From Thelephora terrestris (taxonomy: Eukaryota > Basidiomycota > Agaricomycetes > Thelephorales > Thelephoraceae), in NCBI GenBank assembly GCA_015956445.1, contig WIUZ02000005.1, forward strand, positions 1,922,001-1,986,000: a stretch of 64,000 nt of DNA, written 5' to 3'. Made by a program: the position numbers and the translations under genes. Shown one piece after another: positions 1 to 64,000 of this stretch. Within the stretch, counting starts at the first letter, position 1; each line of letters begins with the position of its first letter. The notes below the pieces were generated by a model. That model was not told the DNA's origin. It was given only the letters and a program-made list of their open reading frames with translations, and did no database searches.

Positions 1-1579
1 TGGAGAATGGATAGTGTTGTACAACCCATGCCCCATGGGGAAAGGATAGTGTTGTACAACCCATGCCCTATGGGGAACGGATAGTGTTGTACAACCCATG
101 GGGCATGAGAATCGGATAGCATTGTACAACCCATGGGGCATGGGAAATAGATAGTGTTGTACAACCCATGGGGCATGAGAATTGGATAGCATTGTACAAC
201 CCATGGGGCATGGGAAATAGATAGTGTTGTACAACCCATGACCCATGGGAAATGGATAGAGTTGTACAACCCATGCCCCATGGAGAATGGATAGTGTTGT
301 ACAACCCATGGGGCATGGGAAATGGATAGTGTTGTACAACCCATGGGGCATGGGAATCGGATAGGGTTGTACAACCCATGGGGCATGGGAAATAGATAGT
401 GTTGTACAACCCATGACCCATGGGAAATGGATAGTGTTGTACAACCCATGCCCCATGGAGAATGGATAGCGTTGTACAACCCATGGGGCATGGGAATTGG
501 ATAGTGTTGTACAACCCATGGGGCATGGAGAATGGATAGGGTTGTACAACCCATGCCCCATGGAGAAAGGATAGTGTTGTACAACCCATGGGGCATGGGA
601 ATCAGATAGTGTTGTACAACCCATGACCCATGGGGAACAGATAGTGTTGTACAACCCATGGGGCATGGAGAATGGATAGTGTTGTACAACCCATGACCCA
701 TGGGAAATGGATAGTGTTGTACAACCCATGCCCCATGGAGAATGGATAGCGTTGTACAACCCATGGGGCATGGGAATTGGATAGTGTTGTACAACCCATG
801 GGGCATGGAGAATGGATAGGGTTGTACAACCCATGCCCCATGGAGAAAGGATAGCGTTGTACAACCCATGGGGCATGGGAATCAGATAGTGTTGTACAAC
901 CCATGACCCATGGGGAACAGATAGTGTTGTACAACCCATGGGGCATGGAGAATGGATAGTGTTGTACAACCCATGCCCCATGGGGAAAGGATAGTGTTGT
1001 ACAACCCATGGGGCATGAGAATCGGATAGCATTGTACAACCCATGGGGCATGGGAAATAGATAGTGTTGTACAACCCATGACCCATGGGAAATGGATAGT
1101 GTTGTACAACCCATGCCCCATGGAGAATGGATAGCGTTGTACAACCCATGCCCCATGGGGAAAGGATAGCATTGTACAACCCATGAGGCATGGGGAAGGG
1201 ATAGTGTTGTACAACCCATGCCCCATGGAGAAAGGATAGCGTTGTACAACCCATGCCCCATGGAGAATGGATAGCGTTGTACAACCCATGACCCATGGGG
1301 AACAGATAGCATTGTACAACCCATGGGGCATGGGGAAGGGATAGTGTTGTACAACCCATGGGGCATGGGCAACAGATACCATTGTACAACCCATGGGGCA
1401 TGGGCAACGGATACTATTCCATTACCCATGGGTCATGGGTTGTACAATGGTATCTTTTCTCCATGGGTCATGGGTTGTACAACGCGTTGTACAATGTTGC
1501 ATGGCCCATGACCCATGGAGAATTGTCACGATGTATGGTCCATGACCCATGGAGAAAAGATAGCTGAAGGGGCTCCGCA
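1..1579 (-). repeat. 35-bp minisatellite array, right end of a Foldback-like element
   Basis: About 40 head-to-tail copies of a 35-bp unit. Each holds the perfect palindrome GTTGTACAAC followed by a near-palindromic CCATG(GGG/CCC/ACC)CATGG block and a GGATAG spacer. The array ends in a terminal sequence, GATAGCTGAAGGGGCTC at about 1563-1579, that is shared with the right end of the element at 31349-39949. This is therefore the right part of a second copy whose left part lies outside the window. The order of variant units between about 840 and 1400 matches the array at 36260-36864, so the two are copies of one ancestral array. Long open frames on the minus strand are a by-product of a stop-free unit and are not annotated as genes. 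Confidence 0.85.
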
Positions 1580-1645
1580 AACATCAGCACACGCGAGCCC
1601 TAGCTCGACATAATCCTTTCTGTCGACCGCTGAATCCTGCACACG

Positions 1646-1915
1646 TTAAACAACGAATGAAGGTTGACCGACAGACACGATCGAGAGGGAGCTCACTCTG
1701 ATCTCGGAGAGAAGATCGCTAGTCGAACCGATAACAGCCTTGGCTGGAGTGTTGCTCGGTACCTCCTTCGTACGATTTAGAGCTTCGATAGCGACACTCA
1801 ACCCTCTCTTTCGCTGAGATTTCGTGTTCATCGTCGAAACTCGGGATAGCCACGAGGAGATGGTGTGGTATGAAGGTTGGGAGGGAGAACCCGAAGCCCA
1901 ATACAAGCGTGGCAA
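1646..1915 (-). pseudogene. Possible N-terminal fragment of an NLR-type (NACHT/TPR) protein
   Basis: An 89-codon open stretch contains SNTPAKAVIGSTSDLLSEIR. From memory this resembles a helical segment (TPAKAVFGSVSVLLTxIR) found near the N-terminus of many Agaricomycete NACHT- or WD40-type proteins. No NTPase or repeat region follows on the minus strand before the minisatellite array, so at most a fragment or first exon is present. An upstream minus-strand frame crosses the poly-C tract at 2072-2098 and gives a glycine run that I consider an artefact. The family call rests on one short motif. Confidence 0.3.
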
Positions 1916-2071
1916 GCAGAGCCAGCGTCTGATGAATATATCCCACTTTGAACCGCGTTATTCTAGCCTCTGAATCCCAGGCTGGATTCCAGCCTAGTCG
2001 TTGGTAGATTTCAAGCCGCAGAATCCACCAAGATCTCACTTTCAACATTGTGTCCCAAAGCAACCTACAGT

Positions 2072-2098
2072 CCCCCCCCCCCCCCCCCCCCCCCCCCC
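2072..2098. repeat. Homopolymer of 27 C
   Basis: An uninterrupted run of C (G on the minus strand). It is probably unstable, and its exact length is unreliable in any assembly. No gene is supported in the surrounding interval 1920-2550. Confidence 0.95.
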
Positions 2099-2555
2099 AC
2101 TTGTCTGTGGCTGTAAACGACGCCATCAACCCCAAAGCGGTCCACATAGTGCACAGCGTATATTTCTACGAAAGTCAAGTCGTTTCGAGACGTTTTTTTA
2201 CGTACGTTGCATTAGGCTCGCTGCGCCTACGTGTGAGATAGGTGTTGCACCCAGCCTCCAACGGCGTTGAAGTCTCATGGGGGCGCTTCTATCCGGCAGG
2301 TTCGATTCCTACTGTCAATACAACTCCGGGTGCTTCGGAAATGTCTTTCGTAAGGTTTAACCTTTCGATGGTCTCGAGAGTGCACCGTCGGCGCGAGACC
2401 TTGCGTTCACGGTCGGAACCCGCGGTGGCTACAGGCAAGCGGTGTGGAAAGGTCGTAAGGAAATGAGCGATCATTCAGATTGAGTAACTACCAACTCGCA
2501 AGTTACTCGAGACAACAGGTATGAACTACGTAAACCCCAGCAAAGCATTTGCAAT

Positions 2556-5166
2556 TTAATACGGAAGCGGCCACTTCCAACCCTCGTACTCCCAAGACGC
2601 GCTGCCCATCCCCTGCACAGTGAAGTTTTCATGTTTCGGTGGTGGAGTACCGTCGACGGTCAGCCAAGCATCCCCATCTGGTAAAATATAGTCCCCAAGA
2701 CATGCCCACGCGAAGTCTGTATCCTGGATGATCTCTTTCAAGCTACTCACGAAGCCATCTACCGGACATAACCCATATCTCGTTTCCTCCGGACAATACT
2801 TGAGCGGGGAGAGAGGGACAGGCGCATCGTTCACGATAACACGGATCTGTTCACCTGTAGTGGAAGCACACGACAAGACTAAACACACGTCAGGGATGAG
2901 GTCGGTTATGGGAAACCTGGGTAGAATGGACTTGCGTTGGAACTGAACGTTCGTTGCAAAAGGTGCAACCTCGTGTGCAATAAAAGACCTGTTTTCCGGT
3001 ATGTAGTCGTATGGGAGCGGACCGGTCGCAGCGAGCGTCGAAAGGTTGAGCGCGGTCAAGACTACCCATGGCCCATCAGTGGGACTCGATGGGATTATGT
3101 GGACAGAATACACAGCTTACCATTGACGACAGTGACTTCATGAGTGGCATCGACATACAATGACCGTCCGTCCAAGGGAAATGTAATGGGATTGTCATCA
3201 AGCGTCGAGTTTGTAGTTGAGTTGTGCTGTGCAAGCATATAACGATCTGTCAAGCGGAAGGCGAAGGAAATGGGAGTCGTTGTGACGCACAGTTTGAATC
3301 GGAGTCTTGGTCAACCTTGCCACCAACTCTTGGACGTATCCGATACCTTGGGCACGTCCGACAGGAGATCCAAACCCTGAAGTGTACCAAAAGTTCAAGT
3401 CAAACCTGAGAGAAGAACGGTTCGAGTTTCCTGGTGCCATGTTTATCAGGCCTAGGCGGAAAGCTCACGAATAATCAAACCCTTCCCATTCCTCTTTTGT
3501 GAACAAAGGACAGAAGCTGGAGTAACCCAAAGCGACGGTCTATATCCGAAAAAGAAGTGACACGGATGAATAATTCCGTGGGGGTTCTGGAGCTGTTAAA
3601 TTCCGTACCTCATACGCACACAGGTTCTGCATCGCGAAGATATCTGGGATCTCGAATTGGTGACCGGAAATGAGGGAATTTATCCTCTTCAAGGCGGGCT
3701 GGAGGTACCTAGGTAAGGGGATTGGAAATCAATGTCAGGGACGTGTTGTAACCAGGAGGTGCACGCTTGCCTGTTTGCCCATTGGGTGACAAACCAACCA
3801 GCACGTCCGCCCCTCTTCGGATGCCAAGCATTCAGACAGCTGTGAGTTGGGAACTCAGCTGGGGCTGTAAGACTCCCCCTTGGTCATAACGTACGTGGTA
3901 TAGGGCGCAAGGGTATTGTTGAACTAGATGGTGGTCAGATGGGGACCCGGGGCTGGGTCTTGAAAATATTCACGCACCTTTGATGATTCGATGGTGATAC
4001 TCTGTTCGTACTGCCCATCGAAAGGGTAACCGAAGAAACCGATCGCAAAGTTGAGTGCGGATGCCAACATGCGGTCCCTTGAAAACAAGTTGGTGAGCAG
4101 TTAACTGCAAAGCGGCTTGGGGTTGACCAACTGAGATTCAGTACGGAATACGGGCAATGTGTTCGTCTCCGTGAAGTTCTATGCGTTGTCAGGAGCCGAG
4201 AATGTGGAAAAGTCTCAAAGGCCTCTGACCGACCTTGAGAAGGTTGCCGTATTTGAGGCGCACGGTGGCACCAAGCTCAACTGAAAGTGGCCCTCAGCAA
4301 GATTTTTCCATAAACCTGCGTAAAATCTCTTACATAATTGGTGACGACCGAATGGTGTCAAAACTGTGAGACTCATTTGTCAGTTGCGGTACAAGGTGTC
4401 TGACGTATCTAGAGCACGGACCTTCTCCCCCAAGCTTGAATGTCCTGGGAAAAATTTGTCCACTGTTAAAAGACAGCTGGAAGGATCTCACCAGTCGTTC
4501 AAGAATGCCAGTTTTCCAGTTGCCGTCCAGTTCCCGCCAACCGCATGTATTCTTTCACCGAAGGCGGCAGGTTCAGATGGAGAGTAGGCTATCGGATATA
4601 GATGAGCCGCGTCAGTGTTGAGCCGTTTGCCGAGTGAAAAACTCACTATCTCTGGTAGGGTATCGCGCCCCGTGGCGATGTAAGAGATGTAGGCCTGTGA
4701 CACTACACCCATCTGGAGCCTCTGGGCCCGCTTCGACGCCAAAGGTTCCAACAGGGTTCGAATACCACGGGCTGAGATTCCCCCACCTCTTGAGAATGTC
4801 GAAATTGTTGGTTGAGAGCTCGTCAGGGACTACGAGGAGCCCTTGCCCTCCAGAGCTCAACTTCGGGTAGGCAGGGGCGGTGGCAAGTAGGGCTGGTTCA
4901 CCTCCGGTTGGCGTAGGACCCGAGTAACCGATATCGGAAGGGAAAAGAGTTGGATCGTAATTCACTGGACTTGCTGGAGGATACGGATGAAACTCAGTCG
5001 ACCCGACCCATGGTTGGGCGTGTGCGGCAAGGTCCTGGACGTCCGTGGTCCGCTTGGATATATGATGAATACCACCCTGTGACTGGGGGAACAGAATGCG
5101 AGTCGTGATGATACCAGCAAAGAATGCGAGGACTATAGGCGTGTAAGAACGCGTTGAGGTGCCCAT
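2556..5166 (-). CDS. Histidine acid phosphatase (phytase-like)
   Basis: A multi-exon minus-strand gene. The start is an ATG at 5166, followed by a hydrophobic segment (IVLAFFAGIITTRILF) that looks like a signal anchor or signal peptide. The first exon ends just after LLHRHGARYPT, the RHGxRxP signature of the histidine acid phosphatase (branch 2) family; its His forms the phosphohistidine intermediate. Later exons read GNWTATGKLAFLNDW (about 4490-4540), ELGATVRLKYG (about 4240-4290), DRMLASALNFAIGFFG (about 4040-4090), SFCPLFTKEEWEGFDY (about 3475-3525), DLNFWYTSGFGSPVGRAQG (about 3330-3400) and DATHEVTVVN (about 3125-3155). The protein ends WKWPLPY at 2556. The order and spacing match fungal 3-phytase or acid phosphatases that release phosphate from phytate outside the cell. 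The usual HD proton-donor motif reads HE here. Exact splice sites were not all fixed. Confidence 0.85.
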
Positions 5167-5318
5167 CTTCAGGCGAAGAGCAGCGAGGAGAGAGCAAGTG
5201 GGGCACTATAAGCGCCAGTCAATCCCGCCTGTCCAGAATGTAGGATCAACATACCACGTGGTTTAAAGTTCCCGGTCCCGTCCTTCAACTGATCGGCCGG
5301 CAACCCAAATACTCGAAA

Positions 5319-5606
5319 ATGGGCTGCTTTACCAAACCAAAGCGGACGTATGATCCGGAAGGCCTCAGAGACCTCTCAATTTGTGAGGGTTGTGGTCTTG
5401 AGGAAAGGGTATACAACCTAGCACGCCTTTTCCACGGCAAGCTGTCAGATGAGCATAAAAAATCTCAAAGGCTCTACGACTGCCCCTGCGGTTATCAAAT
5501 ACAGAGAAACGAGCCAACCGCGTACCGGTCGATGAGGGTTGGGAGAATATGTGATGGCGGTGTTAGTTTCTCGCAAGTTCTAGCACAGCCAACTATCAGC
5601 TACTAG
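5319..5606 (+). CDS. Small hypothetical ORF, weak
   Basis: 95 codons from a true ATG, lying between two divergent genes. It contains CEGCGLEE and YDCPCGYQIQ, a CxxC pair and a CPC that could bind metal. I recognise no family. It could equally be a chance frame or leader sequence of the gene that starts at 5881. Confidence 0.2.
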   Translation: MGCFTKPKRTYDPEGLRDLSICEGCGLEERVYNLARLFHGKLSDEHKKSQRLYDCPCGYQIQRNEPTAYRSMRVGRICDGGVSFSQVLAQPTISY

Positions 5607-5880
5607 TTGAGATTTACGCTATCAATTGTTCAACTTGTGCCTTAATATTAACGGTTAGTGAGAAACTCAGGCGAGTTGTCACGGAACCAATCTCGACTTT
5701 TGGCTGGAGAAAGCGATCGTGGGCGACCGTGGGAAAACTTCCCAAGCTCCTTCACGTGTCTACCAAGAGACGGAATTCGGCAGAGGTCAATCCTGGTCAA
5801 TCAGTTGAAAACGAACCCCCCTTCCTCACCATTGCCATCTTTCCACTCGTTTTAACACCTCTGGAGATCGAAAGGTCGAC

Positions 5881-7516
5881 ATGGACGCGAGGGGACCACC
5901 GAAGTAAGCACAATTCCGCCGTGATCGCGTTCTGCACGCTGAAACGCGGTTCTTACATTTGCAGACGGAGAAAACTCACCGATAAGGAGCTACCGAACTC
6001 TTTAAAGCATCACGAATCATTCGCGGGAGAGGCACAGATGTACCAGGAATTGCTAGACATGGAGAGAAAGTTGGACTGGACGATGTCGAGGAAGAAGGTC
6101 GAAATTGAGGACGCGTTAGCCAGGGTACAGCCGGTACGCCAAATTAGTTTTCTCTGGTTTTGTACAGCAGTTTCCAACACCTGGATGCGAATAGGTGCCA
6201 AGGATGCTCCGGATATTCCTCAGTCACACTGTTTCCGGTCAAGTGTGGCAACAGCCGGAAACTGGTGACCCCAACCACAACTTCGACACTGGCCAAGGTA
6301 TCCCCGCATGGCAACTGAAGATAGAGGGTAGAGTCTTGGAGGTGAGCGCTGGCTGAACTAGGTGCAAACGTTCTATGTTCTGATGGTATCATAGCTTCCT
6401 GGCCAACGCCCAAAAGATCGGCTCCCGCTTCCAAAATTCTCTCAGCTTGTGAAGCGAATGGTTGTAGAAATTGACCGCAATCCGGGAGCGTATCCAGACG
6501 GTAACGTGGCAGAGGTCCGTCTTTCGAGGTTGCAATTCAAGGTTGTATGCAAAATGGCTGACGTCCGTCCCAGTGGCCCAGAGCCCAAACGCAAACGCCA
6601 CCTATGGATGGTTTTACGTTACGCAAGACTGGTGACGCACCTGCAAGAATTCGAATTATCCTCTACCTCAGTCACCAACCTTCCCAATACAAGCTTCACC
6701 CTGAACTTGGTGGGTCTGCTTCATGACGGTCGCTTTGGTTGGGGCTTATACCGAGCAGCCAATCTACTCTGCCTGAAGGAGGACTCACGGATAAACGTGA
6801 TCAACGCCTTATGGAACTATATCAAAATCAACGGTTTGCAGGACAAAGTTGATCGGAAAACAGTCAGAACAAATGACGAACTTCGAGCGGTGGGTCCTTC
6901 CGCAAGCGGGGTTTCCTTGCAGTGCTTACAATGTACAATGTCTATTTCTCAGCTTTTTGGGGCCGAAACTGTGCATTTTACGCAGTTGCCCGAGATTGTG
7001 AATCGGTTCCTCATGCCCCCGGATCCTATCGTGCTTCCTTACATGATAAATCCCGCAACTGCGCCACCCGAGCGACCCTTCGCTTGGGACGTCGAGGTTA
7101 AGCTAGAGGACCTATCCCTCAAACACCGCATGAAGAGTGTCACGCTTGATGCCAATCAAGCCACACTGAAGACTCTTGGTGATGTCGACGAGGAGGTGGG
7201 TCGCTCGTGGTCTCTCCCGGCTTGATCAACACAATCTCTTACATCCCAACAGATCGCAGTCCACATTCAGTCACTACACAATTCGGCGAACAAGTCCACA
7301 TTCCTCCGCTCGTTCGCACAAGAGCCAGCGGAGTTCATTCAGACGTGGTTAGCCTCTCAGTCTCGGGATTTGGAGACCGTTTTGGGAAGTGGTATTTCGG
7401 ACGGTGCTACGATCAGACTGGAGGATCTTAAAAGGAGCGAATTTTTCAAGTTACCGTGGGTGGAAGAGGCAGTTGCGATTCAGCACGGGTTTGAGCTATC
7501 GCAAAAGAACTCGTGA
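5881..7516 (+). CDS. SMARCD/Rsc6-type SWI/SNF chromatin-remodelling subunit (SWIB domain)
   Basis: Start is ATG at 5881 (MDARGPPK), with the first intron right after (GTAAGC to TTGCAG, ending about 5965). The exons then give RRKLTDKELPNSL, MERKLDWTMSRKKVE, RMLRIFLSHTVSGQVWQ, MVVEIDRNPGAYPDGNVAE, INALWNYIKINGLQDKVDR (SWIB core), LPEIVNRFLMPPDPIVL and APPERPFAWDVEV. The last exon encodes the helical C-terminus ending ELSQKNS, with TGA at 7514-7516. The motif order is that of SMARCD/BAF60, Snf12 and Rsc6, nuclear subunits that join the ATP-dependent remodeller to transcription factors. At least four introns interrupt it. The sequence cannot tell whether it serves the SWI/SNF or the RSC complex; basidiomycetes may use one protein for both. 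Confidence 0.92.
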
Positions 7517-8555
7517 TCTTTTTCGTAGGCACAGTTGCTTTGTCGGTTTGTTCTTCCTAACTTGTCCCACGACCGAGAGGGAGGGGGTCTTGTTTTAGTG
7601 GGTGAGGTGTCATCGTTTCTGAGCCATGTCTAGGCTCAGCTCCGAAGTTCCCTACTTTTAGCGTACACGAGCTGAGCTCACCTCTCTCCCTGCTATCTGT
7701 CGGGGCTTACCGTACTGATGCGCAGGACTCGGAGCTTGACGTTCTGTTCTTTGTGTGCGGCTATTCGTAATACGAAGGAAAATCACCTTTACTACATTCC
7801 CGAACTGACCTCTGGGTGTTTCTCCGCGCTCAAGTCCGCCGGGGAGAGGTTAAGGAATCCGGATTGTTGTGCGGAAGTGCCAGTATGACTCGCCCTAAGG
7901 ACGACAGGGAACTTCGGCCTCGTTCATTCCGCATAGAATTGCTTACCCATGGCGCTGTTGATGATCATGAACTCGAAGCAAGGTTGCCGCGTAGGTGTGG
8001 TTTGCGCCGCTGAATTTGGTCCTGTCAGGTTCAATGCGCTCTCTAGTACCCAGTGGGGGCTTGGAGCCTGAAGCTTGAAGTGCTACAGAAGCCCGACTCT
8101 GTTGGAGGCCCTGCGCCCCTCAGCCGCTGTGCAAGCAACCACCTTCTTCCCCTTCACGTCTCCTTTGGGCCCGGTGCCACTTTTCTCTGCATTCTTACCC
8201 TAATCTTCACGGCCGTCATGCAATTCAAACTTATCGCCGGGTGACCCTTGCTGTCGATTCCGTCAATGGCCGTATGTGTGGAAGTGTAGGCCACTGTAAA
8301 TCTTCTACAAGAACATCTGACGATGGGAAGGGTAAAATATTGACTTATTTTGCAGTTGGTTCAAACCCGAAGTCTTCAAACCGATGTTACATGATAGTGC
8401 ACGAGTACTCAACTACAATCTCTGGGATGCCTTCCACGCAGCATAGTAAATTTCCATTCCGTCAACGAATCCAGGCTTACGAGGGCTCCAGTCAAGGAGC
8501 GTGCGTGCGAGGTAGGGTCTGATCCTCGTGGTAGTGCAAGCCGCTTTCTCAAAAG
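7517..8555. other. Intergenic, no supported gene
   Basis: Space between convergent genes. Short frames on the plus strand (for example 7816-8013 and 8241-8522) lack ATG starts or recognisable motifs. A 12-bp inverted pair, CCGAAGTTCCCT at 7642 and its complement at 7906, is the only structure I noticed, and it does not extend. Confidence 0.6.
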
Positions 8556-9472
8556 CTACGCAGAATCAATCAGTCGCGGAAGATAGGCAATGTCTTGGTA
8601 GAAAAAATGCTTACCGTTGGTTGGTTCCCTAAACTTATACCCCTTGGCTCCGCTGACCTTACAAAGCATGGCAAGGACTTCCTCAACGCTCTCGGTATAC
8701 TCATTGGTGATATCAAAGATCGATCCACCGACTATGCTTCCCCGCTCCACAGCTCTCAGATACGCGTCGGCCAAATCTTCCTGGTGGATAATCGAGTACC
8801 TTCCTCCAGGAGTTCCGACGCCGACGACTTCGCCAGCGTGTGCGCTAGGGAACAGCATGTTCCCAAGAAGAGATACGGAACGACCGATCATCCAAGGAGA
8901 GCGAATGACGATGCCGTCGAGGACGGTGCTACCGACAACGTTACGTTCGTGAACCGCCCGCCAGGCCGCATACGAGTGAGAGGTTTCCGTGGGGGTGGTG
9001 TCCGTAACGATTTCGTCACGGTTGTCGCCGTGGACCCGAACCCGGGAGGTTTCGACGTAAATGAGGTTCGCGGCATAAGCGGGGCGAACGGATTTTGCGG
9101 CCGCCGTCAGCAGGTTTAACAACTTTGCTGGAGTATCGGGGCCGAACGTCGTGGTGGCGTTGACGACTGCTTCGACATTGGCCAGCAAGTGCTTCCACTT
9201 GTCTATATCTGTGGGGTCACAGACGATGGGTATGACTGCCGACTACGTGTGAGCCCGACGAATGAAGTTTGAGGGCAACACACGTACTCTCTTCGGTCGC
9301 GAGCTGTCTTACCGTTGATTCAGAGCGGGTCTGACCATAAACGATGTGTCCAGCACGTAGGAACGCCTGAGCGATGGGGAATCCGATAGTGCCAGTTACG
9401 CTATTGGGTTTGTCAGATGACGAATGAAAAAGCAGGAGTCGAATTGATCTACCCGAGAATGATAACCTTCAT
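8556..9472 (-). CDS. NAD(P)-dependent epimerase/dehydratase-like protein (extended SDR)
   Basis: ATG at 9472 gives MKVIILG. An intron follows, then VTGTIGFPIAQAFLRAGHIV, so the Rossmann motif GVTGTIG (GxxGxxG) spans the first splice junction. A second intron at about 9200-9290 precedes the long exon. That exon includes NVEAVVNATTTFGP, a segment with LIYVETSRVRVHG, then WRAVHERNVVGS, VVIRSPWMIG-like text, GRYSIIHQEDLADAYLRAVE and DITNEYTESVEEVL, and stops at 8556. The fold is that of atypical or extended SDR enzymes of the NmrA/epimerase class. The classical YxxxK triad is not obvious, so the protein may bind nucleotide without classical SDR catalysis. Substrate unknown. Confidence 0.8.
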
Positions 9473-10597
9473 GCTTATTTGAGGATCGATGATAGCATCC
9501 TCAGTACACTGGACCCAAGGTTTATATACCCCGGGCTATCTAAAGAGGGGGCAATGGCAGATGACAAGCCCCCGTACGCGGGGAATTAACCCGCACCACG
9601 GCGTGGGGACCGGTCCCGGTATTCAGCGATATGACAGAAGTTGGACGAAACAGATTCTTGAGGTTAACCGATCGGACGCGCAAGTGTAGCCAGTCCTCGG
9701 CGCTAGTCGGTGATCCTATTCTTGCGCGACAGACTGATCTTCCATCACGGCGGATTACAGCGCGGGCCGCGCCGTCCCCCACGAACGAGGGTGGTATAAA
9801 CCCAGGCTGCTATCTCCAAGGCGCGATCTGGTATGTTACTCGCCTCGGCGCGTTCTCTGGTTTCTCGTGACCACGTCCCTTCCAGCAATAACTATTCTCA
9901 CCGGTTACAAGTCCTTGATGCGGGCGTCAGCTTCACGTGTCCAGGGTTGTGGCACGAGTTCCTGGTCCTCTCGAGACTCGAGTGGCGCTGTTTTCACCGG
10001 ATCAACTGGCCCTGGACCTAACCGTTTTGTATAAGAGTACATATGTGATCCCCTCCCCCCAGTGATGACCTCGTGGCCGATCCATTCTTTATCAGAGCCG
10101 TTGTATCACTCGCAATGGAGCTTCCGGAAATGGTTTTAAGAATTGTACATGAGTTGGTGGACTAATCGATTATTTATTAGGGTGATTGTGTATTGGGATA
10201 AGCCTTATTTACGTGCGGGTGGCCTTAATTGAGCTCGTTCTTTGCTCTTTGCTGCCGCGTGCTGACCGCGACTGCGAATCAGGATCTCGAAGATGAGACT
10301 GAGCAACCAAGAGTTCAATTTTGCCTCAAGTGAAGGTGCATCGAATGTCCAAATGGCAAAGGGCTCTCCGTAGTCCGCCCGGCCCGATGGACGGAAGTAA
10401 ATCCATTCCGACTCCCTGACGAGTCGTCCCGAGCCCCGAGGCTGTCCTTCTGACCGAACCCCAACACCAAAACTAGGACGACCGAACCTGAGGCCAGGGG
10501 ACTGGAGGTGTGTATATGGAGTTTGGACCTTGAGGCCTTGCTGCTTGCTTGTGTCTGGTGGCTGATTAATTATTATCTGAAGAGGTTCAAAGAAACG
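9473..10597. other. Intergenic, shared 5' region of divergent genes
   Basis: This interval separates the start of the SDR-like gene (-) from that of the HDAC-like gene (+), so it should hold both promoters. I see no convincing ORF, tRNA or repeat. Short frames at 9489-9870 lack family motifs. Confidence 0.6.
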
Positions 10598-12135
10598 ATG
10601 AAGGTCTTCGTCGACGAAGAGTGTTCACTGCACCGTCCTCCATACGAGATTTTATCTGGGAAAATTGTGGCTTACCACGAGACCCCGGACCGTCTCTTGC
10701 AGATTCGTCTCGCTCTCGAGGGAGATGGTGTCTTTCAAATCGAAGATGCGGATCGTTCGATTGATGTTCAGAGGCATGCCCTGCAAGTCCACTCTGTGGA
10801 TTATATCGAGTATCTGGAGTCCGCATTTGGGCTCTGGGTGGAAGAAGGAGGTGATCCTGAGGTGCGGGGAGGACTTGTGGTTGTCCTGATGGAGATTCCG
10901 GCTCATGAGAGCCTCAGGGTTCACTCTTCCCAGAGACGTTTCCCAATGCCAAGATTACTCAGCGCTTCGCCACCGCCAACCTGGCACCTCGAAGTCTGGC
11001 CGGTAAAACGGGTGAGTCCGTGTCTTTTGTTGCGGTTCAACGCCACCGAAATTTGGTACGTCACAGGTTATTATTGCTTTGACCTCAGTTGCCCAATCAC
11101 CGCCGGTTCGTCGAGTTTTCTGGTTTTACTTGTAGAGCATCGTCGCTAAGGGGGGTCAGATACGTATACCTCCGTGTTAGCCTCTGCCAGAGTCTCTCTT
11201 AGTGCGGCGAGGGAGCTTTCAAGGAGTGGAGAATCCGCATTTGCCCTTTCGTAAGATCTCCGTCCAAACGCACATCAGATTACCACCCCGTTGACCCCCT
11301 CGGTCCAGTCGGCCACCAGGTCATCACGCCGGTACCTCCGTTGCGGGAGGCTACTGCTTCTTTAACAACGTGGCGATTGCGGCGAAGTACCTACAACAGG
11401 AATCCGAATGTTCGACGTGTTGTGGAATCGCCATACTGGACATCGACTACCACCATGGAAACGGAAGTCAGTCTCCCAATTGTTTGAGTGAATGCTAGCT
11501 CTCGGAACTGACAGAAGAATAGCCCAAGAGATATTTTACTCAGACTCGAGCGTAACATATGTCTCACTCCATGCCGAACTGGACTATCCCTGTTTGTTTC
11601 GATCCCGATTGGCAGTGGAGACACCCCATGACCGCTCATCCTCGCAGATTTCACGGGATCGCGGGAAGAGAGAGGGGATGGTCCCGGAGAGGGATTTAAC
11701 CATAACTTCCCGTTGCCTTTTGGGACAGAGGATGGTGCCTACTGCGGTGAACTCAGGAAAGGAGTAAAGGTCATCAAAGAGTTCGATCCCGCGTATTTGA
11801 TAGTCAGGTACGAGCACGACGTCATCTGGATGATGGGCTGCCTGCGATGACGAATGCTTCACAGTCTGGGAGTGGACACGTTCGAGAGCGACCCCATTGG
11901 AGCCTTCAAGTTGACGACAGCGTGTTATGCGGAAATTGGGTGTATCATCCGCGGGTTGTCGAAGCCGACCCTTTTTGTCTTGGAAGGGTGAGACCTTGAT
12001 CTTCCGATTTCTACGAAGAAGGGACCGTTCCTGATTTTTCGACATGTTCTCGTATGTGACAGGGGATATGACCTAGATACCATCGGGAAGAACGTTCGTA
12101 CGTTGCTGGAGGGCTTCATTACTGGCGCGGTGTGA
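10598..12135 (+). CDS. Class II histone deacetylase / acetylpolyamine amidohydrolase-like enzyme
   Basis: ATG at 10598 gives [19 protein letters not shown], the HxPxE start typical of bacterial-type acetylpolyamine amidohydrolases and class II HDACs. Exons in order include [20 protein letters not shown] (catalytic His pair), [14 protein letters not shown] (zinc ligands Asp and His), [50 protein letters not shown] (the third zinc ligand region) and [20 protein letters not shown], with TGA at 12133-12135. All key zinc and active-site positions I can locate are present. The enzyme should remove acyl groups from lysine or polyamine substrates with zinc. The compact catalytic-domain-only size favours the polyamine/acyl-lysine hydrolase branch over nuclear HDACs. 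At least five introns. The sequence does not decide the substrate. Confidence 0.88.
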
Positions 12136-12933
12136 GCAATTCTGGGGGAGCTCCCGTCCAGACAGCACCCGTACGGTATCTCTCTCGTGAGAGAGCGGGA
12201 GTGATTCAATTTAGAAAGGGTGACCGAAGATAAGCCTGTTGACGTCGATGATCTCGGCCACGGTTTTCCAATTTGTCGGGTTGTAATGATGAAGCGTTGT
12301 TTGCCCTCAGACCTGTTACAACTCAAGCAACTAGGTGTAGTTCGTGATCGTCATAGACTGAGGCGATGCGCATGATTGACCGTAGCTGCACTGCGCCACA
12401 ATACAGTATACGCAGCTTGCCCGGCGGTCAATACGACAACCTATGCCCGAGCGTGAAAATACGAGCGAGATCAAAACCAATTGTCAGCCACGCGGGTGGA
12501 ACCCGCCCAGAGCCCTAGGACGCTCGATCCTCTCCTCAATCTATATCATCTCCACAATCCACCTTTGAATCCGCCCAACAGCCCCCCCACCAAACAATCC
12601 AGGCAACCCTCAGAGATTCTGTGCCACCTCGTGGCCAAGGATCGGTTCTGGATCGTCACAAACCCCGACGCCTGCAGTGATTTGGACGACTCGTGGTAAA
12701 CACGCCGTTTCAGAAGCTTTAAGTGCTTGCCGCCATTCGCTCCGTCCCGTCCTTTCTTCTTCCGCTCCTAGTCCTGCCAACAGAAACCACCGCCCTCCTG
12801 GGTTTCCCTCTCGACCCTCTCAGTGGATTTAGGTCGCTGCAACTCCGCATTTCGTCCCCTAGCATCCGCAGCTTCGTCCTCCTCGTTGATCAACTACAAC
12901 CCGAATTCCTGAGCATTTTAAGTCGTCTCTGCC
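12136..12933. other. Intergenic / promoter of the AGC kinase gene
   Basis: CT-rich stretches between 12480 and 12900 on the plus strand resemble the pyrimidine-rich upstream regions common in fungal promoters. No gene is supported. Confidence 0.5.
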
Positions 12934-15900
12934 ATGGTCAAGAGTAGAAACACCCCACAGTCTCTGCCGTCCCAACGGAGACACATATTCGAAGGCCAGG
13001 ATGGGCCATGGAGCGTCAGCGTAGCCGAAACACCCAGCGATGCTCAATCTTTCACCCTCTACATTAAAAGTTTGTCCTCGTGCACTCTCTGGATCCACGA
13101 GTTTTGACGAGCCTCCTGTTTATCAGCTCCCACCCACAATCTGACGCTCATCCGGGCGGCTTTCGAGCTCGTAGAATTGGATGAGAAGTTGCGCGATGCC
13201 CATCCTCAAGTGAAAAAACCCAAGCTCCCTGCCGCTCTTTCGTCTATGCCCATGCCACCAAAAAGGAAGTCTGCATTCCTCAATACCCTCTCCCGTTTGG
13301 CCTCGCCAAGTGTCAAGTTGTCTCCTGCCAAGCCCAGTCACGGGTTACGGCAAACATCGAATTCGTCGACAACACCTAGCGCCGCAAATAGCTCCGTTGC
13401 ATCCCCGACGAATGGAATCTTCAATCTTCCGTCCTCTGTTTCCTCCCCCTCCAACGAGCTCAACGATCCTTTCAGTCAAGTCATGTCCGATGCCGATACC
13501 TCGGCTCTTGTCCCTCCAAACAACCCCACCATCACCAACCTCGCCGCATATCTGACAAACATCGCGAACGATCAGATACACCGACAAACAAGGGTCTGGA
13601 GGCGATTCGTTCGCGTGAGGACCGAAGATCTGGAGAGTGTCCGCGTGGAACGTGCTATCAAGCGAGTGAGGTCTGACCTTGCCGCTCACCTCAAACGCCC
13701 CTCGGCCGATATTCCTGGCCCGATGTCCATTTCTACTAGTCTCAGCAAGGACGATGGGGATACCGTTATCGTCTCTACTACCGAGTCATACCCATTAGCC
13801 CCGGAACCATCCCCAACGACGGAGGCTGCCGAGGAACCCGCGGAAGAAAGCCCGTCTCCCTCTGGGGTGCCAGAAATGACCCCGAGGGAACACACAGTCC
13901 TCGAGGACGCCACCGCCGAGATGCAGAAACCAAACGGAATTCCTGAGGAGGCCAAGGCAGATGTTTCTATTTCCGATTCAAAGGACGGTGGCGACTCCAC
14001 CCCCGTCGCTGGCGAAACACACACAGCCCGGATTCCGCGATCGCAATCGGCTGACCCTACGACACGGAACAGGATTTTCATGGCATCGCCAATGACTTCT
14101 CGCGGTGGTACGCTTTCACAGACCTCAGAAACTACGGAAGATGACGAATCCTCTGTGGTCTCCGAATCTATGAAATACGACAAGGCTTCGCGAGCCGCGC
14201 GGAAGAAGCGGGCACAGTCGGTTGATCCAAACCGGGAACTCAAGAAACGATCAAAGAAGGTGGCGATCGATGACTTCGAAATGATGAGGGTGCTTGGCAA
14301 GGGGTGCGCAGGCAAGGTGTTGCTTGTCCGACACAAGCCCACAGCCGACCTGTTCGCGCTCAAGGCAATCACGAAGAGGCACGTGTTGGCGCATCAGGAG
14401 TTGCAGCACACCTTGACCGAGCAGGCGGTGCTCAAACGGATGGCCGCGGAGGGGAAGGACCCGTTTGTTGTGAAACTCTGGTGGAGTTTCCACGACCGTG
14501 AACACCTCTTCCTGGTCATGGACTTCCACCCTGGCGGCGATTTAGCTACCCAGCTGGCTCGTTGGGGGAGGTTGGGTCGTGATAGGGCTCGCTTCTACGC
14601 CGCCGAGATTGTTGAGGGTGTTGAAGGGCTTCACAATAATGGAGTAATCTACCGGGACCTTAAACCGGAGAACGTGCTCATTGGTTCTGATGGACATATC
14701 GTTCTTACCGATTTCGGTCTCTCGAAAGAATTCCCTCGTCGACCCAATGCTATCACCTCTCCCTCAACTTCTAATGGAACGCGTGGGGAGCCCTTCGCTA
14801 ACAGCATCCCCTCATCTCCCAACGCGGACAATGACATGGTTTCCACCGTTGGAGGCGAGGCGACAAGCACTTTCTGCGGAACCGCCGAGTACCTCGCCCC
14901 AGAGGTTATCCAAGGACTCCCTTACAGTTTCGAAGTCGACTGGTGGAGTTTTGGGACCATGTTGTACGAGATGCTAACCGGTATTGTGCGAATCCTTTCC
15001 GCTTCGCTAGAGGCTGCCACCTGCTGACCATCCCGTCAGACCCCCTTTTGGGCCAACAATCACTCAGACATGTACCTGAGGGTACTGCAGGATGAACTTC
15101 AATTCCCTGAAGATCGCTCGATGGATCAGGATACCAAGAGTTTAATCCGCGGTGTGAGTATCCAATGTCGGTTTCCACCGTGTTCCGATCGCTTACATCT
15201 CAACAATGGTAGCTTCTCCAAAGAAATCCTGCTCTCAGGATCAAGGAACCTAGGATCAAACGTCACCCTTATTTCTCGATGATGTGAGTCTCCGGCTCTA
15301 CCCTATGCTTGACTGACTCACAGGTCGTTTCATCATCAGCGACTGGTCGCATGTATACTACAAGCGATATATTCGTAAGTGAACTTCCCACACTGGAATA
15401 TCCATGGCGATTCAACACTTCGAATAGCCCCTTATATTCCGCCGATCGACCCGTCGAATGCCGGTGATACGCAGAATTTCGACGAAACCTTCTTGGACAT
15501 GGAACCGGTCGTAAAGGACACGGACGATGGTGAAGACCAGACGGATACCGACCAAGATCGACAGACTGATACGGACCGCACTGAAGGTGAAGACTCCGTC
15601 ACTACCCCGTCTCAATCCCGGAGTCCGTCCGTCCATGCCCAAGAAACAGACCTCGACGTGTTCGACGGCTATTCTTTCAAAGGGCGTCATTCTGTTGTTA
15701 TCGATGATGATGAAAATTCTGATTTCGATGATGACGACGAATACGAGGAGGATGACGAGGAGGATGCTTCTGTTTCAAAGAGCCCGGTGTCCGAGGACGT
15801 TAAGGATCAGGAAAGCACTTTGGCCGACACCGAAGATCAGACTGCGGAGACGGAGACAGAAGAGGAACGCGAGGTTGAGCCGAGAACCCCAGAAGCCCGG

Positions 15901-16803
15901 CCCGCAATAGTGCCGGCGGAGGCCGCCGTGGAGGAAACTAAGCCTGTCACCGAGCCTACGCAACCAACCGATACCACCGAACCCCCTGCTCCCGCGAAGC
16001 GACCTTCTGTAGAAATACCCCGTTCAAGTATTGAGTCTCAAAGGAGCGAGACCTCCTCAAAATCTGGAAAACCGCCCATTCCGGCGAAGTCTTCCACCGT
16101 CCCCCGGTCATCGAAACAAGCTGGCAAGCGGAGAGAGAAGTCCGGAGTCGCAGCACTTGATAAGCACATCGACGAGCTTACAGAACGTGAAGAAGAGGAC
16201 GGATGGGATTTCGTCGAAGCCGGCGTGGATGAGGAGCGGAACGGATCGAAGGGGACGAGTCTTTTCGCTCGTGGTGTCGTCGACAGGTATAAGTTGGCTG
16301 TCTTCCGCAAGTCGACAACGTCTCGTAATGGGAGTCGCAAAGCGCAGGGGATGCCCAAGGTGTCTGGTACACAGGCTGGTCCCCCCTCACCATCAGAAAA
16401 GCAGAGCAGAGGTCGAACTCCACTATCCTTCCGAAACAAGAAGAACATCTTGAAGACGCCGCCGTCCTCGTTTTCCTCCCGCACCAGTGGAACGAGCAGA
16501 CAACACACACTGAATCAATCGGTGTCCATGGGCTCTCCGAGCAACGGCGCTTCAGCTGGGGCCCTCGATCTATCCTCCGTGACCAACACCGCATCTCCAT
16601 CCCTGAAATCGAAACAGTCTGCGATGTCAATGACTTCACCGAGTGACTCGGACTTCTCCCCTAACGATGATACCACACGACCCGGCCTTCTTGGAGGGGA
16701 GAATCCCATCCGCAAACTTCTTCCCCAATCGCCCACGGACGAGAGGAAGAAGAAGAAGAAGAAGCTCAAGGGGGCCGAAAAGGTGCTCTCAATCTTTTCT
16801 TGA
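12934..16803 (+). CDS. AGC-family serine/threonine protein kinase with PX-like N-terminus
   Basis: I place the start at ATG 12934 (MVKSRNTPQS). The first exon ends near 13069 and continues after an intron into NLTLIRAAFELVELDEKLRD, which resembles the second half of a PX (phosphoinositide-binding) domain. A long Ser/Pro-rich linker follows. The kinase domain starts near 14266: glycine loop GKGCAGKVLLV, VAIK-type lysine in ALKAITKR, catalytic loop YRDLKPENVL, TDFGLSK, a long insert in the activation segment, then TFCGTAEYLAPEV. Three introns at about 14985-15370 split the C-lobe (LLQRNPALRI-type helix, HPYFSMIDW). The AGC tail YIPPIDPSNAGDTQNFDETFLD is followed by a roughly 450-residue acidic, Ser/Thr-rich extension. 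The stop is at 16801. All catalytic residues are present. It is probably a membrane-recruited kinase of the S6K/AKT-like group. Confidence 0.88.
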
Positions 16804-17563
16804 CAGCGCCACGATCAACCGCCTCCCGTCTCCATTGTCTGCTTGTCCGTTGTCCCCTCTCTCGTGATGTTATGCGTTGTCGATCGTTCTATGCCCTTGC
16901 ATCTTCCAAACGAAACCTAATGTGCATGTTTTCTGTCTCCACCCCCCTTGTCATTTTATCTCGTTTCAGGCATCGTATCGATAATATTTTTCTCGTGATG
17001 ACCCTCCATGCCCCTCGGGAAACGGGCCCTTACATTTCTTTTTACCATTTGAACCCCGTCGCCTACTCCTTTTCTGCCCTTAAACGACTCTAAACGCCTT
17101 CTTTTCTGTCAATCTCGTGGAATTCCCCTCTCCTTGTAATTAAAGCGCTGGTACGAGTTACCCCCCGTAAACAATCATAGAATCGGTTTGTTGCCTCGTA
17201 TGCAAACAAAGCCGGGTGAGAGGAATACGCCTCCATCTAAGGAGTGGTTCAAGATCGCGCGTGCCGAACAGTAAGTTCGTCATCTCGGCGTATGCGTGAT
17301 AGCGGAGAACGGAGGCAAATTCCGACGAGTCACTAGTGAATCCGATCATCGCGGCACACTGAACCACGACTGAGATCGTCAGCTCAGGCTCTCAAGCTTG
17401 CACCCCACATCTGCAGTCCTTCACCTTGATACGATTTTCTGGAGGCCTAAGCTACGAAACCTCAGCATCTAGTCTCCGAGTCCCCGGGAAGGTTCTGGAT
17501 CATCTCGCCTGTCTTCGTTTCCACCTCTCTAAACTGGCATCGCCAACCCCGGTTGTCCTCTAG
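16804..17563. other. Intergenic / 3' UTR and upstream part of the polymerase gene
   Basis: Pyrimidine-rich 3' flank of the kinase gene to about 17150. A 69-codon minus-strand frame with an ATG at 17367 (ending 17158) could be a small gene, but I recognise nothing in it. The 5' exon or exons of the RNA-dependent RNA polymerase gene probably lie at about 17400-17563, but no start codon could be fixed. Confidence 0.45.
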
Positions 17564-20500
17564 AACGACAATCGCTTACAACGACGGGATCTGGCTTCTC
17601 GTTCATATCCTTTGTTTGACCGGGATATTCGGAAACCAAAAGATGTTTCCTGGACATTCGGTGGGTACTTCCCTCCTGTGCACGCGACTATACAATTCAC
17701 CTCATGGATTCCCATTAAGCTCGCGAACTCGAACAAAGACACCCCTGACAGCCCAATGATGGTAGACGGCACTGGCCAAGGGTCTACATCTGCGCAAAAA
17801 CGACTCAAACGACCTCGCCGGTCTCAAAGGAACAGCGTGCCGGAAGCTCTGAAGACACCCACCTCTTCCATGAAGAGACTGAAAATATCACCGGAAAAAG
17901 GATCCGTGTCGCCCACCAAGCCGGGAAGCGACTACTTCTCATCGGTTCGTACCGATAGCGAAGAGGAAGAAGGTGAGGTCAATAGCGAACGTTCAGGCGA
18001 ATCGTCGCTGATATTTTTCCTATTCGCAGTACAACAGAGTGCGTATTGTGCTGGGCCTTGGGCCATTGCGACTGACAGATAGTCAACCATAGTACTGAGT
18101 GGAGCGACTGTCTCCCCCCGCGTCGTTGCAGGCTCCTCTTCGAAGCCTCTTCGCCGACAACTGACGTGGGGAGAAATCGGCCATCCCAACGAACGGCCCG
18201 CCGATATGTTCAGGCCGGAGGTCGTGCCCTCGGACACAGAACCCCAACCTCTCGACGACAACCCTTTCCTCGTTCCTGCCGCTGACACGGAGAGTGAATC
18301 CTCTACCTCTATCCTTCGCACGCAATCTTTTGATCCGTCCACTTCATCGGTAGGGTATATACCTGCCACGCCGTCTATAGGAACTGACGCAACCTTTGAT
18401 TCAGGTAGCAAATGTCCTCGCCCCAGGATCAGGGCACGTGCCCGACGGTGTGCATATCATCGCGCACCATGAGTCGGTTCAGGAGAAAATGGACGAGTTG
18501 GGCGTCTGCTGGGGAGTTCAATACGAACTTGCGAGGGGAGAGACGCGCGGATGGTGGAAGTGGTCCGACGTAACTGCGGAAAAGTTGGAGAAGCTTCGTG
18601 GTACGAACATGTCATCGGCGGGGAAGGTCTTTGGCATAATGAAGGATGAGATGGTGGTCCAGAAGGACCGTAGGGTGTGGTATGTACCACTCTTCCGTCT
18701 TTTCTCTTACGCAGGGCTCATGGTTCTGTGCAGGGAGGAACTTGACCGAGAGCAGATCTCGATCACCGAGGAGGACGATTGTCAACGGTCACTCGGCCTG
18801 TATGGTGACTGGGCACATTTCCCCGCGACGGATTGCTTCCCAGATTGGTATGGAGGGCGAGTGCTGCAACCCGCCCGCTTGGTCCAAGACAAATGCCCCG
18901 GAAAGTTCAAGATCCAGCTTGAAGTCATGGAGTATCGAAAAGATTCGACTCGCATCGCAAGGTTCTTGGGTTCACGGCGGATTCTCCACCTAGGGGTTGC
19001 AGACAACCTCTTGTTCAAACACGAGCATGGGGTGAAGAAATTTCTTAACCAGAAATTCATCCTCTGTGGACGAGTTTTTGTGGCGTTGAAATCAAAAGAA
19101 GGGAAGGTGTACATGGTGGAGATCAAGGAGGATTACGAGAGGCGGTCACAGCTGAGGGAGGGGGATGATAAGAGAAAGTCATTTCAAGAGATTATCCATT
19201 GGCATAATCCAATGCACAGGAATGGGAAGCAGGTTTGTTCTGTCCTTTGATATTTGTCACATGCAAGGTTGATTGTTGTCGTTTTCAGGCAATGCAGAAG
19301 TGGGCTACAAGGTTTGAACTTGGGCTTTCACCCTCTGTCCCAGTGGTGGAGCTCAAGCCACATAATATCACCTTGATTGATGATGACTGTGAGTTATACT
19401 TAAATTCTTGGATACAAGCTTTGACAGCATAGGGCAGATGCACCCAGCTATGATCCCATGAATGGCAAGGCTACAGCAGAAGAAATCCTCACTGATGGGT
19501 GTGGCTACATGAATCGTGCTGCACTTGCATTGATTGCTAGACAAGCCCACTGGGGTGATTTTTGTTGTGCAGTCCAAGGCCGGATTGCTGGTGCCAAGGG
19601 CATCTGGATTTTACACCCTGAGCACCAAACCAATCAACTTGAAGAACCAAAGATCTGGATCCGGGAATCCCAAACAAAGATCAACCTGGACTTGACATCC
19701 CCAAACACCTCCAGGGCCCATCTCATCTTTGACCTTGTTGCTCCTGCTCACCTCACCCACCCCACTCGCCTAAACATGCAAACCATTGTAAACCTCTCAC
19801 ACAATGGTGTCCCCAATCATGTCTTTGAAAAGTTGATGGAAGATGGTATCCAATCAGACTTCCAAAGGCTCACAAGTTGGGAAGGTCAAACTGCTATGAA
19901 GTCTCTCCTTCATGCAGTTGCACAGCTAGGTGGGCTTTCTGGCATCAGACTAGGGAGGGAGTTAGCTGGCCTGGGCCGTGTATTAGGCTATGGAAGGCCA
20001 GAAAGGGTGGAGCTGAGTTCACAGGAACTTCAAGGTGACTATGACCCAATCCAGACAAGTGGTCGAGCCAAATTCTCTGGACAACCTATGGCACTTGTGG
20101 AGAAGATCTTTGAGATGATTGCTGCAGGTTTCCACCCATTGACCTCAAGGGTATTGTGGGAAGATTTGGAACAGATGATCAAGAATCACATCTCATCCTA
20201 CATCCTCTCATTTCACATTCCCACTCCTGAGAGCTTGGAGGCCTTCATTATCCCTGGTAGGTATCTACATTTCTAGTAATATTGGTTTTTTGCTTAAATG
20301 TTATAGATCCATTTGGAGTTCTTGAACCAGATGAAATTTATTTCCATGCCAGCAGGTGCATCAAGCCAAATCCCCTTGTAGACCCATTCCCAAATGGAAT
20401 TGTTGGTCCTGTTCTTGTGGGCCTCACTTCACATAAAGGTTTATCAAGTCACTGACCTCCATCAAGATTAACAGAAATCCTACCAGACTCCCATCAGATG

Positions 20501-21835
20501 TTCAACTTGTCACAGCAGTTGACAAGTATCATGAAATATTCCAGAACTATCAAAATGTGATTATATGTTCTATCAGAGGGGATGTTTCCTTTGCAAGCAA
20601 GCTTGCTGGTGGAGGTAAGAAATTCCATGACTACTGTATGTAACCATTACTTATCAAGAAAAAAATACAGATTATGATGGGGGTAAAGACTTTCAACAAT
20701 GAGTAAGTATAAAAGTTGACCAGCCTTTTAGACACTGCAAGGATTACCTGGACAAGTGAAATTGTCTCAGCCTTCAAACCCCCTCCCCCAAGCCCTCTAC
20801 CAGATGAATTCCTGGGCCAGTTTTTTGAGAAGGATATTGAGACTGTGCTGGATTTCTGCAACCATCACACAGGGTTGTCTGAAGATCAGCTAGATGTTGA
20901 GATCCGCAGAATTCTCCTGTCAAACCTAAACAACACTCGAGTTGGAACATACTCAAGATTCCATGACAACTCAACATACCATCTTGGATATGACCATGAA
21001 ATCACAATCCGGCTTGCCTATATGTATGCAACTTTTTCCCTCCTTTAATGGTTTTATTCCTGTTAATATTAAATGCCCCTCAATACACAGGTTCACTACA
21101 TGCTTGGACTCTGTCAAATCTGGTCTTTGTGTCAGCCCTCACAGGTTCAGAGAAGATCAAAGGGCCTGGGACCACCCACTTCCAAATTGCATGAAGAAGG
21201 GCATGGATTATGTTGAGAACAGGATAGCCCTCCAACCTGCTTCCAATTGCTTTGTGCTTGATGTGCTGATGAGAAAAGGGGAAGACATCAGGAATAAGCA
21301 TCTCAAAAAATATGAAGATGGCAGGGATAAGGTGATGGGTGCTGGTGAGGCAGATCCAGATCTGACTGCTCCTATTGCTTCTGCAATAGAGCAGATAGGC
21401 TACCGGAATCTGGCTGTGCGGGAAGAACTCATGAAGTTGCAAGGGCATGTTCAAGACCTCCGAGACGCATGGCGAACATACTGGGGGAGCAAATCCAGTA
21501 GACAAGCAGTGGTATGGAGTAAAGCCAAAAAGGTGGCTGACAGACAGGCAAGTGCCCAGCAGATTGAAGAGTTCAGGAGAGAGTTTGCATCAAACCCAGG
21601 CCCTGATGAGATTGGGATACTCCTTGCACTTGATCCCCGTTTGGTTGCAAAATTGAAGGCATCCATTGCCATAGGCACCAATGGAGGTCGTAGTGACAAG
21701 TTTGCCTTCACCATGGCTTATGAGACTCTCCTCACAATCAAGGCAGAGGCTTCAGGTGGAATCTCACCTATCACACGCTCATTTGGGGATATCCTTGGTG
21801 TTAGCCCAGCAATTGGACGACTGTATTCACAATAG
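17564..21835 (+). CDS. RNA-dependent RNA polymerase of the RNAi pathway (QDE-1/RdRP family)
   Basis: Multi-exon gene; the true start was not found and the first exon I can place follows a CTCTAG acceptor at 17563. The N-terminal 250 or so residues are Ser/Pro-rich and acidic. The conserved part begins with GHVPDGVHIIAHH and WGVQYELARGETRGWWKW (about 18435-18570). It continues with FILCGRVFVALKS, NPMHRNGKQAMQKWATRFE, LAGLGRVLGYGRP, LGRELAG, DPFGVLEPDEIYFHASR and INRNPTRLPSDVQ, then the catalytic loop GGDYDGD. That loop is split by two introns at about 20615-20677 and 20690-20730, and all three aspartates are retained. The C-terminal helices end at TAG 21833-21835. The product should copy aberrant single-stranded RNA into dsRNA for Dicer. 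It lies next to a large transposon nest. From about 19170 onward CpG is strongly depleted, unlike the 5' half. Confidence 0.88.
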
Positions 21836-22736
21836 GTACTACTAGGTTTTTATGCTTGATTGCCTATTGATTTTTTCATAAGCAGGTTGTAGCAGCCAAG
21901 TTTACAATGCGGTTTGAGAGTCTAATTCACATGGAATAGGCAGCATCAGTAACAAAGAGGTGTTTTAATGACAATTATGTGTGCACCCAATGTCAGTTGG
22001 TCATGGTGTTCTGCTAATAGCACCACCAGACAAAGTGCAAAACACTGCCTAGTATCAGTGTGGATGGTGAACAGAGGCACTATGGGGTGGTTGTCTGATA
22101 GGGAGCAGATGCATTAATTTGCATAAGGTGCTTCTTTGAAAGAACCAAAGGGTTCACTCACAAACTGCACAGAATGTGTCCACATGTTCTGAGCTACTCA
22201 TCAAAAGTTCTTTCAAAACTTGCTCACAACATACTCAGTAACATACCCATCAGGTTCTCTTTGATGTAACTCCACTCAAACACACCATTCACTGTGCACA
22301 CTATGTTCCTTGTCTTCACAGCCCACACCTCACTGAGGCTTCTCAGAAGAAACATCCAATTTTTCAACAAGGAAAGAACAATTTGCAATGACACCCACCT
22401 GACTCAGAGTGGGGCCACCTGGTATTCAGGGCTTTTGAGGCTGGCTTGAGAAGGTGTAACATTTTGCTATGGTAGGCAGTCTCCTTCTGTTACTTCAATC
22501 AAAGGTCTATATTGAGGTGTAATTACACATACACTATACAGACCCCCATACAGGAGTAACCAATACATACACAATGGGCAATGAATGGTGGGGAATGGGG
22601 AATGAGGGGTGAGGGGTGAATGCAAGACATGCAGTCCCTGCAAAGTGTCTCCTGAGACCCACCCAGCACCAGGTGACTCAATAGACAGCCAGTCATTGGC
22701 TTGCAACTATATGACTTTAACAGTAGGTCCCTGTTG
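21836..22736. other. CpG-poor intergenic region
   Basis: About 900 bp with almost no CpG and no supported gene. It shares the TG/CA-rich composition of the 3' half of the polymerase gene, which suggests long-term cytosine methylation and deamination. Confidence 0.6.
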
Positions 22737-22830
22737 TCGGAGTGCGGCGAAAACCTAGACGGATCGCTGTAAGCGAGAGCTATCGACTAGGTAAGTGAAG
22801 GTTCTAAGAAGAGAGAATAAAAATGTACGC

Positions 22831-22863
22831 ACTCCTCAATCAAGAACAAAGTGATTGAGGAGT
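22831..22863. other. Perfect 12-bp hairpin
   Basis: ACTCCTCAATCA (22831-22842) is followed by a 9-base loop and the exact complement TGATTGAGGAGT (22852-22863). It lies in a 165-bp CpG-containing strip between the CpG-poor region and the first stretch that matches the Gypsy LTR. Function unknown. Confidence 0.6.
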
Positions 22864-22939
22864 CGGAACGAAAATTGTCTACTCTCGTACGCGGTAGCGG
22901 TGACCTGACTCCGTTTTCCTGGCCCTCCGACTCAGATCC

Positions 22940-23440
22940 CACTGGGGGCAGGGGCACCTGGAATTGGTGATTACATCTTGATTACATGGTGAGCTCATGT
23001 GCACTTTTCAATGATTGTAATCACCAATTCCAGGTTGCTTACATTTCAAATGTTACCTTGACATGTAATTCAACTGTTGCCACCAACTCCATTTGAACTT
23101 TCCTCAAGATGTTCCCAAGCAATGTTTCCTGAATGTGCCCACTGGGTACATTGTGAAAAAATCTCATGTTTTTGAGCGCATTTAGATTACATCTTGGACA
23201 ATTAAACAACATGCTGATTACATTGCAGTATCATTTTTGCCGACAGGTCAAAAACATTCCAAAAACATTTGTTGAGAACATTTCAAATGGAATTGGTGGA
23301 CATTGGTTGGATTACATGTCAAGGTAACATTTGAAATGTAATCAACCTGGAATCGGCAATTACAATCATTGAAAAGTGCACATGAGCTCACCATGCAATC
23401 AAGATGTAATCACTGATTCCAGGTGCCCTTGCCCCCAGTG
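22940..23440. mobile_element. CACTA-like foldback MITE, copy 1 (501 bp)
   Basis: Starts CACTGGGGGCAGGGGCACC and ends with its inverted counterpart ...GGTGCCCTTGCCCCCAGTG. It is flanked by a 3-bp duplication TCC (22937-22939 and 23441-23443). The CACTG termini and 3-bp duplications are the pattern of the CACTA (CMC/EnSpm) superfamily. Most of the element is an inverted repeat of itself, with no coding capacity. Confidence 0.85.
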
Positions 23441-24217
23441 TCCATCACCCATCCTCCCTCCAGCGATTCGGGTCCCTTCCCCACCTGCCTGCCCTGTGTC
23501 GCGACGTATCGCGAGCCTCCCTCCTCGACCTGACGCTCCATCGACTCTCGCCAGTCTCCCGCCAGTCTCGCGACCTCCCGCCCGTCTGGACTTCACCAAA
23601 ACTCTCTAAGTCCACATTCCGAGTCCGGCTTCCCCGATCCCGCGTGCCCTCCGATCACTTCCGCCTCTCGACAATGACTCGACCCCTTGTTCGTCGTTGT
23701 TCGGATCCCCCGCATCGGTCCGTCGTCCCGACTCTGGAACACGTGCCTCCCGCTCCTTTGTTGCACGTCGACGCCGCCCCGATCCTCTCGCCGCGTTGCC
23801 CGACTCCCGCCTGTTCCACTTCAGCCATCTTTTGACGTCTTGGTTCGATCATCCATTCTGTAGCTTCGTAGTTTCCCACGATGCCTTCATTCCTCCCTCA
23901 CCCCTTCCCGCCGCCTTGTTCGTTCCTCCCGCGTTCTTGTTCTCTCTATCCGATCCGCTCTTCGCTTTGTATGACCTCCCTACGCCCTTCACGACCTTCA
24001 CGACTCCCGTTCTCTCGCGACGTTCGCTTTGTTCACTTCTCTTTCTCCCTCTTTTCATGTTCTACTTTCGACCTCTCTCTCTACCCACTATATAAGTGTC
24101 AGTAGATAGGCCTGGTTCGAATAACGAAGTGCAGTTCCCCCTTTCCCTCTAAAGTTCAACTCAGCCTTGCGCTGTCTAAAGCCCTCAACACTCTTCGTTC
24201 CTCGCGACCAAGTTCTC

Positions 24218-24396
24218 TTTGAGCGCAGTGCTCGAAGAACCCTCTAGCTTTTCTCTTTCCTCGTCTCGACTTCTCTCGACGTGAAGCGCAGTGCTTCTCG
24301 ACCTTCTCTACTCGTCTCGCGAGCGCAGTGCTCTACTCCAGTCTTGAGCGCAGTGCTCAGCTCTTAGCTCTTCGTGGCGAACGCAGTGTTCACCAC
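24218..24396 (+). promoter_or_regulatory. Row of five covarying stem-loops with loop GCAGT in the LTR transcript
   Basis: Five short hairpins lie downstream of the LTR TATA box: TTTGAGC-GCAGT-GCTCGAA (24218), GAAGC-GCAGT-GCTTC (24283), GAGC-GCAGT-GCTC (24321), TGAGC-GCAGT-GCTCA (24345) and GTGGCGAAC-GCAGT-GTTCACCAC (24374). The stems differ but stay paired while the loop is constant, which points to selected RNA structure. The same row is in the 3' LTR at about 45322-45501. Confidence 0.7.
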
Positions 24397-24899
24397 CTCT
24401 ACTAGTTTCTTCTCGTCTCAGGTATTCGCTCGTTCTCTCGTCTCGCGCTGATAGCTTCCTTCTTAGCCACCTATCCCGCCGCGACCCTCTTCGTCGCGAC
24501 GCTTGTCTATTGAGACTCTATTCTATCGCCACCACCTCCTATTCCCTCCCTACTTCTCCCTACTCCTCCCTACTCCTCCCTACTCCTCTCTACCTCTACC
24601 TGCTTTACCCTACCGACGTCTGCACAACCGGTCACCCACACCCTTCAGCTCCCTCTTCTTGCTACGTGTTCCCACGACTTAGCGAGACTGGGTAGTTCAT
24701 TTTGGAACCCACGCCGGGACCGGTTCAGAACGTCACCTCCTTGTTAGAAGACATCAGTCATTCCCCGAGGACGTGCCACGAGCGCGCGTCATCAGCCTAC
24801 TCGTCCTACCCCAGTTCTTACTCGCGCTCGAGCTCACGAACTCGCGACTCTCTCCCGAGCCAGGGAAGATCTTCTCGTTGCCCAGATAGCTGCTGTTGA

Positions 24900-26700
24900 A
24901 ACTCAGGATATCCTCACCGCCATCGATAACATCATCTCTGCCCGACAAAATTTGCCTGCCGCCACTTCTACTCCCCTCCCGCCTTCCGACTCTGAGGATT
25001 CACCTTTCAGCACCCCCCCTTCGTCTCCGACAGCAGCACACGACTATCTTCCCCCCTCTCCAGTTCTCGAGCCTATCTCGCATCCCACCTCTCCTCTATC
25101 GTCTGTAGCCCCGGATTCTCCTCTCATCTTGACACCAGCCCAGTTATCTCCCACCCTCCCACCCGTGTCACGACCAGAATCCCCCATCCCTCCCCTCGCG
25201 CCAATCGTCCCGCCACCAGTTCCAGCTATGACTACAGTAAACATGCCTATGCCGGGCAACCGCGAGGCCCCCAAATTTTCAGACGATGCAGACTTCTTCG
25301 ACGAGTTCTTTATCGATGTCGCAGAGCTCGCTGCTCGCGCTGGCCTCGCCGATAAGGATGCTATTCGATGGGCTATACGCTACGCAGGCCCAGAGAGTGC
25401 CTCTTGGCGCTACCTCCCTTCCGTTGTCGATGAGGGTAACCCACGCTCAAGCAATTCCAGGCAGAAGTTGCTAAGTGTTACCCACATCTCGGTAGCGACC
25501 GCCGGTACTCTAGAGGCGATATGCAGCGTCTCTTAGAGAGGACCCAGCGTCTCAACGACATGTCTCGCGACGATCTCGGACGATACTTCCGTCGCTTCGT
25601 TACCTACTCCACCTATCTCCTCCGAAGGAATCGTCTCTCCGAGCACGAGCGCAACGGGCTCTATCTCCAGGGCTTCCCTCTCGACGTTCGCCAGTCTATC
25701 AGGCGACGTCTCGCGATTAAGGTCCCCGACACCGTCCCGAGTGAGGGATACGAGTTCGACGACATTCACGAGGCTGCCTTGTTCGTCCTCGCAGACGAGG
25801 CTCAGCCAGCTACTACTACGATCGTAAAGCAAGAGCAGGACACCGTCGGCCAGCTCCTCCAGGCTGTCTCCGACCTCACCCGTGTTTTCACCTCCAATGC
25901 TCATACTCAGCGTCCTCGTACCCCTCCCGCGAATCCTCCCGCTCCTCGCTATCGCCCAGATACTCCTCGTCCCGCTCCGGGAGGAGCTTATCAGAGTACC
26001 CCCCGGTGGAACCCCCAGTCCGCACAACGCCCGGAGCCCTACCAGGCTCCACAGCGTTCAGATCACTACCAGCAGCAGTATCAGCAGAACTGCATGTTTT
26101 GTAGCGAGCCTGACCATTTCGTGCGCGACTGTCCACTAGCTCTCGAGTATATGCGCGACGGCAGAGTCATTCGCAACGACTTCGGGAAGATTGCGCTCCC
26201 AGACGGCCGATTCCCCCCTCGTCATATCCCCGGTAAGAACATGCGCGAGCGTGTTGACAACTGGTGGAACTCAGAAGGCATTCAACGAGAGGCTCCCGCC
26301 CCAGAAGTCGTTTCTACCCACTACCTGGAAACTCTCGACGAATGTATCTTCGAGTTTGACGTCTCTCCTCACGAGTCTTCGTGCAACTTCGCGAACTGTC
26401 CCGATAGCACCGACAACACCGATGAGCAGCTCTCGATGATACAGGCTCAGATCGACTCACTCCGCGAGGCCCAGGTTCTTGCAGTCGAGAAGGGTTCCAA
26501 GAAGGTGCAGTTCGACGGTGTTGAGATCGCCAGGAGAGTCGGCCCTCCTAGGAGAGACGGTCGTCTCCCCACTCCTCCTCCCCCCAAGAGTCCCTCTGTG
26601 AACGTTCCCTCCTCTTCCTCCTCCCAGTTTTCCCCCTCTCGCCCAGTCTCAGCCAGCTCCCGCTCCACTCCCGATCAGGTCTGCTCTTAAGCCATCTCAG
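24900..26700 (+). pseudogene. Gypsy Gag region
   Basis: A proline-rich leader, then a capsid-like helical region (APKFSDDADFFDEFFID onward) and a zinc knuckle CMFCSEPDHFVRDC at about 26090-26135. Typical of Gag of Ty3/Gypsy elements. Part of the broken Gypsy element. Confidence 0.75.
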
Positions 26701-27179
26701 CCCTCGACGTCCCAGCTCTCGACTTCTGAGCCCACTCCTCCTACCCCTAACGTCTTCGGAAGACCTGGAGTTCGCGCTGGAGCTCTCCCTATCCCACGTT
26801 CACAAGGACCCATGCGTCCCGTCTCGATTCCCGCCAAGCCCACTGCCGAGGAACCTAAGTCCCGTTACCAAGCCGCCATCGAGACAGACGTTAACACCTC
26901 CGATATCGCTAATCGGGTGCTCGATGCGAAGGTAACCCTCAGCAGTCGCGAGCTTCTCGCTGTATCTTCCGACGTCCGTCGACATATGAAGGACCTCGTT
27001 ACTTCAAAGAAGGTATCAGCCAACTTAGTGGAAATCGACGACGACGACCTCCCGAACGGTGCTACGACTAGCGGTTCCCTCCCGTCTTCCGTCTACTTCG
27101 ATCTCGTGAAGTACGACCCGGCTTCGTCTGCCGCCGCGGCCTCCCTACCTCTTCGCGTCATTCGTCCCACCTTCGCGCC

Positions 27180-30100
27180 CGGCGTTGAGCCCAAATGCAT
27201 CCTCGACGGTGGAGCACAGATAGTAGTCATGCGAAAAGACATCTGGCAACGCATCAAAGCACCTATCGCAGCAAACAAGGCTATGTCCATGGAGTCTGCT
27301 AACTCCTCTAGGACCACGACTCTAGGACTCATCGAGAATCACCCGGTCAAGCTTGGACCTATCACGATTCACCTCCAGATCCAGGTCGTAGACGACGCTC
27401 CCTTTGAGGTTCTGCTAGGAAGACCCTTCTTTGACGTCGTGAACTGCTCGGAAGTCAGCCGTTCCGGCGGGAACCACGAGATCCACGTCAAAGACCCTAG
27501 CACCGGTACTCCCTACGTCTTCGCGACGGAGCCTCGTCCTAATAGAGCCTCTTGCTGCCCTCCCGAGAAACACGGAAACGCACAGTCCGCAAATTTTCAA
27601 CACTAGACGATTCTGTACCGGCGAAGCATCCCGATACCCATCTTCCCCTTCGCTATCCTCCTCATCCCAGCCCCGCAGAATCGTCTTCCGTCCGTGTTTC
27701 CTCCCGTGGTCTTCCAGGCCATATACCCTCTTTCTCCTCCTTTCCCTCTCACCAGTTTCCCTCTCGTTCCTCGGTAGTTTCCTCTCCTTTTGACTCTTGT
27801 TCCTCTTCCAGTTCTTCCTTGTCTGTAGATTCTTCGCGATCGTCCCACTCTCCTCCAGTTCCTTCCCACTCTGTTTTCACTTTCTCTCGACTGTTTTCTC
27901 CTCCCGGTTCCGTTTCTCCCGCTTCGTTTTCTGTTTCCCCTGAGCATTCCCCTTTTACTTCCGCTTCCGTAGACATAGATTCCGTTTCTCTCCATCCCGT
28001 TTCTGTTGATCATTACGTTTATCCTCCAGATACCCCCTCTCGCCCTCCTCCCGTACCATTCTCGCGCGAGTGTCTCCCCACGAGCACGCAGTCCCCCGAG
28101 AGCCCACTTGTATCCTTTGTCTCCCTTCTCTCCACTTCCCCCTCTCGACGTACTCTCTCCTCTGCTCTCGCTACGCTCCAGGAAACACTCCCGAGCCCGT
28201 CTCCCGGTCCCCTCAACCAGTTCTCGGCTCTAAGCCAATGGTATACCGACCGTCACGCCCAGAGTCTATCCCCTCCCGACGACCCCTACCTTGCCTCAGC
28301 CTTCGCCTATAAGAAGGTAGCCAATAAGACTCGACCCGTCGCGACCACCCTCCCCGAGAACTTCCGGATCACTCGTCGAGACCATCCCGATCCCCTAGCA
28401 GGCATGCCCCCGCTTCCAACTCGTCCTCCCGACTTCGTCCCTACTGGTCGCCTCACCCAAGAACGACGAGACCAGATGGACTTAGGAAGAGATCTCCTTC
28501 TCCCTGAAGAAGTCAAGCTTGCTGAGTGGATCGTCTGCACCCACAATACCGCCTTCGCCTGGACCGACGAAGAGAGAGGTAGCTTTGACCCACAGTATTT
28601 CGCGCCAATTCAGATCCCCCATATCTCGCACACTCCCTGGGTTCATCGACAAGGCCCTATCCCTCGCGGTATTCTGAACGACGTCACGAAGATCATCGAA
28701 GACAAGTGGAGATCTGGCGTCTACGAGCCGTCCTCCTCCTCCTACAATAGTCGCTGGTTCTGCGTCTATAAGAAGGACGGCAAGTCTCTTCGTCTCGTTC
28801 ACTCTCTGGAGCCCCTGAACGCTGTTACCATTCGCAACGCCGCTATGCCTCCCTACACTGACGTAGTGGCCGAGGACTTCGCTGCTAGGTCGATCTACAC
28901 CACGCTAGATCTCTACGTCTCATTCGACCAGCGGCAACTCCATCCCTCCTCTCGCGACATGACAACGTTCAATACTCCTTTAGGTCCCTTTCGTCTTACA
29001 GTCCTCCCGATGGGCTGGACGAATTCTCCTGCTGTTCTCCAAGGCGACATCACGCATATCCTCCGACCCGAGATCCCTCACTGCACTCAGCCCTTCGCTG
29101 ACGACGTCCCGATCAAAGGTCCCCGCACACGATACGAGCTTCCCGACGGTACCTTCGAGACTATCCCCGACAACCCAGGCATTTGACGCTTTGTCTGGGA
29201 GCATTTCGAGTCCGTCCACCGTATCATCCAGCGTGTCAAAGCCTACGGAGCCACGTTTAGCGGCAAGAAAGCTTTCATTGGAGTCCCTCGCGCTGACATT
29301 CTCGGACACATCTGCACCTATGACGGCCGTATCGCGGATTCCTCCCGCATTCGCGCTATCGAAAACTGGCCCGTCCCGACGAATGTCTCCGAAGTACGAG
29401 CTTTCTTAGGCACTTGTGGCGTCCTTCGTATCTTCATCAAGGATTACACCCTCATTGCCCGCCCGCTTATTCAGCTTACTCGCAAGGACGAACCCTTCGC
29501 CATCGGCCCCGAGCACCTCCAAGCCATCGCTACGCTTAAGTCAGCTATCGCGAACTCCCCCGCTCTCAGACCCATCGACTACGACTCCGAGAACCCCGTC
29601 ATTCTCGCCGTTGACTCTTGCATGAATGGCGCCGGCTACATTATCTTCCAGATCGGAGATGATAAGAAGCGCTATCCTAGTCGATTTGGGTCTATCACCT
29701 TCAACGAGCGAGAGTCCCGCTATTCTCAGGCTAAACTGGAGCTCTATGGCCTCTTCCGCGCTCTGAAGCAGACGCAGCTCTACACCATCGGAGTCAAACG
29801 CCTTATCGTCGAGATGGATGCCAAATTCATCAAGGGGATGCTCAATAACCCTACTCTCCATCCTAACGACGCTATCAACCGGTGGATTGCTGCTATTCTC
29901 CTCTTCGACTTCGAGCTCGTACACGTCCCTGCCGAGAAGCATACCGGAGCGGACGGACTCTCCCGACGTCCTCGCGCTTCCGATGACCCCCTTCCCGACG
30001 AAGGTGACGACTTAGAAGACTGGATCGACAGTCAATCTGGTTTCTTTATCGAGGCTACTTCCCCACCTTCTCTCTTCGACTCCGCACCACCTCTCTCCCT

Positions 30101-31348
30101 CGTCTCCTCCCACATAGCCACCGAAGATCCAGACCTCGATCCCGAGTCGTCCCTCTCCTCCTCCTTCCCTCCCGCTGAGAAAGCCGGCGAGATTCCCCGT
30201 TCCGAGAAGGCTCTGCGCCGCGAGGCCAAGCTCTCGAAGATCCGCCACTTTCTCACCACCCTCGAACGTCCGCCAGACCTCTCTGATCAGGAGTATCGAC
30301 AGTTCATCCGACAGGCCTACGATTACTTCATCTTGGACTCCCGCCTGTTCCGGAAACATCGAGACGGTTACTCCCAGCTGGTTCCCCCTCCCGACGCCCG
30401 CTACCCCCTCATCGAGTATGCTCACGACAATCTCGGTCACAAGGGTGTCTTCGCTACGACTAGGAACTTGCTGATTCGCTTCTGGTGGCCCTTCCTCAAC
30501 GAAGACGTTCGATGGTTCGTCAAGACCTGCCGAGAGTGCCAGTTTCGTCAAACTGAGTACTTCTTCATTCCCCCTATGGTCCCCGACGTCCCTTCCCTCT
30601 TCCGCAAAGCCCACATCGACACGTTCCTTATGCCCAAGGTCGGGAACTACCGTTATGTCATCCATGCTCGCTGCGCGATGACTTCATATCCCGAAGGACG
30701 CGCTACCACCTCCGACTCCCACTCCGTTATCGCCGACTTTATCTTCCAGGACATCCTTTGTCGCTGGGGCGCTCTCGACGAGTTAGTCACTGACAACGGT
30801 ACCGCTTACATCGCTGCCCTCGACCTTATCGCTGCTCGCTATGGCATTCGACACATCCGCATCTCTGGCTACAACTCCCGCGCGAATGGCATCATCGAGT
30901 CCAAGCATTTCGACGTTCGCGAAGCCGTGATGAAGACCTGCAAAGGTAACGAGTCTAAGTGGCGTCAAGTTCTCCCTCTCGTGTTCTGGGCCGAGCGTGT
31001 TACCGTCTGCAAGGCTACTGGTTACTCCCCCTACTATATGGTTCACGGTGTTCACCCCCTTCTCCCCTTCGACATTCTCGAGGCTACCTATCTTGCTCCC
31101 ACTCAAGACTTCGGTGTTTCTACCGAGGAACTCATCGCCATCCGGGCTCAACAGCTCGCGAAGCGTCCCGAAGATCTCGCGACGATGCGCCAACTCGTCA
31201 CCCAGTCTAGGATCAAGAACCTTGAACGGTTTGAAAAAGAGCACGCCTCCCGCATCATCGACTTCGACTTCAAGCCTGGAGCTCTCGTCTTAGTCCGCAA
31301 CAACCGTATCGAGGAAGCCCTCAACCGGAAGACCAAGCCTCGCTACAC
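27180..31348 (+). pseudogene. Gypsy Pol: protease, reverse transcriptase, RNase H, integrase
   Basis: Domains in Ty3/Gypsy order. A pepsin-like protease region lies near 27190-27440. Reverse transcriptase is at about 28620-29180, with GPFRLTVLPMGWTNSP and FADDVPI. The connection and RNase H regions (AVDSCMNGAGYIIFQIGDD, YSQAKLELYGLFRALKQT) are at about 29250-29990. The integrase zinc-binding region (CRECQF) is at about 30430-30560, with its catalytic core (AHIDTFLMP, VTDNGTAY, GIIESKHF) at about 30600-31100. The tail is separated from the rest by the insertion at 31349. Broken. Confidence 0.85.
31341..31348. repeat. Left 8-bp target duplication CGCTACAC
   Basis: CGCTACAC here is repeated exactly at 39950-39957, where the Gypsy pol tail resumes. 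An 8-bp duplication is characteristic of hAT (and P) elements. Confidence 0.85.
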
Positions 31349-31437
31349 ACAGGGTTCAGCTATCTTTTCTCCATGGGTCATGGACCATACATCGTGACAA
31401 TTCTCCATGGGTCATGGGCCATGCAACGTTGTACAAC

Positions 31438-32870
31438 ACTATCCTTTCCCCATGCCTCATGGGTTGTACAATGCTATCCTTTCCCCATGGGGCATGGGTT
31501 GTACAACACTATCCAATTCCCATGCCCCATGGGTTGTACAACGCTATCTGTTCCCCATGGGTCACGGGTTGTACAACGCTATCCAATTCCCATGCCCCAT
31601 GGGTTGTACAACGCTATCCATTCTCCATGGGGCATGGGTTGTACAACGCTATCTGATTCCCATGGGGCATGGGTTGTACAACACTATCCGTTCCCCATGG
31701 GTCATGGGTTGTACAACGCTATCCTTTCTCCATGGGGCATGGGTTGTACAACGCTATCCGATTCCCCATGGGTCATGGGTTGTACAACGCTATCCTTTCC
31801 CCATGGGGCATGGGTTGTACAACGCTATCCGATTCCCATGCCCCATGGGTTGTACAACACTATCCCTTCCCCATGCCTCATGGGTTGTACAACGCTATCC
31901 TTTCTCCATGGGGCATGGGTTGTACAACACTATCCCTTCCCCATGCCTCATGGGTTGTACAACGCTATCCTTTCCCCATGGGGCATGGGTTGTACAACGC
32001 TATCCATTCTCCATGGGGCATGGGTTGTACAACACTATCCATTTCCCATGGGTCATGGGTTGTACAACACTATCCAATTCCCATGCCCCATGGGTTGTAC
32101 AACACTATCCATTCTCCATGCCCCATGGGTTGTACAACACTATCCTTTCTCCATGGGGCATGGGTTGTACAACACTATCCGTTCCCCATGGGTCATGGGT
32201 TGTACAACGCTATCCATTCCCCATGGGTCATGGGTTGTACAACACTATCCATTCTCCATGGGGCATGGGTTGTACAACACTATCCGATTCCCATGCCCCA
32301 TGGGTTGTACAATGCTATCCATTTCCCATGCCCCATGGGTTGTACAACACTATCCGTTCCCCATGGGTCATGGGTTGTACAACACTATCCATTCCCCATG
32401 GGGCATGGGTTGTACAACACTATCCAATTCCCATGCCCCATGGGTTGTACAACACTATCCCTTCCCCATGGGTCATGGGTTGTACAACGCTATCCTTTCT
32501 CCATGGGGCATGGGTTGTACAACACTATCCCTTCCCCATGCCTCATGGGTTGTACAACGCTATCCTTTCCCCATGGGGCATGGGTTGTACAACGCTATCC
32601 ATTCTCCATGGGGCATGGGTTGTACAACACTATCCATTTCCCATGGGTCATGGGTTGTACAACACTATCCAATTCCCATGCCCCATGGGTTGTACAACAC
32701 TATCCATTCTCCATGCCCCATGGGTTGTACAACGCTATCCTTTCTCCATGGGGCATGGGTTGTACAACACTATCTATTTTCCATGCCCCATGGGTTGTAC
32801 AATGCTATCCAATTCCCATGCCCCATGGGTTGTACAACAGCATCTTGTGCCCATGGGGCATCAGTTGCAG
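31438..32870 (+). repeat. 35-bp minisatellite array, left arm
   Basis: About 41 units, reading GTTGTACAAC-(G/A)CTATCC-N-CCATG..CATGG. Because 35 is not a multiple of 3, the three frames are cyclic versions of one 35-residue repeat, and none contains a stop. That explains the 400-540-codon open frames here. I do not annotate them as genes. Confidence 0.9.
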
Positions 32871-34375
32871 AATGGTGTTCTTTCTCCATGTCCCATGGAT
32901 TATATCACTATTCCAGGAAAGGAGATACTTTATAAATCAACCATTAGCTGTGTGAATTTGAAAAAATCAGACTCTGTTTGTATGCATGATAGACCATATA
33001 TCAGTTTGTGGCTCTAACCTAATGGAAACTAAACTTAACCTGATAATAGCCACAACCTAATCCTCAATCTAACTTGAGCCAGTGTAAACTTGACCCATGA
33101 ACCTAAGCCTAACCTAATCCTAAACCTGGTCTAATCCCAAATCTACCCCTAACCTGACCTGACCTGACCTAACCTAACCTAACCTTATCTGACCTGAACC
33201 TACACCTAACCTAACCTAACCTAACCTAACCTAACCTAACCTATACCTAAACTAACCTATACCTATACTAACCTATACCTAACCTAACCTGGTATGGGCA
33301 AACCTAACCTACCTATCATGACCTGTTTCAGCCTAATGTCATGTATGCCAGCCAAGACTAACTTCACCCAGTTGCAAACATATGACTTGGGTCACAGGAC
33401 CATAAAGCAAACTGCAGTCCCCTCACTCTGTGCCCAACCATCCGATAAGCCCACGGACGCACATATATATCATCAGCAACCCAGCATCATGCTTATCACC
33501 CATGTTCAACCACAAACCACTCTCACCCTTTGTTCTGTGCCATCTCACAGACAAACCACAACTCAAATTCATCCACCTCCTTGGGCCCACAAGCAAGTGG
33601 ACTACAAACATATGGTTTATAGACTTATAACATATTCCACACAAGGATGAATATGGGTGGGTGAGCTAGAGTTATGGTTAGGCTTTGAGATGGCACAGAA
33701 CAAAGGGTGAGAGTGGTTTGTGGTTGAACATGGGTGATAAGCATGATGCTGGGTTGCTGATGATATATATGTGCGTCTGTGGGCTTATGGGATGGTTGGG
33801 CACAGAGTGAGGGGACTGCAGTTTGCTTTATGGTCCTGTGACCCAAGTCATATGTTTGCAACTGGGTGAAGTTAGTCTTGGCTGGCATACATGACATTAG
33901 GCTGAAACAGGTCATGATAGGTAGGTTAGGTTTGCCCATACCAGGTTAGGTTAGGTATAGGTTAGTATAGGTATAGGTTAGTTTAGGTATAGGTTAGGTT
34001 AGGTTAGGTTAGGTTAGGTTAGGTTAGGTGTAGGTTCAGGTCAGATAAGGTTAGGTTAGGTTAGGTCAGGTCAGGTCAGGTTAGGGGTAGATTTGGGATT
34101 AGACCAGGTTTAGGATTAGGTTAGGCTTAGGTTCATGGGTCAAGTTTACACTGGCTCAAGTTAGATTGAGGATTAGGTTGTGGCTATTATCAGGTTAAGT
34201 TTAGTTTCCATTAGGTTAGAGCCACAAACTGATATATGGTCTATCATGCATACAAACAGAGTCTAATTTTTTCAAATTCACACAGCTAATGGTTGATTTA
34301 TAAAGTATCTCCTTTCCTGGAATAGTGATATAATCCATGGGACATGGAGAAAGGACACCATTCTGCAACTGATGC
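32871..34375. repeat. Palindromic core of the Foldback-like element with TTAGG-type repeats
   Basis: Left half 32871-33547 and right half 33686-34375 are near-identical inverted copies around a 138-bp non-palindromic centre (33548-33685). Each half carries a degenerate pentamer tract, CCTAA on the left (about 33100-33300) and TTAGG on the right (about 33935-34090). It is CpG-poor. Open frames in it are mirror images of each other and look non-coding. Confidence 0.85.
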
Positions 34376-35800
34376 CCCATGGGCATAAGATGCTGTTGTA
34401 CAACCCATGGGGCATGGGAATTGGATAGCATTGTACAACCCATGGGGCATGGAAAATAGATAGTGTTGTACAACCCATGCCCCATGGAGAATGGATAGCA
34501 TTGTACAACCCATGGGGCATGGGAATCAGATAGTGTTGTACAACCCATGACCCATGGGGAACAGATAGCGTTGTACAACCCATGGGGCATGGAGAATGGA
34601 TAGTGTTGTACAACCCATGCCCCATGGGGAAAGGATAGTGTTGTACAACCCATGCCCTATGGGGAACGGATAGCATTGTACAACCCATGGGGCATGGAAA
34701 ATAGATAGTGTTGTACAACCCATGCCCCATGGAGAATGGATAGCATTGTACAACCCATGGGGCATGGGAATCAGATAGTGTTGTACAACCCATGACCCAT
34801 GGGGAACAGATAGCGTTGTACAACCCATGGGGCATGGAGAATGGATAGTGTTGTACAACCCATGCCCCATGGGGAAAGGATAGTGTTGTACAACCCATGC
34901 CCTATGGGGAACGGATAGTGTTGTGCAACCCATGGGGCATGAGAATCGGATAGCATTGTACAACCCATGGGGCATGGGAAATAGATAGTGTTGTACAACC
35001 CATGACCCATGGGAAATGGATAGTGTTGTACAACCCATGCCCCATGGAGAATGGATAGCGTTGTACAACCCATGCCCCATGGAGAATGGATAGTGTTGTA
35101 CAACCCATGACCCATGGGGAAAGGATAGCGTTGTACAACCCATGGGGCATGGGAATCGGATAGCGTTGTACAACCCATGGGGCATGGGAAATGGATAGTG
35201 TTGTACAACCCATGCCCCATGGAGAAAGGATAGCGTTGTACAACCCATGACCCATGGGGAACGGATAGTGTTGTACAACCCATGGGGCATGGGAAATGGA
35301 TAGTGTTGTACAACCCATGGGGCATGAGAATCGGATAGCATTGTACAACCCATGGGGCATGGAAAATAGATAGTGCATCAGAAAAGGTGGCACAAGATTA
35401 TCGAAGTTATGTGAGGTTATTTGAAGTTATTTGAGGTTATTCCTTACCTAACTTTTTGACCTACATCAAATAATCACGAAATAACCGACGAAAAGGTGAA
35501 TAAGGTGAAATAATCGACAAATAATGTCGCTGCCACCTATTCTGATGTGTTGTACAACCCATGACCCATGGGAAATGGATAGAGTTGTACAACCCATGCC
35601 CCATGGAGAATGGATAGTGTTGTACAACCCATGGGGCATGGGCAACGGATACTATTCCATTACCCATGGGTCATGGGTTGTACAATGGTATCTTTTCTCC
35701 ATGGGTCATGGGTTGTACAACGTGTTGTACAACGTTGCATGGCCCATGACCCATGGAGAATTGTCACGATGTATGGTCCATGACCCATGGAGAAAAGATA
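34376..35800 (-). repeat. 35-bp minisatellite array, right arm
   Basis: About 30 units in the opposite orientation to the left arm, interrupted by a 172-bp MITE. It passes into a terminal block (35640-35813) identical in layout to the ends at 1400-1579 and 39781-39949. Confidence 0.9.
35376..35547. mobile_element. 172-bp MITE inside the minisatellite
   Basis: Ends are inverted repeats: CATCAGAAAAGGTGGCA at the left, and CATCAGAATAGGTGGCA when the right end is read in complement. The host unit GATAGTGTTGTACAAC is split with TG present on both sides (35374-35375 and 35548-35549), a 2-bp duplication. AT-rich interior with imperfect GTTATTTGA repeats; no coding capacity. Superfamily uncertain. 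Confidence 0.75.
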
Positions 35801-35813
35801 GCTGAAGGGGCTC
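35801..35813. other. Orphan right end of a second, nested Foldback-like copy
   Basis: GCTGAAGGGGCTC, the outer terminus of the element, occurs here and is followed at once by the middle of another 35-bp unit (CATGGGAA...). No partner left end exists nearby. This fits a copy inserted in the array of another copy, followed by loss of its left half through unequal exchange between arrays. Confidence 0.6.
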
Positions 35814-36864
35814 CATGGGAAATAGATAGTGTTGTACAACCCATGCCCCATGGAGAAAGGATAGCGTTGTACAACCCATGGGGCATGGGAATTGGATAGT
35901 GTTGTACAACCCATGGGGCATGGAGAATGGATAGTGTTGTACAACCCATGCCCCATGGAGAAAGGATAGCGTTGTACAACCCATGACCCATGGGGAACGG
36001 ATAGTGTTGTACAACCCATGGGGCATGGGAAATGGATAGTGTTGTACAACCCATGGGGCATGAGAATCGGATAGCATTGTACAACCCATGGGGCATGGGA
36101 AATAGATAGTGTTGTACAACCCATGACCCATGGGAAATGGATAGTGTTGTACAACCCATGCCCCATGGAGAATGGATAGCGTTGTACAACCCATGGGGCA
36201 TGGGAATTGGATAGTGTTGTACAACCCATGGGGCATGGAGAATGGATAGGGTTGTACAACCCATGCCCCATGGAGAAAGGATAGCGTTGTACAACCCATG
36301 GGGCATGGGAATCAGATAGTGTTGTACAACCCATGACCCATGGGGAACAGATAGTGTTGTACAACCCATGGGGCATGGAGAATGGATAGTGTTGTACAAC
36401 CCATGCCCCATGGGGAAAGGATAGTGTTGTACAACCCATGCCCTATGGGGAACGGATAGTGTTGTACAACCCATGGGGCATGAGAATCGGATAGCATTGT
36501 ACAACCCATGGAGCATGGGAAATAGATAGTGTTGTACAACCCATGACCCATGGGAAATGGATAGTGTTGTACAACCCATGCCCCATGGAGAATGGATAGC
36601 GTTGTACAACCCATGCCCCATGGGGAAAGGATAGCATTGTACAACCCATGAGGCATGGGGAAGGGATAGTGTTGTACAACCCATGCCCCATGGAGAAAGG
36701 ATAGCGTTGTACAACCCATGCCCCATGGAGAATGGATAGCGTTGTACAACCCATGACCCATGGGGAACAGATAGCATTGTACAACCCATGGGGCATGGGG
36801 AAGGGATAGTGTTGTACAACCCATGGGGCATGGGCAACAGATACCATTGTACAACCCATGGGGC
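35814..36864 (-). repeat. 35-bp minisatellite array, outer right segment
   Basis: About 30 units. The variant order matches the array at the window start (about 840-1400), showing common descent. It ends at the 5-bp duplication GGGGC (36860-36864), where the solo LTR begins. Confidence 0.9.
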
Positions 36865-39780
36865 TGTCAGCGTGCTGAATTTTATTCCCTTTTTGAGTGG
36901 TTTTTCACACCCAACTTTCGCCCACTTTCCTTACCTATACCCCTTTCATATTATCATTTCTTTTATCACGCCTCACACGTCATCAAGGAACGCAGACAAG
37001 GACACTGATAATATTACACACGGTGCGCAGCGAAGACAAGAGACTATCAAACCGACGAAGTTGAATCCGCCCGGACCCTATGGATGAGGACTAAGGCGTA
37101 CGAACCCTGGTCGTCAAGACCTGGTCTGCCAATACTCCTCAGCACTGGCAACCTCCTCCTCCGTCCCCTCCGAGGCATTCTCGTCGACTTCCTCGTCGAC
37201 CATCTCGACGACCCGAGCTTCCTCCAGACGATGAGCGACGGCCAACTGAACCTCGGCGCGAAGGCGGTTCCTCGCTGAATCGACCATAGTCTGATCCAGA
37301 GTCCTCTGGACTGACCAACCCTCCACCCTCTCGGTCAGTTGAGCCACCAGGCGAACGGCCTCCGCTGCACGCTGGACCGACAAGAGCGTAAGGTCGGTTA
37401 AGCCGTTCACGTCGACGGACTCCACCGGAATCAGCTCGCCGCGATCCACGCGACACTGTAGCATCGTCGCATCGGAATAGGACGGTGGATTCAATGTCTC
37501 CACCCTGGCGGACAACGCCGAGATTACTGGGACGCATGCGGTGCGCTGGACGAAGTGCCCCGCGATAAGGAACCCAACGACGAGCACGGATAGAACGTTG
37601 CCCACGCACCGGCGAGATCGACGGAGGCGGAATCGGAACAGCCACTTCGTTCTCCCCCGCGTACTCCAACTCGGGAGAACTGCTAACCGGGTTCACGGCC
37701 GTTTCCTCGGACGTCTCGCGAACAACCTCCTCTCCGCCATCAGTATGCGCAGGTGTACGGTACGATCCATCGGAAGCTAAGGGAGGATGTCAGTGGACAA
37801 GCCAAATATGTCAACCGACATCCCACCTATGGGAGAAGCCATCCGATCTGGTATCGACTCGTCCTCGGACTCGTCACGAACCGCAGCTACCGAACGAGTG
37901 CGGCAGTGACACAACCGCTCGCTCATCGATTCGACCCGAGCACCCAACAAGGGCAGAGCGTCGTCCAACGTATCGACCTAGGAGTGGCATGAGCTCTCTT
38001 GGACAAAGACCAGGAGAAGTCGCACCGACCTTGGTGTCGAGCTCATTCAGAGCCCTTCTATGACGGTTGAGCCGTCGGTCGACCTCGATCAGGTCCCGCT
38101 GGATGGTGTCATCCCGTTCCTTCAGGGACTCGACCAACCAATTGTGTTCCTCACGCATCGCTAGCATCTCGCTCTCAAACGTGACGCGGAGCGTGTCGTT
38201 CATCAGGAGCAGCGTCTTCTTCGTATCCAACGCTTCCGAGTACATCCTACGGGCATCATCCTTCGCTTCCTTCACTTCGCGTTTCAGCCGCTCATTCTAC
38301 AAGCCTGTCAGTGTTATCCCACAAGCGGGATGCACAGACCGACTCACCGCTTTCTGCTCTGTCCTTAAAAGGAACCAAAGACGGTGACCAACGGCTGCTG
38401 TATAGTGTTGCGAACGAGTCGCCCCCGGCCACCTTCCTTCGCCGTGTCCCAGATCGTAGATTCCCATCTTCAGAAGACCCCACAACGATGACGCCACCGG
38501 AGTCTCCCACGGCATACGCAACTCGGTGTCAAACGTGACCCCGCGCATAGACTCCTGTAGCTTGTGGTCAATCAAGTTGTGATACCACAACTCGTCATCT
38601 ATGGTCAAGTAGGAGGGAGGCCTGGCGATCGTTGCCTCCAGTTGTCGAGCATCCACCTTGTCGGCAACCGCGAAGATCTACGATGCGATGTCAGTTGCAG
38701 CCAGTAAACAGCGACACGTGACGTCGCACCTCGCGATAGCTGGGGTACGCCACGTTGGCGTTGGGGAGGAAGTAACTCTTGTTCTGCACGGAGCGCGGAT
38801 CCGCAGACTCGATGGTAGCAGTGCTGTTTTCAGCACGGAAGACTCGATCGGAGATCATGGGCATAATGGATGAGTAGTTGGTTGGTGGGATTGTTGACTG
38901 GGGAAGAAGGGAGTTTGATGGGTCCAATGGTCGGTTCGCACTACGCTTTATTCGACCATCGACAGCGCTCGCGTCCTATTCGCCATTGGCTCGGCCCATC
39001 GTTTCACCGGTCCAGACTCCTCATACATTCGCTTTTGACATTCACGCCCCACTCGGTCTTTTGTTGTCCCGATCGGACGAGCTGACGCGTCGTCTTCTCA
39101 TGTGATATTATCCTTTGTCATTCCTTTCCCACACGACGTCATGACCCCTTTCTTATTCTCTCACGAACCCTGACCCATTAGTCATTCTTTTATAAGTTTC
39201 TATTCTATAACCCGGGCCGCTTACTGTTCCAGCTTACTCTCGGCCCTTCTTTGCTCCGAGTTATTATTAGATAGGGTTATCTATGTCCCGGCCACTCTCC
39301 TATATAAGTACCAGTAGAGTAGCTGAGGACTCCCCATCTTTGATATCTCGGGAAGTCCTCTTCTCCTTACAGCATCGGTGTAATTGCTGTAGGCCACTGA
39401 AGAGCTTATCGAGTAACTCCTTGAACCGTTCGCTCTCCTCTCTCACTCAGTCTTGATCCTTAACCGGTGTTTGAAGCGAGCTCGGACACGACATCGAGTT
39501 CCGCACTGCTCTTTGGATCAAGTCATCAGTTTGAGGCGCCATCCTCGGGCTCTTGTATCTGCCCTCAGAAGACGATAGGGATTTACCTGATAGAGGCTCG
39601 GCACTCCTGCTGTGAATTCGGACAACCTACCGGAGAACGCTCGTCCATCGCGTTTTGGACCACGTAGACTTTGGGTGGATATAGGGAAGTCGTTCCCCCT
39701 TTGCCCCACTGTTTCTTGTTGGTTGGAGTTGCGACTCACCAACAGCACTGGTACCTGAAGGGCGAAGAGTGGCCCTGACA
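36865..39780 (+). mobile_element. Solo LTR of 2916 bp with antisense gene
   Basis: Begins TGTCAGCGTGCTGA and ends GAGTGGCCCTGACA, flanked by GGGGC on both sides (36860-36864 and 39781-39785). The array at 1395-1399 preserves the matching unoccupied site. A TATA box (CTATATAAG, about 39300) and a downstream transcribed-type region sit near the right end, as in an LTR. No internal retrotransposon domain is present. It carries an antisense multi-exon gene (38927 to about 37114). Confidence 0.75.
37114..38927 (-). CDS. Antisense LTR-borne gene with coiled coil (2916-bp family)
   Basis: Exon-like open stretches on the minus strand run from about 38927 to 37114. In order they are a region with SIMPMISDRVFRAEN, one with LTIDDELWYHNLIDHKLQ, a heptad-rich helical stretch (KEAKDDARRMYSEALDTKK, LVESLKERDDTIQRD), RVESMSERLCHC, and ELEYAGENEVAVPIPPP. 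They are separated by short gaps with GT...AG boundaries. The layout and several motifs (DDELW, VES.....C.C, ELEYA.E) are shared with the antisense gene in the 3297-bp LTRs, which implies a conserved protein. Antisense orientation relative to the LTR would let spliceosomal introns survive retrotransposition. Function unknown. Confidence 0.5.
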
Positions 39781-39949
39781 GGGGCATGGGCAACGGATAC
39801 TATTCCATTACCCATGGGTCATGGGTTGTACAATGGTATCTTTTCTCCATGGGTCATGGGTTGTACAACGTTGCATGGCCCATGACCCATGGAGAATTGT
39901 CCCGATGTATGGTCCATGACCCATGGAGAAAAGATAGCTGAAGGGGCTC
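39781..39949 (-). repeat. Right terminal block and inverted repeat of the Foldback-like element
   Basis: Contains GGGCAACGGATACTATTCC, a switch in unit orientation around GTTGTACAAC, and the terminal GATAGCTGAAGGGGCTC. Complementary to 31349-31437 over about 90 bp. Confidence 0.85.
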
Positions 39950-39957
39950 CGCTACAC

Positions 39958-40219
39958 TGGTCCTATGGTTGTGGTCCGCAAGACTATCGGCACCTCCTAT
40001 GTCATCGCCGAGCTCGACGGTTCCCAGGCTCAGCTTCGCGTCGCTGGTTTTCGACTTATCCCCTACTTTCCCCGCACTCGCGCCATGGTTCCTATTGTTC
40101 CCGACGTTCTCGACGACGAGTTTGACTCTACCGAAGACGACCCCGAGGACACCCTGTACTTTGGCTCGTTGGACTCCGATTCCTCTACTTACATTCACTT
40201 GGACGCTCCCTCTTTATGA
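39958..40219 (+). pseudogene. Gypsy pol C-terminal tail
   Basis: The Gypsy coding sequence resumes here after the target duplication, with GPMVVVRKTIGTSYVIAELD and VAGFRLIPYF, the small beta-barrel-like tail that follows integrase in many Gypsy elements. It ends with an acidic Ser/Thr-rich stretch and a stop at 40219. Confidence 0.8.
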
Positions 40220-40890
40220 ATCTCTTGTTATTTAATTTCTCAAGTTTTCTTTTTGGACCACCTTCACCTTATGTTTCCCCTTCCTATCCCTATATCTATC
40301 GTCTGACCCCATCCACTCGTTTGAAAATTTTTTTTCTCTATGTTTCCCTCTCTTCGTCTTATGCCTCCCGATTTCTTTCCTATGCTTTTTCCGTCTTATC
40401 CCGGACTCATTTCTCTTTACTTATTCTTGCAGATTGCGCTCGGACTGATCTTGTGACCGGGGACGGTCATGATTTCAGGTCCCGAGGAGCCCCATACCCT
40501 CGCGAACGCGTGCGCTCGCAGATAGTGAGGTAACTCTTCGTGAGACCCACTAGAGACACTACCTCGAGTAGTCGTCCTCACCCAATTTTTTCCTCGCTTT
40601 GCGACTGATCTTCGGATCTGGTCACACCGCATGCTACTAACCTTACGTCGCGACTCGTCGCAACGCTCCCCCACTCCTTTAGCTTTCCTACCCATGCTTA
40701 TCACTCCCCAACGACTCCCGATGACTTCACGACTATCCCCCTATCTCTCCTATCTCATTCTCCCCTCTTCACGATATTTCAAAACCAAGAAAACTGACAT
40801 CTATTCACGACACAACAACGGAGACACAGTACTGCTGATAGTCCAAGAAATATGCGCTAATCGAACGTCCCGACCTCCCTCTCTCCATCC
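40220..40890. other. Region after Gypsy pol, probable start of the long 3' LTR
   Basis: AT- and pyrimidine-rich with no supported gene. By analogy with the solo LTRs, the 3' LTR should begin somewhere here, before the end of the antisense gene. I could not identify its first base or a clear polypurine tract. Confidence 0.4.
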
Positions 40891-43800
40891 TCACTCATCC
40901 ACCACTCCCTCGTCATCTTTCCCTCCCTCTTCACCATCCTCTCCTCCCGCACTCCCCCCAGCCCCCGAATCGTCTCCCGCATCCGACAACGCCAAGTCGC
41001 TACCTTCCGGCGGAACGTCTGTCACGTACTCGAGGTCCGAGTCCTCGTAAACGCCCTCACCGCCGTCAGCGATGATCGCCTCGTTCAAAGCCGCGAGGAT
41101 CTGCTTCCACTGGGGGCAAGGGGGTACTTACCTGGTGGGTATATTGTGAGTTCATTGTGGGTTTTGAAACCATTCGCCCAGTCATTACCCACCAGGTACT
41201 TTTGGGTACTTTTTGAAAGATACCCATCAATTCGCCCATATTTTACCCGCTGGGTACATGGTGGGTACTTTGTAAAAGAACCCACTCAGGAACCCAGTGG
41301 GTATTTTTTGAGCGAAACCCCTGGGTTCTTTCACAATTTACTTTCCAATATTCCCATCACAAACCTGAGCCACTCATTGAGAGTTCTTTCATAAAGTACC
41401 CACTGATCTGATCACAATGTACTCAACTAGATACTCAATGGGTTCTTTGAGAGTTTGTGGTAAAACTGAGCCACACTGTTAGTTCTTTGTGAGTTCTTTG
41501 AAAAAAACCCACTGGGTACATTTTGATCAGATCGGTGGGTATTTTGTGAAAGAACTCTCAACGAGTGGCTCAGGTTTGTGATGGGCACATTGGAAAGTAA
41601 ATTGTGAAAGAACCCAGGGGTTTCGCTCAAAAAATACCCACTGGGTTCCTGAGTGGGTTCTTTTACAAAGTACCCACCATGTACCCAGCGGGTAAAATAT
41701 GGGCGAATTGATGGGTATCTTTCAAAAAGTACCCAAAAGTACCTGGTGGGTAATGACTGGGCGAATGGTTTCAAAACCCACAATGAACTCACAATGTACC
41801 CACTGGGTAAGTACCCCCTTGTCCCCAGTGTTCCCGACTAAGCGACGATCCTCGACTCTCGCAACGACCTCGTTGGCGTCCGCACGTTCTCGACGCAGGA
41901 TCGAACGAAGCTCGGTTCGTCTCAGCTGGAGATCGAATCTCGACTGTCCCGATCTTCCCGCCGCGTTGCCCAACGGAGCCAGGTCAGCGAAGAAGACCGT
42001 GGCGATGTCCGGAGGCATCACACCCCCCGAGACCGGCACCAGAGCCAGAGAAGACGTCCCTGCAGCTCCCGACCTCGTTCTAGTCGACACTGAGGGCGCG
42101 ACGTCCCTCAGCATCAGCCTAGGCACCGTGACCGTCCCGACCTCCGACGTCACCGCGCTCTTCGAACGATGATTGAGGGCGTCCTTCTTGCGCTTCGCAA
42201 TGCCGGCTTCCGAAGGCTCGACATTCGGCCACTTCGCGATCCCGAAGTCCTTCACCCCGAAGGAGCACTTCTTCTTCCAGGTGTCACAGGGCTTACACTT
42301 GACCCGCTGATCGACCCCAGGGTACCAGAGAGGAGTGCAGTTCCTCTGGCTCTTCTTCTTCCTCGAACAAAGACCGCAAACCTAGGAGGACGTTAGCACT
42401 CTCGCTACGGATTCGCGAACGACCCACTCACCGCCCCCACTGCGCGAGGTATGCGTTTCTCGTCCAACGGCTCGCCCTCGACAACAGTCTCCCCGCTCAG
42501 GTCCAATCCCGCGACCTCCTCCACCTCTGAATCGTCCGACTCGACCAGCTGAGCCCGGCGCGGTTTCTTCGACCTCTTCGTGGATTCCGACGGCCCCTCC
42601 TCCTTGCTAGGCGAACTCGAGAGCACCCGCTTCGTCCCGACGGATGACTCCACCGCCGCAGCAGTCCTCTTCTGCGTTGGCTTCGCCCTAGGCGGCACCA
42701 CTACTCACTGGGGGCAAGGGGTCAAATACCCAGTGGGTACATGCTGAATACATTGTGATCACAGTCAAAAAGTGATCACAATGTGCCCAGTGGGGAAAAT
42801 TTGAATACATTCAAAATGTACCCGGCCATGTGAACCCAATGTGCCCAGTGGGCACATTTTGATTGCGATCACAATGTACCCATCAATGTGATCTCAATGT
42901 GCCCACTGGGCACATTTTGATTGCGATCACAATGTACACATCAATGTGATCTCAATGTGCCTGCTGTGCACATTTTAATTTCTTTCACAATGCCCCCATC
43001 AATGTGTTCCCAATGTACCCAGCTCATTACATAATAGTTTCTTTCACAATGTTGTCCACAATGTGTCCAGCATGTGGCTGAGCCACTCATTCAAAATTCT
43101 TTCAAAGATTATCCAGTGATGTGTCCATAATGTCCCCAGGGGGTTTTTTTTGAAGTAATCACAATGTAATCACAATATTGTTCAATTTCATCATGAACTT
43201 TCAAAGAAATCACTATGTGTATGGCTGTACACATTCTAGACACATCGCTAGATACTTTGTGAAAGAATTTTGAATGAGTGGCTCAGCCACATGCTGGACA
43301 CATTGTGGACAACATTGTGAAAGAAACTATTATGTAATGAGCTGGGTACATTGGGAACACATTGATGGGGGCATTGTGAAAGAAATTAAAATGTGCACAG
43401 CAGGCACATTGAGATCACATTGATGTGTACATTGTGATCGCAATCAAAATGTGCCCAGTGGGCACATTGAGATCACATTGATGGGTACATTGTGATCGCA
43501 ATCAAAATGTGCCCACTGGGCACATTGGGTTCACATGGCCAGGTACATTTTGAATGTATTCAAATTTTCCCCACTGGGCACATTGTGATCACTTTTTGAC
43601 TGTGATCACAATGTATTCAGCATGTACCCACTGGGTATTTGACCCCTTGCCCCCAGTGACTTCAGGCTTCCCCTGAGCCCTCCTCTTCCCCTTGTTGATT
43701 CGCGATGGAGCCGGAGCGACCTCATCGTCCACCATCGCGACGTCCTCTGGTTCCGCAGCTGCTGGAGTCGGTCCCGTCAAGATCCCTGCACCCGACGCCG

Positions 43801-44311
43801 GCGTTGGCGTCCTCTGAGTCGTCCCTCCCGCCGTTGTTCCTGCCGTTGTTCCCGCCGAGTCCCCGAAGTCCGGAACCATGTGCGCCTCGATGTGCTCGAT
43901 CATCTGGGCAGCCTCCGCAAAGTCCGTGACGAGTCGCAGTGGAGGGATGTGAAAGGCCCTACAAGCGTCCCGATGCCTTGTCTACCCTCGCGCTGGCTGT
44001 TAGCTTCCGCCTCCTAGCCCCTAGATGACGTCACTCACCAGCCACGCCGACAAATGATCAGCCCACGGTCCGCGTAACTCCTTCTCCTCCTCAAGGCGCA
44101 GCTCCATGGTCTTGAGGCGCCAAATCATCAGTACCGACTTCGAGACGATCTTCACGCAGTCGGGAGACCCCGCGATGAGTGGCCGGATTCGTGCCTTGTT
44201 CCATTCACTCTTCTCCTCTGGAAAGACTTCGTTTTCCTCAAGAAGATCGAGTTCAGCAAACGGCGCGATCCCGTTGGGTCCCTTCGACGGAGTCCAGTCA
44301 TGAGAGTAGTC
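40891..44311 (-). CDS. Antisense LTR-borne gene with Cys cluster (Gypsy 3' LTR), host of two foldbacks
   Basis: Exon-like open stretches on the minus strand run from an ATG near 44311 (MDYSHDWTPSKGPN) to a stop near 40891. They include a helical N-terminal part (IWRLKTMELRLEEEKELRG), a Thr/Ala-rich stretch near 43700-43900, an acidic/basic linker (KRSKKPRRAQLVESDDSEVE), a Cys cluster at about 42240-42390 (CGLCSRKKKSQRNC and CKPCDTWKKKCSF), a helical Arg/Glu-rich part and an acidic tail with DSDLEYVTDVPPEGSD. The Cys cluster resembles CxxC-x8-C...CxxC-x5-C motifs seen in Agaricomycete proteins that recall Zn2Cys6 domains. Two CACTA-like foldbacks (42706-43658 and 41108-41830) lie within it. 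It occupies the U3 side of the 3' LTR region, antisense to the Gypsy element. Confidence 0.5.
41108..41830. mobile_element. CACTA-like foldback MITE, copy 2 (723 bp)
   Basis: Starts CACTGGGGGCAAGGGGGTAC and ends ...CTTGTCCCCAGTG, with duplication TTC (41105-41107 and 41831-41833). Nearly the whole element is an inverted repeat around about 41420; mirror-image ORFs on both strands reflect this. Internal GGGTAC/GTACCC motifs recur. Confidence 0.85.
42706..43658. mobile_element. CACTA-like foldback MITE, copy 3 (953 bp)
   Basis: Starts CACTGGGGGCAAGGGGTC and ends with the inverse ...GACCCCTTGCCCCCAGTG, with duplication ACT (42703-42705 and 43659-43661). Long near-perfect inverted repeat built of short units around GTGCCCACTGGGCACATT and CACAATGTACCCATCAATGTG. 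No coding capacity. Confidence 0.88.
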
Positions 44312-45591
44312 CATTTGAAAGCGGAGGTGTTGTCGAGAGAGTTTGCGATGAAGAGAGACGATGATGTGGCAGCGAGAAGTTTTTCCTTTTTGTTTCGCGC
44401 ACTTACCCCATCCGGACGCCTCGTGTCGACCTCGTGCCAGCCTCGTGTTCGCCTCGCGCCTTCCTCGTGGCAACCAGGGATGGTTGATATCTCAAGTCCC
44501 GAGGAGATGACCTGCCTCCGTTTCGCTGGCCGTCCGACTCGTACTATACCCCTAGCAACTCCAGCACCCTCCTCAGCTATCCACCCATACGTCGCGACGC
44601 AGCGCGAAGCCGCCTCCTCCCACACGACCCCTTGTCGACCATCGCCAGTCTCCCGATAGTCTCGCGACCTCCCGCTCCTCTTGACTTCGACAAAATCCTC
44701 TAAGTCCACGCTCCGAGTCCGGCCTCCCCGATCCCACGTGCCACCCGATCGCTTCCGTTCTCCCACCTGACTTGACTCGCCTCGCCCCCCTTGTTCGTCA
44801 TTGTTCGGATTCCCCCGCATCGGTCCGCCGTCCCGACTCCGGAACACGTGCCCCCCGCCCTCTTGTTGCATTTCGTCGCCGTCTCGACTGTCTCGCCGTG
44901 TTCCCCGCCTCCCGCCTGTTCCACTCCGATCCCGCCTTGACTTTTCGGTTAGATCCTCCATTTCATTGTCCCGTAGTTTCCCACGATACCTTCATTCTTC
45001 TCCCCACTCCTCCCGCCGTCTTGTTCGTCCTTCGCGCATTCTTGTTCTTCCCTCTGTTCCGCTCTTCGTTTTTGTATGACCTCCCTACGCCCTTCACGAA
45101 CTTCACGATTCCCGCTCTCTCGCGACATTTGCCTTGTTATGTTTTGTTCTCCCTTCTTCGTGTTCTACCTTCAACCACTCTCTCTACCTACTATATAAGT
45201 GTCAGTAGACAGTCCTGGTTCGAAAAACGAAGTGCAGTTCCCCCTTTCCCTCTAAAAGTTCAACTCAGCCTTGCGCTGTCTAAAGCCTCCAACACTCTTC
45301 GTTCCTCGCGACCAAGTCCTCTTTGAGCGCAGTGCTCGAAGAACCCTCTAGCTTTTCTCTTTCCTCGTCTCGACTTCTCTCGACGTGAAGCGCAGTGCTT
45401 CTCGACCTTCTCTACTCGTCTCGCGAGCGCAGTGCTCTACTCCAGTCTTGAGCGCAGTGCTCAGCTCTTAGCTCTTCGTGGCGAACGCAGTGTTCACCAC
45501 CTCTACTAGTTTCTTCTCGTCTCAGGTATTCTCTCGTTCTCTCGTCTCGCGCTGATAGCTTCCTTCTTAGTCACCTATCCCGCCGCGACCC

Positions 45592-48500
45592 TGTCAGGGC
45601 CACTCTACCCCAACAACTACCAGTGCACTGAGCCGACTCCGCAGAGTACTCACTAGTCTAACTAGCTTGTGAGAGAACGATCACGTCTCTATTCTTCCGG
45701 TAGGTTGTCCGAGGTCACTACAAGTCAGGTCGAAATCCTAAAGAGAAACCCAACCTAAACCGCACTTCGTTCGGTTTAACAAGCAAGGGTTGATCCCTAC
45801 AGCAGGATTGATGACTCCACCAGTTGATCGACTGGACGCTCGAGGTGTTCTAATATGACTGCTGGGAGTCTATAGTTACGAGGCGCAGTTGACGCGCAGA
45901 GCGGGAGGGAGAGCAGATGGGGATGTCTTGGATCAAACAAGAAACTCTGACTTGGCCTTAACTGCAACTGGGCTGAAAAGGGCAGAGGATTTCCTGAGGT
46001 AACAAAACTAAGGTACTACGATACAGCCACAGTTGCTACTTATACTAAAGGAGTGGCCATGACGTCAATACCCTAATATACCCTTATCAAGTCCAGAACA
46101 AAGGGAGATAAGGAGTGTGAGAACACTAAGTAAGGGAAGCGAACAAGGTGACGCGTGGGAGAATAAAGGACAAAGGGCCTTACTAGCGTGTGAAGGATTG
46201 CATAAAAGATAACGAATGTCCGCATGAAACATAGGGGTAAAGATAACACTAGTCCCAAAAGAAATAGGGGCATGGGGTCATAAAAGTTCGTACCTGAGGA
46301 TCACACCCAAGGGTCAGGTGGCAATCTCCCTTTACATAGTTGTACCAGCGGATTCGGGAGTAGAGCCATGCAAACATCCCTTGTTGTCTGTAGGCGGTAA
46401 CAGCATCACGGACAAGTGGTAACCTCAACGTACGTCCGAACATGAGGAGGTCGGGCCTAGACTCATGGGACATGAGGGATTACAGATTCGCCGGCGTTTC
46501 ACGCTAACGGCTACTCCACATTCGCTGGGCTAAACAAAAGGAGTCTAAGGCACTCCTTCCGAATAACGGCGATTCCTTCCTCCAGTTAGGAGACTGTGAT
46601 GTGACTGTCCACGTGTGTGATCAGGGTCCAGGGTTGATCGTAATCATAAAGTCATGAGGGGTCGTAAAAAGGGGTTCGTGATGTCATAAAGGGGTCATCA
46701 GGGTCTTGAGACCTATTTTTAGTGCGCGCGCGTTCTAGGCGTTCCGGAACGAAGTTCTTCCAAGGCCGTCCCGCGGGCCGAGGTGTCAGCTTGATGTAGT
46801 AAGCCAACGATGATGGTACAGGGGCGGAAGTTGATGTGACCCGGACCAATGAGGTTCGTCGAGGTAGGTCACGTGAAGGATCACCGATCTAGGCTATAAG
46901 AAGGACGTCTTCTTGGAGCCATCCTTGATCAGCAACACCAGCAACTTCCCCATCATCTTACCAAAACATGTCCTTCCCCAACAACCATACCTACAAAGTT
47001 GCCAATGGTATCTCCACCATCTCTCGCATCGACCGTCGTGCCGCCGCTCGCAAGTCCTACGCCTGTGCGGCTGGGACTCCCTATACCACGGATGACCAGG
47101 TATGGGGGAGACTTAGAGCTTTCTGTGCTAGCACTAACGCCTTCCTCTAGGTAGAGGCACGTTCTTTTGGGCGTTGATGTCCAGCTAACGGCTTCTAGAT
47201 CTTGGAGGTCGTCACGGAAGTGGACGCCGAACGTCTCAGGGAGACGATGCCGCATTTGGTGGGGTTGACCTGGGATGACGAGCTCTGGGTCCGTACGATC
47301 ATTGCCGAGAAGGTGGCCTTCCAGATGAGGGGTAGGTTCGGAGAGTTGGAGCATCCGATCAAGAAGGAGCTCTGGTACACCCTTCAGAGGGGGATCTACG
47401 ATCAGGATCTGTTGGAGCACGGAGCGACCGTTCCTCGGGCTGTCCGCCATGCTACCGCTTCCACTAGCCTCTTGTGGTCGCTCGTTCGGGAGGGAGAAAG
47501 CCGGGTAGGTTTTCTGTCTGAATATTCGAGTATGACTCTCGACTAATCAGACTGCCTAGGTTGAACGATTGGAGCGGGAGGTGAAAGAGGCAAAGGCAGA
47601 CGTCCTTCGTTTGTCGGCAGAGGGTCTTCAGATGAAGGAGACCTTGGCGGCCTTTCAACAGGGAACAAACGAGGCGTTGGAGGCAATGGTCGCCAACCAT
47701 CAGGAGTTGATCGCAGGGTTGAAGGTTCGTGACAACAACATCAAGGGGGCGCTGGCCAGGAGGGATGAAAAGGTAATGCCGCTTTCATCATTGCTCAGAA
47801 TGATGGAAGCTGACATTTCCTAGACCGAAGAACTCGAGAACGTAGTGGCAGTGTTGACGGCACAGGTTGAGTCCTTGCAGTACAAAACCTGCAACTGCAA
47901 GGAGGGTCCCAAATTGGTTGGTCAGGGGACCGCCGATGTTCCGTTCGAGTTGGAGTACGCCGACGAGGTGGTACTCCCATCGCCTAACCCGTCGTCCTAT
48001 GCGACTCCTCCGATTGAGAACGCGATTCCCGTTCCGACTCCAGGTCCGGCTTCCACCTTGGCCGCTTCCAACAAGGAGAACTGTGGGCGCTGCGTCTTGC
48101 AGCCGATCCATCAGCTGGTGAAGATCGAGGATGAGGTCATGGAGGTTGACCGAGCTGAAGATGCTCCGAGGGTCGCCGAGGTACGTCCGGTGACTAAGGG
48201 GCAACGTTGCAAACGCTCTCGACGCCGTCTTGCTCATCGCATGGCTCCATCGGCTTACCCATACCCACGTCCAGTTGAGTCGGATGGTGACCAGTCTGGT
48301 CGAGATAGGGGACGAGAGTTCCGCTATCGGGTCAACCGTCCCTACCGACAGGTCGAGTCGGAGATCCAGCTTCGTCACCAGCGTCGACTCGCAATCCAGG
48401 ATCCCACCCAGGGGTCCGACGAGGGAGACGGAGGGTCGCTTGCCGACTACGTCGACAGTACTGTCGAGCAGTCACCCGGTGATGGAGATGTGGGACCAGG

Positions 48501-48888
48501 TGTTCAGCAGTTCGGTGACATCTGGGAGGCTGATCGGTCCGCTCGAAGGTATCTCTTCCTATCGGCTTGAACTAGTCGTTCAGCTGAGTGCCGAAGATGG
48601 TGACGCCATGTTTGGGGAGGTCCTAGCGAGGAGGGGACAACACTTCGATCTCCGGGATGGAAGGGTGATGACCATGAGGCCTGCCGTAGATAGCGTCGAT
48701 TTCTGATGGGACTGGGATAGCACTTGTATAGCTCGTTGTGGATTCGCTGGGAATAGTACGCGCGTGTGTGTGTTTGAATGATTGGTGTGAAGGATAAGGA
48801 ATGTGAAGCATTCAAACATAAGAATTGGTAAGAAGAGTTCGACGAAAGAGCGTGTTATAAAAAGTTTAAAAATACCATGTTCCTGACA
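45592..48888 (-). mobile_element. Solo LTR of 3297 bp, copy 1, with antisense gene
   Basis: Ends TGTCAGGGCCACTC and ...CATGTTCCTGACA, flanked by GACCC (45587-45591 and 48889-48893). LTR sense is the minus strand: U3 is at the right, and a TATA-like TAGTATAAGTAG preceded by a perfect TGACGTCA lies at about 46036-46067. No direct repeats or pol domains inside. Same length as, and apparently identical to, the copy at 54079-57375, so both are very young. Confidence 0.75.
46968..48570 (+). CDS. Antisense LTR-borne gene with coiled coil (3297-bp family), copy 1
   Basis: Four exons by clear GT...AG boundaries: 46968-47099, 47199-47504, 47560-47772 and 47824-48570. Exon 1 starts at ATG MSFPNNHTYKVANG and ends TPYTTDDQ. 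Exon 2 holds LTWDDELWVRTIIAEKV and LWYTLQRGIYDQDLL. Exon 3 is a coiled coil (VERLEREVKEAKADVLRL onward). Exon 4 holds QVESLQYKTCNCKEG, FELEYADEVVLPSPNP, NCGRCVLQP and an Arg-rich region (RCKRSRRRLAHRM). The gene runs opposite to the LTR transcript. Relatedness to the gene in the 2916-bp LTR suggests a maintained protein. I do not recognise a family; the basic stretch and coiled coil would suit a nucleic-acid-associated or oligomeric protein. Confidence 0.6.
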
Positions 48889-49090
48889 GACCCTCTTCGT
48901 CGCGACGCTTGTCTATTGAGACTCTACTCTATCGCCACCACTTCCTATTCCCTCCCTACTTCTCCCTACTCCTCTCTACCTCTACCTGCTCTACCCTACA
49001 GACGTCTGCACAACCGGTCACCCACACCCTTCAGCTCCCTCTTCTTGCTACGTGTTCCCACGACTTAGCGAGACTGGGAAGTTCAGCGTG

Positions 49091-52000
49091 CTGTTACATC
49101 CCCTGTCAAAATTTCGTTGATGATAACCGAAGCCATTGTCGTTCGCTGTGGGTGCAAACAGATTCCTCTAAGCGATCTTCGTGTATATTGTTCGGCGATC
49201 GGAGTGACCACAACCAAGCGACCAGAGCACATGTTTCTTTCACAGAAATTAAAAACTAGATGTAACACCTTACAACCACTGTTGAACTGTGATGGACTCG
49301 AGACGACACTTTCTGGTATTGAAAATTTAGGAAAGCATTCCCTGCAACATTTGAGCGCTCAACATAAAGTGAAGATAGATCCAGAAAATGACATTGATTC
49401 AGCAAGAACGAGTGTCATTGATCACATAACATCGAGCGGGTGCCAGGCGTCAAGTTCTAGTTTATGCATATCAATTGACAACGAGTACCGAGAGAGCGAT
49501 GCTGGAGCCAACAATGACCTTGAAACCTACATTCTTCAACTTGCGGCGAAAAAGACAAAACTGACCAAAAAAGAGTTGTGAAGGGTTCTGAAATCAAAGG
49601 GCATTGAGTTTGATAACAGTGAGGGCATTGGTGAACTCCGACGGCACCTTCGTTCATATATCACAGCACTTCGTAAGGGTAAACAATCGCAATGGTCTCG
49701 TACCCAGCGTGCTGAGTCGGAATTCGAACGTCGTCACCACCTGAATAAGATTCGGGAAGAATGGCCCCAACCTGCTTCCATGAACTTGAAAGAAAATTGT
49801 GTTCATAATTTCCGTGCAGCCACCTCTTCAGAGAGCTTGCGCGAGTTTACTTGTGCCTGTTGTGCTGAAAGCGTGAATGTTTCGAATCGCAGAGTGCGAC
49901 AACTTGGTAAAATAAACTTAGAACTCATGCGAGATTGTACTGATCGTGTTTTCGACGAGAGCCAGTGCATCCCGCTGAAACCACCCTTCGCCAAAGGCCC
50001 TTTGGCCAACTTGATGATTGACGCTAACGGTATCATGCCCAAGACTGCTGAAAACAGCGTGTCCCTCCAGCTCTGTACCCGTTGTGACTCGTGCTTACGA
50101 AGAGGTAAACTCCCCCGGTTGGCAATCACAAACTTGAACGTATTGGGTTCTGTGCCACCCGAGATGGAAAATATGACAATGGTTGAGGAGATGCTGATCG
50201 CTCGTTGCCGTGCCAAGTGCTGCATCGTGAAGCTGCAAGATAACCGTACCAATGTCAGTCTACTGTCTTCACAACGCGGAATCAAAGGAAACATTATCGT
50301 CTACCCGCAAAAAGTTGGAGGACTTGCAAACGTACTACCTCCGCCTATTGACGATGTCGTTCACCCGATATGTGTACTCACTGGGGACAAGGGGTCAAAT
50401 ATCCTGTGGGTACATGCTGAACACATTGTGATCACAGTCAACAAGTGATCACAATGTGCCCAGTGGGGGAAATTTGAATACATTCAAAATGTGCCCAGCC
50501 ATGTGAGTCCAATATGCCCAGTAGGCACATTTTGATTGTGATCACAATGTACCCATCAATGTGATCTCAATGTGCCCACTGGGGACATTTTGATTGCGAT
50601 CACAATGTACACATCAATGTGAACTCAATGTGCCTGCTGTGCACATTTTAATTTCTTTCACAATGTTCCCATCAATGTGTTCTCAATGTACCCAACTCAT
50701 TACATAATAGTTTCTTTCACAATGTTGTCCACAATGTGTCCAACATGTGGCTGAGCCACTCATTCAAAATTCTTTCACAAAGTATCCAGTGATGTGTACA
50801 TAATGTCCCCAGGGGGTTCTTTTTGAAGTAATCACAATGTAATCACAATATTGTTCAATTTCATCATGAACTTTCAAAGAAATCACTATGTGTATGGCTG
50901 TACACATTCTAGACACATCACTGGATACTTTGTGAAAGAATTTTGAATGAGTGGCTCAGCCACATGTTGGACACATTGTGGACAACATTGTGAAAGAAAC
51001 TATTATGTAATGAGTTGGGTACATTGAGAACACATTGATGGGAACATTGTGTTCAGCATGTACCCACCGGGTATTTGACCCCTTGCCCCCAGTGACTGTT
51101 CATTGGACAAATGATACCCTCTCGGTCCTGGGTAAAAGAAAAGGCTTACCCACTTGTAGTGCGGAGAGAGGTTGTGCAGCAAAGCCTCATTTGGCTCAAA
51201 GCACACAATGTGCTGTACAAAGACATTGAGATCGACGAAACATGCTTAGAGCGGTTACCTGTCGACGGACTGCTAGACTACAACATTGAACATATCCCCT
51301 CTTCTGCTCACCTGGAAGCACTGGAATCGCGTTACGACACGAATCCGTCAGATGAGAACGCAAACGATTCTCTACCCCCTGATGAACCAACCGAAATTGA
51401 GTTCTCGAATGTGGTAATCACGGATGTTGACGCCCACGCCCCAGCCAGTGATCTCAAAGCGGCAGCACTTCGCTATTTCAAACAAGGAGGTGCGTTTCTT
51501 GCAGTTCCGCATGAACCGACACCAATGAATGAGTTCTTCGACCCCAATTTATTTTCGATGTTGTATCCCACTCTATTTCCGTATGGTATTGGTGGTGTTG
51601 AAGACAGGCGTCGCACAGTTGCAATCTCGTTCGAGAACCATATCAAACACCTTCTCTCCCTCGCTGACTGCAGATTCCAAGAACATTATTCATTTCTATT
51701 TATGGCATTCAACATAATTCAACGGTGAAAGTTACTGCTTCACACGAGCCTGAAGGTGAAACGGAAAAACTTACAATCTTGGGCCGAAAAATTCAAGTCG
51801 ATTTCCGCAACCACGATCGGGGATCTCGTCACAAAGTCATCGGACGGCAGATATCCTGTAGCACAAAATAGCAATCAGTGGAATGTTCTAGAGCTTATGC
51901 GCAATGTGAACACCGTTACCTCCCATATCCCTGGATCTTCTGCGGCCTGTGTCAACATGCGGAATGAGATCTGAGCGCTGATGATGAAAGTCGGATTACC

Positions 52001-52572
52001 AAGTTTCTTCATCGCGGTGAACCCTGCTGACACCCGTAACCCAATCGTAAAGTTCCTTGCAGGCAACGACATCGACGTTGACGTGTTGCTTCCCGAACAA
52101 GTTCCGAACCCATGGGAACAATCGATTCTGGTGGCAAAGAATCCAGTAATAGCTGCGCGATTTTTTGACACCTACCTCAAGGCATTCATTTCGACCGTAC
52201 TGGGCTATGATGTGACGAAGAAAGACTTGACCGGTGGTGTACTCGGCCTGGTGAAGGCGCATTATGGCTGTGTCGAAGCGCAGGGACGTGGGACACTGCA
52301 CTGTCACATGCTTGTCTGGTTGGAGGGTGCCCTGAATCCAAACGAAATTCGTGATCGGATCGTAAAAGACGGCGACACAGAGTGGGGTGAGAAACTCATC
52401 AGATTTCTCGACGATGCCATTGTGAACGTCATTCCCGATGATCCTGATCCCAAGCTTGCCATCCCATCTTCGCTTCATCACCCCTGCACAGTACGAGGCG
52501 TTAACTTGAATGAACCCAATGTAGACCTTCGTTTGAAGTCGCGATTGAAAGATGTTCACCTCCTCGCGAAAG
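49091..52572 (+). pseudogene. Helitron helicase/Rep protein, N-terminal part
   Basis: Begins right after the Gypsy LTR. The order is an N-terminal region (about 49117-49580); a SAP-like segment; a DUF6570-like region with LCTRCDSCLRRGKLPRLAI, NLNVLGSVPPEME and RGIKGNIIVYPQ; then after the foldback WVKEKAYPLVVRREVV and a Helitron_like_N domain (NEFFDPNLFSMLYPTLFPYG, GLPSFFIAVNPADTRNPIV). The HUH motif is in RGTLHCHMLVW. In-frame TGA codons at 49579-49581 and 51972-51974, and the 716-bp foldback at 50379, break the gene. The reading frame then meets the Copia element at 52573 and continues cleanly after it at 62258. Rolling-circle transposition protein, now inactive. The 5' terminus of the Helitron is not visible. 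Confidence 0.85.
50379..51094. mobile_element. CACTA-like foldback MITE, copy 4 (716 bp)
   Basis: Starts CACTGGGGACAAGGGGTC and ends GACCCCTTGCCCCCAGTG, with duplication ACT (50376-50378 and 51095-51097). Same family as copy 3, but the right arm is shorter, so an internal segment has been lost. Removing the insert and one ACT restores a continuous Helitron frame at this point. Confidence 0.88.
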
Positions 52573-52925
52573 TGTTGAGCAGGTAGGGTATATTCTATAC
52601 TACTACATGGCGTACTCTAGTTCTTACCTGAAGGGGGAAGGTATGGTAGTGCAAGTGGGAGAGAGAGAGAGAGAAGCGATTGATTGATCTATGGACACAT
52701 GAGGGGTATATATACTATCTACTCTATTATCGTCACATCTATGCAGTGTGACTGATGCATGGTCCGCGCGGCGGCTTAAGGCACGCGCGCGTCATACCGA
52801 TCGATCGGGTCACTGATGTGACACCGTCCCTTCGGGTCGCTTATTCAGCGCTCTCCGGTGTCGGCTCTCGCACGAAGCGGTGGAGCCGGTTGACCCGTTG
52901 CCGGGCACAGACCTCCGGTTCAACA
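52573..52925 (-). repeat. Copia 3' LTR
   Basis: 353 bp with TGTTGA...TCAACA ends. Contains a GA dinucleotide run and GTATATATAC near the middle, a possible TATA region. Nearly identical to 61900-62252. Confidence 0.93.
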
Positions 52926-53001
52926 CTCCCCCTTACTAAGTACAGCTCCCTGTATAACTTCGTTGGTGGGAACTGGACTGTAGTAAGTTGGAGGTATGTG
53001 T

Positions 53002-54073
53002 TCAGAAGAATTCAAGGCCTAGGGCATCTCTGAATTTTCTGAGTTTGACGACTCCAAGGTTCTTCGTCAGGAGATCCGCGGGATTGTCATCCCCGGGAAT
53101 GAAATACACTACCACGCGTCCATCATCGATGACTTTGCGAATATAATGATAGCGGATATCGATATGTTTCGACCTCTTTTCAGTAACCGGATTTGAGGCG
53201 ATAAAGATCGAGCCTTGGTTATCTCCGCAGATTGGGATGGCTTTAAGGTCATAGCCGAGCTCCCCCAGGAGGGTATGCATCCAGACTACTTGGCGGCTAC
53301 AATCAGAGAGCGCCATGCATTCAGCCTCAGTGGACGACAGCGCAATGGTTTTCTGTGCTCTTGAGGTCCATGAGATGAGCCCTTTTGCCATCCGGACAAA
53401 GTATCCACTTTGGGATCGTCTCTGAGTGGGGTCTGAAGCCCAGTCTGAGTCGGTACAGGCTGAGATACCTTCCCGTGAATCTCCGTCGTAGGTTAATCGA
53501 TATTTTGAAGTCCCGATTAAGTAGCGGCAGATATACAGCGCTTTCTCAACGTGCTCTTTTGACAGGTTTGCAGCATATTGCGCAAGTTTAGTAACCGCGA
53601 AGGCGATATCTGGTCGGGTACCTAGCATGAGGTATAGTAAGGAACCAATTATGGTTTGGAACCTGCTTCGTCTTTCCGGACATGCTACCTCTGTCGACGG
53701 AGTCGGCACATACCCGGCCGGGAGAGGGGTTGCTGCAGTTTTAGCATTTTGCATCCCACATCGCTCAAGGACCGTTTGGAGGTAGGCGCATTGATCTATG
53801 GAGATCTTGCTGCCATGTCGGGTGATCCTCATGCGGAGGAAGTCAGTTAGGTCCCCTAAATCCCTGGTTTCCCATATCTTCATGAACTCCCCCTTGAGCT
53901 GCTCCGTAAGCGCTGTGTGGGGTCCGGTAAAGATGGCGTCATCTACGTAGATTAACGCAATTACGAATCTTCCATCTTTATCCTGGTAAATGAAGATCCC
54001 GGCATCTGAGCTCAAGGATTTGAATCCGAGCTTTTCCATGGACTGTTTCAGGGCTCGCCACCATGCGAGTCCG
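53002..54073 (-). pseudogene. Copia Pol, C-terminal part: reverse transcriptase end and RNase H
   Basis: Carries the RT active-site segment LIYVDDAIFTGP, then LGDLTDFLRMRI, and the GSLLYLMLGTRPDIAFAV stretch. RNase H follows with CTDSDWASDPTQRRSQSG, TEAECMALSDCSRQVVW and HIDIRYHYIRKVI, ending at a stop at 53002. Typical Copia order. Separated from the rest of Pol only by the inserted solo LTR. Confidence 0.88.
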
Positions 54074-54078
54074 GCTTG

Positions 54079-57000
54079 TGTCAGGAACATGGTATTTTTA
54101 AACTTTTTATAACACGCTCTTTCGTCGAACTCTTCTTACCAATTCTTATGTTTGAATGCTTCACATTCCTTATCCTTCACACCAATCATTCAAACACACA
54201 CACGCGCGTACTATTCCCAGCGAATCCACAACGAGCTATACAAGTGCTATCCCAGTCCCATCAGAAATCGACGCTATCTACGGCAGGCCTCATGGTCATC
54301 ACCCTTCCATCCCGGAGATCGAAGTGTTGTCCCCTCCTCGCTAGGACCTCCCCAAACATGGCGTCACCATCTTCGGCACTCAGCTGAACGACTAGTTCAA
54401 GCCGATAGGAAGAGATACCTTCGAGCGGACCGATCAGCCTCCCAGATGTCACCGAACTGCTGAACACCTGGTCCCACATCTCCATCACCGGGTGACTGCT
54501 CGACAGTACTGTCGACGTAGTCGGCAAGCGACCCTCCGTCTCCCTCGTCGGACCCCTGGGTGGGATCCTGGATTGCGAGTCGACGCTGGTGACGAAGCTG
54601 GATCTCCGACTCGACCTGTCGGTAGGGACGGTTGACCCGATAGCGGAACTCTCGTCCCCTATCTCGACCAGACTGGTCACCATCCGACTCAACTGGACGT
54701 GGGTATGGGTAAGCCGATGGAGCCATGCGATGAGCAAGACGGCGTCGAGAGCGTTTGCAACGTTGCCCCTTAGTCACCGGACGTACCTCGGCGACCCTCG
54801 GAGCATCTTCAGCTCGGTCAACCTCCATGACCTCATCCTCGATCTTCACCAGCTGATGGATCGGCTGCAAGACGCAGCGCCCACAGTTCTCCTTGTTGGA
54901 AGCGGCCAAGGTGGAAGCCGGACCTGGAGTCGGAACGGGAATCGCGTTCTCAATCGGAGGAGTCGCATAGGACGACGGGTTAGGCGATGGGAGTACCACC
55001 TCGTCGGCGTACTCCAACTCGAACGGAACATCGGCGGTCCCCTGACCAACCAATTTGGGACCCTCCTTGCAGTTGCAGGTTTTGTACTGCAAGGACTCAA
55101 CCTGTGCCGTCAACACTGCCACTACGTTCTCGAGTTCTTCGGTCTAGGAAATGTCAGCTTCCATCATTCTGAGCAATGATGAAAGCGGCATTACCTTTTC
55201 ATCCCTCCTGGCCAGCGCCCCCTTGATGTTGTTGTCACGAACCTTCAACCCTGCGATCAACTCCTGATGGTTGGCGACCATTGCCTCCAACGCCTCGTTT
55301 GTTCCCTGTTGAAAGGCCGCCAAGGTCTCCTTCATCTGAAGACCCTCTGCCGACAAACGAAGGACGTCTGCCTTTGCCTCTTTCACCTCCCGCTCCAATC
55401 GTTCAACCTAGGCAGTCTGATTAGTCGAGAGTCATACTCGAATATTCAGACAGAAAACCTACCCGGCTTTCTCCCTCCCGAACGAGCGACCACAAGAGGC
55501 TAGTGGAAGCGGTAGCATGGCGGACAGCCCGAGGAACGGTCGCTCCGTGCTCCAACAGATCCTGATCGTAGATCCCCCTCTGAAGGGTGTACCAGAGCTC
55601 CTTCTTGATCGGATGCTCCAACTCTCCGAACCTACCCCTCATCTGGAAGGCCACCTTCTCGGCAATGATCGTACGGACCCAGAGCTCGTCATCCCAGGTC
55701 AACCCCACCAAATGCGGCATCGTCTCCCTGAGACGTTCGGCGTCCACTTCCGTGACGACCTCCAAGATCTAGAAGCCGTTAGCTGGACATCAACGCCCAA
55801 AAGAACGTGCCTCTACCTAGAGGAAGGCGTTAGTGCTAGCACAGAAAGCTCTAAGTCTCCCCCATACCTGGTCATCCGTGGTATAGGGAGTCCCAGCCGC
55901 ACAGGCGTAGGACTTGCGAGCGGCGGCACGACGGTCGATGCGAGAGATGGTGGAGATACCATTGGCAACTTTGTAGGTATGGTTGTTGGGGAAGGACATG
56001 TTTTGGTAAGATGATGGGGAAGTTGCTGGTGTTGCTGATCAAGGATGGCTCCAAGAAGACGTCCTTCTTATAGCCTAGATCGGTGATCCTTCACGTGACC
56101 TACCTCGACGAACCTCATTGGTCCGGGTCACATCAACTTCCGCCCCTGTACCATCATCGTTGGCTTACTACATCAAGCTGACACCTCGGCCCGCGGGACG
56201 GCCTTGGAAGAACTTCGTTCCGGAACGCCTAGAACGCGCGCGCACTAAAAATAGGTCTCAAGACCCTGATGACCCCTTTATGACATCACGAACCCCTTTT
56301 TACGACCCCTCATGACTTTATGATTACGATCAACCCTGGACCCTGATCACACACGTGGACAGTCACATCACAGTCTCCTAACTGGAGGAAGGAATCGCCG
56401 TTATTCGGAAGGAGTGCCTTAGACTCCTTTTGTTTAGCCCAGCGAATGTGGAGTAGCCGTTAGCGTGAAACGCCGGCGAATCTGTAATCCCTCATGTCCC
56501 ATGAGTCTAGGCCCGACCTCCTCATGTTCGGACGTACGTTGAGGTTACCACTTGTCCGTGATGCTGTTACCGCCTACAGACAACAAGGGATGTTTGCATG
56601 GCTCTACTCCCGAATCCGCTGGTACAACTATGTAAAGGGAGATTGCCACCTGACCCTTGGGTGTGATCCTCAGGTACGAACTTTTATGACCCCATGCCCC
56701 TATTTCTTTTGGGACTAGTGTTATCTTTACCCCTATGTTTCATGCGGACATTCGTTATCTTTTATGCAATCCTTCACACGCTAGTAAGGCCCTTTGTCCT
56801 TTATTCTCCCACGCGTCACCTTGTTCGCTTCCCTTACTTAGTGTTCTCACACTCCTTATCTCCCTTTGTTCTGGACTTGATAAGGGTATATTAGGGTATT
56901 GACGTCATGGCCACTCCTTTAGTATAAGTAGCAACTGTGGCTGTATCGTAGTACCTTAGTTTTGTTACCTCAGGAAATCCTCTGCCCTTTTCAGCCCAGT

Positions 57001-57375
57001 TGCAGTTAAGGCCAAGTCAGAGTTTCTTGTTTGATCCAAGACATCCCCATCTGCTCTCCCTCCCGCTCTGCGCGTCAACTGCGCCTCGTAACTATAGACT
57101 CCCAGCAGTCATATTAGAACACCTCGAGCGTCCAGTCGATCAACTGGTGGAGTCATCAATCCTGCTGTAGGGATCAACCCTTGCTTGTTAAACCGAACGA
57201 AGTGCGGTTTAGGTTGGGTTTCTCTTTAGGATTTCGACCTGACTTGTAGTGACCTCGGACAACCTACCGGAAGAATAGAGACGTGATCGTTCTCTCACAA
57301 GCTAGTTAGACTAGTGAGTACTCTGCGGAGTCGGCTCAGTGCACTGGTAGTTGTTGGGGTAGAGTGGCCCTGACA
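54079..57375 (+). mobile_element. Solo LTR of 3297 bp, copy 2, with antisense gene
   Basis: Ends TGTCAGGAACATGG and ...GGCCCTGACA, flanked by GCTTG (54074-54078 and 57376-57380), inside the Copia reverse transcriptase. LTR sense is the plus strand: U3 with an antisense gene, TGACGTCA at 56900-56907, TATA-like TAGTATAAGTAG at about 56920, then a transcribed-type region. Inverse orientation to copy 1 and the same length. Confidence 0.75.
54397..55999 (-). CDS. Antisense LTR-borne gene with coiled coil (3297-bp family), copy 2
   Basis: Mirror copy of the gene at 46968-48570. ATG at 55999; exons 55999-55868, 55768-55463, 55407-55195 and 55143-54397. The products in every frame appear identical to copy 1, so no substitutions have accumulated since the copies separated. 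Confidence 0.6.
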
Positions 57376-57380
57376 GCTTG

Positions 57381-60300
57381 TTTCAGTCCGTAGAGGGCAC
57401 GCTTTAAGCGGAGAACATGAGTCTCTTTTCCTGGAGCTACGAATCCCTCTGGTTGTTCCATGTAGATCTCCTCGTCGAGTTCGCCGTATAGGTACGCATT
57501 TCGAACATCAAGTCCTTTAAGGACCCATCCTCCGAGGGCGGCCATTGCAAATATTAGGCGCACTGTCTCGAATCGGACAACGGGGGAGAACACGGCATTG
57601 TAGTCCATTCCCTCAACCTGTGAGAAGCCTTTTGCTACTAAGCGGGCTTTCTTGCGACCATCTGGTTTCTGGTCGAATACCCAGCGGTTTTTGATAACCT
57701 TGCGGCCTCGAGGGCGCTCTACCAGGTCGTATACTTTGCGCCTGCGAAGAGCTTCCAACTCTTCGTTGCAGGCTGTCCTCCATTCCTCGAGCTCTGCCTG
57801 TGGTAGTGTGGCGATGTCTCGGTATTTCCATTCTTTTGGAGTTTTTTCGTTGGCGGTTGGTGAGACGGCTTTCGAAATCAAGAGGTTTTGGAGTTCTACT
57901 CCCCCTTCTCGGCATAGCCTAGCCAGAAGGGCGTCAGTGTCTTCCTCAGGGGTGGTGAATCCGGATGGCTCAACGGATTTTTCAACCTCATTTTCGGATT
58001 CTGACGCCGCTTCAGTCTCTTCCTCAGGGGAGGATTCTCTCTCAGGGAGTGGCCGCGTGCTAGGTCCGGGAACTGCTCCTGAACTTCGCCCGCGCCTAGG
58101 TGCTACGGAAAAATCTCCGACAACCTTCTTCCAATCCTTCATACACCGGGTAGACTTAATTATCTCTACCAGATGTTTACTACCGTAAACATTGCCGGGC
58201 TTGGCCGGTACTTTCCGCTCACGCTGAGGCCTCCGAGTCTTAACAGGTGATGGAGGCATAATCGTTGGCGGGGCGGGTGGTGCATCCTCAGGGCCGGAAT
58301 CAGAGCTAGAGCTGGGTGTAGGCGATCTCGGCGGCTCCGAACTGGGCGCTCTAGATTGCACTGGCGTCTGCGGCCGTGGTGCTGGCTCAATAGCACGTTC
58401 CTTGCCTTTTGAGGAAGGCTTGGGGGTAGGTTTGGGACGCGCTGAGGGTGCTGCGTCATCTTCCTCTTGTCCTCCTGGAAGGGGACACTGGCAGTCACCG
58501 TCTTTATGACAGTGATGACTGGGTAGGGGTGGCGCAGTAGATTGCAGCCGTGTGTTTCGCCGCACACTGGCAGTTGGGCACTTTGGAAAGTGCAACTCAT
58601 CGAAGGTGGCCTGAGCAGCGGAGAAAATGATGTTGTTAGGTCCGCGCATAAAGATCCATCCTTTTCCTCCCGGGTGAGTACCCAGGTAGGTCATCAATTC
58701 TGATCGGGGTGCGAGTTTGTTTATCCGTACTTCTTCTGGGATGAAGACGTAGGCTCCGCAGCCGAAGACCCGAAGGTGATCAATTGAAGGCTTACTTCCA
58801 TTTAATAGTTGGAATGGAGTCTGCCAATTTAGGCGACGGTTCGGCGTTCGATTGTAAACGTGAGTTGCGTGGTCAAGGGCGAATTCCCACCAAGACTGAG
58901 GGAGGCAAGCCTGTAATCTCATGGATTCTGCCTTATCCATCAATGTTCGAATGATCCTTTCCGCGCGACCGTTTTGTTGGTGCGCGTGCGGAATAGATTG
59001 GAGGATCTCAATCCCTTTTTCTTTGAGCATCGTCGTAAATGTTATGGACGTGTACTCCCCCCCGGCATCGGACATCCATCGACGTACTCTCTTCTGGTAT
59101 TTGGTTTCAACCATAGCCAGGAAGTGTCTGGTAGCCATAAGTGCAGCGTCCTTAGTGCGCAAATTCATGGTCCAGGCGTGTGAGGTATAGTCGTCATAGA
59201 AGACGATTGAGTATTTGTACTTGCGATAAGATTCAATGGGGAAGGTTTTTAGATCCGAATGGATCAGCTCGAAAGGGGCGCTTGCTCTGGTGTTGGATGG
59301 GGGAAAGGTTTTATTTGTCATCTTTCCTTGCGCACATCCAGTGCAGAGGTGCTCTTTTGGGATTTCGACATGAGGAAAATCCTTGACATGTTTCCCAGCC
59401 TTTTGGATCACTTCTTTTGAGGGGTGAGCCAGTCGGCGGTGCATGATTTCAAAATCAGCACTATAAATGGTCTCAATTTTAGCAGCAGTAAGTTGCGCTC
59501 CGAGGAGAGTTTTGATGACGTAAATACTGTCATCCTCGGTTCGAGGGTGGAAGGTAAGAAATTCTGTTTCTTCCTCATAGAGTGAGATTTCGCGAGCACT
59601 CCCCCTCGAGAGGAGTCCGCTTTTGAGGAATTGACCAAGGGACAGCAGCCTATGGGAGATGTCTGGGACATGATAGACAGGACTTAGTCGAACGGCCTTT
59701 TCGTTTATGTGGAGGACCACTGTTCCTTTACCAATAATCGTCGTGAAGTTGGTCGCTGTTCTTAAAAGAATGGACTCAATAGCCTCGTACTCCACGAAGT
59801 CGTTTATGTCAAAAGTAAAGTGCCGGGATGCTCCAGAATCGAGCATCCATACAGCTTCAGTTTCACTCGGGGCAGACAAGGTAAAACAAATATATTTGGA
59901 AGCTACTACTGAAGACCTAGACTTATCTTCAGGTGCTGTGGAGTCGTTAGTTTCGTTACTCAACACTAAATTTGTTTCATACCTTCCACCAAGGCCAGAC
60001 AGACCGGCAACCGACGCAGGGGAGACAACATCCATCTCATCATCCGACCATCCCAGGCTTACTTCATCCTCGCCCGGCGGGGTACGCGCCTTTTTGCGGG
60101 GGCGAGGATCGATTGTCTGCTCATAAGAGCATTCCAGCCTTTTTAGGGTCTCAATCGAAGGTTTCACACTTATGCGTGCTGCAAGGTCCCTAGCCTCCTG
60201 TACGGAGGGATAGAAGGAAGGGGCCCCTGTGCCTTGACGATGGACGGGGGGATGGCGTATGGGAAAAGCCGCCATGGAGGCAAAACCATAATCCGAGACC

Positions 60301-61196
60301 GAGATGTTAGAGCCAGAGGGAACCGGAGGTTGTGGAGGGGGAGGTGGCATTTGAGACTCGTCAGTTTGTTGAGCCTGTTGTTGGAATCTTCCTCGACCTC
60401 CTCTTTGTCCTCGACGGTTTCGTCCTCGGCCTTGGCCCTGGGGCTGGCTCCCGTCGTGCTGCTGCTGCTGCTGCTGGAAATTTGGGTTCCCAGGGGCGCG
60501 CTGTACGTTGGACAACTTTTGTGCTTGTTGTCCGGAGCGACGGGAGCTGGATTTCTGCTCCCAGGCCAGTTTGACCATTTTCCTCAGCTCATCGATCTGG
60601 ACTTTACCGATATCGTCGGCTTGGCAAAGGATCTGGGCAAGGTAATCGTAGGCAGGGGGCATCCGGGAGAGTATCATCATGGCTTTGATGAAATCTGGGA
60701 CTGCTGCATTGGCTTCAGCGAGTCGACCAAAATGGGCCATGATTTTATCTATCGCCGGGATGGGGTCCGCATTTCTGGGGATCTGTATGTCCAGAGCGCT
60801 TTTGAACTCTGAATAGATCCCCATTACGCCGGGTTTCCCATATTCCGCATCGATTGCCTGATACAAGGCCCAAGCGTCTTCTTCAGACTTGTGTTTTGCC
60901 TGGATGTCAGGGCTTAGCCTCAGGAATATATTTCCGAGGGCTTTGGAGTTGTTTTCCTCCCATGCTTCAAGCGCTTCTTCGTCAATGTCTTCACCGCCCT
61001 CCTGTGCCGGAATTTCTTCAGCATCATCGGTGGCAGGGACAGCTGCTATATATGGTCGTACCGTTTTGGTGGGCTTTCCCTTCTTCATCAGTCTCCACTG
61101 TCCTTGTGCCATCAAGAAGCTTCTGACAGCAGGGGCCCATCGCTGATAGTTGGGGCCTTCGAGGACGGGGACAAGAGAGGTAAGCTGAGACGACAT
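57381..61196 (-). pseudogene. Copia Gag-Pol, N-terminal part: Gag, protease, integrase, start of reverse transcriptase
   Basis: ATG at 61196 (MSSQLTSLVPVLEGPNYQRW), a UBN2/Retrotran_gag-type Gag. A Gln/Gly-rich basic stretch takes the place of a zinc knuckle. Protease has WMLDSGASRHFT. GAG-pre-integrase has HRRLAHPSKEVIQ and CTGCAQGKMT. The integrase core has ELIHSDLKTF, MSDAGGEYTS and QQNGRAERIIRTLMDKAE, and a Pro/Ser-rich linker follows. Reverse transcriptase starts with NRWVFDQKPDGRKKARLVAK and VFSPVVRFETVR. It is a continuous frame of over 1250 codons up to the inserted solo LTR. Confidence 0.9.
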
Positions 61197-61520
61197 TTTT
61201 TCTTTGGTTTTGGGGGGTGGAAGTGCCTACGCCCAAAATAAGAGTCATCAGTTAATGAACACTTCTATGCCAAATGCAATGAAAGAGGGAAGAATTTAGC
61301 CTTTCCCTTTTAAGGATTACTTTAGTGAGAGGTTTATTGCATGTTGCCTCAGTCCACACCGTCGGCAGATGTTAATCGACTACCCTCCCCTTATGGGGTC
61401 TACGAATGTGTGTTGTGCTCAGCTTAGCCAATCACTGTTTCATCCCCTTTTTGGGGTTTTGACTTTTTTGTTCTAAGTCCCCTTCCTGCGCAGTGGATAG
61501 GCGAAGGTTTATTGACATGT

Positions 61521-61706
61521 CTAAAAGAAGTACTGCTTAGGGACGCGACGTATGACTCGTCGTGGTCCGCCTTCTTGGGCGCGCTTTGTCATCTCCTCTA
61601 GTATGTATCTAATACGCTTTCTGAGGTTATCCCCTTTCCCCAAGTCCAGCGCTCTAAGCTCCTTTGGAGGTGGCGTTTGGTCGATGAGGGTAGGTTCGTT
61701 TTCCAT
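61521..61706 (-). CDS. Small ORF in the Copia leader (61 codons)
   Basis: ATG at 61706 gives MENEPTLIDQTPPP, then LRKRIRYILEEMTKRAQEG and ends VPKQYFF. It lies between the 5' LTR and Gag-Pol on the same strand. The charged, helix-like composition looks more like coding sequence than a random leader. It could be an upstream regulatory ORF or a chance frame. Confidence 0.35.
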   Translation of the reverse strand: MENEPTLIDQTPPPKELRALDLGKGDNLRKRIRYILEEMTKRAQEGGPRRVIRRVPKQYFF

Positions 61707-61883
61707 ATTCTTTTGATGAGGGGTAAGCCTACAAATCAAAAAGAACATGGTGAATAGTGCTTTCTAAGCAGGTAGACAGTCAAGCCTGGATAGCGCAGTG
61801 GCAGCCACAGATGGCGCACTAAGGTAAGATCAGAGCCTGTTCACAGCGCAGCCATAGAGGCGCAGCTTGGAACACAGGGCGTA

Positions 61884-61899
61884 GCCCGGGCTCATAACC
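61884..61899 (-). other. Copia primer-binding site resembling the tRNA-iMet anticodon arm
   Basis: On the plus strand GCCCGGGCTCATAACC directly abuts the LTR. GGGCTCATAACC is the anticodon stem-loop sequence of methionine tRNAs (anticodon CAT). Drosophila copia is known to prime from an internal, half-cut tRNA-iMet rather than the CCA end; this site fits that mode. Confidence 0.7.
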
Positions 61900-62252
61900 T
61901 GTTGAGCAGGTAGGGTATATTCTATACTACTACATGGCGTACTCTAGTTCTTACCTGAAGGGGGAAGGTATGGTAGTGCAAGTGGGAGAGAGAGAGAGAG
62001 AAGCGATTGATTGATCTATGGACACATGAGGGGTATATATACTATCTACTCTATTATCGTCACATCTATGCAGTGTGACTGATGCATGGTCCGTGCGGCG
62101 GCTTAAGGCACGCGCGCGTCATACCGATCGATCGGGTCACTGATGTGACACCGTCCCTTCGGGTCGCTTATTCATCGCTCTCCGGTGTCGGCTCTCGCAC
62201 GAAGCGGTGGAGCCGGTTGACCCGTTGCCGGGCACAGACCTCCGGTTCAACA
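61900..62252 (-). repeat. Copia 5' LTR
   Basis: 353 bp, upstream LTR with respect to the minus-strand Copia genes. Differs from the other LTR at about two positions seen by eye (GGTCCGTGCGG against GGTCCGCGCGG, and TTCATCGC against TTCAGCGC). Confidence 0.93.
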
Positions 62253-62257
62253 GAAAG

Positions 62258-64000
62258 AGTGCCAAATACACTCTCACACCAAGACGTGCTATAAACACCA
62301 CAAAGGACGTGGCGTTGCTGAATGCCGATTTGACCACGACGAGAACAACTTCCGCGCGACATCCGATTTCGATCCCGAGACCGCCGAGCTATGCTTACGC
62401 TGTCTTCAAGGGCTAGTCAACAACTTCAATGCAACAATTCTTGAGGCCATCCGATGCAACATGGACATTAAGTTTATTGGCTCCGGTGAATCAGCGAAGG
62501 CAATCCTGTATTATATCACTGATTACATCACGAAGTCGGACTTGAAGACTCACGTTGCGTTTGCTGCCTTAGAGCTTGCGGTGAAAAAGCTCGGTGAATT
62601 TGACCCAAGCGCCGATGAAGCGACGTTAAGGGCCAAACAAATGCTGCAAAAGTGTGCCTATGCAATGATCTCGCATCAGGAGCTTTCTGCGCAACAGGTG
62701 GCCGCGTACCTGGTTGGTGGAGGTGATCACTACACCAGTCACTGTTTCCGCAATTTGTACTGGACATCGTTCGAAGCCAGTGTGAACGGTGAACGTCCCT
62801 CGCCTGAGTGTTACCAAGCAAGGAAAAGGGATACAGACGAGAGCCAAGATACCGAACAGGTTCCTTCGCGAGAAGGCGATGATGACGATGGAGAAACGGA
62901 AGATGGCGATGATGATGATGCTGTTGCTGAGCAGACCGACCACGATGAGACCGATTTTGATGAGGGCGATGACGTACGCATGGCGTTCTCCCGCACTGGA
63001 GATGTCTTAGAATGCAGCTCGCAAGTCACAAACTATAGATTCCGAGCGAAAGAACTGGACTGCCTCTCCGTATGGGAATTCACGTCCACAGTGGATCAGA
63101 TATCAAAATCGTGCCGTCAGAACAACAGCTGGGATGATGATGGCGACAATGACGGCAACGATGAACTTGAGGATCTCGATGAGGACAAATTAACTGAGGA
63201 TAAACAGAAAAGTACGCACGAGTTGCACCCCATGCATCCGGACTACCTGCAAAAGGTCCAGCGGTCCTGCAAAAATCCATGCAAACATTTTGTTCCTGTT
63301 CCCATTGGACCCGCGATTCCGAGACGTGATCGTGCTGAGCTATATGCAAAATATGCACGGCTGATGTTAATTCTCTTCAAACCCTGGCGAAAAGAGGCCG
63401 ACTTACGTGGTGATGCGGCAGATTGGCCAGAAGCACTTGACAATTTCCTGAAATTGTGCACTGAAGAAACGCGAAAAGTAATGAACAACATGCAGATACT
63501 CCATGAGTGTAAGGACTCGAAGGATAGCCGCTACCGAATGAGAAGAAACCGTGTGCCTCCAAGTGAGAAAAACAATGTGGCAGGGCCAGGTCAGCCAGGT
63601 ATGGACGAAATCATAGACCATATTGACGCGGTTGAAAACCATCACAGTCGCGCCACTATGCAGTCACTGACAGACATTGCAGACTGTCTTTCAGAGCTCG
63701 AGACTGCCGGCTTGTTCAATCGCCCAGAGAACACAAATTCCCATTCTCTCAACTCCGTTCCTCCTGAATCTCCTGAGAGGCTTATGTTGCCGGATGACAA
63801 TACTCTGGAAGATCAATGGAAGAGTACATATGAGAAGCATCGTGATGAGTGGAAACGTAAGCTCAGCAACACCGATGTCAAGACTCCGGAAACTCCTTCA
63901 AACAATGTGACACAGCCGTTGATAATGATGAGCATCAAAACCATGGAATCCCTCCCCGCGGTAGAGAGTCAAGTTGTGCGGATCCCACCTTCTGCAGATC
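62258..64000 (+). pseudogene. Helitron Rep/helicase protein, middle part (continues past window)
   Basis: The Helitron frame resumes after the Copia insertion with CQIHSHTKTCYKHHKGRG, AECRFDHD, NMDIKFIGSGESAKAILYYI and TDYITKSDL. The last carries the Rep tyrosine region (YYITDY). It continues with LLQKCAYAMISHQELSAQQV-type text and YLVGGGDHYTSHCFRNLYW, then a long acidic linker (about 62830-63210). The frame stays open to the window end, so the helicase domain should lie beyond 64000. The gene as a whole is broken upstream. Confidence 0.85.

Follow-up and report, generated by a model that had tools for sequence, protein, structure and literature searches.

Can the long terminal repeat (LTR) of a retrotransposon carry a gene of its own on the strand opposite gag-pol, and, if so, what keeps that gene intact? 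The question arose from a 64,000-bp stretch of the Thelephora terrestris genome (hereafter the window), in which a preliminary description had noted two sizes of solo LTR, 2916 and 3297 bp, each apparently holding an antisense gene with introns.

LTRs of Families A and B

The solo LTR of family A (36865..39780, + strand; 2916 bp) is flanked by the target site duplication (TSD) GGGGC and lies in an array of a 35-bp satellite. Family B is represented by two solo LTRs of 3297 bp: copy 1 (45592..48888, − strand; TSD GACCC), inside the 3′ LTR of the gypsy C element, and copy 2 (54079..57375, + strand; TSD GCTTG), inside an element that reads as copia-like. The two B copies are identical in sequence, lie 5.2 kb apart in opposite orientation, and have different TSDs. 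LTRs of both families have TG..CA ends and 5-bp target duplications, and these ends, their own TSDs, and the LTR pairs found round gag-pol elsewhere in the genome indicate that the solo LTRs of the preliminary description are real. Its statement that the remaining LTR sequence differs between the families nearly holds, the exception being an end common to both, TGTCAGGGCCACTC.

Across the 40.6 Mb genome, there are 581 occurrences of the LTR-end motif and 534 of the codons for DDELW, a motif of the antisense gene. Using 100 of the 581 LTR ends and the 84 places on contigs C1–C3 found among 100 of the 534 DDELW occurrences, we noted that 74 of the 84 places lie behind an LTR end, with the other 10 lacking an LTR end within 6 kb.

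Antisense Gene Models

Each A and B LTR was modelled with one multi-exon gene, oriented antisense to gag-pol in both families and located upstream of the LTR TATA box, an arrangement that had been claimed earlier and that the gene models bear out. In LTR A, the gene (− strand) opens with a start codon at 38864 and comprises exon 1 (38730..38864), exon 2 with the DDELW motif (38348..38677), exon 3 with a coiled-coil-like stretch (38030..38296), exon 4 with a VES..CxC motif (37827..37977), and exon 5 with an Arg/Ser/Gly-rich tail and a weaker codon-position signal (37139..37776). In B copy 1 (+ strand), exon 1 (46968..47099) is followed by exon 2 with DDELW (47199..47504), exon 3 with a coiled-coil-like stretch (47560..47772), exon 4 with VES..CxC and ELEYA (47824..48499; 3′ boundary tentative), and exon 5 (48549..48706; 5′ boundary tentative), whose codon-position signal of 22/4/4 indicates that the tail is coding. 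The same exons in B copy 2 (− strand) lie at 55868..55999, 55463..55768, 55195..55407, 54468..55143 (3′ boundary tentative), and 54261..54418 (5′ boundary tentative). The joined models encode 506 a.a in A and 494 a.a in B, with GT-AG introns of 49–99 nt; the last B intron (LTR positions 2909–2957) is a guess, picked from 22 candidates.

The distance between the antisense start codon and the TATA box, assigned by sequence, is 437 bp in LTR A (box at 39301..39308, + strand) and 923 bp in LTR B (copy 2; box at 56922..56929, + strand). All modelled exons of both families fall within the LTR and upstream of this box, which, on sequence grounds, places the gene in U3.

Comparison of the A and B Proteins

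BLASTP aligned the two proteins with 29% identity over 450 columns (E = 1e-31; 34% in a separate alignment), and three phase-0 intron positions are common to the two genes. Both proteins have the motifs that the preliminary description had listed as shared (DDELW, VES..CxC, ELEYA, and a coiled-coil stretch, here heptad-like), and its claim of protein-level conservation is supported by the BLASTP match and by dN/dS values far below 1 (given below). Identity between the families is 38% in exon 2 and 59% in pol, such that the LTR gene diverges faster than pol. Neither protein gave a match above the curated cut-offs of Pfam, and the exon 2 profile gave none in the PDB at E values up to 1. A search of viral contigs returned 22 pattern matches, none of which was confirmed as a relative. 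The predicted structure of exon 2 is of low confidence (pLDDT 55).

The Cys-Cluster Gene of Gypsy C

Gypsy C had been put forward as a third LTR family with its own gene, which our analysis does not support. The 3′ LTR of gypsy C (44508..49085, + strand) is split by the insertion of B copy 1 into two parts, 44508–45591 and 48889–49085, and no gene was found within it. Its start at 44508 was set by the 5′ LTR copy in L049 and has a purine-rich tract ahead of it; this position replaced a start at 44485. The antisense Cys-cluster gene (40891..44314, − strand; low-coordinate end approximate), itself interrupted by two palindromic insertions, has its start at 44314 and extends in the direction away from the LTR; it is therefore internal, between pol and the 3′ LTR. 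By position, it fits the aORF-3R class, described as antisense reading frames between pol and the 3′ LTR, present in most family copies of Grande, RIRE2, Retand, and the fungal Boty, with their own promoter in Grande and a suspected regulatory role (PMC7264820, PMC11963269). The A and B genes do not fit this class, lying within the LTR rather than in the internal region.

Full-Length Elements and Solo LTRs

The preliminary description had called for full-length elements bearing the gene in both LTRs, and such elements were found for both families. Three LTR pairs (L004/L005 in B; L023/L024 and L037/L038 in A) carry the gene at both ends, with outer TSDs common to each pair (GATTA, AACTG, and ATGTC) and 1–2 differences in 2931–3301 aligned sites. 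Reverse transcriptase (RT), RNase H, and protease domains were identified in elements of both families. The B element also encodes a zinc knuckle, H2C2 and core integrase domains, a Tf2-type SH3 domain, and a chromodomain (Chromo, 5.5e-17), along with a gag match below cut-off; the scan covered pieces L005, L039, and L004 for B and the protease-RT-RNase H piece L040 alone for A. In B, the domain order is that of Ty3/gypsy chromoviruses (gag, protease, RT, RNase H, integrase, chromodomain). No TGG start was seen in the bases after the LTR, where a tRNA or self-primer binding site would be expected. As part of the overall explanation favored below, A and B are probably sister lineages of Ty3/gypsy elements.

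Most copies stand alone. Two pairs are evident among the 36 full-length A matches, and a perfect 5-bp TSD of its own flanks the LTR at 24 of 30 A loci and six of eight B loci; the other eight loci comprise the six LTRs of the three pairs, along with L018 and L022, which have no TSD. Solo LTRs retain the gene but, lacking gag-pol, cannot spread it alone, contrary to the earlier suggestion that a solo LTR would do so; moreover, about 10% of the change on terminal branches in A looks neutral.

Selection on the Gene

To the exclusion of the window's own copies (L009 for A; L001 and L002 for B), 30 A and seven B copies were compared; chosen as those that match the window best, they are biased toward intact ones. 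Within this set, no stop or frameshift occurs in exons 1–4, and 27 of the 30 A copies are free of premature stops across the modelled coding region. Variable sites at codon positions 1/2/3 number 46/27/192 in A and 45/15/139 in B. The ratio of replacement to silent changes, counted as distinct changes, is 0.19–0.20 of expectation in the gene register, compared to 1.5–3.8 in four other registers of either strand and 0.31 in the fifth, the complementary register, where wobble positions coincide (L045 was excluded from the B counts here and in the upstream and codon-position tally). Chance open reading frames are ruled out by these register and strand controls.

Among the 30 A copies, dN/dS is 0.163 on terminal and 0.065 on internal branches, with four stops against 43.0 expected on terminal branches and one against 26.4 expected on internal branches. 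In B, 11 copies (L042, L044, L045, and L047 added) gave a dN/dS of 0.172 on terminal and 0.238 on internal branches, the last exon having been read up to LTR position 2979 in an older frame, a choice that may raise these values; stops number four against 48.3 expected on terminal branches and none against 24.0 expected on internal branches. The protein of both families is under purifying selection, with dN/dS far from the values near 1 that the preliminary description had named as telling against such a gene. As the extra replacements and stops in A fall on terminal branches, the A data suggest selection during element activity followed by decay in stranded solo LTRs. The higher internal than terminal value in B argues against such a sequence of events, with the older frame of the B end as a caveat.

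Of the 150 places scored for A exon 2, 11 have a stop, with one of these in the higher-scoring 75 and 10 in the lower-scoring half (a split due in part to ranking by score). For B exon 2, all 150 places scored are open. Eight further LTR ends (L041–L048), taken from the early rows of the LTR-end list and absent from the best-match lists, are all of A or B type. Two of these are open in the exon model (L042 and L047), L044 contains a single stop, L045 is frameshifted, and L043 and L046 each have an exon 2 stop; in L041 and L048, other sequence interrupts the LTR and the state of the gene is not assessable. Introns vary among copies in both sequence and length, with most splice sites retained. 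The codon-position signal of A exon 5 is weak (54 variable sites at the third position, 37 and 26 at the others), and the stretch ahead of the A start codon varies more than the gene (0.353 vs. 0.249).

A Putative Accessory Gene of the LTR

We consider it probable that the gene is an antisense accessory gene of U3, copied to both LTRs, whose product regulates the LTRs of its own family from the nucleus. Through reverse transcription, each end of an element acquires a copy of U3, and recombination between LTRs leaves one LTR. With an opposite-strand gene in the U3 of families A and B, a new insertion would bring two gene copies, one of which would be left in a solo LTR after recombination. As the genomic RNA corresponds to the opposite strand, the introns would escape splicing during retrotransposition, and the sequence that separates the LTR TATA box from the antisense start codon presumably serves as a divergent promoter. 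Selection would act while a lineage is active and fade once a copy is stranded, a proposal drawn mainly from A. The protein has an N-terminal domain, probably helical, as well as a coiled-coil-like stretch, a basic tail, and a CxC site, and is most likely nuclear, where it may act on its own LTRs as an activator, repressor, or anti-silencing factor; this is the least certain step. Expression of the gene from solo LTRs is assumed. Several points count against this explanation: complementation in trans by hundreds of copies should relax selection on a diffusible regulator, yet selection is strong; neither Pfam, the PDB, nor the viral contigs yielded a relative, and the exon 2 structure is of low confidence; the B branches run against selection followed by decay; the A sequence preceding the start codon varies more than the gene does; and the codon-position signal of A exon 5 is weak. 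A further idea, which we regard as distinctly doubtful, is that the gene serves as a dosage counter, being deposited twice per insertion and left, along with its promoter, in every solo LTR, such that the amount of protein records how many insertions have occurred and sets when the family is silenced or released. If true, hundreds of spliced, promoter-driven regulator copies would constitute a genome-wide memory of transposition.

The same protein features would also suit the packaging of nucleic acid (the coiled-coil-like stretch, basic tail, and CxC site), and purifying selection of this kind is expected for element proteins, such that the product may instead be a structural or RNA-binding helper of the particle or cDNA (Gag-like, a chaperone, or a nuclear import factor). 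We think this unlikely, given that a separate antisense transcript would not supply protein in proportion with Gag and that the gene diverges faster than pol. That the antisense RNA alone matters, through double-stranded RNA or transcriptional interference with gag-pol, with the reading frame incidental, is highly improbable in view of the strong codon-position bias, the register control, and the homology of the A and B proteins, even though antisense promoters in LTRs are known (PMC7264820).

Selection at the level of the host could likewise keep solo copies intact if the gene were domesticated, beneficial, or self-retaining (e.g., a toxin-antidote system). The A copies without premature stops, the uniformly open B exon 2, and the lack of excess B replacements on terminal branches are consistent with such a role. 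Nevertheless, we hold it to be rather improbable: the intact sets are biased as best matches to the window, A exon 2 does carry stops, four of the eight LTRs outside the best-match lists (L043–L046) are broken with two not assessable, the ratio of replacement to silent changes in A is higher on terminal than on internal branches, and most DDELW places on C1–C3 lie behind an LTR end. Lastly, the excess of single over paired LTRs, together with the identical, oppositely oriented B copies with different TSDs, might be read as independent short LTR-only units mobilized in trans with the gene as cargo. No replication route is known for an LTR without an internal region; recombination between LTRs is ordinary and should be favored by LTRs of 3 kb, and A and B elements with gag-pol do exist, which leaves this reading very improbable. 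The accessory gene of U3 remains our preferred explanation.

Comparison with Known Systems

The sag gene of MMTV lies mostly within U3 of the LTR and hence persists in solo LTRs; among the endogenous copies analysed, those that are functional have an omega of 0.289 (PMC4667437). The A and B genes resemble sag, so described, in their location in U3 and retention in solo LTRs. They are set apart from it, by description, in that sag is expressed from promoters in sense orientation and its product targets the immune system of vertebrates, whereas the A and B genes are antisense, lie wholly in the LTR, have four modelled introns, and belong to Ty3/gypsy elements.

The coding regions of HBZ and the APH proteins lie mainly outside the LTR, next to the 3′ LTR. 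Compared by description, those of A and B lie entirely in the LTR, and hence at both ends and in solo LTRs. HTLV-1 HBZ and the APH proteins of HTLV-2/3/4 are described as antisense, spliced, driven by a 3′ LTR promoter, and nuclear regulators, HBZ having a bZIP domain (PMC10186651). The antisense, putatively intron-bearing anatomy of A and B fits that of HBZ as so described.

VANDALs are DNA transposons. Their VANC anti-silencing proteins in Arabidopsis are encoded by the element and evolve to act on different families (PMC5735166). As such, VANC is also an element-encoded accessory protein and, by description, differs from the A and B gene in not being an LTR gene. Among fungal elements, crapaud is described with variable U3 regions, with no LTR gene mentioned in the accessible part of the source (PMC10787394). 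The combination of an antisense, intron-bearing, and LTR-resident gene was not found in searches of open-licence PMC papers, an absence that is not proof. The literature match to the direct phrase concerns, as far as its available text goes, mouse oocyte ERVs.

Implications

LTRs are ordinarily non-coding; the exception found in print is sag, in MMTV and its betaretrovirus relatives (PMC4667437). A Ty3/gypsy element with an antisense, intron-bearing gene in its U3, present in hundreds of LTR copies, would represent a second and different route to a coding LTR. Solo LTRs would then become potential protein-coding loci, which annotation would mask or mistake for members of a host gene family, and the LTR gene provides a natural experiment on the onset and end of selection acting on a retrotransposon gene.

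Antisense genes within two LTR families

The window's 2916-bp LTR (family A, 36865-39780; target site duplication [TSD] GGGGC) and its two 3297-bp LTRs (family B, 45592-48888, TSD GACCC, and 54079-57375, TSD GCTTG) all have TGTCAG..CTGACA ends, and the two B copies, in opposite orientations, show zero differences over 3297 bp. As the preliminary description proposed, both LTRs contain an antisense multi-exon gene, with location, strand and intron-like structure all seen. In gene sense, its exons occupy positions 917-1051, 1104-1433, 1485-1751, 1804-1954 and 2005-2642 of LTR A and 1377-1508, 1608-1913, 1969-2181, 2233-2908 and 2958-3115 of LTR B, the final junction of the latter being a tentative choice among 22 candidates. 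Introns of A span 50-52 nt and those of the window's B copies 49-99 nt; introns 1-3 are phase 0 at matching positions in both families, and the two proteins show homology (BLASTP E 1e-31; 38% identity in exon 2). Despite intron variation among copies, GT..AG is mostly retained, the exceptions seen being at the intron-2 acceptor of locus L033, at a donor that reads GC in L037 and L038, and at intron 3 of L045, which begins with GC. Intron 3 of B occurs in unlike versions, and B intron 1 (47100-47198) is 97-100 nt in most of 11 aligned copies and about 50 nt in L045. In most copies this intron can be read as two GT..CTAAC..AG units back to back (51 + 48 nt), while L045 has one intron of about 50 nt.

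In the surrounding assembly (40.6 Mb, 60 contigs), a genome search with 40 candidates scored per family returned at least 44 matches to A and at least 67 to B. Among the fetched loci, 24 of 30 for A and six of eight for B consist of one LTR flanked by a perfect 5-bp TSD; no TSD was found at L018 or L022. Six loci form LTR pairs with common outer flanks, namely L004/L005 (GATTA), L023/L024 (AACTG) and L037/L038 (ATGTC), which differ between LTRs at only 2/3301, 1/2932 and 2/2931 sites, respectively, and these insertions are therefore recent. The full-length elements that the preliminary description proposed to seek are thus present, with the gene in both LTRs. B exon 2 was also noted in the flanks of four A loci (L016:915-1220, L021:5016-5321, L031:4816-5121 and L038:5423-5728), so A LTRs often lie in or beside B LTRs, possibly through a target preference.

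Between paired B LTRs, profile scans of the long frames matched a zinc knuckle, protease, reverse transcriptase, RNase H, H2C2 integrase, integrase core, Tf2-type SH3 and chromodomain, with a gag match below the profile's cut-off; the A internal piece scanned matched reverse transcriptase, RNase H and protease. In both families these frames are opposite in strand to the LTR gene, and the pol pieces share 59% identity over 833 residues.

Selection on the LTR gene

The protein-level conservation suggested earlier is borne out by dN/dS far below 1 and an excess of third-position changes, alongside the BLASTP homology. In exons 1-4, third codon positions account for 192 of 265 variable sites in A (30 copies) and 139 of 199 in B (seven copies), and no frameshift or stop occurs in these exons, as first modelled, in any of these copies. 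Taken in full, the A coding region has a premature stop in three copies (L016, L033 and L036), leaving 27 of 30 without one, and an indel in none of the 30. Relative to expectation, the replacement/silent ratio in the gene register was 0.19-0.20. It was 0.31 in the complementary register, which shares wobble positions, and 1.5-3.8 in four other registers.

Tree mapping gave A (30 copies) a dN/dS of 0.163 for terminal branches and 0.065 for internal ones, with 4 stops against 43.0 expected and 1 against 26.4, respectively. In B (11 copies), the values were 0.172 and 0.238, with 4 stops against 48.3 expected and 0 against 24.0; replacements in this family lack the contrast seen in A. Assuming that lineages still active change at the internal-branch rate and that stranded copies are neutral, the neutral share of terminal change in A is about 10%, and under the same assumption the pooled terminal stops of A and B (8 against 91 expected) give a neutral share of 9%.

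Gypsy C and its antisense gene

The preliminary description also took the antisense Cys gene of gypsy C for a probable third LTR-resident gene, a claim we reject. The 3' LTR of this element runs from 44508, after a purine-rich tract, to 49085 beyond the B insertion (its 5' LTR aligns at 23498-24699), and the gene, whose start at 44314 falls 194 bp short of the 3' LTR, is internal, lying between pol and that LTR. This is the known aORF-3R layout, and the gene can also be read in L050 and L051. The tract (44498-44507) has a near-copy right after pol (40481-40489), such that two purine-rich tracts flank the gene, as in L050 and L051.

Other insertions were noted here. Long palindromic (foldback) insertions at 41108-41830 and 42705-43659, both self-inverse, split the gypsy C antisense gene, and a third, at 50377-51095, appears on reading the sequence to split a Helitron-like frame. 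A 35-bp satellite array (31400-36864, 39781-39930) likewise appears to interrupt gypsy C pol; its 14-mer TTGTACAACCCATG occurs 3398 times genome-wide (control 0), and LTR A subsequently inserted into the array.

Putative expression and role

What we observe directly is a gene within the LTR, antisense and intron-like in structure, under coding constraint, and present in both LTRs of elements and in solo LTRs. A divergent promoter would serve this gene, its transcript would be spliced, and its protein may have a nuclear role. Across 10 B copies, variable sites make up 0.056-0.057 of the 376 bp preceding the start codon and of the 454 bp that separate the LTR 3' end from the TATA box, 0.168 of the 546 bp in between, and 0.238 of the gene with introns; the low variation of the two outer stretches is consistent with promoter conservation. 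In A, sequence upstream of the start codon is more variable than the gene itself (0.353 vs 0.249). The weakest step is the reading of the protein as a putative regulator, suggested by a coiled-coil-like stretch and a basic tail, by a rate of divergence above that of pol, and by parallels with HBZ, aORF-3R proteins and VANC.

Published work describes an LTR-resident gene, MMTV sag (PMC4667437), antisense spliced genes in HTLV (PMC10186651), and antisense accessory ORFs in plant and fungal gypsy elements (PMC7264820, PMC11963269); a gene at once antisense, spliced and LTR-resident was not found in the literature searched.

Copy number and decay

Genome-wide counts are 581 for the LTR-end motif TGTCAGGGCCACTC (0 for the backward-read control) and 534 for the codon pattern of DDELW, an exon-2 motif of the gene (control 4). 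On three contigs (C1-C3), an LTR end lies no more than 6 kb upstream of 74 of 84 DDELW places; the distance is close to that in A for 16 of them and to that in B for 44. Of the 100 LTR ends listed, 26 do not serve any of these places as the nearest one upstream. No stop was present in B exon 2 at the 150 places scored (best 150 of 601 candidates). For A exon 2, 11 of 150 scored places (from 568 candidates) carry a stop, with one among the best 75, an uneven division that ranking by score promotes. Taken together, the motif and DDELW counts and the stops indicate that the gene has been deposited hundreds of times, with some copies decaying.
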